Source: Endozoicomonas sp. G2_2 (GTDB lineage Bacteria > Pseudomonadota > Gammaproteobacteria > Nevskiales > Salinisphaeraceae). Taken from it: DNA of 64,000 nucleotides. Numbering within the stretch: position 1 is the stretch's first letter; each line of letters starts with the position of its first letter. The notes under the pieces were generated by a model. The model did not search any database, was not told the DNA's origin, and saw only the letters and a list, made by a program, of their open reading frames with translations. Both the position numbers and the translations under genes were made by a program. Below are positions 1 through 64,000 of the stretch, one piece after another. Location of the stretch: assembly GCF_017744135.1 (NCBI RefSeq), contig NZ_JAGHQU010000002.1:248001-312000 (forward strand), in the 5' to 3' direction.

Positions 1-804
1 AACGGTGTGCAGCCAGGCGTCGTTGCCGTAACGCACGCCCATCGAGACGGGGAAATCGAACATCGGGCCGTCCTCGCGCGAGAAGGGAACGACCTTGATG
101 TTTTCATTGTCCACCTGCCGGGAGTAATAACCCGCGATCGGCCCCCAGACCACGGCCACGTCGATATCGCCGTCGGCGAGGTCCTTGGTGACCATGTCGG
201 CGGGGTCAACGTCGTAGCCGCCCGACTGGGCCCGATAACTCACGATCTGGCCGATGAATCCATTCTGGATCACCCAGTCGCCCGCCGGCGAGCCGGTAAA
301 CACACCAATACGCAGGTCACGTTTGGTGTCGTCGGGCAGGGTGGTGAGGTCTTCGGGTCGCTCGACCGCGTCGAGGTCGTGACCCTTGATATAAGCCAGC
401 GCGTAGGTCGAGCGGTAGTAGGGCAACGTGCTCTTGCCGACTTCGAACCCGCTGCCGACGCTGATGATCAAATCGCAGGCATAGCGGTTTTCTTCCGGCA
501 ACCACCGCTTGAGGGTATTGCGCCCGAACCCCATCTGCTCGGGCATCCAGGTGTATTCCACCGGCACGCCGAGCTTTTCCCCGAACAGCGCGGCGATCTT
601 GTTTTCGAAGCCTTCACGCTTGTCGTTCGAAAACGGCATGTTGCTCGGGTCTGCGCATACGCGTAGCGCTTCGCTCGCGGGATTTTCGACGCGGCGGTCG
701 GCGCCTGCCGCCGGACCGGCGGCTGCGAACCAGAGCGCCGTGGCGCCGGCCATCAGGGCCAGCGCCGGTCGTGCGCGACGAATCGGATGCATGTTGAAGA
801 TCAT
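1..804 (-). CDS. xoxJ: XoxJ-like periplasmic substrate-binding protein, partial
   Basis: This minus-strand gene runs off the left edge of the window, so only its first 268 codons are visible. The start ATG overlaps the stop of the upstream SoxYZ-like gene in an ATGA arrangement, which fixes the start and implies translational coupling. The product begins with a cleavable signal peptide ending near an AAAGPAAGA stretch. The mature part opens with ALRVCADPSNMPFSN, the hallmark of the solute-binding-protein-like family associated with quinoprotein dehydrogenases (TIGR03871 type, XoxJ in methylotrophs). XoxJ is thought to help mature or activate XoxF in the periplasm rather than serve as a transporter component. 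Its place as last visible gene of the xoxF cluster supports this. The C-terminus is outside the window. Confidence 0.9.
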   Translation of the reverse strand, partial: MIFNMHPIRRARPALALMAGATALWFAAAGPAAGADRRVENPASEALRVCADPSNMPFSNDKREGFENKIAALFGEKLGVPVEYTWMPEQMGFGRNTLKRWLPEENRYACDLIISVGSGFEVGKSTLPYYRSTYALAYIKGHDLDAVERPEDLTTLPDDTKRDLRIGVFTGSPAGDWVIQNGFIGQIVSYRAQSGGYDVDPADMVTKDLADGDIDVAVVWGPIAGYYSRQVDNENIKVVPFSREDGPMFDFPVSMGVRYGNDAWLHTV

Positions 805-1673
805 GACGAGGTTCCGTTGGATTGAGACAGCCCGGCCTGTTTGTCCGGCCAGGTCTGTTTGAACTGTTGGTCCTTGTTGTCGTGAACGTGCACCGAAAGC
901 GCGCCGCGCGCGTCGTCTCGCACGTTGAATTGCAGGCTCGGGTTGGCGCTCAGCGAAAATGTCATCTGTGAATCCAGCACCAGGGCGTCGCCCTTGCGTA
1001 CGTTGATCGCATCGACGAAATGGGCGGGTTCGACAAGCCGCGTGAGCTGGTCCATCTGCAGGCCGGTGATGTTCGGGTGGCGGATCAACAGCTGCGTGCG
1101 CCGGTCGTCGCCTTCGCCCACGCGTATCTGGCGCAGGCGCATCTGCCCCATGTTCTCGCGCGCGGCATCGAGGTCGCGCCCGATCGGCGCCGAACAGCCG
1201 CCGCTGGCCTTGACGTATTTCTTGACCATATACAGCTTCTGATCGGCGGTTTCCGCGATCACGCGCATATAGGTATAGGAATTGACCCGCACCCGGGTCG
1301 CGAGCGTCGCGGATTCGGCCGCCGGGCCGAAATCGAAACGGGCCGACATCGGCACGGGATTGTTGTCGATGACCAGCCACAGGCGGCGTATGGGCGGCGC
1401 GTCTGTGCCGGCGCGTTCGTCGGTGATGGTGATCGGCACGACGGATGGATCCTCGGCGCGGTAGGGCGCATCGAGCGTGATCACATCCTCGCCGTCAGCA
1501 ATCGACCGGTCGGGGAAGTGTTCGGCGCGCAGGCTCTTCCAGGCCGCTTCGTCCTGATCCCGTCGCTGCACATCGGCTTCGGCGGGCAGCGTGAATACGG
1601 CTGCGAGCACGACCATAAAGCCCATGGCGAGCTGGCGTTGCCAGCGGGCGCAAGCGGCGCTGCGGGCTGTCAT
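801..1673 (-). CDS. Quinoprotein dehydrogenase-associated SoxYZ-like carrier protein
   Basis: The 290-residue product starts at an ATG that overlaps the stop of the preceding metallohydrolase gene (ATGA); a longer upstream reading is possible but lacks support. Residues about 1-34 look like a signal peptide. A SoxY-like domain follows and ends in a KASGGCSAPIG segment with Cys160, matching the GGC swinging-arm motif of SoxY, here internal. A SoxZ-like domain occupies roughly residues 185-285. This is the fused SoxYZ-related family found beside PQQ dehydrogenases. SoxY carries sulfur intermediates on the cysteine; the substrate carried in quinoprotein clusters is not established. It lies in a tight operon with the MBL-fold hydrolase and xoxJ, so a role in a shared periplasmic relay is inferred. 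Confidence 0.88.
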   Translation of the reverse strand: MTARSAACARWQRQLAMGFMVVLAAVFTLPAEADVQRRDQDEAAWKSLRAEHFPDRSIADGEDVITLDAPYRAEDPSVVPITITDERAGTDAPPIRRLWLVIDNNPVPMSARFDFGPAAESATLATRVRVNSYTYMRVIAETADQKLYMVKKYVKASGGCSAPIGRDLDAARENMGQMRLRQIRVGEGDDRRTQLLIRHPNITGLQMDQLTRLVEPAHFVDAINVRKGDALVLDSQMTFSLSANPSLQFNVRDDARGALSVHVHDNKDQQFKQTWPDKQAGLSQSNGTSS

Positions 1674-2602
1674 TCCCATTCCAGTTCGGTGTAGGCCGCG
1701 GTGATGTTGCGCGGATGGTAATCGTCGAAGAGAAGCCATCGATCACGCTCCGTCTGTGTCGCGTGGGTTGCGGTGTGCTGCAGGCTGTAACCCTCGGCAA
1801 TGGCTTCGCGCACGTCGTCCCGTACCGTTTCGAGATACCGTTGCTGCGGCGCCATCGCTGCCGCCAGATCGTTGCTGACCGGGCCGTGGCCGGGAATGAC
1901 GGTTGCCACTATGCGGTTTGCCGCGAAGTCGTCCATCGTCTCGAGCCAGCCGGTGATGCTGCCGTCGATCGACGGTATGCGATCGACGAACAGCAGATCG
2001 CCGGTCCAGAGTGTTCGGGTCCTGCGATCGAACACGGTGAGGTCGTTGTCGGTATGGGCGGTCGGCCCGTGTTCGAGCACGATCTCGCGCTCACCGAGAT
2101 CGAGCGTCGTCTTCTGGTCCACCTGTTGGTCCGGCATTACGAGCCACGAATTGTCTGCGTCCATTCCGATGGTGTCCGGCAGGCGATCGAGATAGCTCGC
2201 GCCGCGGGCAGCCAACGCCTGATCGAACCCGGCTGCCGCCACAAAACGTGTTCCCTCGTTCACAAAGGCGCGGTTGCCCAGAACGTGGTCGGGGTGCATG
2301 TGGGTATTGATCACGTAACACACCGGCGTAGCGGTGCGCGCTGCGATGGCCCTGCGCAACGCCGCGCCGATGCGTGGCGAGCCGCCCGTATCGACGACTG
2401 TGACGCAGTCGGTACCGACAATGAAACCGATATTGGCGATGTCGCCCTTGTTGTCACGATTGGCCTCGGCTTGCGCTCCGGTGTGAACGAACACACCGTC
2501 GGCCACTTGCGTGACCGGCAGCGGTGCGGGCGCGTCGCCGGCGAACGCCGACGACAATCCGTGCAACATGACTAGACAAACAAGCCATTGCGTGCGACGC
2601 AT
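1670..2602 (-). CDS. Quinoprotein relay system zinc metallohydrolase (MBL fold, SoxH-related)
   Basis: This 310-residue protein has an N-terminal signal peptide (about residues 1-21) and a metallo-beta-lactamase fold. The zinc-binding signature THMHPDH lies at about residues 100-106 and is followed by a later HTDND segment, a WTGD segment and IPGHGP, which supply the remaining metal ligands. It belongs to the SoxH-related hydrolases that accompany PQQ dehydrogenases and SoxYZ-like carriers. It is probably periplasmic. The natural substrate is unknown; a thioester or other adduct on the SoxYZ-like carrier is an attractive guess. The gene starts 14 nt after the cytochrome gene ends and overlaps the SoxYZ-like gene, so all are likely co-transcribed. 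Confidence 0.88.
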   Translation of the reverse strand: MRRTQWLVCLVMLHGLSSAFAGDAPAPLPVTQVADGVFVHTGAQAEANRDNKGDIANIGFIVGTDCVTVVDTGGSPRIGAALRRAIAARTATPVCYVINTHMHPDHVLGNRAFVNEGTRFVAAAGFDQALAARGASYLDRLPDTIGMDADNSWLVMPDQQVDQKTTLDLGEREIVLEHGPTAHTDNDLTVFDRRTRTLWTGDLLFVDRIPSIDGSITGWLETMDDFAANRIVATVIPGHGPVSNDLAAAMAPQQRYLETVRDDVREAIAEGYSLQHTATHATQTERDRWLLFDDYHPRNITAAYTELEWE

Positions 2603-2616
2603 GGCGCGCTCATGTC

Positions 2617-3216
2617 CTAGCCGTTGTTATCCATGCGCTGCGGCCGGCCCGCGGGCAGGGCACCATCCGAGCGGGCCTTCAGAAAAGCCCAAAGCTGCTG
2701 CATGTGGCTCATGACGTCTTCGTTCTCGGACCAGGCGGGCATCACGCTGTACTGGCCGGTCGTGGAATCAAGGCGTGTCACACCGCCGGCCACAGCTGCC
2801 GTGAAGCGACCCTGGCCCATGCCCTTGAGACGCTGCACCAGACTGGGCGCAAACGTGCTGCCTTCCGCATTCTGGGCGTGGCACTGCGCACAATGGTTGC
2901 CGAACTTCTCGTAGCCGATCATCACGGCTTCACTGACCTTGCAGCTACCCTCGCCATCGCAATCGACCTTGTAGGGGTTGCCCTCGTCATCGCCTTCGAC
3001 GGCAGCCGAGGTACTGCTCGAAGCCGAGCTGTCGTTGCTCACGGACGCTTTGCTTTCGTCTGCCTTGTCGCTATCGCTGCTGCCGTATTCGGCACCCATG
3101 CTGCTGTAATCGTTGACGATCGGTTCGTCGCCATCGGCGGCGAACGCAGCGCCGGCGAGCGACGCGGTTGCCACGGCGAACAGCACGGCGGTGATCGTCT
3201 GACGGGTTCTTGTCAT
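2617..3216 (-). CDS. xoxG: Cytochrome c, XoxG-like electron acceptor of methanol dehydrogenase
   Basis: The product is a secreted monoheme cytochrome c of about 199 residues. The ATG at 3216 sits 6 nt after GAGGAG; an ATG 6 nt upstream directly abuts the same site and is less likely. After the signal peptide (about 1-28) there is a Ser- and acid-rich low-complexity linker to about residue 75. The heme site CAQCH is at about residues 109-113, and the Met in a SVMPAW segment near residue 159 is a candidate sixth ligand. Two further cysteines (about 86 and 92) precede the heme, as in the four-cysteine methanol-metabolism cytochromes. It lies directly downstream of xoxF and is its likely electron acceptor. 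A hairpin separates the two genes, so expression may be unequal. Confidence 0.88.
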   Translation of the reverse strand: MTRTRQTITAVLFAVATASLAGAAFAADGDEPIVNDYSSMGAEYGSSDSDKADESKASVSNDSSASSSTSAAVEGDDEGNPYKVDCDGEGSCKVSEAVMIGYEKFGNHCAQCHAQNAEGSTFAPSLVQRLKGMGQGRFTAAVAGGVTRLDSTTGQYSVMPAWSENEDVMSHMQQLWAFLKARSDGALPAGRPQRMDNNG

Positions 3217-3260
3217 TTTCATCTCCTCGGTTGCACGGTGACCGCCGGATGACGGCCATG

Positions 3261-3306
3261 AAAAAGCCCGTATCCGCCGAACCTGTGGCGCAACGGATAC
3301 GGGCTT
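3261..3306 (-). terminator. Intrinsic terminator downstream of xoxF
   Basis: The arms AAGCCCGTATCCG (3264-3276) and CGGATACGGGCTT (3294-3306) are perfectly complementary over 13 bp. On the minus strand the hairpin is followed by a short U-tract. It lies between the xoxF stop and the cytochrome gene, so it should end or attenuate xoxF transcripts and set the xoxF to xoxG ratio. Confidence 0.85.
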
Positions 3307-3337
3307 CGTACGACTATTGAGTCATACTATCGGTGCG

Positions 3338-5242
3338 TTACTTCGACGCGACCTTGCTGCTGGCGTCCGCCTTCTGGGCGACGGAGTCGGGCAGGGTGAA
3401 GACCGTCAGAACGCCACCCAGCTGGGTGTAGTTCTTGAGGTCCTTGTAGCCGCCCACGGCGCCGAGGCCGGCGTTCGGGTCGGTCAGGCCGGCGGCCATG
3501 CCGATACCGGCCCAGCCACCGATACCCGAGAGCACGCCGACATACTGCTTGCCGTTGTACTTCCAGGTGTTGACGTTGCCGATGATGCCGGACGGCGTCT
3601 TGAAGCTGTACAGCTCCTCGCCCGTCTTGGAGTCGACCGCCTTGAGGTAGCCTTCGAGCGTGCCGTAGAACACGACGTCGCCCGCGGTGGCCAGGGCGCC
3701 ACTCCATACCGAGAAGCGCTCCGGAATCGACCACTTGATCTCGCCGGTGGTCGCGTCATAGGCGATGAACGTGCCCATGCGCTTGCCTTCGAACTTCTTG
3801 ACCGGGTTGGTGATCTCGTCCGGGCCGGGGTACATCGCAAGCGTGGCGCCCACATAGGGCTGGCCGGCGGTGTAATCGACCTTGGTCGGCTCGTAGTCCA
3901 TGCAGACGTGGTTGGTAGGGACGTAGAACAGACCGGTCTTCGGCGAGTAGGACGCCGGCTGCTGGTCCTTGGAGCCGAGTGCGGCCGGGCAGATGTCGGT
4001 GACGTTCTGGTCGACCTTGCCCTCGGTGGAGTACTCCGAAACCATCTGCGGACGGCCGGTCTTCATGTCGATCTTGGTCGCCCAGTTGACGGACGGATCG
4101 TACTTCTCGGCCACGAGCAGTTCGCCATTGGTGCGATCCTGCGTGTAGGCAAAGCCGTTACGGTCGAAATGCACGACCAGCTTGCGCTCCTTGCCGTCGA
4201 TTTCCTGGTCGACCAGGATCTTCTCGTTGACGCCGTCGTAATCCCATTCGTCATGGGGCGTCATCTGATAGAGCCACTTGGCCTCACCGGTGTCCGGGTT
4301 ACGGGCGAAGATGGTCATCGAGTACTTGTTGTCGCCCGGGCGCTGGGTCGGGTTCCAGGTGCCCGGGTTACCCGTGCCGTAGTACAGCAGATCGAGTTCT
4401 GGATCGTAGGTGAACCAGCCCCAGGTCGTGCCGCCACCGATCTTCCACTGGTCGCCTTCCCAGCTCTTGAGACTGCTGTCCTTGCCGACCGGCTTCTGGG
4501 TCACGGCGTCGATGGTCTTTTCGGGATCGATCAGCATCGTATCGTCGGGGCCGGTGCTGTAGGCGCGCCAAGCCATCTTGCCGTCGTCGATGTTGTACGC
4601 GGTGAGGTAGCCGCGGACGCCGAACTCGCCACCGGAAATGCCGGTGATGACCTTGTCCTTGATGACCAGCGGCGCGTTGGTCGCCGTCTGTCCCTTGCTC
4701 GGGTCACCGTTCACGGACTTCCAGGCCACCTTGCCGGTTTTCTGGTCGAGGGCGACGAGGGTGGTGTCGGCCTGCTGCAGGAAGATTTTGCCGTCGCCGT
4801 AGGCCAGGCCGCGGTTGACCGTGTCACAGCACATGACCGGAATGACCTGCGGGTTCTGCGTCGGCTCGTACTTCCACTTGATGGCGTGGGATTCGAGATC
4901 GATCGCAAAAACCTTGTTCGGGAACGGCGTGGAGATGTACATGGTGTCGCCCAGTACGAGCGGACCACCTTCATGGCCACGCAGTACGCCGGTGGAGAAC
5001 GTCCATGCCGGTGAAAGCTGGCCTGCGTTTTCGGTATTGATCTGGTCGAGTTCGCTGTAGCGCTGGCCGTTGTACTGGCCACCCCACATGATCCAGTTGC
5101 CCGGATCCTTCTGCATCTCGACCAGGTCAGAGCTCTTGGCGCTGCTGTCCTGGGCGAGAACGATACCGGAAGCCATCAGCGTGGATACGGCAACCGCTGC
5201 CGTAGCCAGGCGGAGTGCCCCCTTGGCTTGTATAGATTTCAC
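3338..5242 (-). CDS. xoxF: XoxF-type lanthanide-dependent PQQ methanol dehydrogenase
   Basis: This periplasmic quinoprotein oxidizes methanol, and probably other short alcohols or formaldehyde, and passes electrons to the downstream cytochrome. I chose the GTG at 5242 because GGAGGAG lies just upstream; an in-frame ATG further upstream adds 22 residues ahead of the signal peptide and lacks such a site. The product is about 634 residues, usual for the family, with a signal peptide ending near residue 31. Visible signatures are the vicinal disulfide Cys138-Cys139, metal ligands Glu206 and Asn292, catalytic Asp334, and Asp336 two residues later in a WDYDG motif. The extra Asp distinguishes lanthanide XoxF enzymes from calcium MxaF, which has Ala there. 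Overall sequence is closest to the XoxF5 pattern. Confidence 0.95.
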
Positions 5243-5688
5243 GACGTTTCTCCTCCGTCTCGTGTTTATTTGGCCTTGGCCATTTTTCTTGTTCACGCAT
5301 GGCCGCAACCGTGCTCGGGCTTGGCGAACCTGCGTCCGGTCAACCCCTCACCGTTTCGATAGCACGCGTTCGTACTACCGTCAATTGGATTACGGCTTGC
5401 TTCGACGCGCGGATGCCGAGTTTGCGGCAACGAATCAAAGTGTGCAGAACCATGCGCACCACAGCGAAGGCGCCAAGACAAGCAACCATGCGTTTTCATT
5501 GTTCTTTACGTGTCGCGCTTGGGGCCGAAGCCATATGCCAATCGAGATGGGAATTTATCGCTCAACGGCCCTAATACGACGAGATTTCGCGCGCTGCATT
5601 GCAACAACGACGGCCTGCCCGCTAGCCGATAGCGACGGGTTGGCCAATGCGCTATTGGTTGTAGGCGAACGGGCTTTTCCGGAACGCG
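5243..5688. other. Intergenic region upstream of xoxF
   Basis: No convincing gene lies in these 446 bases; the open frames crossing it have no family signature or ribosome binding site. The xoxF ribosome binding site GGAGGAG lies at the left end. The xoxF promoter should be here, but I could not assign -35 and -10 boxes with confidence. Confidence 0.5.
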
Positions 5689-6090
5689 CTAGCTGCCGGT
5701 CTGGCTGCTCTGGCTACTCTGGCCAACCCGGCTGGTATCGATCAGACAGCTATCGGCAGCTTTTGCCTTGATGCTCGCGAGCTGCGAACGGCTCTCGCGT
5801 GCGATGCTGCCTTCGCGCAGCACTTCGGGGCGCTCGCCAGCGGCGTTCTGGCCGCGTTGATACGTATCCAGCGTGACGTACTCGTCATAGGGCAGTTCAT
5901 CGGCGATGTAGTCGATGCTGCAGGCGCATTTATACAGCGTGTCGTAGTTCTTGCCGCCCAACTGATTCATGCAGTCGAACACATACTCGACCCGGGCCTG
6001 GGTCGGATAGTTATGCGCCGGCTTGTCGGCAGCGGTAGCCGCCAGGGGCAGCATCAGGCCGGCACACACAACGGGCAGGGAATATCGCAT
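5689..6090 (-). CDS. Secreted cysteine-containing protein of unknown function
   Basis: The 133-residue product has a clear signal peptide (about 1-21, ending AATAAD) and an upstream GGAGGAG. The mature protein contains a FDCMNQLGG segment, a KCACSIDYIADELPYDEY segment and a final cysteine near residue 115, giving four cysteines that could form two disulfides or bind a metal. I do not recognise a named family. It lies upstream of xoxF in the same orientation, so it may be an accessory periplasmic factor for the methanol dehydrogenase system, which is inference from context only. The C-terminal tail is rich in Ser and Gln. Confidence 0.8.
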   Translation of the reverse strand: MRYSLPVVCAGLMLPLAATAADKPAHNYPTQARVEYVFDCMNQLGGKNYDTLYKCACSIDYIADELPYDEYVTLDTYQRGQNAAGERPEVLREGSIARESRSQLASIKAKAADSCLIDTSRVGQSSQSSQTGS

Positions 6091-6447
6091 CGGGTCTCCT
6101 CCGGGCGGTTCTTGTTAGGTTCAGGAACCACAGTGCACCCAGGGTGGCTTTGCGCGCAACGCGGGTATGTGCAGCCGTGGTCGTTTCCGCGCGCACCGTT
6201 GCCGCCCCCGATACGTGGCCGTTAAATGGCGCCGTAAGTGGCGCCATGCAGGTTAAGCGCCGCCAGCCAACAGGACATTGCCACGCAAAACATATCGACA
6301 CAATAAAACGCAATTAAAAACAGTAAACTAAAACCGATGTTTAACGCGCTTAGACATCTCGAATAGCCTGTCGAGATGTGGTTACGGAACCTGATGCAAA
6401 AACCGAAAAACAATCGATAAACGGCTGATTTTTATTTCGTGTAGAGA
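6091..6447. other. AT-rich intergenic region with a palindrome
   Basis: This 357-base gap lies between the response regulator gene and the secreted-protein gene. Its right half (about 6290-6440) is distinctly AT-rich compared with the flanking genes, as expected of a promoter region for the downstream minus-strand gene. It contains the 9-bp inverted repeat listed separately. No gene is seen. Confidence 0.5.
6354..6379. promoter_or_regulatory. 9-bp inverted repeat, candidate operator
   Basis: ACATCTCGA (6354-6362) and TCGAGATGT (6371-6379) form a perfect dyad separated by 8 bases. No T-run follows on either strand, so a terminator is unlikely. Its position upstream of the secreted protein and xoxF genes, next to an orphan response regulator, suggests a regulator binding site. 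Confidence 0.45.
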
Positions 6448-7122
6448 TCAGGTCATCGACGACGGGTCGGCAAGCTGATAGCCCACGCCGTGCACGGTAC
6501 GGATCAACGATTCACCGCCGACCTCGGCCAGCAGATGGCGTAACCGATGGATATGACCGCGCAGCGCTGCCTCTGAAGCGGGCGGCGTTTCCGGCCACAC
6601 CGCGCTTTCGATCTCGTCGCGCGTAACCACGCGGGGATGCCAGCGAACGAGCAGCTCGAGAATCCGATAACTGGTCGGGGCCAGCGGCACCACCTCACCG
6701 GCGCAGTGGGCGCAGATGCTGTCGGGATCGAGTTGCAGTGACGCGCTGCAGATCGCCTGGGCCTTGCGGCGCTTGTGATACACCGCCGATTCCAGGCGCT
6801 GATAGAGATCGGGGATGGCGGCGGGCGCCAGAACGCAGTTGATCGCCAGCTCGTGCTCCACGACGGGGACGTCCGGTCCGTGGCACAGCACCAGGATCGG
6901 TGGCTGCGTCCCGAGATCGGCGCGCAAGCGCGCACAGAGCGTCGTGTCGTCCACCCGGGGCGGCGCCGGGTCGAGAATGACCGCATCGTACCGGTGCATC
7001 TCGCACAACCGTACGGCGAGGCGGCCGTCGGATGCGAAGTCCGGTTCGTGCCCGTGCTGCGAGAGGTAGTCGCCGATATCGATCGCTCGCTGATCGTCAG
7101 CTTCGATGATGAGAACGTCCAT
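6448..7122 (-). CDS. Orphan OmpR/PhoB-type response regulator
   Basis: The 224-residue protein has an N-terminal receiver (about 1-118) and a C-terminal winged-helix DNA-binding domain (about 125-220) that includes the RTVHGVGYQL wing typical of OmpR/PhoB proteins. The receiver keeps the acidic pocket (EADD near residues 7-10) and a candidate phosphoacceptor Asp51 (ILDP). The conserved Lys near the receiver C-terminus seems absent, with LAPAAI in its place. No histidine kinase gene is adjacent, so the protein may be an atypical regulator or be served by a distant kinase. Its location next to the xoxF cluster suggests control of that cluster, which is inferred. Confidence 0.88.
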   Translation of the reverse strand: MDVLIIEADDQRAIDIGDYLSQHGHEPDFASDGRLAVRLCEMHRYDAVILDPAPPRVDDTTLCARLRADLGTQPPILVLCHGPDVPVVEHELAINCVLAPAAIPDLYQRLESAVYHKRRKAQAICSASLQLDPDSICAHCAGEVVPLAPTSYRILELLVRWHPRVVTRDEIESAVWPETPPASEAALRGHIHRLRHLLAEVGGESLIRTVHGVGYQLADPSSMT

Positions 7123-7227
7123 CGCTCCGATTCGCCTTTTCCAGAATGCGCCAGCGCAACATCGGATCAGACAGTTACGGGCGGCAAAGGTTTAATCGGT
7201 CGGCGATTAATCCGCGACGGGCACGGC

Positions 7228-7258
7228 ACAAAAAAAGGGGCGGTCCGAGCCGCCCCTT
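7228..7258 (-). terminator. Intrinsic terminator of the paoABC-like operon
   Basis: GGGGCGG (7237-7243) pairs with CCGCCCC (7250-7256) around a six-base loop, and a run of seven T residues follows on the minus strand. It lies about 30 bases after the stop codon of the molybdopterin subunit gene. Confidence 0.9.
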
Positions 7259-7289
7259 GTCGCGATGCCTGGCGACGCCTGTCGATTCG

Positions 7290-9512
7290 CTAGGCGCTCA
7301 TCAGGTCTTCCAGACGAATGGGCAATTCACGAATGCGCTTGCCGGTCGCGTGATGGACCGCATTGGCCACCGCGGCCGCCATGCCGGTCACGCCGATCTC
7401 GCCAATCCCGCGCGCGCCGAACTCGTTGAATTCGTAGTCCGGATGGTCGAGCAGGATGACATCCACATCGTCGGGTTGATCGGCGTGCACGGGCACCAGG
7501 TACTCGGCATAGTTGTTGTTGATCGGCAGCCCCGAGCGCTCGTCGTAGTCGGTGGCTTCGAACAACGCCATGCCGATGCCCATGGCGATCGCGCCCTCGA
7601 CCTGATTGGCCGATGTCTTTTCGTTGATGATCTGGCCCACGTCGATGGCGCTGACCACGCGCGAGACCCGCAGCCGGGAAATGCCCGCGTCCCAGCGCAC
7701 TTCCACGAAATGCGCGCCGAAAGAGCGGAAGGAGTATTCGCCTTGCGGCGCACCCGGCGTGTGGGCTTCGCCGTCGGCGTTGGCCAGCTTGAGCTGCTTG
7801 AGCACGTCGGTATAAGCGACCGACTTGCCGTTGCTGTCCGCCAGTTTGCCGTCGTCGAAGCTCAGATCGTCGGCCTTGGCGCCCGCAAACGCGCCGCCGT
7901 CGCCCACTGCGTAGGTCTTGAGTGCGTCGACGGCCTTGCGCGTTGCGCCCGCAATCGCGGGAAGCGTGGTCGCCGTAGCCCACGAGCCGCCGGAAACCGG
8001 GCCGCTCGGGTAGCTCGAATCACCCAGCTCGACCTCGATCTTGTCGATGGGAATACCGGTGATCGAGGACACCGCCTGGGCGACGATCGTGTACGTGCCG
8101 GTGCCGATATCCTGGGTCGCACAGGACGCGAAGGCGGTGCCGTCGGCACGCAGCGAGACCCGCGCATCGCAGTTCATCTTCAGTGCTTCCCAGTTGCAGG
8201 CGGCCATGCCCCAGCCGATGACCTCATCGCCATCGCGCATCGAGCCGACCGCAGGGTTGCGTTTCGACCAGCCGAACTTCTCCGCGCCCCGGTCGAACGC
8301 TTCCATCAGATGGATGCTCGAAAACGGCAGATCCATGCTCTGGTCGCGCTCGGTGTAGTTGGCCTTCCGGAATTCGAGCGGGTCCATGTTCAGCTTTTCG
8401 GCCATTTCGTCCATGGCCGATTCGAGGGCGAACAGGCCGGGGGCCGCACCCGGCGCACGCATCGACGTGGGTGTGCCGTGATGGGCGCCGATCGTGGCGT
8501 GACTCACCCGCAGATCGGCGCAGTCGTACAGGCTCTTGGTGCAGCTGCCGGTTGTTTCCACGTAGTTGTCGGTCATCGATGTGGTATTGACCGAATCGTG
8601 GGTCAGCGCGGTGAGCTTGCCGTTGTCGTCGGCGCCGATCCGTATCTGCTGACGGGTCGGCGGGCGATGGCCGGTCGTCGTGAACATCGCGTGGCGCGGC
8701 ACCATGAGCTGTACCGGGCGGCCGACCTCTCGCGATGCCGCGGCGGCGGCAATCGCATGCGGCCAGATCCACAGCTTGCTGCCGAAGCCGGAACCGATGA
8801 ACGGCGAGCGCACCTCGACGCGTTCGGGCGGCAGGCCGAACACCTTGGACATCACGTTGCGCGCGAAAATCACGCCCTGGGACGCTTCGTAGAGTACGAG
8901 GTCGCCGTTCTCCCAACTCGCCGTGCTGGCGTGCATCTCCATCGGGTTGTGGGTTTCCATCGGCGTGATGTAGGTCACGTCGATCTGATTCGACGACGAA
9001 TCGAAAGCCGTGTCGGGATTGCCACGGCTGTGGCCGCTCGAATCGTCGGTCTTCGGCTCGTCGCCGCGCGCCAGGGCCTGGCTCAGCGTGGCGACCGGTT
9101 CGGCATCCGCGCTGTATTTCACTTTTACCGCGTAGGCCGCGGCACGTGCGTTGGCAAAGGTATCGGCCACGACGAGGGCCACGAACTGTCCCGGGTAGTA
9201 GACCCGGTTGTCCTCGAACGGCAGGCGGGTTTCGTCGACCTTGTTTTCCTGCGCGAAGCTGCTCGGCGTGCGATACAGATCGGGAAAGTGATCGTGATGG
9301 AAGATATCGATGACGCCCGCCATCTGCTTGGCCTGCGCAACATCGATATCGTCGATCGTGCCGCTGGCCACGGTGCTGAACACACCGTAGGCATAAGCCA
9401 TGTTCGGCAGGTGGTGGTCGGCGGCATACATGGCCTGGCCGCTGAGCTTCTGCGGACCGTCGATACGCGGCTTGGACGCACCGATGATCTTGGCTTGAAT
9501 CTTGTCAGTCAT
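7290..9512 (-). CDS. paoC: Aldehyde oxidoreductase molybdopterin-binding subunit (PaoC/YagR-like)
   Basis: This 740-residue protein is the large, molybdenum-cofactor subunit of a xanthine dehydrogenase family enzyme. The N-terminal aldehyde-oxidase a/b hammerhead domain spans roughly residues 15-140 and is followed by the two Mo-binding domains. The segment GARGIGEIGVTG near the C-terminus supplies the conserved catalytic glutamate. The region TSMRAPGAAPGLFALESAMDE is the type seen in the YagR/PaoC group. I see no CO dehydrogenase CSFR active-site motif. The enzyme probably oxidizes aldehydes to acids with water as oxygen donor. It ends an operon with the FAD and 2Fe-2S subunits and should be co-exported by the Tat signal on the small subunit. 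Confidence 0.92.
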   Translation of the reverse strand: MTDKIQAKIIGASKPRIDGPQKLSGQAMYAADHHLPNMAYAYGVFSTVASGTIDDIDVAQAKQMAGVIDIFHHDHFPDLYRTPSSFAQENKVDETRLPFEDNRVYYPGQFVALVVADTFANARAAAYAVKVKYSADAEPVATLSQALARGDEPKTDDSSGHSRGNPDTAFDSSSNQIDVTYITPMETHNPMEMHASTASWENGDLVLYEASQGVIFARNVMSKVFGLPPERVEVRSPFIGSGFGSKLWIWPHAIAAAAASREVGRPVQLMVPRHAMFTTTGHRPPTRQQIRIGADDNGKLTALTHDSVNTTSMTDNYVETTGSCTKSLYDCADLRVSHATIGAHHGTPTSMRAPGAAPGLFALESAMDEMAEKLNMDPLEFRKANYTERDQSMDLPFSSIHLMEAFDRGAEKFGWSKRNPAVGSMRDGDEVIGWGMAACNWEALKMNCDARVSLRADGTAFASCATQDIGTGTYTIVAQAVSSITGIPIDKIEVELGDSSYPSGPVSGGSWATATTLPAIAGATRKAVDALKTYAVGDGGAFAGAKADDLSFDDGKLADSNGKSVAYTDVLKQLKLANADGEAHTPGAPQGEYSFRSFGAHFVEVRWDAGISRLRVSRVVSAIDVGQIINEKTSANQVEGAIAMGIGMALFEATDYDERSGLPINNNYAEYLVPVHADQPDDVDVILLDHPDYEFNEFGARGIGEIGVTGMAAAVANAVHHATGKRIRELPIRLEDLMSA

Positions 9513-9531
9513 GGTTGCTTATCCTGTGAGT

Positions 9532-10515
9532 TCAGGCGCTCGTGGCGTTTCTGAGGCTGCGTACAACGGCCTGCTGACCGAGCGGAATCTTGAACGCGTT
9601 GTGCTCGTAGGGCGTCGCGCCTTCGAAGGCGATTTCGGCGGCCTTCTTGAAGCTGGCCTCGTTGGCCGGCTGGCCGACCAGCGCCTGTTCGGCCTTGCGC
9701 GCGCGCCAGGGCTTGGTGCCGACGCCGCCCATGGCGATACGGGCCTCGCGGATCGTTTCGCCCTCGGTGGCCACGATCACGCCGGCCGAAGCCAGCGCGA
9801 ACTGATAGGAGGCACGGTCGCGCAGCTTGAGATAGTGCGACTTGTTGCCCTTGACCGGTGCGTCGAGGGTGACATGGGTGATCAGCTCGTCCGCTTCGAG
9901 TGCGTGCTCTTTTTCCGGCGTATCGCCGGGCAGCAGATGGAAATCGAGAAAATCGATCTCGCGTTCGCCGTTGGGGCCATTGACGGTCACCGTAGCGCCG
10001 ATGGCGGCCATGGCCACGCACATGTCGGACGGGTGGCTGGCGATACACTGTTCGCTGGTGCCCAGTACCGCGTGCACGCTGCGGTTATCTCCGCCGATTG
10101 CCGAACAGCCCGTGCCCGGCTCGCGCTTGTTGCAGGGTGAGACGCCGTCCCGGAAATAGGCGCAGCGCACCCGCTGCATGACGTTGCCGCCGGTCGTGGC
10201 CTTGTTGCGCAGCTGGGTCGACGCGCCCGACAGCAGGGCCTCCGACAGCACGGCGTAGTCGCTTTTCACGCGCTCGTGATAGGCGAGATCGGTATTGGTG
10301 ACCATGGCGCCGATCTTCAGACGGCCGTCGTCGAGTTCTTCGATGTCGTAGAGCGGCAGGTCGTTGACGTCGACGATCCGCTCCGGCTGCATCACGTCCA
10401 GCTTGACTAGGTCGAGCAGGGTGGTGCCGCCCGCGATGAACGACGACGGCTGCCCGGCGTGGGCCGATACGGCCGTGTCGACGCTGTCCGCGCGTTGGTA
10501 GGCAAAGTTTCTCAT
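9532..10515 (-). CDS. paoB: Aldehyde oxidoreductase FAD-binding subunit (PaoB/YagS-like)
   Basis: The 327-residue product starts at the ATG at 10515, preceded by GGGAGC; a longer frame extends into the upstream gene and is not needed. The N-terminal FAD-binding domain contains the FIAGGTTLLDL motif near residue 25. The cysteines in a RCAYFR / PCNKREPGTGC stretch near residues 125-145 match the additional [4Fe-4S] site of PaoB, which ordinary xanthine dehydrogenase FAD subunits lack. The subunit passes electrons from the iron-sulfur centres to FAD. Gaps to both neighbours are short, consistent with one operon. Confidence 0.92.
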   Translation of the reverse strand: MRNFAYQRADSVDTAVSAHAGQPSSFIAGGTTLLDLVKLDVMQPERIVDVNDLPLYDIEELDDGRLKIGAMVTNTDLAYHERVKSDYAVLSEALLSGASTQLRNKATTGGNVMQRVRCAYFRDGVSPCNKREPGTGCSAIGGDNRSVHAVLGTSEQCIASHPSDMCVAMAAIGATVTVNGPNGEREIDFLDFHLLPGDTPEKEHALEADELITHVTLDAPVKGNKSHYLKLRDRASYQFALASAGVIVATEGETIREARIAMGGVGTKPWRARKAEQALVGQPANEASFKKAAEIAFEGATPYEHNAFKIPLGQQAVVRSLRNATSA

Positions 10516-10525
10516 TGGTTGCTCC

Positions 10526-11200
10526 CTAGACCTTGCCGCGGGTCGACTGGACCGCGGCAAGAATGTTCTTGTAGGCGCCGCAGCGGCAGATATTGCCGCT
10601 CATGGCTTCGCGGACATCGTTGTCGCTGGCGCCGACGCGTTCGTCGGCCAGGATCGAGGTCGCGGTCATCATCTGGCCCGAAGTGCAGTAGCCGCACTGA
10701 TAGGCGTCCTCGTCGAGGAAGGCCTGCTGGATCGGGTGCAGCGCGTCGCCATCGGCGAGGCCTTCGACGGTGGTGATTTCGTCGCCTTCGTGCATCACCG
10801 CCAGGCTCAGGCACGAATTGATCGCCACGCCGTTCACATGAACCGTGCAGGCACCGCACTGGCCGTGGTCACAGCCTTTCTTGGTGCCGGTGAGCTTCAG
10901 ATCGTCGCGCAACGCGTCAAGCAGGATGACGTTCGGCGCCACGTCGATCTGCTTCATCCGGCCGTTGATCTTGAACGTCACCCGGCTCTTGCCTTCGGCG
11001 GGTGCGTCGTTGGTCGCCGCCGCGGGCGTGCCCTCGTCGGCGAATGCCTGGCCCAGACCGGCACCCGAGGTGGCTGCGGCGATGCTTGACATGCCCGCGC
11101 TTTTGAGGAAACGGCGCCGGGATGCGGAATGCGCCGGCTGGCCCTTGCGTGGCTGATCGGTCGCGCCGCGGGCGGCACGGCTCTGGTCACGATTGCTCAT
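10526..11200 (-). CDS. paoA: Aldehyde oxidoreductase [2Fe-2S] subunit with Tat signal (PaoA/YagT-like)
   Basis: The 224-residue small subunit carries two [2Fe-2S] clusters. A twin-arginine motif SRRRFLKSAG lies near residue 28 and is followed by a hydrophobic stretch, so the assembled complex is probably exported to the periplasm. The plant-ferredoxin-type cluster cysteines are in CDHGQCGAC with a partner Cys downstream, and the second cluster in CGYCTSGQ and CRCG. A long charged N-region of about 27 residues precedes the Tat motif, as in PaoA. It is the first gene of the structural operon. The 197 bases upstream, before the nucleotidyltransferase gene ends, are the only space for its own promoter. 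Confidence 0.93.
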   Translation of the reverse strand: MSNRDQSRAARGATDQPRKGQPAHSASRRRFLKSAGMSSIAAATSGAGLGQAFADEGTPAAATNDAPAEGKSRVTFKINGRMKQIDVAPNVILLDALRDDLKLTGTKKGCDHGQCGACTVHVNGVAINSCLSLAVMHEGDEITTVEGLADGDALHPIQQAFLDEDAYQCGYCTSGQMMTATSILADERVGASDNDVREAMSGNICRCGAYKNILAAVQSTRGKV

Positions 11201-11397
11201 GATGTACTCCGGGTCGGGGCAACGCTCGGCGCGCTGCTCGGTGGAACTGACTTTTATGGATCGTGTACCGATCCTGTTTTTGTCGGATGTGTTGTTGGTT
11301 TGTTGGACTCGCTACGGGAGCGGTCGTTCTGGCTGCATGGTAATTACAATACTCCTCCACCATAAACGATCATGCGCCACCTTCTCTTTGCTTTTAC

Positions 11398-12039
11398 CTA
11401 TCGCGACGATTTAGCGATGGATTCCCGCGTCTGGCGTCGTCGATGTGCCATGGCGGCCCGTCGCAAGGCAGCCGGCGTATCGATGTCCCGCCCATGCGCT
11501 TTGCGTGCCGCGATCAGCCGGTAGCGCGCGCGTGGCACCGCATCGAGTACGGTTTTGGCACCCCGATCGCCCTCGAGTGCGGCGATCGCCGGGAACAGCC
11601 GCCGCGAGACGATCACCGGGTGCCCGGGCAGCCCCCGGCCGACCGGGCGGACGTAGTCGAGCCCGGCATGCCAGGTGGCACATAGCCGCGCAACGAGACG
11701 CGGCTCGATATCCGGCATGTCGCCCAGACATATCAATGCGCCGTGACAGTGGCGTGGCAATGCGGCCAGGCCGCATTGCAGGCTGCTCGCCATGCCCTGG
11801 CGGTAGGCCGGGTTGTGCACGAGGCGAAGGCCGGGCTGGCCGCCGCGGGCGTTTCGAATCACCGGCTCGATCCGTCGCCGCGCCCGACCGGTGACGACGA
11901 CCAAGGGCCGGACCGGCAGGCCATGGAGGGCGTCCAGGCTGTGCTCGATCACGGTTCGGCCGGCCAGACGGGCGAGCAGCTTGGGCCGCGCGCCGTAGCG
12001 GCGCGATGAGCCGGCTGCAAGAACGACGGCGCCGATCAA
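11398..12039 (-). CDS. mocA: Molybdenum cofactor nucleotidyltransferase (MocA/MobA-like)
   Basis: The 213-residue protein begins with the NTP-transferase signature VVLAAGSSRRYGARPK and belongs to the MobA/MocA/YgbP fold group. MocA attaches CMP to the molybdopterin cofactor used by xanthine dehydrogenase family enzymes, which fits the paoABC-like genes just downstream. The start is a TTG whose last bases overlap the TGA stop of the XdhC-like gene (TTGA), implying coupled translation. A C-terminal basic tail is present. Whether it makes the cytosine form specifically cannot be read from sequence alone, but the context supports that. Confidence 0.85.
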   Translation of the reverse strand: MIGAVVLAAGSSRRYGARPKLLARLAGRTVIEHSLDALHGLPVRPLVVVTGRARRRIEPVIRNARGGQPGLRLVHNPAYRQGMASSLQCGLAALPRHCHGALICLGDMPDIEPRLVARLCATWHAGLDYVRPVGRGLPGHPVIVSRRLFPAIAALEGDRGAKTVLDAVPRARYRLIAARKAHGRDIDTPAALRRAAMAHRRRQTRESIAKSSR

Positions 12040-13064
12040 GCCTGGGCGGCGCGCTCGCGCGGGCGCAGCGCCACCAGTTCGGCCAGCACGGACAGCGCTA
12101 TTTCGCGCGGCTGGCGGGCGTTGATATCAAGCCCTGCCGGCGTATGCAGGCGGGCCAGCGCCTGTTCTTCGAAACCGTCGCTACGCAGGCGCTGGAGACG
12201 CTCGGCCGCCTTGCGGCGACTGCCCAGCGCGCCGACGCTGAAGGCCGGCGAGGCAAGTGCCTTGGCGAGCATCGCATGGTCGTCGTCGATATCGTGCGTG
12301 AGTGTGTACACGGCGCTCGAGGCGTCGAGCTCGAGGCCGTCCAGCGCACGGCCCAGCGGTCGCGTGTCGTAGTGTGCGAGCGTGGTGTCCGGCGGCGGCG
12401 CGGCGGGCCCGTAGGGCCGCAACAAAACGACCTCGTAGCCGAATGTCGGCGCAAGTTGTGCGAGCGCCAGCGTTACCGGGTCACCCCCGGCGATCACCAG
12501 CCGCGGCCGCGGCAGATAACGTTGATGAAACACGCGGCGGCCCGTATCGCCGTCCATCACGCCGTAACGGTGGCTGCCGTCGGCAAGATCCACGCGCACG
12601 TCGAACGGCTGTCGGTGCGTGCGCGCATGCGTCCAGCGCGCGATGTAGTCCGACGGGTCATCGAGGGCACGCACGAAGATACCGATACGCCCGCCGCAGG
12701 TCAGCTGTACGTCGAGCACGGGGCTGCCTGCGCCGTAATCGAGCATGACCGGCGTGCCGGTGTCCAACACCTGAAGTGCCTCGGCGGCGACCGCGGCTTC
12801 CACGCAGCCGCCGGAGACATAGCCCGCGACTTCCCCGCGGTCGTTGATGGCCATTTCGCTGCCGACGGGGCGGGGCGACGAGCCGCTGACGTGCACGAGC
12901 GTCGCGAGCGCGATGCGTCGGCCTTGGGATTGCCATGTTTGCAGCACGGGCAGCAGGTCGTCGACGAGTCCGTAGGTCGGCCAGGCCGGCCAGTCCGCGC
13001 GGGCCGGCTCGACGTCGTCCCGTACGCCCGCGCGCTCGGTGAAAGGGGTGATCTTGTCTGCCAT
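12036..13064 (-). CDS. XdhC/PaoD-like molybdenum cofactor insertion chaperone
   Basis: The 342-residue protein has the XdhC N-terminal domain with a VSGSSPRPVGSEMAI segment and a C-terminal Rossmann domain containing LVIAGGDPVTLALAQ and ALGSRRKAAERL. Such chaperones receive mature, nucleotide-extended and sulfurated molybdenum cofactor and insert it into the large subunit. I start it at the ATG at 13064; the reading frame stays open for 57 more codons upstream, but that stretch is not family-like. The ribosome binding site at 13064 is weak. It is the first gene of the minus-strand group xdhC-mocA-paoABC. Confidence 0.86.
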   Translation of the reverse strand: MADKITPFTERAGVRDDVEPARADWPAWPTYGLVDDLLPVLQTWQSQGRRIALATLVHVSGSSPRPVGSEMAINDRGEVAGYVSGGCVEAAVAAEALQVLDTGTPVMLDYGAGSPVLDVQLTCGGRIGIFVRALDDPSDYIARWTHARTHRQPFDVRVDLADGSHRYGVMDGDTGRRVFHQRYLPRPRLVIAGGDPVTLALAQLAPTFGYEVVLLRPYGPAAPPPDTTLAHYDTRPLGRALDGLELDASSAVYTLTHDIDDDHAMLAKALASPAFSVGALGSRRKAAERLQRLRSDGFEEQALARLHTPAGLDINARQPREIALSVLAELVALRPRERAAQA

Positions 13065-13105
13065 GTTCCAGCCGACATTAGCGCCTGCATCGACCACTGC
13101 CAACT

Positions 13106-13122
13106 GCACCGAAAGTCGGTGC
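13106..13122. promoter_or_regulatory. Short perfect dyad upstream of the xdhC-like gene
   Basis: GCACCGA (13106-13112) and TCGGTGC (13116-13122) form a perfect 7-bp dyad around AAG, 42 bases before the xdhC-like start. No T-tract follows. It may be an operator, or a 5' hairpin in the leader; I cannot decide between them. Confidence 0.35.
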
Positions 13123-13285
13123 CTGGCGCATGAACGCCGCCGCAGAGGCGGCGAGGCAGGCGAAGGATGTATGGGCCAGACAATACGGTCGCGCGCAACC
13201 GAATACAAGCGCCCGGCAGGGCGGCCACGCGGCACAGGTCTGGCCCGGCGTATACCCGCCGCGTCGCGAACCCGAATGTTGCCGG

Positions 13286-14221
13286 TCAGTCGCTGGTCTG
13301 CAGCGGCTCGGCGAAGACGCGGCTCGCGCGTACGTCATCGGCTTCGAGCGTGGTCAGGTCCTTTCGCGTCACCGAACCGCGTGCCTCGAACAATCGCTTG
13401 GCCTGACGCAGGCGCATGCGATCGAGGGCGTTTCGAATCGAACGGGCATTGGCGAAGTGGGGCTGCTGCATGCGCCGCTCGATGTACTCGTCGAAGGCAA
13501 CGCGGGCCTCGTCGCTGAACCGGTAATTCTCGTCGGCCAGCATGAGCTGGCTAATTGCGCCCAGCTCGTCCGGCGAATAATCGGGGAAGTCGATGTGATG
13601 GGCGATACGTGAACGAAAGCCGGGATTGGACTCGAAGAAGGTGTCCATGCGGTCCTTGTAGCCGGCGAGGATCACCACGAGATCGTCGCGGTTGTTCTCC
13701 ATGACCTGCAGCAGGATCTCGATCGACTCCTGGCCATAGTCGCGTTCGTTTTCCGGCCGGTAGAGATAATAGGCCTCGTCGATGAACAGCACGCCGCCCA
13801 TGGCGCGCTTGATCACTTCCTTGGTCTTGGGCGCGGTATGACCGATGTACTGGCCGACGAGATCGTCGCGGGTCACGGATACGAGGTGCCCCTCGCGCAC
13901 GTAATCCAGCTTGTGCAGTATCTGCGCCATGCGTTCGGCGACCGTCGTCTTGCCGGTCCCCGGGTTGCCGGTAAAGCACATATGCAGCGTGGGTGTGTCG
14001 GAGGCGAGGTTGAACTGGCGCCGCACGTGGTCGACGAGCAGCAGGGCGGCGATCTCGCGAATGCGTGTCTTCACCGGCCGGAGGCCGATCAGCTCGCGAT
14101 CGAGCTGATCGAAGACTTCCTGGATCCGCGATTCCTCGAAGACCGCGTCGAGATCCACACGGGCATCGTCGGCCAGCGGCTGTCCGTCGTCGCGGTTCGT
14201 GGCGTCTTCTGCACTGCTCAT
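13286..14221 (-). CDS. cbbX: Red-type RuBisCO activase CbbX
   Basis: CbbX is a AAA+ ATPase of 311 residues that remodels inhibited red-type RuBisCO by pulling on the large-subunit C-terminus. Walker A is GNPGTGKTT and Walker [10 protein letters not shown]; a [12 protein letters not shown] segment and the arginine-bearing GFRSRI segment follow. The start at 14221 is preceded by AGGAGA. The reading frame is open far upstream across cbbS and cbbL, but that extension is out of frame with those genes and is an artefact. It is the third gene after cbbL and cbbS, the usual order for form IC RuBisCO. Confidence 0.94.
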
Positions 14222-14262
14222 CGCCGTCTCCTGCTGAATCGCGTTTGTCGATAAACCACGCG

Positions 14263-14286
14263 GACGCCGCGCCCTGAAGCGGCGCC
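14263..14286 (-). terminator. Hairpin between cbbS and cbbX, possible attenuator
   Basis: GACGCCGC (14263-14270) pairs with GCGGCGCC (14279-14286) with one G-U wobble on the minus-strand RNA. There is no following T-run, so partial termination or protection of cbbLS mRNA is more likely than full termination. Confidence 0.45.
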
Positions 14287-14298
14287 CGCCGGTAGCGA

Positions 14299-14721
14299 CT
14301 AGTTCCGGTAGCGCTGGCTTTCGGGCTGATCCGTGGCGTAGCTGTGCACGGTGTAGCGGATCTTGCGGCCCTCGCATTCCTGGCGCGTGACCTGAAAACC
14401 GGGCTCGCTGGGCGGACGGTTCACGATGAACGACAGGCGCGGTGTTTCCCACTGATGGGTGCTGTCGAACGCGGTCACGCGGATATAGTGGTTCGGGAAT
14501 GTCTTGCGACATTCCTCGAGATCCATCATCAGACCGGCCGGATCCTTGAGGTCGAACATCGGCTGGCCGTACATCTCCCAGTAAGTGTTGCGGGGATGCG
14601 GATCGTCGGTGTATTCGAGATTCACCGCCCAGCCGTTGTCGAGACAGTACTTCACCTGTTTCTTGATCTGGTCGTCGGTCAGTTCCGGCAGGAACGAGAA
14701 GGTGCCCTGGGTAATACGCAT
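14299..14721 (-). CDS. cbbS: RuBisCO small subunit, form IC
   Basis: The 140-residue protein starts [19 protein letters not shown], the typical opening of red-type small subunits. It keeps the characteristic longer C-terminal part seen in form IC/ID small subunits, which forms the central-channel beta hairpins. The conserved [13 protein letters not shown]-like segment appears here as [15 protein letters not shown]. It is 24 bases downstream of cbbL and partners with it in the L8S8 enzyme of the Calvin cycle. Confidence 0.96.
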
Positions 14722-14745
14722 GATTGTTCTCCTGGCGGGCGGTGA

Positions 14746-16257
<1,512 letters not shown>

Positions 16258-16274
16258 CTATTGATAAATAAAAG

Positions 16275-16287
16275 TAAATAGTTATTA
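16275..16287. promoter_or_regulatory. Candidate CbbR binding half-site set (TNA-N7-TNA) upstream of cbbL
   Basis: TAAATAGTTATTA matches the TNA-N7-TNA pattern reported for CbbR operators. It lies in the AT-rich cbbL-cbbR divergent region. The same pattern, in a similar A/T context, occurs upstream of the transketolase gene. Confidence 0.45.
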
Positions 16288-16293
16288 TTGTTT

Positions 16294-16309
16294 TCATAAG
16301 AAAATATGA
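16294..16309. promoter_or_regulatory. Inverted repeat in the cbbL-cbbR intergenic region
   Basis: TCATA and TATGA flank six bases in a perfect dyad centred in the divergent promoter region. LysR-type regulators commonly bind such dyads near their own promoter, so this is a candidate CbbR recognition or autoregulation site. Confidence 0.45.
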
Positions 16310-16365
16310 GAGTCCCGGGCATGGTATCCATGCGCTGAAAAGAGGGCTCCAATACGGTGCGATGG

Positions 16366-17307
16366 ATGAACATAACCCTGCGTCAACTCAAGGTTTTCGA
16401 GGCGGTCGCACGACACGCCAGCTACACCCGCGCGGCCGAGGAGCTGCACCTCACCCAGCCCGCGGTTTCGATTCAGGTAAAGAGCCTGGAAGAGGCGGTC
16501 GGGCTGGCGTTGTTCGAGCAGTTCGGCAAGCAGATCTATCTCACGACCGCGGGCGAGGAAATCCTGCGCTATAGCCGCGGCATCGCCGCGCAGATCGACG
16601 AGATCGGGGACGTGGTCGCTCGGCTGAAGGGCGTCTCCCGGGGCAGTCTCTATGTCGCCGTGGCCACCACGGCCAACTACTTCATCACCCATCTGCTGGC
16701 CGCATTTCATCGCGAGTTTCCGGAAGTCTCGATCAACCTGTCGGTGACCAATCGCCAGGCATTGCTCACGCAGCTGGCGGAAAACCGGGTCGATCTGGTC
16801 GTCATGGGCGAGCCGCCGCCGGATCAGGGGCTGGCCGGCACCGCGTTCATGGACAATCCGCTGGTGGTCGTCGCGCCGCCGGATCACCCGCTCGGACAGC
16901 GCAAGCGTATTCCGCTGAAGACGATTGCGAAGCAACCGTTCGTGGTGCGCGAGGAAGGTTCGGGTACGCGCGCGGCGATGACGCGCTTCGCGCGCCGGCA
17001 CCAGATCGCCTTCACGCCGGCGATGGTCATGACCAGCAATGAGGCCATCAAACAGGCCGTCGGCGCGGGTCTGGGGCTGGGGCTCGTGTCGGCACACACG
17101 CTCGAGCTGGATCTGTATGCCGAGCGGCTGCAGATTCTCGACGTCGCGCATTTTCCGATCATGCGCGAGTGGTATGTGGTCAATCGCGAGGGCAAGCGCC
17201 TGTCGCCGGCGGCCGAGGCCTTCAAGCAGTTTCTCGTAGACCATGCGGACACGGTCTGGCCGACAGCCACGAAGGCCGCCGGCGCGGTGGCCGGGGAAAG
17301 TGACTGA
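16366..17307 (+). CDS. cbbR: LysR-type regulator of the Calvin cycle, CbbR
   Basis: The protein of about 313 residues has an N-terminal winged helix-turn-helix (ITLRQLKVFEAVARHASYTRAAEEL then LTQPAVSIQVKSLEE) and a C-terminal effector-binding domain with ALLTQLAENRVDLVVMGEPP. This opening is typical of CbbR. I use the ATG at 16366 because homologues begin at this Met; a GTG 9 bases upstream has a closer AGAGGG site and is possible. CbbR activates cbb operons in response to metabolites such as NADPH. The gene is divergent from cbbL and its 3' end meets the phosphoribulokinase gene, so it sits between the two cbb transcription units. Confidence 0.92.
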   Translation: MNITLRQLKVFEAVARHASYTRAAEELHLTQPAVSIQVKSLEEAVGLALFEQFGKQIYLTTAGEEILRYSRGIAAQIDEIGDVVARLKGVSRGSLYVAVATTANYFITHLLAAFHREFPEVSINLSVTNRQALLTQLAENRVDLVVMGEPPPDQGLAGTAFMDNPLVVVAPPDHPLGQRKRIPLKTIAKQPFVVREEGSGTRAAMTRFARRHQIAFTPAMVMTSNEAIKQAVGAGLGLGLVSAHTLELDLYAERLQILDVAHFPIMREWYVVNREGKRLSPAAEAFKQFLVDHADTVWPTATKAAGAVAGESD

Positions 17308-17317
17308 TGCGGATGCT

Positions 17318-18199
17318 TCAGCGGTAACGCACGACGCCGGTGGTTACCATCGACTCGATCAGTGGCTGCATGATGATCTCCATGGCGAACGCCATCTTTC
17401 CGCCGGGTACGACCAGCGTATTGCGGCGAGACATGAACGAGTCGTGGATCATCGACAGCAGGTACTGAAAATCCACGTTGATCTTCTTCGGATCCCGGAA
17501 CCGGATCACGATCAGGCTCTCGTCCAGCGTGGGGATGTAGCGGCTGATGAACGGGTTGGACGTATCCACCGTCGGTACGCGCTGGAAGTTGATATGCGTG
17601 CGTGAGAACTGCGGCGTGATGTAGTGCACATAGTCGTGCATGCGCCGCAGGATGGTCTCCATGACGGCTTCGGTGCTGTAGCCGCGGGCGAGCTTGTCGC
17701 GATGCAGCTTCTGGATCCATTCCAGGTTGATGATCGGCACCACGCCGACGAGTAGATCGACATGCTTCGCGACGTCGACCTCGTCGGAAGTCACGCCGCC
17801 GTGCAGCCCCTCGTAGAACAACAGGTCGCAGCCTTCGGGTACTTCCTCCCAGGGCGTGAAGGTGCCGGGTGCCTGCCCCCAGGGTTCGGCTTCCTCCTCG
17901 TTGTGCAGGTAGTGGCGCCGTTGACCGCCGCCGGTCTCGCCATGCACACGAAAGAGTTCCTCGAGCTTGTCGAAATGATTGGCCTCGGGGCCAAAATGGC
18001 TGAACGGCCGGCCTTCTTCCTCAGCCTGTCTGACCTGGCGCTTCATCTCCGTGCGCTCGTACTTGTGAAAGCAGTCGCCTTCCACCGTGGCGGCCTTGAA
18101 GCCGTCACGGCGGAAGATGTGCTCCATGGCCTCGCGCACGGTCGACGTGCCGGCACCGGACGAACCGGTGACCGCAAACACGGGATGCTTGATCGACAT
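17318..18199 (-). CDS. cbbP: Phosphoribulokinase
   Basis: The 293-residue enzyme phosphorylates ribulose 5-phosphate to the RuBisCO substrate. The P-loop is AVTGSSGAGTSTV at about residues 9-20, and the length fits the bacterial octameric class. The segment EVDVAKHVDLLVGVVPIINLEWIQK carries further conserved substrate-binding residues. The ATG at 18199 follows GGGAGGAG, so I prefer it to an upstream start. It is the third gene of a tkt-fba-prk group whose end faces cbbR. Confidence 0.95.
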   Translation of the reverse strand: MSIKHPVFAVTGSSGAGTSTVREAMEHIFRRDGFKAATVEGDCFHKYERTEMKRQVRQAEEEGRPFSHFGPEANHFDKLEELFRVHGETGGGQRRHYLHNEEEAEPWGQAPGTFTPWEEVPEGCDLLFYEGLHGGVTSDEVDVAKHVDLLVGVVPIINLEWIQKLHRDKLARGYSTEAVMETILRRMHDYVHYITPQFSRTHINFQRVPTVDTSNPFISRYIPTLDESLIVIRFRDPKKINVDFQYLLSMIHDSFMSRRNTLVVPGGKMAFAMEIIMQPLIESMVTTGVVRYR

Positions 18200-18271
18200 G
18201 GGGCTCCTCCCGTTGGGCAATCGCGCTGAGTCGGTTCTTCGAGGGGGCGTGCAGGGACTTTTGGCCGCGCT

Positions 18272-19300
18272 TCAGGCGACCTGGCGTTCCTGCGCCGGAT
18301 CGTACTGGCCGCGTGCGGCCGCGCTGTTGCAGCGTGCGCGGTGCAGCAGCGCGCGCTGTGCGGATTCCACATTCGCGGCATCGCCGCGCCAGGCGTCGAG
18401 CGCGGGCTGCTGCAATGCGCGGGCGTAGGAGAAGGTCAGCGTCCAGGGCGCCGCGCCATTATCGATCCGGTTCATGGCATCGAGATGGGCCGTGGCGCTT
18501 TCGTTGCTCTGGCCGCCGGACAGAAACGCCACGCCGGGGACCGACGCCGGCACGCTCGCGTACAGGCAGCGCAGGGTAGCCTGGGCAACCTCGCGCACAT
18601 CGGCCTGTCGCGCGGCATGCTTGCCGGGCAGAACCATGCTGGCCTTGAGGATGAGGCCCGGCAGATGCACGTGCTGTTCGCGCAGTTCGGCGAACAGCCG
18701 CGTGAGCGTTTTTTCGGTCACGTCATGGCAGCGATCGATATCGTGATCGCCGTCGAGCAACACCTCGGGCTCGACGATGGGCACGATGCCGGCTTCCTGA
18801 CAAAGCGCGGCATAGCGGGCCAAGGCATGGGCATTGGCGGCGTAGCAGGCCGCGCTCGGGATGCCGTCGCCGATGGTGATCACCGCTCGCCATTTTGCGA
18901 ACCGTGCCCCCATGGCGTGGTATTCGGCCAGGCGATCACGCAGCCCGTCGAGGCCTTCGGTGACCTTCTCGCCCGGATGACCGGCCAGATCCTTGGCGCC
19001 GGTATCGACCTTGATGCCCGGGATGACGCCGTTGTCGTTCATCATGGTGGCGAAGGGCGTGCCGTCCGCGGTCTTCATGCGCAGCGTTTCGTCGTAGAGA
19101 ATCGCGCCGCTCACGCTTTCGCCGAGGCCGGGCGCCGACAACAGTAACGCGCGATAGTCGCGGCGGTTGTCCTCGGTGTTGTCGATGCCGTAATCCTCGA
19201 ACCGCTTGCCGCAGGTGGGGGTGCTTTCGTCGATCGCCAGCAGGCCCTTGCCGTCGGCGAGCAGTCGCCGGGCGATGTCCTCGAGTGCCTGTGTATCCAT
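18272..19300 (-). CDS. fba: Class I fructose-bisphosphate aldolase
   Basis: The 342-residue protein opens with the class I signature GKGLLAIDESTPTCGKRF. The Schiff-base lysine is in LILKASMVLPGK, and the EVLLDGDHD and SGGQSNESATAHL segments match the active site. Class I aldolase in a cbb operon is less common than the class II CbbA enzyme, but it catalyses the same condensation of triose phosphates, and in the Calvin cycle also forms sedoheptulose bisphosphate. It lies between tkt and prk with short gaps. No fructose-bisphosphatase gene is in the window. Confidence 0.94.
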   Translation of the reverse strand: MDTQALEDIARRLLADGKGLLAIDESTPTCGKRFEDYGIDNTEDNRRDYRALLLSAPGLGESVSGAILYDETLRMKTADGTPFATMMNDNGVIPGIKVDTGAKDLAGHPGEKVTEGLDGLRDRLAEYHAMGARFAKWRAVITIGDGIPSAACYAANAHALARYAALCQEAGIVPIVEPEVLLDGDHDIDRCHDVTEKTLTRLFAELREQHVHLPGLILKASMVLPGKHAARQADVREVAQATLRCLYASVPASVPGVAFLSGGQSNESATAHLDAMNRIDNGAAPWTLTFSYARALQQPALDAWRGDAANVESAQRALLHRARCNSAAARGQYDPAQERQVA

Positions 19301-19330
19301 GATGCTCTCCTCGCGTTCGTTGTATGGGTC

Positions 19331-21412
19331 TTATGCGATTTCGGGCTCGCCGATCAGCTCCAGCACGGCGGCGGTGAGGTGGGCTTCGGTCAGGCCGAAA
19401 TGGCGATACAGATCGGCCGCCGGCGCCGACTCGCCGAAGCGGTCGACGCCCAGCACGCGCCCGCGCGGACCGACGTAATAGCGCCACAGCGCCGGGGTCC
19501 CCGCCTCGATGGCCACCCGTGCTCCGATGCCCGCCGGGAGCACCGATTCGCGGTAGGCGGCATCCTGGTTTTCGAACAGATCCAGGCAGGGCATGGAAAC
19601 CACGCGAATCGCCCGCCCGTCGGCTGCCAGCGTTCGGGCGGCCGCAACCGCGATCGCGACCTCGGAGCCGGTGGCGATGATCAGCGCCTCGGGAGGCTGC
19701 GGCGGGTCATGCAGGACATACCCACCGCGAAGAACGTTCTCGACCGTGGGCACATCGCGTTGCAGATGGGGCAGATCCTGGCGGGACAGGGCGAGAGCGG
19801 TGGGGCCATCGGCGCGCTCGATGGCCGCCTTCCACGCCGCCACGGTTTCCACGTCGTCGGCCGGTCGCCAGACATGCAGGTTGGGAATTAGCCGCAGGCT
19901 CGACAGATGTTCCACCGCCTGGTGTGTCGGGCCGTCTTCGCCGAGCCCGATCGAATCGTGGGTATAGACCAGCACGGTGCGGGCGCGCATCAAGGCGGCC
20001 ATGCGCACGGCATTGCGGGCGTAGTCGGAAAAGGTGAGAAAGGTGGCCGTGAACGGAATATGACCGCCGTGCAGCGCAAGGCCGTTGGCAATCGCGGTCA
20101 TACCGAACTCGCGCACGCCGTAGTGCAGATAGTTGCCGCGATGTGTGGGGGCGCCGAATGCGGTATGGCCGCTCCAGTCGGTCCCGTTCGAGCCGGACAG
20201 ATCGGCCGAACCACCGAACAACTCCGGCAGCCGCGGGGCGAAGAACTCGATTATCGCCTTCGAGGATTTGCGCGTGGCCGTATCGTGGCCTTCGACCTGG
20301 ATGTGATGCAGGTGGCGCATCATGTCCCGTGCCCAGTCCCGCGGCAGGTCGCCCGCCTGGCGGCGCAGGAATTCGGCCGCCGCGTCGGGATGCCGGGCGG
20401 CGTAGCGTTCGAGGCGGCGTTGCCAATCCTGTTCCAGCGCCGCGCCGGTCTCGCGCTTGTCCCATGCGGCATAGATTTCATCGGGCACGGCGAAAGGCAC
20501 GGGGTCGGTCCAGCCCAGTTGCCTGCGACTGGCCTTGATCTCGTCGGGCCCCAGGGCCGCGCCGTGTATGCCCGCCGTACCGTGTTTGTTCGGCGCGCCC
20601 CAGCCGATCACGGTCTGGCAGCAAATGAGGGTGGGGCGGCCCGTGTCGGCGCGTGCGGTATCGATAGCCTGCGCGATCGCGTCGGCATCATGGCCGTCGA
20701 CATCGCGTACCACCTGCCAACCGTAGGCCTCGAAGCGACCGGCGGTGTCGTCGCTGAACCAACCGTCGACCGCGCCGTCGATCGATATGCCGTTGTCGTC
20801 GTAGAACACCACCAGCTTGCCCAGGCCGAGGTGCCCGGCCAGCGAACAGGCCTCGTGCGATACGCCTTCCATGAGGCAGCCGTCGCCGGCCAAGCACCAG
20901 GTCCAGTGATCCACGATATTGTCGCCGTCGCGGTTGAACTCCGCGGCGAGCGCGGTCTCGGCCAGCGCCATGCCGACCGCATTGGCCAGGCCCTGGCCGA
21001 GCGGCCCGGTCGTGGTTTCAACGCCCGGCGTTACGCCGTACTCGGGGTGGCCGGGCGTCTTCGAATGCAGCTGGCGAAAGTTGCGCAGTTCTTCCAGCGG
21101 CAGGTCGTAGCCGGTGAGATGGAGCAGGGCGTACTGGAGCATGCAGCCGTGGCCGTTGGACACGATCAAGCGGTCCCTGTCCGGCCAGTGCGGGTTGGCC
21201 GGGTTGAAACGCATGACATCGTTAACCAGCACTTCGGCAATATCCGCCATGCCCATCGGCATGCCGGGGTGGCCGGAGTTGGCCTGTTCGATGGCGTCCA
21301 TGGCCAGAACGCGCAGCGCGTTGGCCAGCGTGCGTCGGGGCGGTCTCGCGGCGGCCGCCGGCCTGGGCTCGCCCGCTGTTTTCGAACGAGCGGATCGGTC
21401 GCTTGATCTCAT
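19331..21412 (-). CDS. tkt: Transketolase
   Basis: The 693-residue enzyme interconverts sugar phosphates in the regenerative Calvin cycle and pentose phosphate pathway. The thiamine diphosphate domain carries [16 protein letters not shown] and the GDGCLMEG motif, and the pyrimidine domain carries [19 protein letters not shown]. The N-terminus has about 25 extra residues rich in Arg and Ala ahead of the usual [11 protein letters not shown] start. The ATG at 21412 has AGGAGA upstream, so the extension may be real. The gene heads the tkt-fba-prk operon and is divergent from czcI. Confidence 0.95.
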
Positions 21413-21490
21413 CGCGCTGTCTCCTGGCTGTACGGGTCGCGCGCCCGACGCGCATCGCGGCTACGAGCGGTTCTGTGCCGCTCTTTTCGA

Positions 21491-21503
21491 TCTCAATATG
21501 AGA
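21491..21503. promoter_or_regulatory. T-N11-A palindrome upstream of tkt
   Basis: TCTCAATATGAGA is a perfect palindrome with the T-N11-A form of a LysR-family site. It lies 79 bases upstream of the transketolase start, a plausible place for a CbbR recognition site. Confidence 0.5.
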
Positions 21504-21514
21504 CAGGCAGGAAA

Positions 21515-21527
21515 TAAGTAAAAATAA
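21515..21527. promoter_or_regulatory. Candidate CbbR site (TNA-N7-TNA) upstream of tkt
   Basis: Read on the minus strand this is TTATTTTTACTTA, which fits TNA-N7-TNA. It is embedded in an AT-rich block resembling that upstream of cbbL, suggesting that the two operons are co-regulated. Confidence 0.4.
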
Positions 21528-21627
21528 ATCTTTGTTGGTTATCCGATAAACGAATCTAATGTCTCGGCACGTTGGATGGACAATCCCGGGGCTTTATTTC
21601 GATCACCGCGATTGACAATGGCTGTGC

Positions 21628-21633
21628 TAGGCT
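21628..21633 (+). promoter_or_regulatory. Candidate extended -10 box of native czcI
   Basis: TAGGCT preceded by TGC ends 7 bases before the czcI ATG. The island czcI has TACGCT preceded by TGG at the same distance, within a shared CTGTG-TA-GCT core. The spacing would give an almost leaderless mRNA, and neither gene has a ribosome binding site. Confidence 0.35.
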
Positions 21634-21640
21634 CGCTGCC

Positions 21641-21985
21641 ATGATCGTTCGGAATGGCCGTTTCCAGCAGCTCATCGCCGTGCTGCTCGTAACGCTTGTG
21701 GCCGTCAGCGCCCAGGCGTGGGCGAGCCACGTCGATTGGCCTGCGCCCCAGGCCGGCGATCATGCCCACGTCGACGTTTCCGCGCTCGACGGCGCCGATG
21801 CGCATATCGACTCGGCCGAGACCACGCACAGCGACCACTGCTCGCATGGTGCCGCCCACCTGCTGGGCCTGCGTTCACACGCCGAAGATGTCGATTTCGC
21901 CGGGTCGGTGCCGCATCGCGCCGAGTGCGGCGACCGCTATACCAGTCTGGCGCACCCGCCCCTGATTGATCCGCCCATCGCCTGA
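21641..21985 (+). CDS. czcI: CzcI-like small metal-responsive periplasmic protein (native copy)
   Basis: The 114-residue protein has a signal peptide ending at AQAWA and a mature part with many His residues, including a SDHCSHGAAHLLG segment. It resembles the CzcI family, small secreted proteins that precede czcC and influence czc expression. A second, clearly related copy lies at 23256-23591, sharing SAQAWASHVDWPA and LIDPPIA. The ATG at 21641 is the start aligned with that copy; an upstream in-frame start exists but would lose the signal peptide. It is intact, yet the operon it once led is broken just downstream. Confidence 0.8.
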   Translation: MIVRNGRFQQLIAVLLVTLVAVSAQAWASHVDWPAPQAGDHAHVDVSALDGADAHIDSAETTHSDHCSHGAAHLLGLRSHAEDVDFAGSVPHRAECGDRYTSLAHPPLIDPPIA

Positions 21986-22052
21986 ACCGTCGTTCTCCGG
22001 CGCATCGCACCGCGACGCGTCGTTTTCGGATTCAACGCGATGAGGATCAATC

Positions 22053-22229
22053 ATGTCCCTGCGTCATACGACGACAGGCACGACCGTCATCGGTCTGTGC
22101 CTGCTTTGGCTTGCGGCGCCCTGTGCTGCCGTAACCCAGATACCCCAACCACTCACGCTCGATGCGGCCCTGTCGTGGGCCGGCGAGTACAACCCCGGCG
22201 TGCGCGCCGCGCGTCGAGCTGTTACGTAG
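22053..22229 (+). pseudogene. czcC: 5' remnant of native czcC, truncated by the island
   Basis: This 58-codon fragment encodes a signal peptide and the start of an outer-membrane efflux factor. Its residues VTQIPQPLTLDAALSWAGEYNP align with VTQIPQPLTLNAALNWASEYNP of the island czcC at 23653. Similarity stops at about position 22215, after which a stop codon comes within five codons. The missing rest of about 375 codons is not found elsewhere in the window. It lies 67 bases after native czcI, the same arrangement as in the island copy. Confidence 0.9.
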
Positions 22230-22396
22230 TTCTGGACCAAGTTCTATGCAGTGTTATAACTAAGCGGAAGACTGGTAGCGGACAACATCCTATTTGCCGC
22301 GTTCCAATTGGATCGATCAGCCTTATCGTACAAGACCATATGATTGATAGCGGCGCGACTAAATCGCCTAGTTGGGTTATGCACAATCCCATTCGG

Positions 22397-23068
22397 CTAG
22401 CTGGCGCTAGATATGTGCCAAGGCTTCGGTTGCCAGCCGGAACAGACATAGGCCGCCCCCCAGAAGAGGCTTTCGCATTCGAATTGCGTAAAGTGTCGCT
22501 TGATCGCCTCAGCGGGTCGCCGGTGAACAATATCGGAGGTTACGCCCGCCGGACGATTGAAGAAAACACCCAACTGCCCGAGCCATTTCGGCCACCGATC
22601 GGGCCATTGCAGTTCGAAGTTAGCAATACGTCCATGCGCCGGGAGCCCGGTAGCTATACACTCGATCAGGGTTTCGTAGCTGGCCACCGTTGAGAGCGCG
22701 AGCGTAGCCAATACGGCGTCTGCGTCATGGATCCGGTAGGTCGTCATGTCGGCCGCGACAAGCTCAACATTTAGCCAGCCCGCTCGTTCGACTCGCCGTC
22801 TGGCGACGCTTAGCATTTCAGGCGTCAGGTCTACGCCAATGATACGCCCGCGGGGACCCACCTTTTCGTGAAGGTGCTTGAAATTTAGACCCGTACCACA
22901 CCCTAGATCCACCACTGTCTCGCCGGCTAGTAAGTGGAGGCGGGATACAGCCTGTCTACGGTAATGGTCGATTCGAAGACCGAACGCGCGATAGAACCAC
23001 AGTCCACCGTCATAGAAAGGTGCCAAGCGAGCATAGCGTTGTCGAAATTCTTCTTTATTAAGAGCCAT
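22397..23068 (-). CDS. Class I SAM-dependent methyltransferase
   Basis: The 223-residue protein has the SAM-binding motif VVDLGCGTG at about residues 53-61, followed by IIGVDLTPEML, which binds the SAM ribose. The N-terminal RYARLAPFYDGGLWFYRAFG stretch resembles UbiE/phospholipid methyltransferase-type small-molecule enzymes. The substrate cannot be told from sequence. It is transcribed away from the island czc operon across a 187-base divergent region. It is the leftmost gene of the island, close to the left junction, and its base composition matches the rest of the island. Confidence 0.82.
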   Translation of the reverse strand: MALNKEEFRQRYARLAPFYDGGLWFYRAFGLRIDHYRRQAVSRLHLLAGETVVDLGCGTGLNFKHLHEKVGPRGRIIGVDLTPEMLSVARRRVERAGWLNVELVAADMTTYRIHDADAVLATLALSTVASYETLIECIATGLPAHGRIANFELQWPDRWPKWLGQLGVFFNRPAGVTSDIVHRRPAEAIKRHFTQFECESLFWGAAYVCSGWQPKPWHISSAS

Positions 23069-23241
23069 TGTAATGCGCCTCCTTCTGATACGTAGTGTGG
23101 TTCATAAAGCCGCAGTAACTTAGTCCTCCTAGGGTATTCGTCGCAGCTAGCAATCCAGCTAAACGGCCCGCGGGACGCAGCACACGTGTCGAAGGGCGAA
23201 TTACAGCGGTAGATGTTTGGCTCGCATTATCAGTTCTGTGG

Positions 23242-23247
23242 TACGCT
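23242..23247 (+). promoter_or_regulatory. Candidate extended -10 box of island czcI
   Basis: TACGCT preceded by TGG ends 8 bases before the ATG of the island czcI. It matches the position of the similar box upstream of native czcI. The surrounding 187-base divergent gap holds no gene. Confidence 0.35.
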
Positions 23248-23255
23248 AAAAACTT

Positions 23256-23591
23256 ATGCCGTTATCCTATGCCAATCTACAGCGACTTGTGGCGATAGTG
23301 CTCACAGTCATTGTGGCTTTAAGCGCCCAAGCGTGGGCGAGCCATGTAGATTGGCCGGCGTTCGACGGTGAGACGTACTCGCACGTAGAATCAACCGCCG
23401 TAGATAATGCCGATACTGGCGTTAGCGCGGACCATAATGACCACTGTAGCCATGCGTCCGCTCATTTAGTTGGGATACAAAGTGACGCGCCGGACATGGG
23501 GCTTCGTGGAATGTCGTCGCGTAACGGGCGTCATCGCGATCTCTATCGCAGCTTGGCCCACACCCCCTTAATCGATCCACCCATAGCCTGA
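23256..23591 (+). CDS. czcI: CzcI-like small metal-responsive periplasmic protein (island copy)
   Basis: The 111-residue protein has a signal peptide ending AQAWA and a His/Asp-rich mature region with DHNDHCSHASAHLVG. It aligns along its length with the native copy at 21641, with identical ends LIDPPIA but diverged middle and codon use. CzcI proteins are thought to modulate czc induction in the periplasm. It leads the complete czcICBA operon of the island. No ribosome binding site precedes the ATG, and the candidate -10 box is only 8 bases away. Confidence 0.8.
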   Translation: MPLSYANLQRLVAIVLTVIVALSAQAWASHVDWPAFDGETYSHVESTAVDNADTGVSADHNDHCSHASAHLVGIQSDAPDMGLRGMSSRNGRHRDLYRSLAHTPLIDPPIA

Positions 23592-23652
23592 ATCTTCTTC
23601 GCCGGGCGCTGCTTCATTGCAGGCGCCTCTTCTATTGCGATGAGGATTCACA

Positions 23653-24951
23653 ATGTATTTCCCCCGTTTTCTCCCGGGCAAAGCTGCCTGTGGACTTTGC
23701 ATGCTATGGGTTTCGCTGTCCGCCTCCGCGGTCACGCAGATACCTCAACCTCTGACTCTCAACGCGGCCCTGAATTGGGCGAGCGAATATAATCCGACGC
23801 TGCGTTCGGCTCGTCTGCGTATTCAACGCCTCGGTGGCGAGGCTATTCACGCGGATGTCCCTGTCCCATCTAATCCGCGCTTGGAACTGGAAGCAGGCCA
23901 GCGCGATCAGCCGAACGGCTCAAGCACCGACATCGGTATCCAGCTCAGCCAAGAATTCTGGATAGCCGGCCAAGGCGGTCTACGCGCAGACGCTGCGACA
24001 AGTAGGTTGGGCGCCGCTCGAGCTGATTACGATTTCCTGGCAGCCACGACGACGGCACGCGTGCGTGCCGCGTTCCTTTCTGTCTTGGTCGCGGAGCAGG
24101 CAGTAAACACCGCCGAGCGCGTCGTTGATACCAACGAGCAGCTCGAGACTTATGCCAAGAAGCGTCTTAACGCAGGCGCGGGTACCCGAATCGAATCCAA
24201 TGCGGCACGTCTTGGGTTGCAGCGAGCACGTGCGTTCGCCGCCGCGGCCCGGGATGCGGCGACCCAAACTCGACTTGAACTCAAGGACCTGCTTGCGATC
24301 GATCCCACGCGTCGGCTCGCCATTCAGGGAGATCTGAGTTTTGCGCTGCTCGATATGCCAAATCGTGATCGCTTGTTGGCGCGTGCCGTCGAGCGGCGCA
24401 CGGACTTGCAGGCCGCTGCGTCGCGCGTGATTGCCGCACGGAAAGAATTGTCACTAGCCAATCGCGAAATCATACCGAACCTCACCGTGTTCGGTTTTTA
24501 CCGCGAAGAAGCGGGTGGTCGTGACAAAGGCGGCTCGGATATTACTGGCGGCGGTATCGGTTTCGAGCTGCCGCTGCTGGATCGCTATGAAGGCGAGCGC
24601 CAGATTGCGACTGCGGAGCTAGCGCAGGCCCAGCTCGATCAGGACAACCTTCAGCGCGAGGTTCGACTTCAAGTGCTTTCGGCCATCAGCGCATATGACG
24701 CCGGACGAGAACGAGCAGATGCGTTGAGTGATGCGGTTTTGGAGGCCGCGGAGAGTTCTCTCGAACTCACCCGGCGCTCATTCGCAGCCGGCAAGGTCGG
24801 GGCAACCGCGATCACGTCTGCCCAGAACAACCTATTTGACGTGCGTCGCGATTATCTCGACGCGCTCGGAGCGCTGGTTACGGCCGGTACCGATCTCGAG
24901 CGCGCCACGGGTGGCTTGCTCGTGATGGACAGCCGCGGAGCATCGCAATGA
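23653..24951 (+). CDS. czcC: Outer-membrane efflux channel CzcC (TolC family)
   Basis: The 432-residue protein has a signal peptide (about 1-26) and two outer-membrane efflux repeats. The first begins LTLNAALNWASEYNPTLRSARL, and the region after residue 220 repeats the pattern, as in TolC-type trimers. It forms the outer-membrane exit of an RND heavy-metal pump. The ATG is preceded by GAGGAT. Its last bases overlap the czcB start by ATGA, so translation is coupled. It is complete, in contrast to the native fragment at 22053. Confidence 0.92.
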   Translation: MYFPRFLPGKAACGLCMLWVSLSASAVTQIPQPLTLNAALNWASEYNPTLRSARLRIQRLGGEAIHADVPVPSNPRLELEAGQRDQPNGSSTDIGIQLSQEFWIAGQGGLRADAATSRLGAARADYDFLAATTTARVRAAFLSVLVAEQAVNTAERVVDTNEQLETYAKKRLNAGAGTRIESNAARLGLQRARAFAAAARDAATQTRLELKDLLAIDPTRRLAIQGDLSFALLDMPNRDRLLARAVERRTDLQAAASRVIAARKELSLANREIIPNLTVFGFYREEAGGRDKGGSDITGGGIGFELPLLDRYEGERQIATAELAQAQLDQDNLQREVRLQVLSAISAYDAGRERADALSDAVLEAAESSLELTRRSFAAGKVGATAITSAQNNLFDVRRDYLDALGALVTAGTDLERATGGLLVMDSRGASQ

Positions 24952-26300
24952 ACAAACATGAACTCATGAGTTATTTCCGAATTCCCACACTACTGCTCTT
25001 TGCCGCGCTCTTGCTGACGGGCTGTGATTCTTTCAGTGCCGGAGCCGACAATTCACGAACCAGCGAAACGTCCAGACAGCCAGCAGAACGCGGCGAACAT
25101 AACGGCCATGACGAAGCCGGGCATGCCAGTGATGAACACGATGACGTCGAAAAAGGCGAACTTGGGTCTGACCACGCTGAAGGCGAAAGTGGCCATGACG
25201 GGCACGGGGAAGAAAATCCGGACAGCGTTAAGCTCAGCGCGGAGCAGTTTCAGCAACTCGACATCGCAATTGGCCAGGCCGAAAGCGGTACAGCGAGTGC
25301 GTCGATCCAAGCGCCAGCGACGCTACATTTCGACGCCGACCGCGTCGCTCGTGTGGGGCCGCGACTGCAAGCCAAGGTAGTCAAAGTAACGGCGGACCTT
25401 GGTGAAGCAGTATCGCGTGGTGAAACACTTGCAGTACTCGATAGTGTCGCCTTAGGCAAGGAAAAGGCGGCATATCTAACAGCGGCCGCGCGCTTTAACA
25501 CGCGCCAGGCCGCCTACGCGAGAGACCGCAAATTGGCTGCGGATCAGATCGTGAGCGATTCGGATCTCGCTGAGTCTCGTGCCGCATACGAACAAGCAAA
25601 GGCGGAGCGACGTGCGAAGCGTGCCGAACTCAAGCTTTACGGCCTCGACAATGCGGCGGTCGATGCAATTCGCAGTGGTGGGGACGAGCCTTTGTCGCGA
25701 CTTGAGTTGGTTGCGCCCCGCGACGGCGTTATCGCGAAACGCGATCTGGTTGCTGGCCAAACACTTGGTGCTAACGAAACACCGATCCATGTCGTCGATA
25801 ACACACGGATGTGGTTGATGATCGATGCTGCGGAGCAAGCGCTGCCGTACTTAAAAAAAGGTCAGAAAGTGAGTTTCACGGTACGACCATTGCCGGATGA
25901 AAGCTTTATAGGGGTGATCGACTGGATCTCGCCCCAGCTCGACGAACAGGCCAGAACGGTGCGTGTGCGTGCCGTCGTCGAAAACCCTGATGGTTTGCTT
26001 AGAGCCGGCATGTTTGCCGATGCCGATATCGACGCCGGGGCGTCTAGCGGTAAGCGCTCACGTATAGCGCTTGTTCCCGTGGATGCAGTGCAACAAATCG
26101 GTGAGCGCGAAGGCGTGTTTCTGCCAGCTGGACCCGAGGGCGCTTACACGTTTCAACCGGTAAGCACCGGCTCAGAAAATCAAGGCCAGGTAGAAATCCG
26201 GCAGGGGATTCAAGCTGGCGACACCTTGGTTGTGCGCGGCGCATTCGATCTGAAAGCTGCGCTTACCGCCGGTGGCCGTAGCGCCGCACACAGCCACTAG
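24948..26300 (+). CDS. czcB: Periplasmic adaptor lipoprotein CzcB (RND membrane fusion protein)
   Basis: The 450-residue protein has a lipoprotein signal with lipobox LLTGC near residues 23-27. A His/Asp/Glu-rich segment (about residues 40-90, with HNGHDEAGHASDEHDD) follows and may bind metal ions. The barrel-sandwich, alpha-hairpin and beta-barrel domains of membrane fusion proteins come next, including RLELVAPRDGVIAKRDLVAG and MWLMIDAAEQALPYLKKG. It links the inner-membrane pump CzcA to CzcC. The gene overlaps czcC and lies 9 bases before czcA. Confidence 0.92.
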   Translation: MNKHELMSYFRIPTLLLFAALLLTGCDSFSAGADNSRTSETSRQPAERGEHNGHDEAGHASDEHDDVEKGELGSDHAEGESGHDGHGEENPDSVKLSAEQFQQLDIAIGQAESGTASASIQAPATLHFDADRVARVGPRLQAKVVKVTADLGEAVSRGETLAVLDSVALGKEKAAYLTAAARFNTRQAAYARDRKLAADQIVSDSDLAESRAAYEQAKAERRAKRAELKLYGLDNAAVDAIRSGGDEPLSRLELVAPRDGVIAKRDLVAGQTLGANETPIHVVDNTRMWLMIDAAEQALPYLKKGQKVSFTVRPLPDESFIGVIDWISPQLDEQARTVRVRAVVENPDGLLRAGMFADADIDAGASSGKRSRIALVPVDAVQQIGEREGVFLPAGPEGAYTFQPVSTGSENQGQVEIRQGIQAGDTLVVRGAFDLKAALTAGGRSAAHSH

Positions 26301-26309
26301 GAGGGCGCC

Positions 26310-29300
26310 ATGATTAACGCAATTATTCGCCTGGCGATGGCGAACCGGCTCATGGTGCTCGTCGCGGTTTTCGCGCTGGCAATCGGCGGCTATTTCTCGC
26401 TGCGTGCACTACCAGTGGATGCTTTCCCGGACGCGACGCCAGCTCTCGTACAGGTATATACCGCGAGCGAGGGGCTGTCGCCGGTGGACATTGAAACGTT
26501 GGTCTCCTATCCGATTGAGATCAGCATGTACGGATTGCCCGGTCTCGAAAAAGTACAGTCCACGTCCATTTTCGGGCTATCGCGGGTTGACGTCTACTTT
26601 GAAGACGGCACGGATATCTATTTTGCCCGACGGCTCGTGAACGAGCGGCTTTCGGAAGCCCGTCGCAACATCCCAAGTGGCCTAGGTGAGCCACAACTCG
26701 GTCCTATCACGACAGGACTTGGTCGGATTCTCATGTATACAGTCGAGAATGAGGGAGGCGCGGACTATTCGCTTACAGAAAGACGTACAGCCCAAGACTG
26801 GCTGATCAAACCACAGCTGCGTACGGTCGATGGTGTGACTGGCGTGCTCTCGATCGGTGGTTACGAAAAGCAGTATCAAGTCCGCCTGGACATGAGTGCG
26901 ATGACGGCCCGCGGCTTGACGCCGGCCGACGTTCGCGAAGCGCTACAGCGCAACAACCGAAACGTCGGCGCTTCATTCATCGAGCGCGGCGGCGAGGAAT
27001 ACATTATCCGCGGGTATGGTTGGGTCTCTTCGGGCGAGCAGGGTTTGTCTGATCTGCGCAACACCCGAGTAGACACGCGCAATGATCAGCCGGTTTATAT
27101 CCGAGATATCGCCGAAGTCAGCTACGGGCGAGCCATTCGACGTGGTGCAGAACTCGCCAACGGCGAAGAATCTGTTGGCGGTTACGTTCTCAAGCTGATC
27201 GGAACGGATACCCAGCGCGTCCTCGAGGATACGAATGCAAAGCTCGAGGAAATCAATAAGTCGTTGCCTAACGGTATGGTCGCCAAAGTCTACTACTCTC
27301 AGGCCGAGCTAGTAGACAAGGCGATCAATACGGTCGTCGAAGCGCTTTTAATTGGCGCCGTACTAGTCCTGATATTGCTGTACTTGTTCCTGGGCAACTT
27401 GAGATCGACACTCATTGTCGTGTCGAGCGTACCGCTGTCGCTACTTGTAGCATTCATTGCTATGCGCGTGTCCGGCTTGTCGGCGAACTTGATGAGCCTC
27501 GGCGGGTTGGCAATCGGCATTGGGATGATGGTCGACGGCTCGGTCGTCATGATCGAAAACATCTTCCGGCATTTTGAGGAACAGGACCTCAAGACCGCGA
27601 GCATGGCGGATTTGATTGGTGCCGCGGCTCGAGAAGTTGGGCGACCGATCGTTTTCGCGGTCGCCATCGTGATCATTGTCTTCCTTCCGTTGTTCACCCT
27701 GCAGGGCGTCGAGGGAAAACTCTTCTCGCCCATGGCTTACACGATTAGCTTCGCGTTGGCCGCAGCTCTGTTGCTATCCCTCACACTCGTACCCGTGCTG
27801 GCAATACTGGCATTCCGACGTGTTACCACGATGCGGGAGCCGCGGTTTGTGTCGTGGATGAAGGCCGGTTACCGCCCGATGCGCGACGCCGCGCTAAAAG
27901 CACCGATCGTTGTAGTAGGGACAGCGCTAATCTTATTCATTGCGAGTCTCGCTGTTTTTCCGCAATTGGGTACTGAGTTCATTCCGACCCTACGGGAAGG
28001 CACATTCATGGTTCGCTCCACACTGCCACCCGGGGCGAGCTTGGATTCCGCGATTGCGTACGGCAAGCGGATACAAGATACCGTCGGAGAATTCGACGAA
28101 GTTACCGGCGCCTATTCACGTATCGGTCGTGCTGAAGTCGGCGGCGATCCCGAACCGGTCAATGTGGTCGCAACGACCATCAACCTGAAACCCCTTGATG
28201 CCTGGCGAAGTGGGCGTTCTTACGAAGGTCTTCAGAACGCGATGTCCGAGCGCCTTCAAGCGCGCGTTCCCGGGTTGGCGAATAACTTTTCTCAGCCGAT
28301 CCAGCTTAGAACCGATGAATTGCTCTCAGGCGTTCAAGCACAGCTCGTGGTCAGTATCTTCGGCGATGACCTCGACAAGTTAGCTGAGGTCGGCCAGCAG
28401 GTCGCCGAACTCGCGCGTAATACCACCGGTGCTGTGGATGTGCGTGTCCAGCAGCAGGGCGGCAAACAGCAGATCGTCATAAAGCCAGACCGCGAAGCCT
28501 TGTCGCGTTATGGAATTAGCGTGGACGACGTTTTGAACACCGTGTCCGTAGGGGTCGGGGGAGCTTCCGTCGGCCAGGTCTTCGACGGCGTGCGGCGGTT
28601 CGATATTTTCCTGCGGCTGCAGGCGAACCAACGTGAGCGGATCGATGCGATTCGAGACCTGAATCTTCGGACACCTGGCGGCGCGTTGATTCCGCTGTCA
28701 CGAGTGGCGAACGTGGACGTCTATACCGGTCCCAAGCAGATATCACGATCGAACGCCAGTCGACGTCTGTATGTGCAGATGAACGTTCGCGGGCGGGACA
28801 TGGGCGGCGTCGTAAACGATCTGCGTGCCGGTATCGATCGCGACATCGATATGCCGCCCGGTTATTTCGTTGACTTCGGCGGCCAGTTCGAGAACCAACA
28901 AAGGGCCATGAAGCGCCTTTATCTCGTCGTACCCGTCACGATGGCGCTGATCTTTTTGTTGCTCTACAGCGCATTCTCGAGTCTGCGCTATGCGGCGCTG
29001 ATCTTTTTGAACGTTCCGTTCGCAATCATCGGCGGTATCTTCACGCTCTGGTTGTCGGGACTGTATCTATCCGTGCCCGCTGCTGTTGGCTTTATCGCGG
29101 TGTTCGGCGTAGCCGTTCAAAACGGGGTCGTGCTGGTTTCCTACATCAATCAGTTGCGTGATCACGGTATGGAGCTCGATGAGGCGGTAAGCACCGGCGC
29201 AGAACATCGGCTGCGCCCCGTACTCATGACCGCGCTGACAGCGATCCTGGGACTAATCCCGCTGCTCATGGCTAACGGTATCGGATCGAACGTGCAACGG

Positions 29301-29414
29301 CCGTTGGCCGCAGTCGTAATCGGCGGCCTCGTGACTTCAACGCTCCTGACGTTATTGGTATTGCCTGCCGTGTACCACTGGTTCGCCGAACCACGGCGCG
29401 AAGTCGAGCTGTGA
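26310..29414 (+). CDS. czcA: Heavy-metal RND efflux pump CzcA-like (HME family)
   Basis: The 1034-residue inner-membrane proton antiporter has 12 expected membrane spans and two large periplasmic loops. It starts MINAIIRLAMANRLMV with GGAGGG upstream. The fourth-helix signature is GIGMMVDGSVVMIEN, with Asp409 and Glu416 matching CzcA D408 and E415. The first Asp of the CzcA triad (D402) is a glycine here (Gly403). The metal specificity may therefore differ from classical Co/Zn/Cd CzcA. Its C-terminus is strongly similar to the native remnant at 35741-36088, for example VLMTALTA and IGSNVQRPLAAVVIGG. Confidence 0.93.
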   Translation: MINAIIRLAMANRLMVLVAVFALAIGGYFSLRALPVDAFPDATPALVQVYTASEGLSPVDIETLVSYPIEISMYGLPGLEKVQSTSIFGLSRVDVYFEDGTDIYFARRLVNERLSEARRNIPSGLGEPQLGPITTGLGRILMYTVENEGGADYSLTERRTAQDWLIKPQLRTVDGVTGVLSIGGYEKQYQVRLDMSAMTARGLTPADVREALQRNNRNVGASFIERGGEEYIIRGYGWVSSGEQGLSDLRNTRVDTRNDQPVYIRDIAEVSYGRAIRRGAELANGEESVGGYVLKLIGTDTQRVLEDTNAKLEEINKSLPNGMVAKVYYSQAELVDKAINTVVEALLIGAVLVLILLYLFLGNLRSTLIVVSSVPLSLLVAFIAMRVSGLSANLMSLGGLAIGIGMMVDGSVVMIENIFRHFEEQDLKTASMADLIGAAAREVGRPIVFAVAIVIIVFLPLFTLQGVEGKLFSPMAYTISFALAAALLLSLTLVPVLAILAFRRVTTMREPRFVSWMKAGYRPMRDAALKAPIVVVGTALILFIASLAVFPQLGTEFIPTLREGTFMVRSTLPPGASLDSAIAYGKRIQDTVGEFDEVTGAYSRIGRAEVGGDPEPVNVVATTINLKPLDAWRSGRSYEGLQNAMSERLQARVPGLANNFSQPIQLRTDELLSGVQAQLVVSIFGDDLDKLAEVGQQVAELARNTTGAVDVRVQQQGGKQQIVIKPDREALSRYGISVDDVLNTVSVGVGGASVGQVFDGVRRFDIFLRLQANQRERIDAIRDLNLRTPGGALIPLSRVANVDVYTGPKQISRSNASRRLYVQMNVRGRDMGGVVNDLRAGIDRDIDMPPGYFVDFGGQFENQQRAMKRLYLVVPVTMALIFLLLYSAFSSLRYAALIFLNVPFAIIGGIFTLWLSGLYLSVPAAVGFIAVFGVAVQNGVVLVSYINQLRDHGMELDEAVSTGAEHRLRPVLMTALTAILGLIPLLMANGIGSNVQRPLAAVVIGGLVTSTLLTLLVLPAVYHWFAEPRREVEL

Positions 29415-29735
29415 GGAGGGGCTGATCATGGAGGTAACACCCACCCATATGGCGCAAGTCCCGCTCGACCAGGTGATTTCAGGGCAAGCGCCCTCGATTG
29501 ATTCGCAGCGGAGTACTGCGAAGAATTCTCACGAATACATCGGCCGAGTGAATGGTGGTCTCGTTTGGAGCTACAGGCATAGTTTAGCGATCTATGCGCT
29601 AACTAAATATAAGCCCAATATCATAGGGGCCATTGGGTATAGGTCACTTGTTAGTCAGGGTGTTCCACGCTGCAGGCACCCAGAGTTTGCGGGTGAGCCA
29701 CAAAACGAAGTCGCAAACGTTTGGAGGTGGTCGCG
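29415..29735. other. Gap between czcA and eptA, no convincing gene
   Basis: These 321 bases contain a 104-codon frame from 29428 with a good GAGGAG upstream. Its product has no recognisable domain or signal peptide and overlaps the start of eptA in another frame. It may be a decayed gene. No clear terminator was seen, so eptA could be read through from czcA. Confidence 0.4.
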
Positions 29736-31388
29736 ATGGTAGCGGCCAAATCCTTCGACCATCGGGTTTCGCGCCTGCGTGTGACGACCTCCGTGCTCGC
29801 ATTGGCCGTGGCGCTGTTTCTAGTGACTACTGCCAATAACTCATTTTGGAGTGCGGCGGCAAGTGCGGCAGATATTTCCTGGCGGGGGAACTTTGGGTTT
29901 TTCGCCGCAATCTTCGTATTTCTTGTCGCCGCTTTCACTTTGGCTATCGCACCATTTGGCTTACGTTTTCTTTTTAAGCCGTTTATTTCCGTGTTACTCG
30001 TCCTGGCATCTGTTAATAGCTATTTCATGGATACCTACGGTGTTGTGATTGATGACGGAATGCTGCGCAACACGATACAAACCGACCCTAGGGAGGTTGA
30101 CGGTTTATTGAGCCCGGTTTTGTTTTGGCATGTGTTATGGGCCGGAGTTTTGCCGGCGTTGGTTGTGTGGTGGGTTCCCGTGCGCTATGCGACTTTTCCT
30201 AGACAATTGGGTCGGCAAATATTGACGATGGCGCTAGCTTTAGCAGTAGCCGGGGCGGCACTTTATAGCCATTACAAAGAATTTTCACTAGTAGGGCGCG
30301 AAAATCGAAATTTACGTTATTTGATTAATCCGAGTTATTCCATTTACTCGGCTGGAAAGTTGCTGGCTGCCGAGTTAAGTGCCGGTGAGGCGGCACTTCG
30401 GCCATTGGGCCGCGACGCCTACCAACGACAGCATAGCTCACCCGGCGGCAAGCCAAGGCTCGTGGTTTTCGTTCTAGGGGAAACGGTGCGTGCTCATAAC
30501 GCTACCTTGGAAGGTTATGAGCGAAGGACCATGCCGCTCATGGCCCAAGAAGAGATTGTCAAGTTTGACAGCGTATATTCCTGCGGCACTGCTACTGCAG
30601 TGTCTCTGCCCTGTATGTTCTCGCGCCAAAACCGCAGCAGTTATGACGAGTTCGTGTCGGATAACAGCGAGAATTTATTAGATGTCCTGAAACACGCCGG
30701 GGTACGTGTGCTATGGCGTGAAAACAACTCCGGCTGCAAGGGCGTTTGCGCCAGGGTAAAAACACAAAACACAGCTCAGATGGACGTGCCTAATTATTGC
30801 AATGAAGATGGCTGTTTTGACGAAATTTTATTGTATCGGCTGGATGAATCGCTAAACGAGCCCTCGAGAGACACTTTCATTGTGCTTCATCAACAGGGCA
30901 ACCACGGGCCTGAATACTACAAACGGTACCCGCCTGAGTTTCGCAAATTCCAGCCTGAATGCCGTAGCAATCGCCCGCAGGATTGTAGCCGCCAAGAGCT
31001 GATAAACGCCTACGACAACGCCATTTTATATACCGACTTCGTGCTCTCTAGGGTTGTGAAGTTTCTAAAAAGGAACTCCGATCGCTATGCGAGCGCGATG
31101 ATTTATATGTCCGACCATGGCGAGTCGCTTGGCGAGAGCGGCATTTACCTTCACGGCCTACCGTACTTAATAGCGCCGCATGAACAAACCCATGTGCCGC
31201 TGATGGTTTGGACCTCGTCTGATTTTAGGAAGGGGCGGGGACTCGAGCGCAAGTGCATGAGCCAAGTGAATGATCAAGAGTATAGCCAGGATAATTTGTT
31301 CGACACGGTTCTAGGTCTGTTCGCGGTACAGACACAGGTCTACCGGCCCGGACAAGACATCTTCGCAGCATGTCCGCCACCGCCTTGA
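29736..31388 (+). CDS. eptA: EptA-like lipid A phosphoethanolamine transferase
   Basis: The 550-residue inner-membrane enzyme has about five N-terminal membrane spans and a periplasmic sulfatase-fold domain from about residue 215. Metal and active-site features include FVLGETVRAHN, the acceptor Thr in SCGTATAVSLPCMFS, and SDHGESLGE. Multiple cysteines suit the disulfides of this family. It transfers phosphoethanolamine from phosphatidylethanolamine to lipid A, lowering surface charge and often raising resistance to cationic peptides and polymyxins. GGAGGTGG precedes the ATG at 29736. It sits between czcA and nhaA in the island, an unusual neighbourhood. Confidence 0.9.
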   Translation: MVAAKSFDHRVSRLRVTTSVLALAVALFLVTTANNSFWSAAASAADISWRGNFGFFAAIFVFLVAAFTLAIAPFGLRFLFKPFISVLLVLASVNSYFMDTYGVVIDDGMLRNTIQTDPREVDGLLSPVLFWHVLWAGVLPALVVWWVPVRYATFPRQLGRQILTMALALAVAGAALYSHYKEFSLVGRENRNLRYLINPSYSIYSAGKLLAAELSAGEAALRPLGRDAYQRQHSSPGGKPRLVVFVLGETVRAHNATLEGYERRTMPLMAQEEIVKFDSVYSCGTATAVSLPCMFSRQNRSSYDEFVSDNSENLLDVLKHAGVRVLWRENNSGCKGVCARVKTQNTAQMDVPNYCNEDGCFDEILLYRLDESLNEPSRDTFIVLHQQGNHGPEYYKRYPPEFRKFQPECRSNRPQDCSRQELINAYDNAILYTDFVLSRVVKFLKRNSDRYASAMIYMSDHGESLGESGIYLHGLPYLIAPHEQTHVPLMVWTSSDFRKGRGLERKCMSQVNDQEYSQDNLFDTVLGLFAVQTQVYRPGQDIFAACPPPP

Positions 31389-31419
31389 CAGGTCGGCAGG
31401 TTTGTTAGGAGTGCCACCC

Positions 31420-32772
31420 ATGTCTGATGTGATTTCAGATCAGCATCCCCTGGCCGAGCGGCTGTTACGGCCCATACGGCGCTTCGCGGCGTATGGGCCA
31501 TCCAGCGGCATTGTTCTGGTTATGGCTACTGCGCTCGCGGTGCTATGGGCCAACTCTGCGGGATCGTTATTACCGGGCTACGCAGACTTTTGGAACACTG
31601 AACTTTCTCTTCGTCTGGGCGATGTAGAGCTGTCACTTTCGCTCCACGAATGGATCGATGAGGCATTGATGGCGCTGTTCTTCTTTCACGTCAGTCTCGA
31701 GGTGAAGTACGAATTTCTCAGCGGTGCTCTGTCCACCCGAGACAAAGCGGTCCTGCCAGTGGTTGCGGCGCTAGGCGGCATGCTAGCGCCAGTCGCAGTT
31801 TTTCTGATTCTTAACCTACCGGCGGGGGATCCCGGGGGATGGGCCGTACCAATGGCGACAGATGTTGCGTTTGCTATTGCGCTTCTCACCCTACTAGGCA
31901 AACGGGTGCCCGCGAGCTGGCGGGCATTCCTACTGGCACTTGCGGTTATCGATGACGTCGGCACGGTTGCCGTGATAGCCCTGTTCTATTCGGCGAAGAT
32001 CACCACTATCCCATTGCTCGTGGTGGCTTTCGGGCTAGCTCTCGTTTACGCGATGCGTCGTGCCGGGGTCCATGCATTTTTAGTTTATTGGTTGGTTGGC
32101 GCCGCAATCTGGCTCGCGATGGAGAAATCTGGCGTTCATCCGACCGTCGCGGGCGTCCTGCTCGGGTTCTTGACGCCGCTTTCCACGCCACGCCATACGC
32201 ATTCATACAATGAACAAGCCGCTGAACGCATTCCACACCTATTACGCGAAGCCCCATCCTCAAAACGTCGACTCCTAGAAGAACTGGAACGCGTTAGGCG
32301 AGGCGCATTATCGCCGCTGAATATCCTGCAACATCGGCTAGAGCCGTGGGTGTTATTCCTGATCATGCCGGCCTTCGCGCTCGCCAATGCAGGGGTTGAT
32401 CTGAGCGAAATTAGTCTCGCTGATAATGCCAGCCTTTGGGTTCTAGTCGGGAGCGGTGTCGGTCTGGTGGTTGGCAAGCCTCTTGGCATTGTAACGGCCG
32501 TACGTCTGGCGACCCTCTTGTCCCGAACAAAACTCCCGGATGGTCTCTCTTGGTCAGCTCTGACCGGTCTGGGGCTTCTCGCCGGCGTTGGTTTCACTAT
32601 CGCTTTATTCTTGACCAGCCTTGCGTTTACAGATCCGGCGATCGCATCGGCCGCACGCGTTGGCATTTTGGCTGGCTCCTTAATCGCCGCATTGGCGGGG
32701 CTGGGATTACTTTGGTTGGTTTTACACAAGAATGATGAAAATTGGGTAGCGCAGAGCGAAGACGTCGCGTGA
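31420..32772 (+). CDS. nhaA: Na+/H+ antiporter NhaA
   Basis: The 450-residue membrane protein has the NhaA hallmarks: MALFFFHVSLEVKYEFLSG, ATDVAFAIALLTLLG, and the paired ion-binding aspartates in ALAVIDDVGTVAVIALFY. The C-terminal half keeps the glycine-rich GLLAGVGFTIALFLTSLAF helix. It expels sodium in exchange for protons at alkaline pH. The ATG at 31420 follows TTAGGAG. The gene lies 31 bases after eptA, so the two may be co-transcribed. In a halophile it may complement the proton use of the Czc pump, which is inference. Confidence 0.93.
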   Translation: MSDVISDQHPLAERLLRPIRRFAAYGPSSGIVLVMATALAVLWANSAGSLLPGYADFWNTELSLRLGDVELSLSLHEWIDEALMALFFFHVSLEVKYEFLSGALSTRDKAVLPVVAALGGMLAPVAVFLILNLPAGDPGGWAVPMATDVAFAIALLTLLGKRVPASWRAFLLALAVIDDVGTVAVIALFYSAKITTIPLLVVAFGLALVYAMRRAGVHAFLVYWLVGAAIWLAMEKSGVHPTVAGVLLGFLTPLSTPRHTHSYNEQAAERIPHLLREAPSSKRRLLEELERVRRGALSPLNILQHRLEPWVLFLIMPAFALANAGVDLSEISLADNASLWVLVGSGVGLVVGKPLGIVTAVRLATLLSRTKLPDGLSWSALTGLGLLAGVGFTIALFLTSLAFTDPAIASAARVGILAGSLIAALAGLGLLWLVLHKNDENWVAQSEDVA

Positions 32773-32868
32773 GCTGGAACGTGATGACCGAATGACAGAG
32801 CAATTACGGTCACTATTCGCGACGACGGCTGACCTCTGTCAACTAAAGTTACCAAAAGGAGACAGACG

Positions 32869-33222
32869 ATGAAGGAAATCAAGGCTTACGTACGTGAAGT
32901 CATGCTCGAACAGGTGATTTCGGCGCTGGCTGATATTGACGACATACCCGGAATCGCGGTGGTGCATCTACGTGAATATGGCCACGTCCAGGACGGCAGC
33001 TTGAGGCGGGTCAAAATGGCCAAGCTCGAAATTGATGTGCCGGAGTCGCTTGCGACGACCGTCGTAGACGCGATATTGGCAAGCGCACGTACAGGCGACG
33101 GCCACCCCGGTGATGGAAAAGTCTTCATATCAGATTTGCGGGAGGCCATTCGTATAAGCGACGGGCAACGTAACGAAGGGGCGGTGCAAATTTCGTCGAA
33201 ATCGGGAGGCCCAGATGAGTAA
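32869..33222 (+). CDS. PII-like (GlnB superfamily) protein in metal-efflux operon
   Basis: The 117-residue protein aligns with PII proteins over its length: KEIKAYVREVMLEQVISAL at the start and GDGKVFISDLREAIRISDGQRNEGA at the end. The T-loop is short and lacks the usual uridylylated tyrosine context, so it is not a standard nitrogen regulator. PII-like proteins near CzcA or CDF exporters are known and are presumed to sense metals or nucleotides. AAGGAG lies upstream, and the stop overlaps the start of the CDF exporter gene, implying coupled expression. Confidence 0.82.
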   Translation: MKEIKAYVREVMLEQVISALADIDDIPGIAVVHLREYGHVQDGSLRRVKMAKLEIDVPESLATTVVDAILASARTGDGHPGDGKVFISDLREAIRISDGQRNEGAVQISSKSGGPDE

Positions 33223-34153
33223 GCATGAGCACGGCGGTCATAGCCATGGCAATGCAGGTAGCACGAAACTGCTTATCATATCGCTGATATTTACGACTGC
33301 ATACGCTGGCGTCGAGGTAGTCGGTGGTATTTGGGCCAACTCACTGGCCCTGATTGCCGATGCGGGCCATATGATCACCGACTCCTTATCTCTCGGAATC
33401 GGCGCTTTTGCAGCATGGCTAAGTCAGCGTCGCGCTTCAAAAACCCTTACGTATGGATATGCACGCGCTGAGGTTATAGGAGCGCTCGTCAACGTTCTGT
33501 TCATGCTGGGTATTGTGGTCTGGATTGTTTTTGCCGCATTTGAACGACTTGCGAATCCAGAGGAAGTTGGCGGAACGACCGTTATGGTTGTCGCTTTCAT
33601 CGGCTTACTCGTAAATATCGCCGTCGCGTGGATTCTGATGCGGGGCGAAAAAAACATGAACGTGCGGGCCGCGTTGTTGCACGTAATGGGTGACTTGGCG
33701 GGTTCTGTAGCGGCGTTGCTGGCGGGCTTCATCGTTTACCTCACCGGCTGGCTGCCGATAGACCCGTTGCTTTCGTTATTAATCAGCCTTCTGATTGGTT
33801 TTGCGAGCATAAATATTTTACGCGACGTCATGCGAGTCCTTATGGAGGGCTCACCTAGCGATGTGGATATTGACGAGTTGAAGCAGTCCATGGGCGAGAT
33901 TAGTGGTGTCGTTGAGGCGCACCATATTCACGTCTGGTCTCTATCGTCGAGTCGTCACGCCTTATCGGCACAAATCAAACTTGATGAGATAGGTGAATGG
34001 GATGCGGTCCTACCGCGACTACAGGCCCTGCTGGGTCGGCGCTTCGGCATTCAGCACAGCACGTTACAGCCGGAATCTGGCTCGCGCAGCATCCTTGAAA
34101 ATCGCGGCAAGAACGTTGATGGGAACGGTTCATCATGCTCAGGCAAGCTTTAA
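33215..34153 (+). CDS. czcD: Cation diffusion facilitator metal exporter (CzcD-like)
   Basis: The 312-residue protein starts with a His-rich MSKHEHGGHSHGN segment and has six expected membrane helices. The metal-binding motifs are ALIADAGHMITD in helix 2 and HVMGDLAGS in helix 5, the HxxxD arrangement typical of zinc-type CDF proteins. The cytoplasmic C-terminal domain (from about residue 210) keeps HHIHVWSLSS. It exports Zn2+ and related ions from cytoplasm to periplasm, from which CzcCBA could remove them. GGGAGG precedes the start, which overlaps the PII-like gene. Confidence 0.93.
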   Translation: MSKHEHGGHSHGNAGSTKLLIISLIFTTAYAGVEVVGGIWANSLALIADAGHMITDSLSLGIGAFAAWLSQRRASKTLTYGYARAEVIGALVNVLFMLGIVVWIVFAAFERLANPEEVGGTTVMVVAFIGLLVNIAVAWILMRGEKNMNVRAALLHVMGDLAGSVAALLAGFIVYLTGWLPIDPLLSLLISLLIGFASINILRDVMRVLMEGSPSDVDIDELKQSMGEISGVVEAHHIHVWSLSSSRHALSAQIKLDEIGEWDAVLPRLQALLGRRFGIQHSTLQPESGSRSILENRGKNVDGNGSSCSGKL

Positions 34154-35163
34154 GAACTACATCGACGCTCTTACTTTTTGTATTTATGTTGACCCCAGTT
34201 TTATCTCGCGCTCAAGAACCTGAAATCACGGTCAGTAGCAAAGCTTATAAGAGACAGTTCAAAACCATGCTCCAGCGCGCCGAGGAGGGCGATGCGAACG
34301 CCCAGAATTCCGTTGGCGGTGCCTTTGCCATGGGCGACGGTGTCGTAGAGGATGATGAGGCCGCGTATCGTTGGTTGCGCAAAGCGGCAGAACAAGGCCA
34401 CGCTGCGGCTCAATACAATCTATTCCTCTTGTCGACTCAGAAGAGGGATTCGGAGAATACGCTCGAAGCCCCAGTCAAATGGTTACAAAGGGCCGCCAAT
34501 CAAGGTGTCCTTCAAGCGCAATTTCGTCTCGCAGAGTTTTACCGACAAAGCCGTGTTAAGCACAAAAAACGGCGGGAGCGCGCGGCCATGTATTACGCCA
34601 TGGCCGCTAAACAAGGTCACGCGTCTGCGCAATTTTATTTGGGCTGGTGCTACGACAAGGGTGTTGGGGTCACTCAGAATGAGTCGAAAGCGGCGCGGTG
34701 GTACTTGAAAGCTGCGAAAAAGGGGCAGGTCGATGCCCAAGTGAATCTAGCCGTAAACTATATCGACGGTCGAGGGGTCCAGAAAAGCCAAGCGCAAGCA
34801 CGGAGATGGTTTTTGCGGGCAGCGCAACAAAATTCTGCGATCGCACAATATAACCTCGGCAAACTGTCTCAGGCTCGTGCGAGTTCACGGGGTAACATCA
34901 TCGAGGCATATGTCTGGACATCGTTGGCAGCCGAACAAGGACTTGGTGCGGCGATTCGCGAACGCGAGCTTCTCCGGAGTTTGATATCACCTTCACAATT
35001 GAGCCGAGCACAAGCGCGCGTTCGACGTTGGAGTAAGATTAATTCCGACAACGCTCAATTTGACCTTCAGCTGGAAAGCCGGCGTAGTTTTCCGGTCACT
35101 GAACCAATATCGGGGCTCGAAGCGCTGTTGCCTAAAAAGGGCAAAGCTGACAGCCAGCGATAG
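34135..35163 (+). CDS. Secreted Sel1-repeat protein (island copy)
   Basis: The 342-residue protein has a signal peptide (about 1-26) and five to six Sel1-like repeats of about 36 residues, with motifs such as AAYRWLRKAAEQGHAAAQYNL and AARWYLKAAKKGQVDAQVNLA. Such repeats form protein-binding superhelices. Its role is unknown. The start overlaps the end of the CDF exporter gene by 19 bases. A second Sel1 gene follows the native czcA remnant at 36210, so a Sel1 gene may be a regular companion of this czc locus. Confidence 0.85.
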   Translation: MLRQALRTTSTLLLFVFMLTPVLSRAQEPEITVSSKAYKRQFKTMLQRAEEGDANAQNSVGGAFAMGDGVVEDDEAAYRWLRKAAEQGHAAAQYNLFLLSTQKRDSENTLEAPVKWLQRAANQGVLQAQFRLAEFYRQSRVKHKKRRERAAMYYAMAAKQGHASAQFYLGWCYDKGVGVTQNESKAARWYLKAAKKGQVDAQVNLAVNYIDGRGVQKSQAQARRWFLRAAQQNSAIAQYNLGKLSQARASSRGNIIEAYVWTSLAAEQGLGAAIRERELLRSLISPSQLSRAQARVRRWSKINSDNAQFDLQLESRRSFPVTEPISGLEALLPKKGKADSQR

Positions 35164-35740
35164 CGCGAGAGCGGAAAAAATTGATTTTTTAATCCGATAA
35201 AATCTGGGATGGGCCCCCACGGATTTCTTAAGATGGGCTGTTACACATGCCGAACCAAGTTCGGTGGTTTCAGACACCCTAAGCGCATGAAGGCGCTCTA
35301 TCTGAGCACACTCGTTTTAAGCACCCGTTGGCCGAGTCGATGCTCGAGGCCGAAGGTACGCACGAGCTGGTGCGGTGCATTCGCTTGTGTGGACGTTGCG
35401 AACGAAGTTCCCTGGCCGTCGTTGCGATGAGTCGTTGCAACGAGTGCAAGCGCGCTTCGAAACCGGCAGGCTTTGATCACCGCGCGCGATTACGTGCCGA
35501 AATTCCGCGCCTGCCACGGCGCTACCTTAAGGACGACCGGGAAGATGATCTATCTCAACCGTCAGCACTCCGGCTACGTCGTCAATCAAAAGCGTGTCGA
35601 ACGACACTATTCCGAGCAACGTCTAACGTACCGATCTTTGGTCAATAGTCGTTTTTCGCATCTAACTACTACGCGTGGAAGGCCGCAAAGACGGCCATTC
35701 GAGTCTTTGGACTCTTCGTAAAATATTATTCAACCGAAGT
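35164..35740. other. Right end of the island, non-coding or decayed
   Basis: About 580 bases without an intact gene. The first part has an A6-TTGA-T6 weak hairpin (35175-35190). The rest is a patchwork of short frames, including an IS3-type transposase remnant. Shortly before the junction there are the small inverted repeats GGCCG-CGGCC (35682-35697) and GAGTC-GACTC (35701-35714). Confidence 0.5.
35540..35650 (+). pseudogene. IS3-family transposase (OrfB) remnant
   Basis: The conceptual fragment HSGYVVNQKRVERHYSEQ followed by RLTYRS resembles the conserved VNHKRVxRLYREEGL segment of IS3-family OrfB transposases. Nothing recognisable as the catalytic DDE core remains on either side. It lies about 100 bases from the right junction and is the only trace of a mobile element in the island. 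Identification rests on one motif. Confidence 0.5.
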
Positions 35741-36088
35741 ATGGCTACAGCGGCGATGGTCTTTACTGCCGTGTTCGGTGTCGCGGTACAGAACGGCGTG
35801 GTGATGGTGTCCTATATCAACCAGCTGCGACAGCAGGGCACGTCTATGGCCGACGCGGTGCGTATCGGCGCCGAGCATCGCCTGCGCCCGGTCCTGATGA
35901 CCGCGCTGACCGCGGTCCTCGGGCTGATTCCGCTGCTGCTTGCCGACGGCATCGGCTCCAACGTGCAGCGGCCGCTCGCGGCGGTGGTGATCGGCGGGCT
36001 CATGACTTCGACGCTGCTCACACTCATCGTGCTGCCCAGCGTCTATCGCTGGTTCGCCGAACCGGACGCGCCGGCGCACCGAGCCTGA
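35741..36088 (+). pseudogene. czcA: 3' remnant of native czcA
   Basis: The last ~110 codons of an HME-type RND pump remain, with GC-rich codon use like the flanking chromosome. Residues FGVAVQNGVVMVSYINQLRQ and EHRLRPVLMTALTAVLGLIP match the C-terminus of the island CzcA at 29100-29400. Similarity starts at about 35750-35765. A usable ATG at 35741 has no ribosome binding site. The piece is the counterpart of the czcC fragment at 22053, so the two once belonged to one operon. A GC-rich hairpin at 36095-36120 follows. Confidence 0.9.
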
Positions 36089-36094
36089 GCGATA

Positions 36095-36120
36095 TGCCCG
36101 GCGCCGCGTTGCGCCGGGCA
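36095..36120 (+). terminator. GC-rich hairpin after the native czcA remnant
   Basis: TGCCCGGCGC (36095-36104) and GCGCCGGGCA (36111-36120) are perfect complements around a six-base loop. No T-run follows, so termination would be weak or factor-aided. It probably marks the end of the old native czc operon. Confidence 0.5.
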
Positions 36121-36209
36121 TACACGACTGTCGTAAGATCGAAAGACCGGGCACTCGCGCGCTGCCGCGATGTCTACTCCCGAAACCGATCTCAACCGAC
36201 GGCCCCGCC

Positions 36210-37061
36210 ATGACTGCCATTTTTCGCGCTACCGTACTCGCGCTCGGCGTGACGAGCATGGTCTATTCCATCAATGCGTCCGCGGCGCCGGCCTATAGCA
36301 CCGATGTGGCGCGCGCCATGCAGGCGGGCGACTACGGCGAGGCGCGATCACTGCTTCGCGAGCGTGCCGAAGACGGCGATCCCGAAGCACAGCTCAACCT
36401 CGGCGTGCTGCTGGCCGCCGGACGCGGGGCGGCGCCGAACCTGCAGGAGGCGGCGCGCTGGTATCGCGAAGCCGCGGAACAGGGCAACGCCGCAGCCCAG
36501 AACAATCTCGGCCAGGCCTATCTGCAAGGCCAGGGCGTCGGCATGCAGCCCGACACCGCTGCACGCTGGTTTCGCGCGGCCGCACAACAGGGCGATGCCG
36601 GCGCGCAATACAACCTTGGCACCCTGTATGCCCAGGGCCGCGGCGTGACCCGCGACATGGCCCAGGCGGTCGACTGGTGGCGCAAGGCGGCCGAACAGGG
36701 CGTGATCGCGGCCCAGTACAACATGGGCGCCGCCAGCGCCGATGGTGTGGGCACGAAACAAAGCGACGCCGCGGCGGTTTACTGGTTTGCCAGTGCGGCC
36801 CAGGCGGGCAATACACGTGCCCGACAGGCCCTGGACGATCTTCTGCCCGGACTGCCGACCAAACAGGTGGCGGCGAGCAACGCGCGGGTGCGGGGTGAGG
36901 GCAACACCAGCGCCGAGGTCATCACGACGGTGGATGCGCCGCAACGTCTTCCGGTACTCGGACACACGCGCGACGGCTGGACGATGATCTATCTCGCCGA
37001 CCGGGGACGACTGGGCTGGATCGCCGACAGCCTGCTCAGCGAGCAGGCCAGCGCGCGCTAG
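36210..37061 (+). CDS. Secreted Sel1-repeat protein with C-terminal SH3-like domain
   Basis: The 283-residue protein has a signal peptide (about 1-26), about four Sel1 repeats (for example AARWYREAAEQGNAAAQNNLGQAYLQG) and a C-terminal bacterial SH3-like domain (from about residue 215) with RGEGNTSAEVITTVDAPQRLPVLG and GRLGWI. Bacterial SH3 domains often bind cell-wall peptides. It lies directly after the native czcA remnant, with GC-rich codon use like the chromosome. The function is unknown; a periplasmic scaffold is a fair guess. Confidence 0.86.
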   Translation: MTAIFRATVLALGVTSMVYSINASAAPAYSTDVARAMQAGDYGEARSLLRERAEDGDPEAQLNLGVLLAAGRGAAPNLQEAARWYREAAEQGNAAAQNNLGQAYLQGQGVGMQPDTAARWFRAAAQQGDAGAQYNLGTLYAQGRGVTRDMAQAVDWWRKAAEQGVIAAQYNMGAASADGVGTKQSDAAAVYWFASAAQAGNTRARQALDDLLPGLPTKQVAASNARVRGEGNTSAEVITTVDAPQRLPVLGHTRDGWTMIYLADRGRLGWIADSLLSEQASAR

Positions 37062-37070
37062 ACGCCGGCT

Positions 37071-37499
37071 CTAGCGCTGCGGGCGTGCCTCGAACCGCGC
37101 CAGCGGGTCGCCCTGGCGGTCGAACAGCGTGAGCATGTCGTCGTCGACCCGTGCGGTGGTCGTGCGCTCCAGGGCGTGCATGAGCGCTTCTTCCTGTGCC
37201 ATGGCGTTGGCACAGTAGCGGCGTGTGCTGGCAAGCGAATCGAAGCGCAGATTCTCGCCGCCACCACTGTAGGCGCCGTTGAGCCGGTTGCAGCCGGCAA
37301 ACCCCTCGACCCGCTGGCTGTCGCCGTGCATCAGCAGGTAGGCATCGCGACGCATGGCGTCACGATCGACCGCCTGCTGGCCGACCTCGACCAGCTGCCA
37401 TTCGGTGTCGGCCAGGCGGACGAAGTCGGGCGTACCCGCGCAGGCGCCGAGCACCAGCGTGACGAACACCGCAGAGCAGAAAAGACGGATAGCGTGCAT
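37071..37499 (-). CDS. META-domain (HslJ-like) lipoprotein
   Basis: The 142-residue protein has a lipoprotein signal with lipobox LGAC near residue 18 and one META domain, shown by LADTEWQLVEVG and VEGFAGCNRLNGAY. The family includes HslJ, a heat-induced outer-membrane protein linked to novobiocin tolerance. I start it at the ATG at 37499 just before the signal peptide; other starts up to 42 bases upstream are possible. The gene faces the Sel1 gene end to end. Confidence 0.8.
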   Translation of the reverse strand: MHAIRLFCSAVFVTLVLGACAGTPDFVRLADTEWQLVEVGQQAVDRDAMRRDAYLLMHGDSQRVEGFAGCNRLNGAYSGGGENLRFDSLASTRRYCANAMAQEEALMHALERTTTARVDDDMLTLFDRQGDPLARFEARPQR

Positions 37500-37649
37500 G
37501 AGGCCTCGCATTGGGCGTAGTTGAAACCGGTCCGCCCCCAAGCGTAGCGGTCACGCGGGCTCGATTGCACGCAATCGGCCGTCGCAACGCGTCCGGGCGT
37601 ACCCGCATGGCGTAGAATCGCGCGGCATTTCGCAGCGCCGTTTTCCGTC

Positions 37650-39005
37650 TTGATCGATTCCGCTTCAACCCATGCCAGTACCGGCGCCCTGCGCCGCCAG
37701 CTGTTCGCCCAGACCTGGCCGATGGCGATCGGCGTCATGTCGCTGCTCGGGTTTCAGCTCGTCGACTCGGCGTTCGTGGCGCGCCTGGGTACGGTAGCGC
37801 TCGCGGCGCAGTCGTTCACGTTTCCGATCACGTTTCTCATGATCGGCGTGCAGGTGGGTCTGGGCATCGCCATCGCCGCGCTCATTTCGCGGGCGATCGG
37901 TGCCGGTGAAGAGCAGCGCGCGCGCCGGTTGGGCAGCCTCGTGCTTTTCGGCGGTGCCGCGGCCATCGGCGTGCTCGCGATCCTGCTGTGGCTGTTCCAT
38001 GTGCCGCTGTTTCGCCAGCTGGGCGCCGAGGGCGAGGCACTCGAGCTGATCGGCGAGTACTGGCCGGTCCAGCTGCTCGCGAACTGGTTTGCCGCGCTGC
38101 TGTATTTCGGCTACACGCTGTTTCGCGCGCACAACAACACGCGGCTACCGGGTTTGCTGATGGTCGTGACCAGCGCGCTCAATCTGGTCTTCGATCCGCT
38201 GCTCATCTTCGGCGTCGGCGGTTGGACGGGGCTCGGGCTGCCGGGCGCGGCGTGGGCGACCACGCTGGCCTTCACGATCGGCTTGATGCTGGTGGGCTGG
38301 CGGTTGTCGCAGCGAAACTGGCTCAGCCTGACGGGCCTACCCGGCGAGGCGCGCCGGTCGACCGGCGCGTTTGCGGTGATTGCCGGGCCCGCCATGCTCA
38401 GCCAGCTCATGCCGGCGCTGTCTGCCATGACCGCCACGGCGCTGATCGCGTCGCTGGGCGAACAGGCGGTGGCCGCCTGGGGCCTGGCCAGTCGGCTCGA
38501 GACCGTGTCGCTCATGCTGGTGCTTGGGCTGACCATGTCCTTGCCGCCCTGGCTGGGTCATTGCTACGGGGCGGGCAACTGGCCGCGTATTCGCGCGCTC
38601 ATGTCGATTGCCTTTCAGGCGGTCATCGTCTGGCAGCTGCTGCTCGGTGTCGTGATGGCGCTGGCGGCGCCGTGGGTCGCGCAGGCGCTTGCCAGCGACG
38701 AGGCCGTTCGCTCCGGTCTGACCTGGCTGATGCGCGCCATGCTGCCCAGCTACGCGTTTCTGGGCCTGTGCATGCTCGTGGTTTCCGCATCGAACGCGCT
38801 GGGCTGGCCGTTGCGCGCGATGATGATCTCCTTCGCACGGTTGTTTGTGTGTTATCTGCCGTGTATCGCGCTCGGCGTACTCGCAGGCGAGATGGCCTGG
38901 GTGGGTCTTGGCGCCGCACTGGGCAATGCACTGGCCGGTACGATGGCCTGGCTGGCATTTCGCCGCAGCATGGCCGGGGTACCGGTTCGGGCGGTCGCGC
39001 GCTAG
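37650..39005 (+). CDS. MATE family multidrug exporter
   Basis: The 451-residue membrane protein has about 12 transmembrane helices in two related halves, as in MATE exporters. Typical segments are SLLGFQLVDSAFVARLGTVA, TFPITFLMIGVQVGLGIAIAALISRAIGAGE and LVVTSALNLVFDPLLIFGVGG. It probably exports cationic compounds in exchange for Na+ or H+. The apparent start is TTG at 37650; no ATG gives a full first helix. The upstream 150 bases separate it from a divergent gene. Confidence 0.9.
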   Translation: MIDSASTHASTGALRRQLFAQTWPMAIGVMSLLGFQLVDSAFVARLGTVALAAQSFTFPITFLMIGVQVGLGIAIAALISRAIGAGEEQRARRLGSLVLFGGAAAIGVLAILLWLFHVPLFRQLGAEGEALELIGEYWPVQLLANWFAALLYFGYTLFRAHNNTRLPGLLMVVTSALNLVFDPLLIFGVGGWTGLGLPGAAWATTLAFTIGLMLVGWRLSQRNWLSLTGLPGEARRSTGAFAVIAGPAMLSQLMPALSAMTATALIASLGEQAVAAWGLASRLETVSLMLVLGLTMSLPPWLGHCYGAGNWPRIRALMSIAFQAVIVWQLLLGVVMALAAPWVAQALASDEAVRSGLTWLMRAMLPSYAFLGLCMLVVSASNALGWPLRAMMISFARLFVCYLPCIALGVLAGEMAWVGLGAALGNALAGTMAWLAFRRSMAGVPVRAVAR

Positions 39006-39223
39006 CTGCTGGAAATCTTGCGTGCGCCATAGAAGGCACCGATAGGGGCATAGGTCGGCATTATCGTCGACGGCGTTAATCGACCCAATGCATCTCGCAA
39101 GTGGTTGATTCATAGACATGCGTAAAATTGTTGCAGCGCAGCGATTGAAAAGCGCACGCGAGGTCCAATCTCTCTTTCCAAGCATTTTTTCGTTTTTTCA
39201 TTTGCCTTGAAAGGGAGACTTTC

Positions 39224-39511
39224 ATGTCCACGCATCATCTGAACCGCAAGAATGCGTTCGTCGTCGCGGTGCTTGCCTTCGCCGGGTTTGCCGGCCCGGC
39301 CGTCGCTGCCGACAACGTCCAGAGCCATCAGGACAACGTCACGCCGTTGTCGGCCTCGCAGTCCGCCATGCTTCGCCATGGCGCCCGGGCCGACGCGAAC
39401 GTCGCCGCGGCCGATCCGGCCCACGAAAACGTACCGGCGACCCGCAGCCAGATCGAAGTTCTGGATCTGGGCCATGTGCGCCACGCGCGCATGACGCTGG
39501 CCAGCCAGTAA
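39224..39511 (+). CDS. Small secreted protein of unknown function
   Basis: The 95-residue protein has a signal peptide ending at AVAAD (about residue 29) and a mature part without cysteines. AAAGGGAG precedes the ATG. It shares the motif PATRSQIEVL with PATKTQTEEL in the small secreted protein encoded at 39713, and both have the same PAVAAD cleavage region. The two may be members of a lineage-specific family. A clear terminator follows. Confidence 0.7.
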   Translation: MSTHHLNRKNAFVVAVLAFAGFAGPAVAADNVQSHQDNVTPLSASQSAMLRHGARADANVAAADPAHENVPATRSQIEVLDLGHVRHARMTLASQ

Positions 39512-39549
39512 AAGACGGCGGCCCATGCATGCGCAGGGCCGACGACCCG

Positions 39550-39578
39550 AAAGGCTCGGCTTGCGCCGGGCCTTTTTT
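39550..39578 (+). terminator. Intrinsic terminator after first small secreted protein gene
   Basis: AAGGCTCGG (39551-39559) pairs with CCGGGCCTT (39566-39574) with one wobble, and a run of six T residues follows (39573-39578). Confidence 0.88.
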
Positions 39579-39712
39579 ATGCGCGACGTCCGACGAGGCC
39601 GGCGCCATGACCGCGCCGCGGATACTCATGGGTTGCCGGCTTCGGTCGATTGCGCGACATTGAAATCTCATACGAAGCGATCGTGCAGATCGCCATACAA
39701 GAGAGGAGACAT

Positions 39713-40018
39713 ATGTGTAACCGATTCAACCTGTGGCTGGGTGCCGGTTTCGGCGTGGCCCTGCTGGGCTGTGCGTTCGCGTTGCCGGCGGTGGCCGCGG
39801 ATCACGACGAAAAAGCCGCCGACACCACCATGCCCACGACCGAACACCAGGCAGAGCAGATGCGCAATGTCCCGAACGGCGCCGAAGGCACGTCGACCGG
39901 TGAACAGGTGCCGCAGTCCGACGGCATGCCGGCGACCAAGACGCAGACCGAGGAACTCAGGGAAAGCGACAAGATGTCTCGGGACAAGGACATGAAGGCT
40001 TCGGATTCCGACTCCTGA
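39713..40018 (+). CDS. Small secreted hydrophilic protein of unknown function
   Basis: The 101-residue protein starts at 39713 after GAGGAGA and has a signal peptide ending at AVAAD. The mature part is very hydrophilic, rich in Glu, Asp, Lys, Thr and Ser, and probably disordered, ending SDSDS. It contains PATKTQTEEL, related to PATRSQIEVL in the neighbour at 39224. No catalytic or metal-binding motif is seen. It has its own terminator and hence is likely a single-gene transcript. Confidence 0.72.
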   Translation: MCNRFNLWLGAGFGVALLGCAFALPAVAADHDEKAADTTMPTTEHQAEQMRNVPNGAEGTSTGEQVPQSDGMPATKTQTEELRESDKMSRDKDMKASDSDS

Positions 40019-40051
40019 CACCGTCCTGACGCGCCACTGCGATATCCACGC

Positions 40052-40080
40052 AATGCCCGGCTTTGGCCGGGCATTTTCTT
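40052..40080 (+). terminator. Intrinsic terminator after second small secreted protein gene
   Basis: AATGCCCGGC (40052-40061) and GCCGGGCATT (40066-40075) form a 10-bp stem with a four-base loop followed by TTCTT. Confidence 0.82.
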
Positions 40081-40120
40081 GGCCGGTGCATCGCGGCGCG
40101 CACCGCAGCCAGTAGGCTGT

Positions 40121-40858
40121 ATGCCGATGAACGTAAATCACGCCCGGAACCGGACTACCGACGAAACCATGCCCCATACGCTGCCGCGGCGCCATGCCAG
40201 CCGTTTGCGCCACTACTGGCGCACGCGGGGCTGGGCGTGCCACGACAATATCGATCTGGACCTCTTGCGCTGGGGGCTGATCGACGAACTGGCCAACGCC
40301 GACGTGGCCAGCCGTTTTCTGGTCACCGCCCGCGGGCGCGACGCGTTGGGCGATGCCGTGGTGCGCAATCGACATGCCCGCAGCCGCCATGCGCAGGTTA
40401 CCGACGGTGTGGCGCGCCACCTGAGCGGTGAAGGACGGCTCGTATTCACCGAGCTGGTGGTTCATACCGAAGACGACACCTCGCTCGCGCCGCGCTGGGC
40501 GCTGTGCAAGCCGGACGTGTTCTCGCTCTCGCGCAGCCTGCGGCCGGACCATCTCGCGCCCCAGGTGCACGAAATCAAGGTCGGCCGCGCTGATCTGCTT
40601 GGCGAACTGCGTTCCGGAAAAACGCGTCGTTATCGTGAGCTGGCCGCAGAAATCTACTTCGTTCTGGTTGAAGGCATTGCGAAAGTCGAGGAGATCCCGG
40701 CGGAGTACGGTGTGGTGACCTGGCGTGACCCGGCCGGCTACACGCTCGAACGTTGCGCGCCCCGACACGACTACCGTCTCGAAACACGCCACTGGATGGC
40801 CATGGCCCGTGCACGGCCATTTCAGGCCGAGGACGACTCGCTTCAGATGTCGTTCTGA
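40121..40858 (+). CDS. Uncharacterised protein with PD-(D/E)xK nuclease-like motif
   Basis: The 245-residue protein is soluble and basic in its first third. The central region has ALCKPDVFSLSR followed by VHEIKVGRADLLGELRSGKTRRY, which fits the PD...ExK pattern of restriction-endonuclease-fold nucleases; MmcB-like repair nucleases have a similar EIK segment followed by DLL. No specific family was recognised beyond that. The start is uncertain: ATGs at 40121, 40127 and 40169 are possible and none has a strong ribosome binding site. The following gene is a DedA-type membrane protein with no obvious link. Confidence 0.72.
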   Translation: MPMNVNHARNRTTDETMPHTLPRRHASRLRHYWRTRGWACHDNIDLDLLRWGLIDELANADVASRFLVTARGRDALGDAVVRNRHARSRHAQVTDGVARHLSGEGRLVFTELVVHTEDDTSLAPRWALCKPDVFSLSRSLRPDHLAPQVHEIKVGRADLLGELRSGKTRRYRELAAEIYFVLVEGIAKVEEIPAEYGVVTWRDPAGYTLERCAPRHDYRLETRHWMAMARARPFQAEDDSLQMSF

Positions 40859-40925
40859 TCGACACTGGGCTTATGCGGATAGCGAAATCGACGGCCGGTA
40901 CGCCGTACCGACAGGGCGGCGTTGC

Positions 40926-41507
40926 GTGAGTCGCGCGGCCGACTGGACCCAACGGCTGCTGGATTCGCGGTACGGGCTGGCATGGCTGGGCGTACTGTCC
41001 GCGTTGGAGACCACGATCCTGCCGATTCCCATCGAGTTGATCATGGTGCCGTACATGCTGGCGCGCCCGCGCCGGCTATGGCTGATCGCGGCCGTCACGC
41101 TGCTTGGCTGCATGGTCGGTTCGTTGCTGGGCTATGCGGTCGGGTTCTTTCTGTTCGATTCGGTCGGCCAGCCGCTGCTCGCGTGGCTCGACGCCGGTGA
41201 GGCCTACGACAGCTTCGAACAGAAATTTTCCGACAACGGGTTTCTCGCGATTCTCGCGATCGGCGTTACGCCGGTGCCGTTCCAGGTCGCATTGCTGGCG
41301 GCCGGTATCGCCGGCTACACGTTGCCGTTGTTCCTCGCCGCGGTCGGCATGGCGCGCGGGCTGCGCTATTTCGGTCTTGCGCTGCTGGTATGGCTGGTCG
41401 GCGAACGGGCCCTGGCGTTATGGCGCCGTCATGCCCTGGCTACGGGCCTGGGTGTGCTCCTGTTCATCGGCGCGGTGTTCGCCGCGATGCGGTGGATGGG
41501 CGCATGA
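40926..41507 (+). CDS. YqaA/DedA-like inner-membrane protein
   Basis: The 193-residue protein has about four to five hydrophobic helices and belongs to the SNARE-associated/DedA-related YqaA group. Segments AWLGVLSALETTILPIPIELIMVPYM and FLAILAIGVTPVPFQVALLAAGIAG resemble the two conserved re-entrant parts of these proteins. DedA family members act in lipid carrier flipping or membrane homeostasis. I start it at the GTG at 40926, which follows AGGGCGG; the frame remains open upstream without membrane-like sequence. Confidence 0.83.
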   Translation: MSRAADWTQRLLDSRYGLAWLGVLSALETTILPIPIELIMVPYMLARPRRLWLIAAVTLLGCMVGSLLGYAVGFFLFDSVGQPLLAWLDAGEAYDSFEQKFSDNGFLAILAIGVTPVPFQVALLAAGIAGYTLPLFLAAVGMARGLRYFGLALLVWLVGERALALWRRHALATGLGVLLFIGAVFAAMRWMGA

Positions 41508-41546
41508 CCCGGCCCGTCGAGGCGACGGGCCGAGCGCCGATGCCGG

Positions 41547-42113
41547 TTATTGTTCGCCGGTAATCTGCATGCGCACCGTGGTAAGCCCCGCGCGATAGAC
41601 GTTGGTGATCACGCCCCGGGCGTCTTCGTCGGACGTACCTTCAGCCGCATCGAATTGGCCCCGCCACGTGAGGCGCGACGTGTCCTCGCCCTCGGCGGAA
41701 ACGCTGATGGTCGACGCGTAGTGTGCAACCGGCAGCACGCCGTCCACGATGCGGTAGCTGTACTGCATGCCGTCGTCGTCCCAGTCGGTGAGCTTTTCGT
41801 TGATCGCGCCGCCGTCGTCCGCGAGCATGAGGTGACGCACGGCACCGGGCGTGTTGTTCTCGCCTTCGCTGATCTCGCTCGATGCCACTGCCGGATGCCA
41901 GTTCTCCAGCCCGTCGAAATCGCGCACCACCGCCCAGACGTCGGCCGCCGGGGCGGCGATCGTCTTGCTCTCGGTCACGGTGATCGTGCCGGCTGCCATC
42001 TTGTCGCTGCCGTCTTCGTGGTGGGCCGCGAAGGCGGGTGCTGCGAGCAGGGTAGCTAGCACGACGCCTGCGGCGAGGCCATACGTCGATGTTGGCCGGA
42101 TATGATTGTTCAT
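41547..42113 (-). CDS. Secreted SRPBCC-family (polyketide cyclase-like) protein
   Basis: The 188-residue protein starts after GAGGAG and has a signal peptide (about 1-30). The mature part is a START/SRPBCC helix-grip domain with TITVTESKTIAAPAADVWAVVRDFDGLENWHPAV, the usual opening, and a C-terminal helix. SRPBCC proteins bind small hydrophobic ligands; a secreted version is uncommon. No catalytic residues can be assigned. It is convergent with the upstream membrane protein gene and divergent from lemA. Confidence 0.8.
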   Translation of the reverse strand: MNNHIRPTSTYGLAAGVVLATLLAAPAFAAHHEDGSDKMAAGTITVTESKTIAAPAADVWAVVRDFDGLENWHPAVASSEISEGENNTPGAVRHLMLADDGGAINEKLTDWDDDGMQYSYRIVDGVLPVAHYASTISVSAEGEDTSRLTWRGQFDAAEGTSDEDARGVITNVYRAGLTTVRMQITGEQ

Positions 42114-42285
42114 GGCATCTCCTCGTTCTTGTTGGTTTTCGCCGTGCGCAATCGCACCGCTCACCACCAACTTATAGCGTGTCGGGCGCCAGGCCAAGCA
42201 CGGTCAACGGGTCGCGGGTGCTGAGCGACCCCGCTTTGACGTAAAGTGAGCGCAATCTCGAGTGTGTTCTACGGAGTCTCCATCC

Positions 42286-42900
42286 ATGGCCGCGATGCCT
42301 GTTCGAATCGACAAACGCCTGCCGGGCCTGTTGCTGGTGCTTATCCTGCTGGTCTCGCTGACCGGCTGCGGCATCAACAACATTCCGACTTACGACGAGC
42401 AGGTGAAGGCCGCCTGGGCACAGGTGGAAAATCAGTACCAGCGGCGTGCCGACCTGGTGCCGAACCTGGTGGAAACAGTGAAGGGTTTCGCCCAGCAGGA
42501 GCGCGAAACGCTCACGGCCGTCACCGAGGCGCGCTCCAAGGCCACGTCGATCCAGGTCGACGAGAGCATCCTCGACAACCCGGAGAAGCTCCAGCAGTTC
42601 CAGCAGGCCCAGGGCGAGCTGTCGAGCGCGCTGAGCCGTCTGATGGCGGTTTCCGAACGCTATCCCGATTTGAAATCGAACCAGAACTTCCTCGCGCTGC
42701 AATCCCAGCTCGAAGGCACGGAGAATCGCATCGCGGTCGCCCGGCGCGATTTCATACAGGCCGTCCAGCGTTACAACACGGAGCTGCGCACCTTTCCGGG
42801 CCGTATCTGGCACTCGCTGATGTATAGCGACATGGAGCCGCACGCCAACTTCGAAGCGACGGCCGAAAACGCAGAACAGGCACCCCAGGTCCAGTTCTGA
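42286..42900 (+). CDS. lemA: LemA family lipoprotein
   Basis: The 204-residue protein has a lipobox LTGC near residue 28 and the LemA coiled-coil domain, with QVENQYQRRADLVPNLVETVKGFAQQE and a YNTELRTFPGRIW segment near the end. LemA proteins are membrane-anchored helical bundles of uncertain function. ACGGAG precedes the ATG at 42286. It overlaps the next TPM-domain gene by ATGA, giving the common lemA-ygcG pair. Confidence 0.92.
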   Translation: MAAMPVRIDKRLPGLLLVLILLVSLTGCGINNIPTYDEQVKAAWAQVENQYQRRADLVPNLVETVKGFAQQERETLTAVTEARSKATSIQVDESILDNPEKLQQFQQAQGELSSALSRLMAVSERYPDLKSNQNFLALQSQLEGTENRIAVARRDFIQAVQRYNTELRTFPGRIWHSLMYSDMEPHANFEATAENAEQAPQVQF

Positions 42901-43670
42901 TGCCGGCGGTTCGCGCGCACGTCGCCCGGAGCGGGCTGGCGCTCCTTCTGTTGCTGATGGCGACGGCAGCCTGGGCCGCGCCGTCGTTCCCGGAGCTCAG
43001 CGGGCGGGTGGTCGACGAGGCCGGCATGATCGACGCCTCCGACCGGCAGCGACTCACCGACATGCTGGCCGCGCATGAACAGGACAGCGGCGAGCAGGTC
43101 GTGGTCGTGACGCTGCCCGAGCTCGGTGGCGAGACCATTGAGGAATACGGCTACCAGCTCGGTCGGCACTGGGGCATCGGTGAAGCCGATGAAGACACCG
43201 GTGCGCTGCTGATCATCGCCAAGGCCGAGCGCAAGATTCGTATCGAAGTGGGCTACGGGCTGGAAGGTCGACTCACGGACGCGCAATCGTCGGTGATCAT
43301 CGATCGGATCATCACGCCCGCATTTCGCCAGGGCGCGTTCAGTCAGGGGATCGTCGAAGGCACGGCCGCGATGGTGCAGGTGCTCGGCGGCGATCCGCTG
43401 GCCGAGCCGCAACAGCGAACACGAGGCGACGGCGGCGAGCCTTCGATTCTGCGCAGCCTTGGCTTCTTCGTGCTCATGGTTGTCATCATCGGCCTGTTCG
43501 GCAGCGGTGGCGGCGGCGGTCGTGGCGGGCGCCGGCGGCGCGGCCTCTGGGGCGTGCCGATCATGATGGGCGGCGGCTTCGGCGGTGGCAGCAGTGGCGG
43601 TTTCGGCGGCGGCGGATTTTCCGGCGGCGGTGGCGGTTTCGGTGGCGGTGGCGCCTCCGGCGGCTGGTGA
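42900..43670 (+). CDS. TPM domain (YgcG-like) membrane protein with Gly-rich tail
   Basis: The 256-residue protein has a signal peptide (about 1-26), a TPM domain (about 32-160) with GRVVDEAGMIDASDRQRL and IRIEVGYGLEGRLTDAQ, one membrane helix near residues 187-201 and a C-terminal tail made largely of Gly with Phe and Ser. Low-complexity Gly tails are typical of this family. TPM domains occur in the PSII repair protein TLP18.3 and may have phosphatase activity; the bacterial role is not settled. It is translationally coupled to lemA and to the next TPM gene. Confidence 0.9.
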   Translation: MPAVRAHVARSGLALLLLLMATAAWAAPSFPELSGRVVDEAGMIDASDRQRLTDMLAAHEQDSGEQVVVVTLPELGGETIEEYGYQLGRHWGIGEADEDTGALLIIAKAERKIRIEVGYGLEGRLTDAQSSVIIDRIITPAFRQGAFSQGIVEGTAAMVQVLGGDPLAEPQQRTRGDGGEPSILRSLGFFVLMVVIIGLFGSGGGGGRGGRRRRGLWGVPIMMGGGFGGGSSGGFGGGGFSGGGGGFGGGGASGGW

Positions 43671-43681
43671 AAGAGACGACA

Positions 43682-44299
43682 ATGACGCTACTCAAGAACA
43701 ACGAACGCCAGCAGGTCACCGACGCGATCGCCGCAGTGGAACGGCATACCGACGCCGAGCTGGTGACCGTGCTCGCGGAACGTGCCGACGATTACGCCTA
43801 TATTCCGCTGCTGTGGGCCGGGCTTATTTCACTTCTCATCCCCGGCGCGCTGCTGTTTTTCACCGCGGCGATCCCTGCGACCACGCTGTTGCTCGTACAG
43901 TGGAGTTTTTTCGTGGTCCTGGCGCTGGTCTTTCGATTGCCTGGTGTCACGACCCGATTGGTGCCGAAATCGGTACGCCATTGGCGGGCAGCCAATCTGG
44001 CACGCCGACAGTTTCTGGAACAGAACCTGCACCACACCCGAGATGCCACCGGGCTGCTGATCTTCGTCTCGGAAGCCGAACGCTATGTCGAGATCATTGC
44101 CGATCGGGGCATCTCGCAACATGTGCAGGACAGCGAATGGCAGGCGATCGTCGAAGCGTTCACCCGCCAGGTGCGCAGCGGCGATACGCTGGCCGGCTTT
44201 CTGGAATGCATCGACGCCTGCGGCGACAAACTGCATCGCGCGGTGCCCGCTACCCACGAACGCAACGAGCTGCCGAATCATCTGGTGATCCTCGCCTAG
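43682..44299 (+). CDS. Second TPM domain membrane protein
   Basis: The 205-residue protein begins with a TPM-like start (NNERQQVTDAIAAVERHTDAELVTVLA), is interrupted by two membrane helices (about residues 40-85) and resumes with ATGLLIFVSEAERYVEIIADRGI. This split arrangement matches the inner-membrane TPM partner usually encoded after lemA and ygcG. A GTG at 43667 overlapping the previous stop is an alternative start. The three genes form one operon. Confidence 0.88.
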   Translation: MTLLKNNERQQVTDAIAAVERHTDAELVTVLAERADDYAYIPLLWAGLISLLIPGALLFFTAAIPATTLLLVQWSFFVVLALVFRLPGVTTRLVPKSVRHWRAANLARRQFLEQNLHHTRDATGLLIFVSEAERYVEIIADRGISQHVQDSEWQAIVEAFTRQVRSGDTLAGFLECIDACGDKLHRAVPATHERNELPNHLVILA

Positions 44300-44392
44300 C
44301 GGTCGTCATGCCGTGTCGGCGTGGCGATGCAGCCCCCGCGCGACGAAATTGCTAGACTAGGCCGCTTTTCTGCGAGCAGTGCAGGGGGCGAT

Positions 44393-44887
44393 ATGGATAA
44401 CAACAAGCCGCTGGTCGGCGTGATCATGGGCAGCACCTCCGACTGGGATACCATGCAGGTCGCCCACGAGGTGCTCGACGAGTTCGAGGTGGCCCACGAG
44501 TGCCGTGTCGTATCGGCCCACCGCACGCCGGATGTCATGCGCGATTACGCGCATACGGCGGCCGAACGCGGTCTGGAAGTCATCATCGCCGGCGCGGGCG
44601 GCGCGGCCCATCTGCCCGGCATGGTGGCGGCCCAGACCGTGGTGCCGGTGCTGGGCGTGCCGGTCAAGAGTCGCGCCCTAAACGGTCTGGATTCGCTGCT
44701 GTCCATCGTGCAGATGCCGGGCGGGGTGCCCACCGCGACCTTCGCCATCGGCAATTCCGGCGCACGCAACGCCGCGCTTTTCGCGGTTTCGATGCTCGCC
44801 AACAGCCGCCCCGAACTGCGTGCCGCTCTGGCAGATTTTCGCCAGCGCCAGGCCGACAAGGTCCAGAACGACGAGTTGCCCCTATGA
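44393..44887 (+). CDS. purE: N5-carboxyaminoimidazole ribonucleotide mutase PurE
   Basis: The 164-residue class I PurE has [13 protein letters not shown], the VVSAHRTPD motif with the catalytic His, and the [14 protein letters not shown] loop. It converts N5-CAIR to CAIR in purine synthesis. AGGGGGC precedes the ATG at 44393. The stop overlaps the purK start by ATGA, so the pair is coupled. Confidence 0.97.
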
Positions 44888-46035
44888 GTCGACCCATTCT
44901 TCCCGGTGCCACGGTCGGTGTGCTCGGCAGCGGCCAGCTGGGCCGCATGTTTGCCATTGCCGCCCGCCGCATGGGCTATCGCGTGCATACGTTTTCCCCC
45001 GGCGACGACACGCCGATGGGCCAGGTCGCCGATCGCGAGGCCGTGGGCGATTACAACGATCTCGACGCGGTTGCGGAGTTCGCCAGCCGCGTCGATGTGG
45101 TCACCTTCGAATTCGAGAACGTGCCGTTCGATGCCGCGCTTACGGCATCGGAACACGTGCCGGTACGTCCACGTGGCGAGGTGCTGCATACGGCCCAGCA
45201 TCGCCAGCGCGAGAAGGATTTTCTCGCCGGGGCGGGTTTCCCGACCGCGCCGTTCGAGCATGTGCCGGATTTTGCCACGCTTGAGAATGCACTGGCGCGT
45301 ATCGGCACGCCGGCCGTGCTCAAGACGGCCGGCTTCGGCTACGACGGCAAGGGTCAGGCCGTCATTCACGATAGCGGCGAGGCCGAGGCCGCGTGGCAGG
45401 CGATCGGCGCGGGCGAGGCCGTGCTCGAGGGCTTCGTGGATTTCGAGCGGGAGATTTCGGTCGTGGCGGCGCGCGGCTGTGACGGCGAGTTCGCGCATTA
45501 CGGTGTGACCGAAAACCGGCATCGCGATCATATTCTCGACGTGTCCATCCCCGACCCGGATATCGATCCGCGGATCGCCGAGCAGGCGGTCGAGATCGCG
45601 CAGGGCGTGCTCGAGGCGCTCGATGTCGTGGGCGTGCTCTGTGTCGAGTTCTTTCTGAAGACCGACGGCAGCCTCGTGATCAACGAGCTGGCGCCGCGGC
45701 CGCACAACTCCGGCCATTTCAGCTTCGATGCCTGTGTGACCAGCCAGTTCGAACAACAGCTGCGTGCCGTGTGCGCATTGCCGCTGGGGGACACCCGCCG
45801 CCTGCGCCCCTCGGCCATGGTGAACCTGCTGGGCGATCTCTGGGCCGACGGCATGCCCGACTGGCGTGCGGCGCTGGCCGACCCGGCGCTCAAGCTCCAT
45901 CTCTACGGCAAGGCGGCGGCCCGCCCGGGCCGCAAGATGGGTCACATGACGGCGTTCGGCGACGATGGCGAAGACGCGGCGCGCCATGCGATCGCCGCCC
46001 GGGACGTGCTGGTCGCAGGGCGCGGTCGGACGTAG
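44884..46035 (+). CDS. purK: N5-carboxyaminoimidazole ribonucleotide synthase PurK
   Basis: The 383-residue ATP-grasp enzyme begins [21 protein letters not shown] and contains [25 protein letters not shown] and [14 protein letters not shown], the phosphate and Mg-ATP binding segments. It makes N5-CAIR from AIR, bicarbonate and ATP, the substrate of PurE encoded just upstream. The start overlaps the purE stop. It is convergent with the next gene; a short GC-rich inverted repeat lies between but has no T-run. Confidence 0.97.
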
Positions 46036-46124
46036 AAAACGGCCGCCGCCCTCAAGGCGGCGACCGGCGGATTGCCGGGCATGGCCCGGCGCCTCTCACA
46101 CGCGTTTCAGCGCCCCGGGGGGCT

Positions 46125-49064
46125 TCAGCGCAGGGCGCCGAACACGCCGGTGCCGCTCGCACAGCTGCTGTCGGGGTAATCGCTGTCGACCACCTCGTCG
46201 ATCCATTGCTGTAGCAGCGCGAGCGCTTCGTCGTGAACGATGCTGCGCGCGATCGGCGGCATGCGCGCTTCCACGTCGTTCGACCCCATGCGAAACGGCA
46301 TGATCGAATCGGCGCTGCTGCCGGGCTGTATGTCGTGCGGTCGGCCGCCCGAACCGGCGCCCGCGGCGGTCGGTGTCTTGCAGATACCGTAGGACGAGTT
46401 CACCTCGCGGAAGTAATCCAGGTACAGGCCGGTATTCGATGCCGCGCCGCCTTCGTTGTGACAGTGCGCGCAATTGACTTCGAGATAGCCGCGAATACGC
46501 AGCTCGAGGTCGGCATCCGAGCCGGCGGTCTCGCCACCGTCGCCGGGGACTTCGAAGTAGGGGATGCGTTCCACGTTCGTGGCGATCATGGTGTTCGCAT
46601 CGACACCCAGATCGGCCGGCGCGCCGCTGAGCAGGTTGCGATCCACCCAGTAGGCGATCTGGTTCTGCATGCCCGCGCCGTCGTAGGCGTAGGGCTTGTT
46701 CAGGTTCCGGGGTTTGGGCCCGATCGGCGCCGCGCCTGCCGGGCGATGGGTATTGCCGTGGCAGGTGACGCACTGGGCGGCGTTCGGAATGTTGTAGCTT
46801 TCGGTGCTGCCCTGATGCAGGTTGCCGCTGTGGGCATCGGTGTAGTTCCAGGCGACGGCGGCCGTGCCGCCGCCTTTGGATAGCGTCGCGACACGTGTCG
46901 CGGCGTCATCGTTTTCCCAGATGTAGGGGAGCCCCACCCATTTCACCGTGCCGTCGTCGTCTTCACGCTTGATGAGCAGGCGGGTCTCGACGTGATCGAT
47001 GGTGCCGTTGCCTTCGTCCGGAAACGAGAATGTCTTCGCGATCACCGTGCCCACGGGGAAGTCGTAGGTTGCATTCACGTCCTCGCTGCCGTCGTGATAC
47101 ACGGCTGCCTCGCCGGGCGGCATGAACACGAAGCGATATTTTCTCGCGTAGTCGGAGAACAGCCGGGTGTTCAGGTCGTAGGGAATGCCTCCGTTGCTGT
47201 TTTCACTGGGGTCTTCGGGATCGTCGAACAGGTGATAGCTCGCCAGATCCGGGCAGTCGACCGCTGCCAGCGCCTCCCAGTTGATTGCGCCGGCCGTGTC
47301 GCGGCTACACAGTGCGGCAATCTGTTCGTCGGTCGGCCGATCGCTGCCACCTTCAGGCAGCGTATAGGTTTCCAGCTCGACCGCGGGCATGCTCGCCAGC
47401 GTGGCGCCGTACTGTGCCTGACACTGATGCGGCGACACATCGGTATCCGCGGGGAACTCGGGGATGCCGCTGATCAGGCCGGGCAAGAAATCCGGGTCGG
47501 CCAGTTGGGCAGGGTCGGTAATTGCGCCGATCAGGGTGTCCAGCCCGCGCAAGCCGTGGAAGTTGGCGAAATCCGGGGCAAGCGGGCTGCCGGCGTGGGT
47601 GTTGTTTTCGATACAGATCCACATCGAGGGCTTCTTGCGTTCGTCGCTGCTGTCGAACTTGTAGGCGTTGTAGCGATCCTTGACGCTATTGCCTTCCACG
47701 TCGCCGCAATCCTGCGGCTTTACATCGGTACCTTCGAACAGGGGCTTGCCGCGTGCGTTGGCAGGCACGTCGGGTTGCGGGCATTCGTTCGGCGCGTCGT
47801 AGAGCCCGTCCCAGAGGATATCCGCGCCCTGGCCGCCGTTCTTGAGGCCGATCAGCGTGGGCAGCGCGCTGGAAATATCGCCGCTCGCCAGCGCTTCGGG
47901 ATCAGGCGGTGGGAGCATGTAACCGGAATTTTCGAAGCTGTTGTCGTGAATCGACAGCGCCTCGGTATAGACATCCTGACGCAGATCGCCGTCATCGCCG
48001 ATCAGTTCATAGCTGGTGATGATGATGGCCGCGGTCTTGTGATCCTCGAAGCGGTTGTTATCGACCTCGACCTGGTCATAGGCCAGCGTGATAAGGCCGC
48101 TGCCGGAGGGCACCTGGGAGACGATGCCGCCCGCCGCGAAGTTCTCGAAGTTGTTGTTGCGCGCCACGTTGTCGTGCATGTGTGCCTGATAGCCGTACTG
48201 GGTGAGGTATGGCAGGTCGTAGATGATGTAGCCGACCGTGTTGCACTCGGCGACGTTATCGAACATTTCGGCGCGCTGCGTGTTCTCGAACTCGTAGCCG
48301 GCCACGTTGTAGAGCGCCCGGCTGTTCTTGATGATCACGTCATCGGTCTGGCCGACATAAATGCCGGCATCGGAGGCGCCCAGGGATTCCACGTTGTCCA
48401 GCAGCACGTTTGATGCCTGTACGGGGTAGATGCCGTAGCGGCCATTGCCGGAATCGGGCTGATAGGGGGCCGGGTTGATTTCGCTGATCGGTTCGGCGGG
48501 GCACTCGTAGTGGATCGCGCTCTGGTAGTTGTCTGCGGTCACCGGCCGGTCGGTACTCGACCACATGGTGCGGACGTTGCGATAGGTGACGATATCCGAA
48601 CTCTTGATCTTGATGCCGTCGCCCGGGGTATCGGTCACCGTCAGGTCGGAGACCACGACACCTCGCACATTGCTGATGAGCAGGCCCTCGGCCGTATCGC
48701 TGTTTTCGAACGACAGCACGGTCTCGTCGCGGCCGCAGCCGCTCACGGTGACGCCCTCGGTATCCTGCATCACCAGGCCGGTGCTGAACTCGAAAAAGCC
48801 GCAACCGAACTCGATACGGTCCCCCGGTGCGGCTTCGAAGAACGCCGCGACCGCGTCGGCGGTGGCGTTTTCGCCGGGCGAGATCCGGAACACGCGCGGC
48901 GCCGGCGTCTTGCCTGCGCCATCGCTGTTGTCTGTTTCGCCGGGGATCGCGGTGCCCGAACCGATGTCGACGCGCGCATCGTCATCGCAGGCGGCCAACA
49001 GCCCGATGGATGCCAACATTGCGATACCGATTATCCAACGATTGACGCGTACTCGCTTATCCAT
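46125..49064 (-). CDS. Fused parallel beta-helix / SO2930-type diheme cytochrome c lipoprotein
   Basis: The product of about 979 residues begins with a lipoprotein signal (lipobox LLAAC near residue 26). Residues about 50-400 form a right-handed beta-helix with repeats such as VTVSGCGRDETVLSF, GIKIKSSDIVTYRNV and GIYVGQTDDVIIKNS. The C-terminal half has two heme c sites, CVTCH near residue 764 and CAHCH near 865, and the long Cys-containing domain typical of SO2930-type cytochromes. These two families are usually separate, adjacent genes, so a fusion is notable. I start at 49064 because that ATG begins the signal; a longer frame adds 24 unlikely residues. It is probably outer-membrane or periplasm-facing. 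Function unknown. Confidence 0.88.
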   Translation of the reverse strand: MDKRVRVNRWIIGIAMLASIGLLAACDDDARVDIGSGTAIPGETDNSDGAGKTPAPRVFRISPGENATADAVAAFFEAAPGDRIEFGCGFFEFSTGLVMQDTEGVTVSGCGRDETVLSFENSDTAEGLLISNVRGVVVSDLTVTDTPGDGIKIKSSDIVTYRNVRTMWSSTDRPVTADNYQSAIHYECPAEPISEINPAPYQPDSGNGRYGIYPVQASNVLLDNVESLGASDAGIYVGQTDDVIIKNSRALYNVAGYEFENTQRAEMFDNVAECNTVGYIIYDLPYLTQYGYQAHMHDNVARNNNFENFAAGGIVSQVPSGSGLITLAYDQVEVDNNRFEDHKTAAIIITSYELIGDDGDLRQDVYTEALSIHDNSFENSGYMLPPPDPEALASGDISSALPTLIGLKNGGQGADILWDGLYDAPNECPQPDVPANARGKPLFEGTDVKPQDCGDVEGNSVKDRYNAYKFDSSDERKKPSMWICIENNTHAGSPLAPDFANFHGLRGLDTLIGAITDPAQLADPDFLPGLISGIPEFPADTDVSPHQCQAQYGATLASMPAVELETYTLPEGGSDRPTDEQIAALCSRDTAGAINWEALAAVDCPDLASYHLFDDPEDPSENSNGGIPYDLNTRLFSDYARKYRFVFMPPGEAAVYHDGSEDVNATYDFPVGTVIAKTFSFPDEGNGTIDHVETRLLIKREDDDGTVKWVGLPYIWENDDAATRVATLSKGGGTAAVAWNYTDAHSGNLHQGSTESYNIPNAAQCVTCHGNTHRPAGAAPIGPKPRNLNKPYAYDGAGMQNQIAYWVDRNLLSGAPADLGVDANTMIATNVERIPYFEVPGDGGETAGSDADLELRIRGYLEVNCAHCHNEGGAASNTGLYLDYFREVNSSYGICKTPTAAGAGSGGRPHDIQPGSSADSIMPFRMGSNDVEARMPPIARSIVHDEALALLQQWIDEVVDSDYPDSSCASGTGVFGALR

Positions 49065-49250
49065 CGATAACCCCCAGGGCGCGATACGGTGCAACATGCA
49101 TCGCGCGATTGCCCATGCGCTTGTCTTTTCATTCATAGACCAGCGCTCGCCTGCCGTATAGAGCTGGCGCAGGTAAATTTCTACCGCGCCGGGAAATCGC
49201 GGATTACCGATGGGTTTGCGGTGTCCGCCCAGGCCGCGGACCGGGCGACG

Positions 49251-50198
49251 CTAGGCCGAGCGATGGACCAGGCGGACCAGCGAACTGCGATTGGTCACGC
49301 CCAGCTGTCGGTAGACGCGGTAGAGCCGGTTGGAGACGGTCGATGGGGCCAGTTCGAGCTCGCGGCCGATGTCCTTGAAGGTCATCCCGCGGCACACGCC
49401 GGCCACGATTTCCTGATCGCGACCGCGCAGACAGTCGATCGGGCCTTCGCGACGGATTCGCACGCAGAACAGATCGCCCAGCGCTTCGACCTCGATACAT
49501 AGACCATGGGTGACCCGGGTCTCGCCGGGTGCGGGTAGAGTGAACGGCAATCGCTCGTACGACCACGATTCGAACCGGTCTTCGATCAAGTCCACGAACG
49601 ACGGCTGGGCCTGGTAGAGCAGGCCGTGGTCGTCACAGACCGCGGCATGAACCGCAGGCGACTGCGGCCGCGCGCCGGTGGCCATATGCAGAAAGAACGC
49701 GTGGCCGGCAGCGGCCACCAGATGATAGGCCGCGCGTTCGAACAGGCACCGTTCGTCTTCGGTGAAGGGGCGGTCGGCGTCGAAACGGTACAGGCTGAGC
49801 AGCGTGTAGAGATGGCTGCGCCGGTCGTAGGCCAGATAGCTCACTATACGTTCGATACCGTAGCGCGAAAAACAGCGGCGATAGACCGGACTTTGCAGGA
49901 AAGCGGAGTCGCCGATCACCGAACGCATGTCGACCGCCTGCCCGACGTTGTCGAGCAAGGCCGGCAGAATGGGGTTGATGCCCTGCGTTCTTTCGAGCGC
50001 CTGCGGGTAGCCTGCCTCGACGCCGAGCGTCACCACACTGTGAAACACGTTCGACGTGTAGTTGCCGGACCCCCAGAGCGCGCCGTCGAAATCGACGAGA
50101 TCGCCGAGGGCGCGCAAGGCCGTCTCGCGAAACGTATCCGTACTGCCGTTTTCAACCGAGTGGTAGAGATTGGCGATGAAAATATCGACGCGATCCAT
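49251..50198 (-). CDS. LuxR-type transcriptional regulator
   Basis: The 315-residue protein has a C-terminal LuxR/GerE helix-turn-helix (about 250-312) with GRDQEIVAGVCRGMTFKDIGRELELAPSTVSNRLYRVYRQLGV, and an N-terminal region of about 240 residues that may be a GAF- or PAS-like sensor. No phosphoacceptor pocket is visible. It lies upstream of, and in the same orientation as, the beta-helix/cytochrome gene, which it may control. GGGGGAT precedes the start. Confidence 0.86.
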   Translation of the reverse strand: MDRVDIFIANLYHSVENGSTDTFRETALRALGDLVDFDGALWGSGNYTSNVFHSVVTLGVEAGYPQALERTQGINPILPALLDNVGQAVDMRSVIGDSAFLQSPVYRRCFSRYGIERIVSYLAYDRRSHLYTLLSLYRFDADRPFTEDERCLFERAAYHLVAAAGHAFFLHMATGARPQSPAVHAAVCDDHGLLYQAQPSFVDLIEDRFESWSYERLPFTLPAPGETRVTHGLCIEVEALGDLFCVRIRREGPIDCLRGRDQEIVAGVCRGMTFKDIGRELELAPSTVSNRLYRVYRQLGVTNRSSLVRLVHRSA

Positions 50199-50395
50199 TC
50201 ATCCCCCGTGTTGAGCCGACTGAGCCGGCCTGTTGTTTTTCTGGATGGGACGCGTCGAGTATTAGCCCGATTCATCAACGGTGTAAAACCGGGTTCGGAT
50301 CACCGTGCGGCATGCCGAGAATAGGAAAATCGGCATTTTCAAATATCTTCAGCGGCTTGCGGTTTTTCGTCGTTCGCTTGGGCCGGGTTGGCGCG

Positions 50396-51277
50396 TTAAC
50401 GGTATTTGTCGTTCAGCGCCCACAGCCGCGCGGCGGTATCCACGTCGGGTATGCCGTCGTAGCGTGCCGGACGAAAATGCATCTGGAACGAGATCAGGAC
50501 CGAACGTGTGCGTTGATCCAGTTCACCGGTGACCGGCAACTGATAGCCATAGCGGGCCAGAGCGGACTGAATGGCCGCAATGCTCGGCATGTCGCGAAAG
50601 AAGCGTTGCCGATAGGCCTCCACGGTGGGCGCATCCGGCCAGGCGCCGATGCCGTGCCGGTAGAGCAGTTCCCAGGGGAAGGCCGGGCCCGGGTCGACCT
50701 TGCGCCCCGGCGCGATGTCCGAGTGGCCGACGACGTTGACGGGCTGGATGTCGTAGCGGTGGATGATGTCGCGCGCCAGCGTGATCACCGCCTCGATCTG
50801 GTCGCCGCCGAAGCCCTGCCAGGCCGGGCCGCTGGCGGTGTCGATGGGGCCCATGTTCACGATCTCGATGCCGATCGAACTGTCGTTGAGATGGGTTCGA
50901 TCGGCCCAGGCGCTGGTGCCGGCGTGCCAGGCACGTTCGTGCTCTGCGACCAGTTGATAGACGATGGGGGCGCCGCCGTGTTCGGGAGGATGATCGCCCA
51001 CCAGATAATGTGAGCTCACCGAAGCGCCGGTCAGCACCTTGAGCGCGCGGGGTTCGTCGCCGCCGGTGTAGTGCATGACCAGAAAGCGCACGCGCTGGTT
51101 GTAGGCGCGTGCACTCTCGGCCTGATCGGCCCAGTAACCGCTGCGCTGTTTGAGGTTCGCCGGCGTGCAGGCGGTGATCGCCCATGCCACGAGAACACAC
51201 ACGCTTAAACGGGCGATACGCCCGACGGCGTCACTGTCGAGCCGCGGTATCCGGTTAGAGAATTCAGGCTTCGCCAT
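50396..51277 (-). CDS. amiD: N-acetylmuramoyl-L-alanine amidase, AmiD-like lipoprotein
   Basis: The 293-residue protein has a lipoprotein-type signal with ITAC near residue 37 and an amidase_2 (PGRP/AmpD) domain. The zinc ligands are the His in VMHYTGG, the His in VVGHSDIAPGRKVDPG and the Asp of that segment. A C-terminal peptidoglycan-binding domain (about 225-290) has IQSALARYGYQLPVTGELD. It cleaves the amide bond between MurNAc and the peptide stem, in the outer-membrane recycling route. The ATG at 51277 overlaps the thioesterase stop by 14 bases. Confidence 0.92.
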   Translation of the reverse strand: MAKPEFSNRIPRLDSDAVGRIARLSVCVLVAWAITACTPANLKQRSGYWADQAESARAYNQRVRFLVMHYTGGDEPRALKVLTGASVSSHYLVGDHPPEHGGAPIVYQLVAEHERAWHAGTSAWADRTHLNDSSIGIEIVNMGPIDTASGPAWQGFGGDQIEAVITLARDIIHRYDIQPVNVVGHSDIAPGRKVDPGPAFPWELLYRHGIGAWPDAPTVEAYRQRFFRDMPSIAAIQSALARYGYQLPVTGELDQRTRSVLISFQMHFRPARYDGIPDVDTAARLWALNDKYR

Positions 51278-51662
51278 CGGCAAATCGATCCTTGATGTAG
51301 GTGACTTCGGTCTTGCCATGGGGCTTGGGCTTGCCGTCTGCGCCCATGCAGACGAACACGAGTTCGTCGATGGTGAGGATGCTCTTGCGGCTGATCTTGT
51401 TACGCACTTCGCAGCACATGGTCAGCGACGTTGTGCCGAAACGCACGGCCGCGATGCCCAGTTCGATGATGTCGCCCTGGCGCGCGCTGGACACGAAATT
51501 GATTTCGGAGATGTACTTGGTGACGATGTGTTCGTGGTCGAGCTGGATGATCGCGTAGATCGCGGCTTCCTCGTCGATCCAGCGCAGCAGGCTGCCACCG
51601 AAGAGGGTGCCGTTGGGATTGAGATCCTCGGGCTTGATCCATTTGCGTGTATGAAAATTCAT
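51264..51662 (-). CDS. Hotdog-fold acyl-CoA thioesterase (YciA-like)
   Basis: The 132-residue protein has the PaaI/YciA opening DLNPNGTLFGGSLLRWIDEEAAI, the acyl-CoA thioesterase motif, and INFVSSARQGDIIELGI. It hydrolyses acyl-CoAs in the cytoplasm. GAGGAT precedes the ATG at 51662; longer reading frames lack family sequence. It is coupled to amiD and divergent from hrpA. Confidence 0.9.
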   Translation of the reverse strand: MNFHTRKWIKPEDLNPNGTLFGGSLLRWIDEEAAIYAIIQLDHEHIVTKYISEINFVSSARQGDIIELGIAAVRFGTTSLTMCCEVRNKISRKSILTIDELVFVCMGADGKPKPHGKTEVTYIKDRFADGEA

Positions 51663-51808
51663 GGCCGATCCTCGCTCGCGGCGTAGCCGCAAAGCCACGC
51701 AGGCTACCCGAAGCGCCGCGCGTCGGCCATGTGTGAATCGAAACCGCGTGGGTGCCCGTTCGGCGTGATCGTCGCCGGTTGTCCACGCGCCATTGTTCAG
51801 GAATACCG

Positions 51809-55717
<3,909 letters not shown>

Positions 55718-55831
55718 AGTGGCGTTAGCGAATAGCGAGCGCCAATCAGTTTAGGCACATGGCGAGTAAAGCTTTGCGCTGTTGGGATTTCACATGATGG
55801 CTTAATCGCGGGCCGTGCAGTGCGGCATCAG

Positions 55832-57892
<2,061 letters not shown>

Positions 57893-58022
57893 TTATATCC
57901 AACCTGACGCGGTAACCGGGATCACCGTTTGCGCTCGCGGATTAACGCGGTTTCCGCGTCAACGCCAGCGATTGTTCACGGGTAGCGGCTGTGTCAGTGT
58001 CCGCTATGGAGGAGAGTGCGGC

Positions 58023-59900
58023 ATGATTTCAATAGATTCGCACGTCAAGGAGATCGAGCGCGTCGCGGCCGGCGAGCACAGCCTGCGCGACCGGCCGGTG
58101 GTGCAGTCGTGGCTGCGCTGCGTGAACGACTACAAGCTCGACCCTGCCAACGCGCAGGACGCCTACATCGTGCCGAACGCGAAACTGCGCGAGCATCAGG
58201 AGCAGGCCGAGTCGTTGATCCGTATCAGCCGCGCCGGCCTCGCCGCGCTGTTCGACCAGATTGCGGCCGACGATTACGTGTTGCTGCTGTCGGACGCGAG
58301 CGGTGTCGCGGTGGATTATCTCGGCAACCCGCGCCTGGATCGTGAACTGCGCCGTGCCGGGCTGTATCTGGGCGCCGACTGGTCGGAAACGCGCGCGGGT
58401 ACGTCCGCGGTCGGCGCCTGTCTGGTCAGCCGCGAACCGGTGGTGATTCATCAGGACGATCATTTCGATCCGACCCATACGCCGCTGACCTGTACCGCGG
58501 CGCCCATCTTCGACACGCGCGGCGCGCTGGCCGCGGTACTCGATATCTCGCAGCTGAGCTCGCCGAACGCGAAGACGAGTCAGCGCCTGGCGTTGCATTT
58601 GGCCAAGGCAACTGCGCGCCGTATCGAAATGGCGAACCTCGTCGCCCGTACCGGGGACGAATGGGTGCTGCGCCTGTCGCGCACACCGGATTTCCTGGAC
58701 ACCGCGCCCGATGCCGCGATCTCGCTCGACGCCTCGGGCAATATTACCGGGCTGACGTTTGGCGGGCTCGAAGCGCTGGGCCGCTCGATGGGCTTCGGCG
58801 ACGGCAACCCGCAAACTCTGATTGGCCAGCCGATCTCTTCGCTGTTCGATATCGGCATCGACGAGTTGCCGTATTTCATGCGCGGGAATCCGGCTGGCGA
58901 ACGGCTGCTGCACGCCAACGGCGAGCCGCTTCTGTTCGCCAGTGCGATGTCGCCGGCGGATACGCCAAAACCCGCGGTCGCCGTGCCGCGCGGGCCGAAG
59001 ACGGACGCATTCGCGGCGATGAGCCACGGCGATACCGCCATGCGGCTGCTACAAGCGAAGGCGGCCAAGCTGGCAGCCCGGCAAATTCCCATTCTCGTGC
59101 AAGGGGAAACAGGCAGCGGCAAGGAGGTGCTGGCCCGTGCGATCCACGACAGCAGCAACGAGGGCGGGCGCTTCGTCGCCGTCAACTGCGCCGCCATACC
59201 CGAGCATCTGATCGAGTCCGAGTTATTCGGCTACGTGCCCAATGCCTTCACAGGGGCCTCACGCAAAGGCAAAACCGGGCTGATCGAGTCCGCCGCGGGC
59301 GGCACGCTGTTTCTCGACGAGATCGGCGATATGCCGTTGGCATTGCAGACCCGGCTTCTGCGCGTGTTGTCGGAGAACGAGATCGTGCCGGTCGGGGGCC
59401 TGGAGCCGAAAAAAGTCGAGCTGCGGCTCGTTTCAGCCACCCATCGCGACCTGAAAACGCTGGTGGCCGAGGGCGTGTTCCGGGAGGATCTGTATTACCG
59501 CCTGAACGCGGCGACGCTGAGCTTGCCGCCACTGCGCGCACGCGAGGATTTTGATGGGCTTCTCGACCGGCTCATCGACGACCTCGGGCAGCGCTACGGG
59601 CAAAGCTACCGGCTCGACAGCACGGCGCGGCGCCTGCTGCGCGTTTATGCATGGCCGGGCAACCTGCGTGAAATGCAGAACGCGCTGGAGGTGGCCTCGG
59701 CCTTGACCGATGATGGCGTGATTCGTGAGCGCCATCTGCCGGATGCAATCCGCCAACCGATATCGGCCGAGTCTGAACTGCTCGTTCAACTCGAGCAGTG
59801 CAACGGCAACGTATCGGCCTTGGCGCGCCGGCTCGGCGTCGACCGTTCGACCGTCCATCGGCGCCTGAAACGCTGTCGGCAGCAGGCCACGCGCCACTGA
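58023..59900 (+). CDS. Sigma-54-dependent activator, AcoR-like
   Basis: The 625-residue regulator has an N-terminal GAF sensor (about 60-200) with GADWSETRAGTSAVGACLVS, a PAS-like linker, and a AAA+ domain with Walker A QGETGSGKE and Walker B GGTLFLDEIGDM. A Fis-type helix-turn-helix closes it (NVSALARRLGVDRSTVHRRLKR). The loop that contacts sigma-54 normally reads GAFTGA but here is NAFTGA, with Asn407 in place of Gly. GGAGGAG precedes the ATG at 58023. It lies upstream of a -24/-12 promoter with inverted repeats, so it most likely activates the SDR/monooxygenase operon. Confidence 0.93.
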   Translation: MISIDSHVKEIERVAAGEHSLRDRPVVQSWLRCVNDYKLDPANAQDAYIVPNAKLREHQEQAESLIRISRAGLAALFDQIAADDYVLLLSDASGVAVDYLGNPRLDRELRRAGLYLGADWSETRAGTSAVGACLVSREPVVIHQDDHFDPTHTPLTCTAAPIFDTRGALAAVLDISQLSSPNAKTSQRLALHLAKATARRIEMANLVARTGDEWVLRLSRTPDFLDTAPDAAISLDASGNITGLTFGGLEALGRSMGFGDGNPQTLIGQPISSLFDIGIDELPYFMRGNPAGERLLHANGEPLLFASAMSPADTPKPAVAVPRGPKTDAFAAMSHGDTAMRLLQAKAAKLAARQIPILVQGETGSGKEVLARAIHDSSNEGGRFVAVNCAAIPEHLIESELFGYVPNAFTGASRKGKTGLIESAAGGTLFLDEIGDMPLALQTRLLRVLSENEIVPVGGLEPKKVELRLVSATHRDLKTLVAEGVFREDLYYRLNAATLSLPPLRAREDFDGLLDRLIDDLGQRYGQSYRLDSTARRLLRVYAWPGNLREMQNALEVASALTDDGVIRERHLPDAIRQPISAESELLVQLEQCNGNVSALARRLGVDRSTVHRRLKRCRQQATRH

Positions 59901-59909
59901 GTGGATTGT

Positions 59910-59925
59910 TGCCACACCTGTGGCA
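59910..59925. promoter_or_regulatory. Upstream activator dyad 1
   Basis: TGCCACA-CC-TGTGGCA is a perfect 7-bp dyad about 108 bases upstream of the predicted transcription start, where enhancer-binding proteins usually bind. Confidence 0.65.
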
Positions 59926-59928
59926 TCA

Positions 59929-59941
59929 CCTGTTGCACAGG
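59929..59941. promoter_or_regulatory. Upstream activator dyad 2
   Basis: CCTGT-TGC-ACAGG is a second perfect dyad. Its half CCTGTTGCA repeats CCTGTGGCA of dyad 1 at a 12-base offset, which suggests two adjacent binding sites for the sigma-54 activator. Confidence 0.55.
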
Positions 59942-59999
59942 GCCGAACACTCAGGCGGTCGTCGCGTAAAAACTATTTCTAAACAATGCTCTTTAGGAG

Positions 60000-60015
60000 C
60001 GGCACGTGTTTTGCT
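60000..60015 (+). promoter_or_regulatory. Sigma-54 (-24/-12) promoter of the SDR-monooxygenase operon
   Basis: CGGCACGTGTTTTGCT matches TGGCACG-N4-TTGCW in all but the first base. The GG (-24) is at 60001-60002 and the GC (-12) at 60013-60014, with correct spacing. Transcription would start near 60026, about 47 bases before the SDR start. Confidence 0.85.
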
Positions 60016-60072
60016 CTGGCAGCGTCAGACCGTCGATAAAGACGGCGATGTGAATAATCCGGAGGAGAACAC

Positions 60073-60849
60073 ATGCAGCTCGAGAACAGGGTGGCGCTGG
60101 TGACTGGCGGCGGCCGCGGGATCGGCCAGGGTATTGCGCTGGCGCTCGCCGAGGCTGGTGCCGACGTGGCCGTCGCCGATGTCGATGCGACCATCGCCCG
60201 GGAAACGGCAGACAAGGTCGAACAGGCAGGGCGTCGCAGCACGGCAATCACTGTCGATGTGCGAGACCCCGCGTCGGTCGAAGCCATGGTGGCGTCTACG
60301 CAGGCGGCGCTTGGCGATCTCGATATCGCGGTGAACAACGCCGGCGTCATCAGCATCAAGGGTGTCGGCGAACTGAGCGTTGACGACTGGGACCAGATCA
60401 TGGCCGTGAACGCCCGCGGCGTATTTCTCTGCGCCCAGGCCGAACTGGCCGTGATGCGGCCACGCCAATCGGGCCGGATCGTCAACGTCGCGTCGATCGC
60501 CGGCAAGGTCGGCTTTCCCGATCTTTCTCACTATTCCGCGTCCAAATTCGCGGTGATCGGCTTCACCAACGCCATTGCCAAAGAGGTGGCGCCGGAGGGC
60601 ATCACCGTAAACGCGATCTGTCCCGGCATCGTTGGTACCGGCATGTGGCGCGGCGAGGACGGCCTTTCCGGCCGCTGGCGGGAACCTGGCGAAACCGAGG
60701 CGCAGTCCTGGGAGCGCCATCAGAAGACACTGCTGCCCCAGGGCGTGGCGCAAACACCTGAGGATATGGGCCAGTTGGCCGTGTATCTGGCCGGCGCGGA
60801 ACACGTGACCGGACAGGCGATCGCGGTCGACGGCGGCTTTTCGCTCTAG
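60073..60849 (+). CDS. Short-chain dehydrogenase/reductase
   Basis: The 258-residue classical SDR has the NAD(P)-binding motif VTGGGRGIGQGIALA, the NNAG motif in IAVNNAGVISI, and the catalytic Ser/Tyr/Lys in VASIAGK and YSASK. The Asp in VADVDATI after the second strand favours NAD(H). The C-terminus VTGQAIAVDGGFSL is usual. GGAGGAG precedes the ATG. It is the first gene after the sigma-54 promoter and probably acts on an alcohol or ketone intermediate linked to the next gene. Confidence 0.92.
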   Translation: MQLENRVALVTGGGRGIGQGIALALAEAGADVAVADVDATIARETADKVEQAGRRSTAITVDVRDPASVEAMVASTQAALGDLDIAVNNAGVISIKGVGELSVDDWDQIMAVNARGVFLCAQAELAVMRPRQSGRIVNVASIAGKVGFPDLSHYSASKFAVIGFTNAIAKEVAPEGITVNAICPGIVGTGMWRGEDGLSGRWREPGETEAQSWERHQKTLLPQGVAQTPEDMGQLAVYLAGAEHVTGQAIAVDGGFSL

Positions 60850-60920
60850 CCGAAGAACGGATCGTTGGAAGAAGAGGGCGGTACAGCCCCTGTACATAAA
60901 AGCAAGCAAGGAGGAGTTTC

Positions 60921-62723
60921 ATGCTCGACACCACAGCGGCCGCGCAGGCCAACAGCGTGCTCAACCGCCTCGACGAGGCACTCACCCAGGGCGATATTGA
61001 CGCCGCGCTCGAGCTGTTCGCCGGTGAATGCTACTGGCGCGACATGCTCACGTTTACCTGGAACATCACGACAGCCGAAGGCAAGCGCGATATTCGCGAC
61101 ATGCTTTCGAACTGCCTGGACCGCGCCAAGCCCCACGACTGGGCACTCGACGAGCGCGAGACGGCGACCGAGACCGACGGCATCATCGAAGCGTGGATCG
61201 TGTTCGAGACGGCGGTTGCGCGCGGGTCCGGCTTCGTGCGTATCAAGGACGGTCTGATCTGGACATTGCTCACCACGATGGATGAGCTCAAGGGCTACGA
61301 AGAACCGCTCGGCGAGTCGCGCCCGCTGGGCGCCAAACACGGCGATGACCAGGGCAAGCCGACCTGGAAGGAAGAGCGCGAACACGAACTCGCCTCGCTC
61401 GGCGTCGACACGCAGCCGTATGTGCTCATCATCGGTGGCGGGCAGGGCGGCATCGCCCTCGGCGCTCGGCTTCGTCAGCTCGGCGTGCCGGCGCTCATCA
61501 TCGAAAAGAACGAGCGGGCGGGCGACTCCTGGCGCAAACGCTACAAGTCGCTGTGCCTGCACGACCCGGTCTGGTACGACCACCTGCCGTATATCAAATT
61601 CCCGCGCAACTGGCCGGTCTTCGCGCCCAAGGACAAGATCGGCGACTGGCTTGAGATGTATTCGCGCGTGATGGAACTCAACTTCTGGGGCTCGACCGAG
61701 GCGCGCAGGGCCAGTTATGACAAGGCCAGCGGCACCTGGACTGTGGTGGTCGAGCGCGACGGCGAAGAAATCACGCTCAAGCCGCGTCAACTTGTGCTCG
61801 CAACCGGCATGTCGGCCAAACCCAACGTGCCGAACATCGAGGGCCAGGAGGTGTTTGAAGGCGTCCAGCAGCATTCGTCCGAGCACCCCGGGCCGGACGG
61901 CATGCAAGGCAAGAAAGTCGCCGTGATCGGCTCGAACAATTCGTCGCACGACATCTGCGCCGCGCTTGCCGAGGCCGGCGTCGACGTCACTATGATTCAG
62001 CGCTCGTCCACGCATATTTCGCGTTCGGAATCGCTGATGAAGTACGCGCTCGGTCCGTTGTATTCCGAGGAGGCGCTGGCCAACGGCATCACCACCGAAA
62101 AGGCCGATATGCTGTTCGCCTCGATTCCCTACGCGATCCTGGCGGATTTTCAGAAGCCGATATTCGACGAGATACGCAAGGTGGACGCCGACTTCTACGA
62201 CAAGTTGGAAAACGCCGGGTTCATGCTCGACTTCGGCCCCGACGACTCCGGGCTGTTCATGAAGTATCTACGCCGCGCCTCCGGCTACTACATCGATGTC
62301 GGTGCGTCTCAGATGATCATCGACGGCAAGATCAAACTGGAAAGCGGTTCTGAAGTCGCGCGGCTCACCCGGAACAGCGTCCAGCTCGAAGACGGGCGTG
62401 AGATTCCGGCAGATGTCGTCATCTATGCCACGGGCTATGGCTCCATGAACGGCTGGGCCGCGGATCTCATTTCGCAAGAGGTCGCGGACAAGGTCGGCAA
62501 GGTCTGGGGGCTGGGCTCGGACACCCCGAAGGATCCCGGCCCTTGGGAAGGCGAACAGCGCAACATGTGGAAGCCAACACAACAGGAGGCGCTGTGGTTT
62601 CACGGCGGGAATCTCGCGCAATCAAGATTCTACTCCCACTTTCTCGCGTTACAGCTGAAGGCACGCATGGAAGGGTTCGCCACACCAGTCTACGGTCAAC
62701 AGGAAGTGCATCACACCCATTAG
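60921..62723 (+). CDS. Flavin-containing monooxygenase with N-terminal NTF2-like domain
   Basis: The 600-residue protein has an N-terminal SnoaL/NTF2-like domain (about 10-130) and an FAD/NADPH monooxygenase domain. FAD-binding VLIIGGGQGGIALGARL begins near residue 169 and the second nucleotide motif is VAVIGSNNSSHDI near 333. The FMO/Baeyer-Villiger-type fingerprint FEGVQQHSSEH has a final His where many members have Tyr. ATG-GY appears as IYATGYGSMNG. It likely oxygenates a ketone, sulfide or amine; the substrate is unknown. AAGGAGG precedes the ATG. A strong terminator follows. Confidence 0.9.
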   Translation: MLDTTAAAQANSVLNRLDEALTQGDIDAALELFAGECYWRDMLTFTWNITTAEGKRDIRDMLSNCLDRAKPHDWALDERETATETDGIIEAWIVFETAVARGSGFVRIKDGLIWTLLTTMDELKGYEEPLGESRPLGAKHGDDQGKPTWKEEREHELASLGVDTQPYVLIIGGGQGGIALGARLRQLGVPALIIEKNERAGDSWRKRYKSLCLHDPVWYDHLPYIKFPRNWPVFAPKDKIGDWLEMYSRVMELNFWGSTEARRASYDKASGTWTVVVERDGEEITLKPRQLVLATGMSAKPNVPNIEGQEVFEGVQQHSSEHPGPDGMQGKKVAVIGSNNSSHDICAALAEAGVDVTMIQRSSTHISRSESLMKYALGPLYSEEALANGITTEKADMLFASIPYAILADFQKPIFDEIRKVDADFYDKLENAGFMLDFGPDDSGLFMKYLRRASGYYIDVGASQMIIDGKIKLESGSEVARLTRNSVQLEDGREIPADVVIYATGYGSMNGWAADLISQEVADKVGKVWGLGSDTPKDPGPWEGEQRNMWKPTQQEALWFHGGNLAQSRFYSHFLALQLKARMEGFATPVYGQQEVHHTH

Positions 62724-62751
62724 CGGCATCTAGAAATCACTTTAAGTTGAG

Positions 62752-62779
62752 CGGGGGCCATTTGGCCCCCGTTTTTTTA
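62752..62779 (+). terminator. Intrinsic terminator of the SDR-monooxygenase operon
   Basis: CGGGGGCCA (62752-62760) pairs with TGGCCCCCG (63-71 of the same line, 62763-62771), followed by seven T residues (62772-62778). Confidence 0.92.
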
Positions 62780-62952
62780 TGCGCTTTCCGCGCCTGTCTG
62801 GAATTTTCTCTCGCAAGACGAGTCAGACTTGCCCTTGGCCGTCGGTAACGTGATGCGCGCGCCGGGTTAAAGCTTCTGAATGACGGGTTTACGTGTGCCG
62901 TTGTGGCCTGGGGTAAACTCGACACTGTTATTGCGCTAGGGAATGTTCCTGC

Positions 62953-63621
62953 ATGGCCGAATTTTCGGTTATCGAAAAGAGGGCGCGCGAGCGCATGGGC
63001 GGCCGCGACGCACTGGAATCGCGCCTCATCCGCCCTGAGCCGCCTGAATCGCTCGCCATGATCGGTGACGATCGCTACCTTTCCGTCATGAATCGCCGCG
63101 TTTTTCGTGCCGGTTTGACGCACACGCTCGTGGACGCACGATGGCCCGCCTTCGAGGCCGCGTTCGCGGATTTCGATGTTGGATCGGTCGCCGCACTCGA
63201 CGATACGGCGCTGCAACGCCTCGCACGTGACGAAACGCTGATCCGACACCGCAAGAAGATATTCGCCGTTCGGGACAACGCCATCGCGATGCAGGCGATT
63301 ATCGAGGAGTTCGGCAGTTTCGGGTTCTGGCTCGCAGAATGGCCGGAAGACGAAATCGTGGATCTTTGGCAAACCCTGCGTCGCCGCTTCAGCCAACTGG
63401 GCGGCAATTCCGCGCCTGCGTTTTTACGCATGTGCGGCAAGGACACCTTTTTGCTGACCGACTGGGTTCTGAGCGCGCTCGCATACTGGGGCGCCCACGA
63501 AGGGCGTGCCACGAGCAAGACGGCACTCGCCGCCATTCAGCAGGCCTTCAACGACTGGCAGCGAGCATGTGATCGACCGCTGTGCCAGATCAGCCAGATT
63601 CTCGCTTTTTCAATAGATTAG
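62953..63621 (+). CDS. DNA-3-methyladenine glycosylase I-like protein
   Basis: The 222-residue protein resembles Tag-type glycosylases: YLSVMNRRVFRAGLTHTLVDARWPAFEAAFADFD and RHRKKIFAVRDNAIAMQAI follow the family pattern of FxAGLSW...KxPAF and NxxKIxAxxxNA. The zinc-binding Cys/His set of E. coli Tag is not present, so it belongs to a more distant branch. Whether it cuts 3-methyladenine is unproven. The ATG lies after TAGGGAATG, with a weak ribosome binding site. The 229-base gap upstream holds the terminator listed separately. Confidence 0.75.
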   Translation: MAEFSVIEKRARERMGGRDALESRLIRPEPPESLAMIGDDRYLSVMNRRVFRAGLTHTLVDARWPAFEAAFADFDVGSVAALDDTALQRLARDETLIRHRKKIFAVRDNAIAMQAIIEEFGSFGFWLAEWPEDEIVDLWQTLRRRFSQLGGNSAPAFLRMCGKDTFLLTDWVLSALAYWGAHEGRATSKTALAAIQQAFNDWQRACDRPLCQISQILAFSID

Positions 63622-63633
63622 ATAAGAGTCTTG

Positions 63634-64000
63634 ATGCAACTACGAAACAAATGTCGCAAGCTGTTTCTTCTCGCCGCCATGCTTGGGCTGGCACTCGCGG
63701 TCGCAGGATGCGGCGCAGAGAAGGACCAGCAGATCACACTCGCCGGCAAGCTCACGTATCCCGGCGACACCAAAGTGCCGCCCGAGTCCGGCGCCCGCAT
63801 CAGCATGGTCGAGCAGGGTACGGCCGGCGGTGACAAGCGCATCGTCGCGGAACGCTCTCTTCATAATATCGGTCAGAAACCCATTGATTTCGATATCGTT
63901 GTCGACCGCGGCCTGATCAATGCCGAGGGTCGTTACGCGCTGCGTGCCGAGATTCTGGATAACCAGGGCGACACACGGTGGACAACGAAGCAGCCTGTAA
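63634..64000 (+). CDS. ybaY: YbaY/YscW-like lipoprotein, partial
   Basis: Only the first 122 codons are in the window. The protein has a lipobox VAGC near residue 27 and a mature part with ITLAGKLTYPGDTKVPPESGARISMVE and RYALRAEI, the pattern of the YbaY/YscW small lipoprotein domain, which lacks a firm function outside type III secretion pilotins. It starts 12 bases after the previous gene ends, so both may share a transcript. The C-terminus is beyond the window. Confidence 0.8.
   Translation, partial: MQLRNKCRKLFLLAAMLGLALAVAGCGAEKDQQITLAGKLTYPGDTKVPPESGARISMVEQGTAGGDKRIVAERSLHNIGQKPIDFDIVVDRGLINAEGRYALRAEILDNQGDTRWTTKQPV

Follow-up and report, generated by a model that had tools for sequence, protein, structure and literature searches.

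A block that passes between species has probably displaced the czc operon beside the transketolase gene in situ, with a homologous arm on the right of the block and an illegitimate joint on its left. Within the window, by which we mean the whole stretch of 64,000 nucleotides analyzed here, about 13.5 kb of AT-richer DNA with a czcICBA operon of its own lies between native-type czc fragments (left to 22215, right from about 35750; Table 1). The same island occupies the same locus in Salinisphaera shabanensis E1L3A (G005), and the swap is thus not private to the window genome. Judging from the two sequences, a homologous crossover in the 3' end of czcA formed the right edge in at least one species, since an identical tract runs to position 36074 and is followed by differing flanks.

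Table 1. Features of the czc locus in the window
Feature	Position	Strand	Evidence or remark
Transketolase	19331..21412	-	Native left neighbor of the czc locus; Pfam Transketolase_N 2.1e-155
Native czcI, complete	21641..21985	+	67% nt to native czcI of G003, G011, and G012; 49-55% aa
Native czcC remnant, first 54 codons	22054..22215	+	Aligned to G003 and G011 native czcC
Left filler, 47% GC	22216..22396	.	Left junction at 22215/22216
SAM-dependent methyltransferase, island gene	22397..23068	-	Pfam Methyltransf_25 3.4e-16
Island czcICBA	23256..29414	+	OEP, HlyD_D23, and TIGR00914 matches
Island operon genes	czcI 23256-23591, czcC 23653-24951, czcB 24948-26300, czcA 26310-29414	+	
Cargo cassette	29428..32772	+	Small ORF, EptA-type phosphoethanolamine transferase, and NhaA antiporter
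Small cargo ORF	29428-29742	+	No Pfam match
EptA-type phosphoethanolamine transferase	29721-31388	+	NCBIfam NF028537 4.6e-186
NhaA antiporter	31402-32772	+	NCBIfam TIGR00773 1.2e-107
P-II-like protein	32869-33222	+	Pfam P-II 1.9e-11
CDF transporter	33215-34153	+	Pfam Cation_efflux 1e-42
Sel1-repeat protein, last intact island gene	34135..35163	+	Pfam Sel1 4.7e-35
Decayed transposase remnant, presumably IS3-type	35237..35619	+	Nucleotide similarity to transposase pair on own contig C32
Native-type czcA tail, ~110 codons plus stop	35750..36088	+	Pfam ACR_tran 7.2e-36, profile positions 910-1020 of 1021
Right recombination boundary	36074..36075	.	36074 is the last base identical to S. shabanensis
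Native right flank	36210..39005	+	Sel1 protein, META-domain protein (37071-37541, -), MATE transporter (37650-39005); by domains

Results

The GC profile bore out the first-pass annotation, which had described AT-richer DNA with a full czcICBA operon between GC-rich czc fragments. GC content was 67.5% in the native czcI and czcC remnant, 47% in the filler, 53 to 58% in the island genes, 53% in the region of the transposase remnant, 67.3% in the czcA tail, and 65% in the flanks. The fragments had also been credited with the codon use of the host, represented here by the transketolase and MATE genes (GC3 of 82.0 and 85.4%). GC3 is 78% in the native czcI and 84.7% in the czcA tail, and at 68.5% the 54-codon czcC remnant is below the host genes; the island genes range from 53 to 66%. 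The Pfam match confirmed that the right fragment is the end of czcA (Table 1).

The host is a salt-loving bacterium, and its genome is coded G000 in a comparison set with one genome per species. We read the czc context in G003, G004, G007, G008, G011, and G012, leaving out G001, G002, G006, G009, G010, and G013. In G011 and G012, czcI, czcC, czcB, and czcA are consecutive, adjoin the transketolase gene, and contain no stops, and a MATE gene follows about 3 kb after czcA. The operon also adjoins transketolase in G004, with one stop within the czcC match. G003 has the four native genes without stops, but transketolase does not adjoin them; in G008, czcICBA is present but no transketolase was found within the 20 kb examined; and the G007 contig begins inside czcB, its left neighbor thus falling outside the contig. 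G011 and G012, and G004 with its one czcC stop, thus show relatives with the native genes in this position; czcICBA would then be ancestral at the transketolase locus in Salinisphaera. The congeners' native operons at this place, together with the composition breaks, support the earlier proposal that a related operon received an insertion and underwent a deletion. A relative with the same gene order and no intact native czc had been named beforehand as evidence against this proposal; S. shabanensis is such a relative, yet other relatives keep the native operon there.

Alignments of the left remnant to native czcC end at 22210 (G003) or 22213 (G011), in good agreement with the proposed end near 22215, and czcI also aligns to G003. 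Measured against G011, the window genome has lost about 5.2 kb of the native operon, close to the 5 kb estimated earlier. No other native-type czcA was found among the 13 czcA matches in the genome itself, which comprise the island copy, a second island copy on contig C10 (95% aa), the tail, and ten matches at 38% or less.

The left ends of the block differ between the window genome and G005 and share no homology. S. shabanensis also has a transketolase gene adjoining a truncated czcI, followed by a filler different from that of the window and by the methyltransferase at the end of contig C24, while the remainder of the island lies on C4; the stretch between the C24 and C4 parts looks as if an insertion had occurred there, with 8 or 9 bp duplicated. 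The methyltransferase region (22397-23238) is 98.7% identical in C24, and a scan of the genome contigs for this methyltransferase returned two loci, that of S. shabanensis (99% aa) and an archaeal one (30%). The left filler had no match in the genome itself, in the other loci compared, or in PLSDB plasmids, and one assembly alone shows the left junction of the window. At this joint, where the recipient DNA was lost, the left edges have no homology in common.

The decayed transposase at the right end could mean that the island was borne by a transposon or integrase and inserted by its own enzymes, its ends then decaying. The remnant has 66 to 76% nucleotide similarity to a transposase pair on contig C32 of the same genome and to C36 of G013. 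The C32 pair matches HTH_Tnp_1 (1.1e-26) and HTH_21/rve (2.1e-20), from which we take the remnant to be of the IS3 type, and the open piece of the remnant itself matches HTH_21 only (E 0.06). Against such an origin, this is the one transposase remnant, the left ends differ between species, and none of the 11 intact island proteins (methyltransferase, czcI, C, B, and A, small ORF, EptA, NhaA, P-II, CDF, and Sel1) matched a transposase or integrase in Pfam or NCBIfam scans. The island czcI has no match in either database, its name resting on similarity to czcI of other operons. There is no tRNA within the window; tRNA and integrase were the marks of an integrative element with an attachment site that were looked for. 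In place of the two flanking IS copies of a composite transposon, we found the single remnant on the right and, on the left, a filler unlike any of the sequences compared. Insertion by the island's own enzymes is therefore unlikely, and an IS-driven or conjugative route may apply to the block.

A plasmid origin was rejected, as 22216-36088 had no megablast match in 72,556 plasmid records. With a distant search mode, 386 plasmid records matched 29440-34160 in part, none over more than 80% of the query and 12 at 80 to 90% identity; 20 of the 386 showed 65 to 71.5% identity over 4 to 9%. Genes of the ComEC and DprA families are present in 4/4 genomes asked, and since they are also common in controls (10 and 11 of 14 genomes), they do not show competence.

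At the right edge, G005 and the window are 100% identical over 33626-36074, with no difference in about 2.45 kb, a stretch that covers the end of the island, what remains of the decayed transposase, and the czcA tail. Identity stops 11 bases (about four codons) ahead of the czcA stop codon, and the DNA beyond is unrelated: G005 continues into an RND gene that also lies 3' of native czcA in G003 and G007, and the window continues into the Sel1-META-MATE genes. The last shared base is 36074 in pairwise alignments and 36066 in the mafft alignment, owing to gap placement. The native left flank of the two genomes has a mean identity of 82%, a longest identical run of 56 bp, and a best 325-bp window of 93.8%; for the MATE flank, identity is 71% and the longest run 31. 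The czcA tail is 84 to 85% identical in nucleotides to native czcA of G012 and G011. When its placement was tested (with tail row TAIL005 and C-terminal columns dropped), bp-RELL and c-ELW excluded a grouping with the island copies, although the AU test rejected none of the four constrained placements. Because the tail is short and the AU test rejects none, donor and recipient are not fixed.

The first-pass annotation had read the locus as a private insertion plus deletion with two non-homologous junctions and a czcA tail that is the chromosome's own. The unrelated filler at the left junction, the transposase remnant between island and tail, and a native placement compatible with the AU test agree with this. 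However, S. shabanensis has the same right junction and the tail at 100% with a different right flank, which makes a private event quite improbable unless G005 C4 is a contaminant or misassembled. The denial of a clean homologous crossover at either junction stands for the left edge and fails for the right, where G005 identity ends in czcA; the tail is of native type, as had been said, but not simply this chromosome's own, since S. shabanensis has the identical tail as far as the boundary.

The island core is also found in a third species, G003, at another place. The island czcA has 98 to 100% nucleotide identity to copies on G005 C4 and G003 C5 and 85% to that on C10 of the window genome. These four island-type copies form one clade (support of 1.000), with 67 to 75% identity to the other seven copies, and the resident czcA copy accordingly groups apart from the native ones. 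The eptA-nhaA cassette is absent from the C10 copy, and the Sel1-repeat gene has relatives (69% nt) 3' of the CDF gene on C10 and G003 C5. Among the matches listed, long stretches at 96% or more occur in at least 3 of 85 genomes of the order (G000, G005, and G003).

The three island copies in these genomes are a mosaic of long identical tracts. G000 equals G003 over 24916-27465 and, with two differences, over 28614-32102, and G005 and G003 are 99.7 to 100% identical over about 32.2 to 33.4 kb. The longest identical runs were 2441, 2508, and 946, whereas 300 shuffles gave maxima of 349, 286, and 210, a control that distributes differences evenly and speaks to clustering, not to cause; the G000-G003 run is 2550, or 2508 once columns with N are dropped. 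In an rpoB tree of 12 of the 14 genomes (G007 and G010 were left out because of fragmentary rpoB matches), G003 is sister to G005 (93%, support of 1.000). A single swap could also have occurred in an ancestor common to G000, G003, and G005 and been passed down vertically, its left edge eroding afterward and G003 reverting. This would explain why G000 and G005 are alike in locus and block order but is very improbable, as the island is 96% identical with 100% tracts against 82% in the native flank and as G003, although sister to G005, has native czc at that place, so that common descent would need extra reversals.

Discussion

In the displacement between species that we favor, the block exchanged would consist of the methyltransferase, czcICBA, eptA, nhaA, P-II, CDF, and Sel1 genes and the decayed transposase. 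On the right, its czcA tail would have recombined with the resident czcA by homology, and on the left, illegitimate joining would have deleted the middle of the resident operon. The process would be homology-facilitated illegitimate recombination, perhaps with DNA taken up by transformation; its one homologous joint is seen where identity ends inside czcA with unrelated flanks beyond. The joint between transposase remnant and czcA tail would be older, having arisen once in some lineage and then been carried along. The island would restore the Zn/Cd/Co-type efflux lost in the swap and bring cargo with it.

The left-over "native" czcA piece recurs letter for letter in another species except at its very last codons, which suggests that the block moves across species by recombination at the pump gene itself. 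We tentatively extend this to a possible, if doubtful, genus-wide exchange in which Salinisphaera czc operons would be shared recombination arms: czcC, the CDF gene, and the czcA 3' end would be crossover sites, cassettes with cargo like eptA-nhaA would be traded across species among czc loci, allelic or not, and orphan czc pieces would be landing pads for the next swap. If czc genes are such general arms, conserved pump genes would offer metal-resistance cargo a cross-species route without a dedicated mobile element. The locus illustrates operon displacement clearly: since the imported block is common to two species whose flanks are not, the crossover point on one side can be pinned to a single base. 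It also shows that even a remnant of native-like composition can be an import, a reason for caution when islands are called by GC alone.

The displacement fits known processes, namely, xenologous displacement and replacement islands. In xenologous gene displacement in situ, a foreign homologue replaces native genes while the native neighbors are kept. Here, too, a foreign homologue stands in place of the native operon genes between kept neighbors; unlike in that process, the displaced operon has left remnants on either side and extra cargo came with the block. Replacement flexible genomic islands of aquatic prokaryotes have been described within a species or among close relatives, typically encode exposed surface structures, and are exchanged by homologous recombination at their edges (PMC4033161). 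They are alike in sharing locus and general function with a different allele, whereas our case involves different species (82% native identity), a metal pump, and one homologous edge only, the right one, the left edge showing no homology. For the displacement of type VI secretion effector modules in Vibrio cholerae, homology-facilitated illegitimate recombination has been proposed (PMC5361080). As there, a conserved arm provides the anchor on one side, the far end is joined without homology, and a piece of a gene is orphaned; the orphan immunity genes of V. cholerae are thought to be kept for use, whereas no use other than as a recombination arm is evident for the orphan czcA tail.

Support for loss of the middle of the native czc operon

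The window lies on contig C22 (410 kb) of a 3.73-Mb genome, and no tRNA was found within it. The genus sample comprised 14 genomes, this one and that of Salinisphaera shabanensis E1L3A included. At the czc locus, an AT-richer block with a czcICBA operon of its own, the island, separates native-type remnants. The native-type pieces have 67 to 68% GC versus 47 to 58% for the filler and the island, which bears out the breaks in composition proposed in the first-pass annotation. At 68.5%, GC3 in the short czcC remnant falls between island and host values.

Features of the czc locus (window positions)
Feature	Position	Strand	Remark
Transketolase	19331-21412	-	
Native czcI	21641-21985		
Native czcC remnant	22054-22215		54 codons
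Left filler			181 bases, after native czcC remnant; 47% GC
Methyltransferase	22397-23068	-	
Island czcICBA	23256-29414		Complete
EptA-type phosphoethanolamine transferase, NhaA, P-II-like protein, CDF transporter, Sel1 protein			After island czcICBA, in this order; Sel1 ends at 35163
Decayed transposase	about 35237-35619		
czcA tail	about 35750-36088		Last ~110 codons; Pfam ACR_tran 7.2e-36, profile positions 910-1020
Sel1, META, MATE genes			Right of czcA tail, in this order

In relatives G011 and G012, transketolase is followed by czcI, C, B, and A without stops, and a MATE gene lies ~3 kb beyond czcA. In G004, too, these four genes stand in a row after transketolase, and its czcC match contains one stop. 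About 5.2 kb of native operon is absent from the window compared with G011 (L074 4251-9463). No second native-type czcA was found in the window's own genome, where the other close czcA (contig C10, 95% at the amino acid level) belongs to the island family. These three observations support the loss of the native middle, as had been suggested with an estimate of about 5 kb. The czcC and czcA remnants are unlikely to be functional, because czcC stops after 54 codons and the tail represents 110 codons of a transporter of ~1,034 codons.

Judging from their families, the czcICBA, CDF, and P-II-like genes would fit a Zn/Cd/Co efflux set. One P-II subgroup is said to cluster with czcABC (PMC7726332). 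The P-II family protein of the island (117 amino acids; 32869-33222, overlapping the CDF gene) is perhaps a candidate for this metal-efflux-linked group.

The right edge lies within czcA

The first-pass annotation regarded neither junction as a clean homologous crossover. This did not hold on the right, where the window and Salinisphaera shabanensis E1L3A are identical up to 36074 and their flanks then part. With 35165-36209 as the query, contig C4 of S. shabanensis is identical across query bases 1 to 910. In the pairwise alignment, the identical stretch (33626-36074) includes the transposase remnant and the entire czcA tail, and the first difference follows CCGAACCGGA. The final czcA codons are still homologous (EPDAPAHRA in the window, EPDTPVHL in S. 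shabanensis), and no similarity between the two was seen beyond them. The S. shabanensis flank carries an oppositely oriented RND gene, which also follows native czcA in G003 and G007 (80 to 81% identity). At the sequence level, the 36074/36075 boundary is what a homologous crossover within the 3' end of czcA would leave.

On the left of the locus, native DNA of the two genomes shares 82% identity (longest identical run, 56 bases; best 325-base window, 93.8%), and the MATE flank shares 71% (31 bases; 83%). Against this background, the most plausible reading of the 325-base czcA tail, at 100%, is that one genome or both acquired it recently. An open frame of 137 codons (35675-36088) contains the tail; it starts in island DNA, and its first 20-odd codons do not belong to czcA. 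The frame recurs in S. shabanensis, with 136 codons.

The transposase remnant is similar to a pair on contig C32 of the same genome bearing HTH_Tnp_1 and HTH_21/rve domains, which we take to be IS3-type. Because this remnant adjoins the tail, island and czcA tail may first have been joined near an insertion sequence in some lineage, the joint then being carried along.

The left edge differs between the two species

The end of S. shabanensis contig C24 carries, in order, transketolase, a truncated czcI whose homology with the window stops at 21797, a filler of ~190 bases, and the methyltransferase gene; 22397-23238 is common to both at 98.7% identity. Past the methyltransferase gene and ahead of czcI, C24 breaks off in what seems to be an insertion sequence. 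The sequence CAGTTCTG occurs at this break and again at the island start on C4, and only once, uninterrupted, in the window, which suggests that C24 and C4 are probably neighbors, parted by an inserted element that duplicated 8 or 9 bp. This repeated octamer is accompanied by imperfect inverted ends at the contig breaks (L121 1-35 and L066 17960-17992).

The left fillers of the two species are dissimilar, and that of the window had no match in its own genome, in the loci compared with it, or in PLSDB plasmids. On these grounds, the left joint looks illegitimate or eroded, differing between the two species, and here the earlier view stands.

The island is a three-species mosaic

When the window, S. 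shabanensis C4, and the island copy on G003 contig C5 were aligned, the identical pair changed from block to block. The window is identical to G003 over 24916-27465 and has two differences from it over 28614-32102; over about 32.2 to 33.4 kb, S. shabanensis and G003 are 99.7 to 100% identical, and the window differs by 5 to 17%. The longest identical runs measure 2,441, 2,508, and 946 bases; the corresponding maxima across 300 shuffles were 349, 286, and 210.

The core of G003 C5 resembles the window and its outer parts resemble C10 (about 91 to 100% per 250-base step, declining towards the core), with switches close to czcC and the CDF gene. C10 (1-45777) and G003 C5 share an element, 93 to 98% identical outside the czc core and only 85% within it, which by its genes looks like a metal resistance element. 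An eptA-type gene and nhaA (29428-32772) lie between czcA and P-II/CDF in the window, G003 C5, and S. shabanensis C4. Because it is present in these three copies and absent from the C10 copy, eptA-nhaA looks like an inserted cassette.

Inheritance and mechanism

In addition to its island copy, G003 keeps a native czc at the corresponding position, where the transketolase cluster is lacking. On G003 C27 (80001-100000, L069), this native operon comes immediately after the counterpart of window 10697-13101, to which it is homologous DNA. Missing there is the transketolase-aldolase cluster, which in the window and in S. shabanensis lies between these parts. In an unrooted rpoB tree of 12 genomes, G003 and S. 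shabanensis group together, joined by the window's genome and apart from G011/G012. Given this grouping and the native czc of G003, vertical inheritance of the swap is unlikely. For the czcA tail, the AU test rejected none of four constrained topologies (p 0.08 to 0.53), and two of the weaker criteria excluded grouping with island copies.

The swap combines one edge within a gene common to both parties, another without common homology, and a loss of ~5.2 kb, and therefore bears the signature of homology-facilitated illegitimate recombination, a mechanism that we propose tentatively within our overall reading. ComEC and DprA families occur in all four genomes checked, and in 10/14 and 11/14 controls; their presence is compatible with DNA uptake, without demonstrating it.

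The underlying process is of known kinds. The literature searched, which left out most subscription journals, yielded nothing on horizontal transfer of czcA in Salinisphaera, and the INDIGO paper, which treats the S. shabanensis genome (PMC3855842), mentions neither czc nor a genomic island and does not contain the word horizontal. Within the reach of these searches, three features are new: a right boundary resolved to the base inside a pump gene, the native-looking imported remnant, and the three-species mosaic. Homology-facilitated illegitimate recombination is documented for three naturally competent species and is rare in Escherichia coli conjugation (PMC3240628). The same mechanism is also proposed for effector displacement in Vibrio (PMC5361080).
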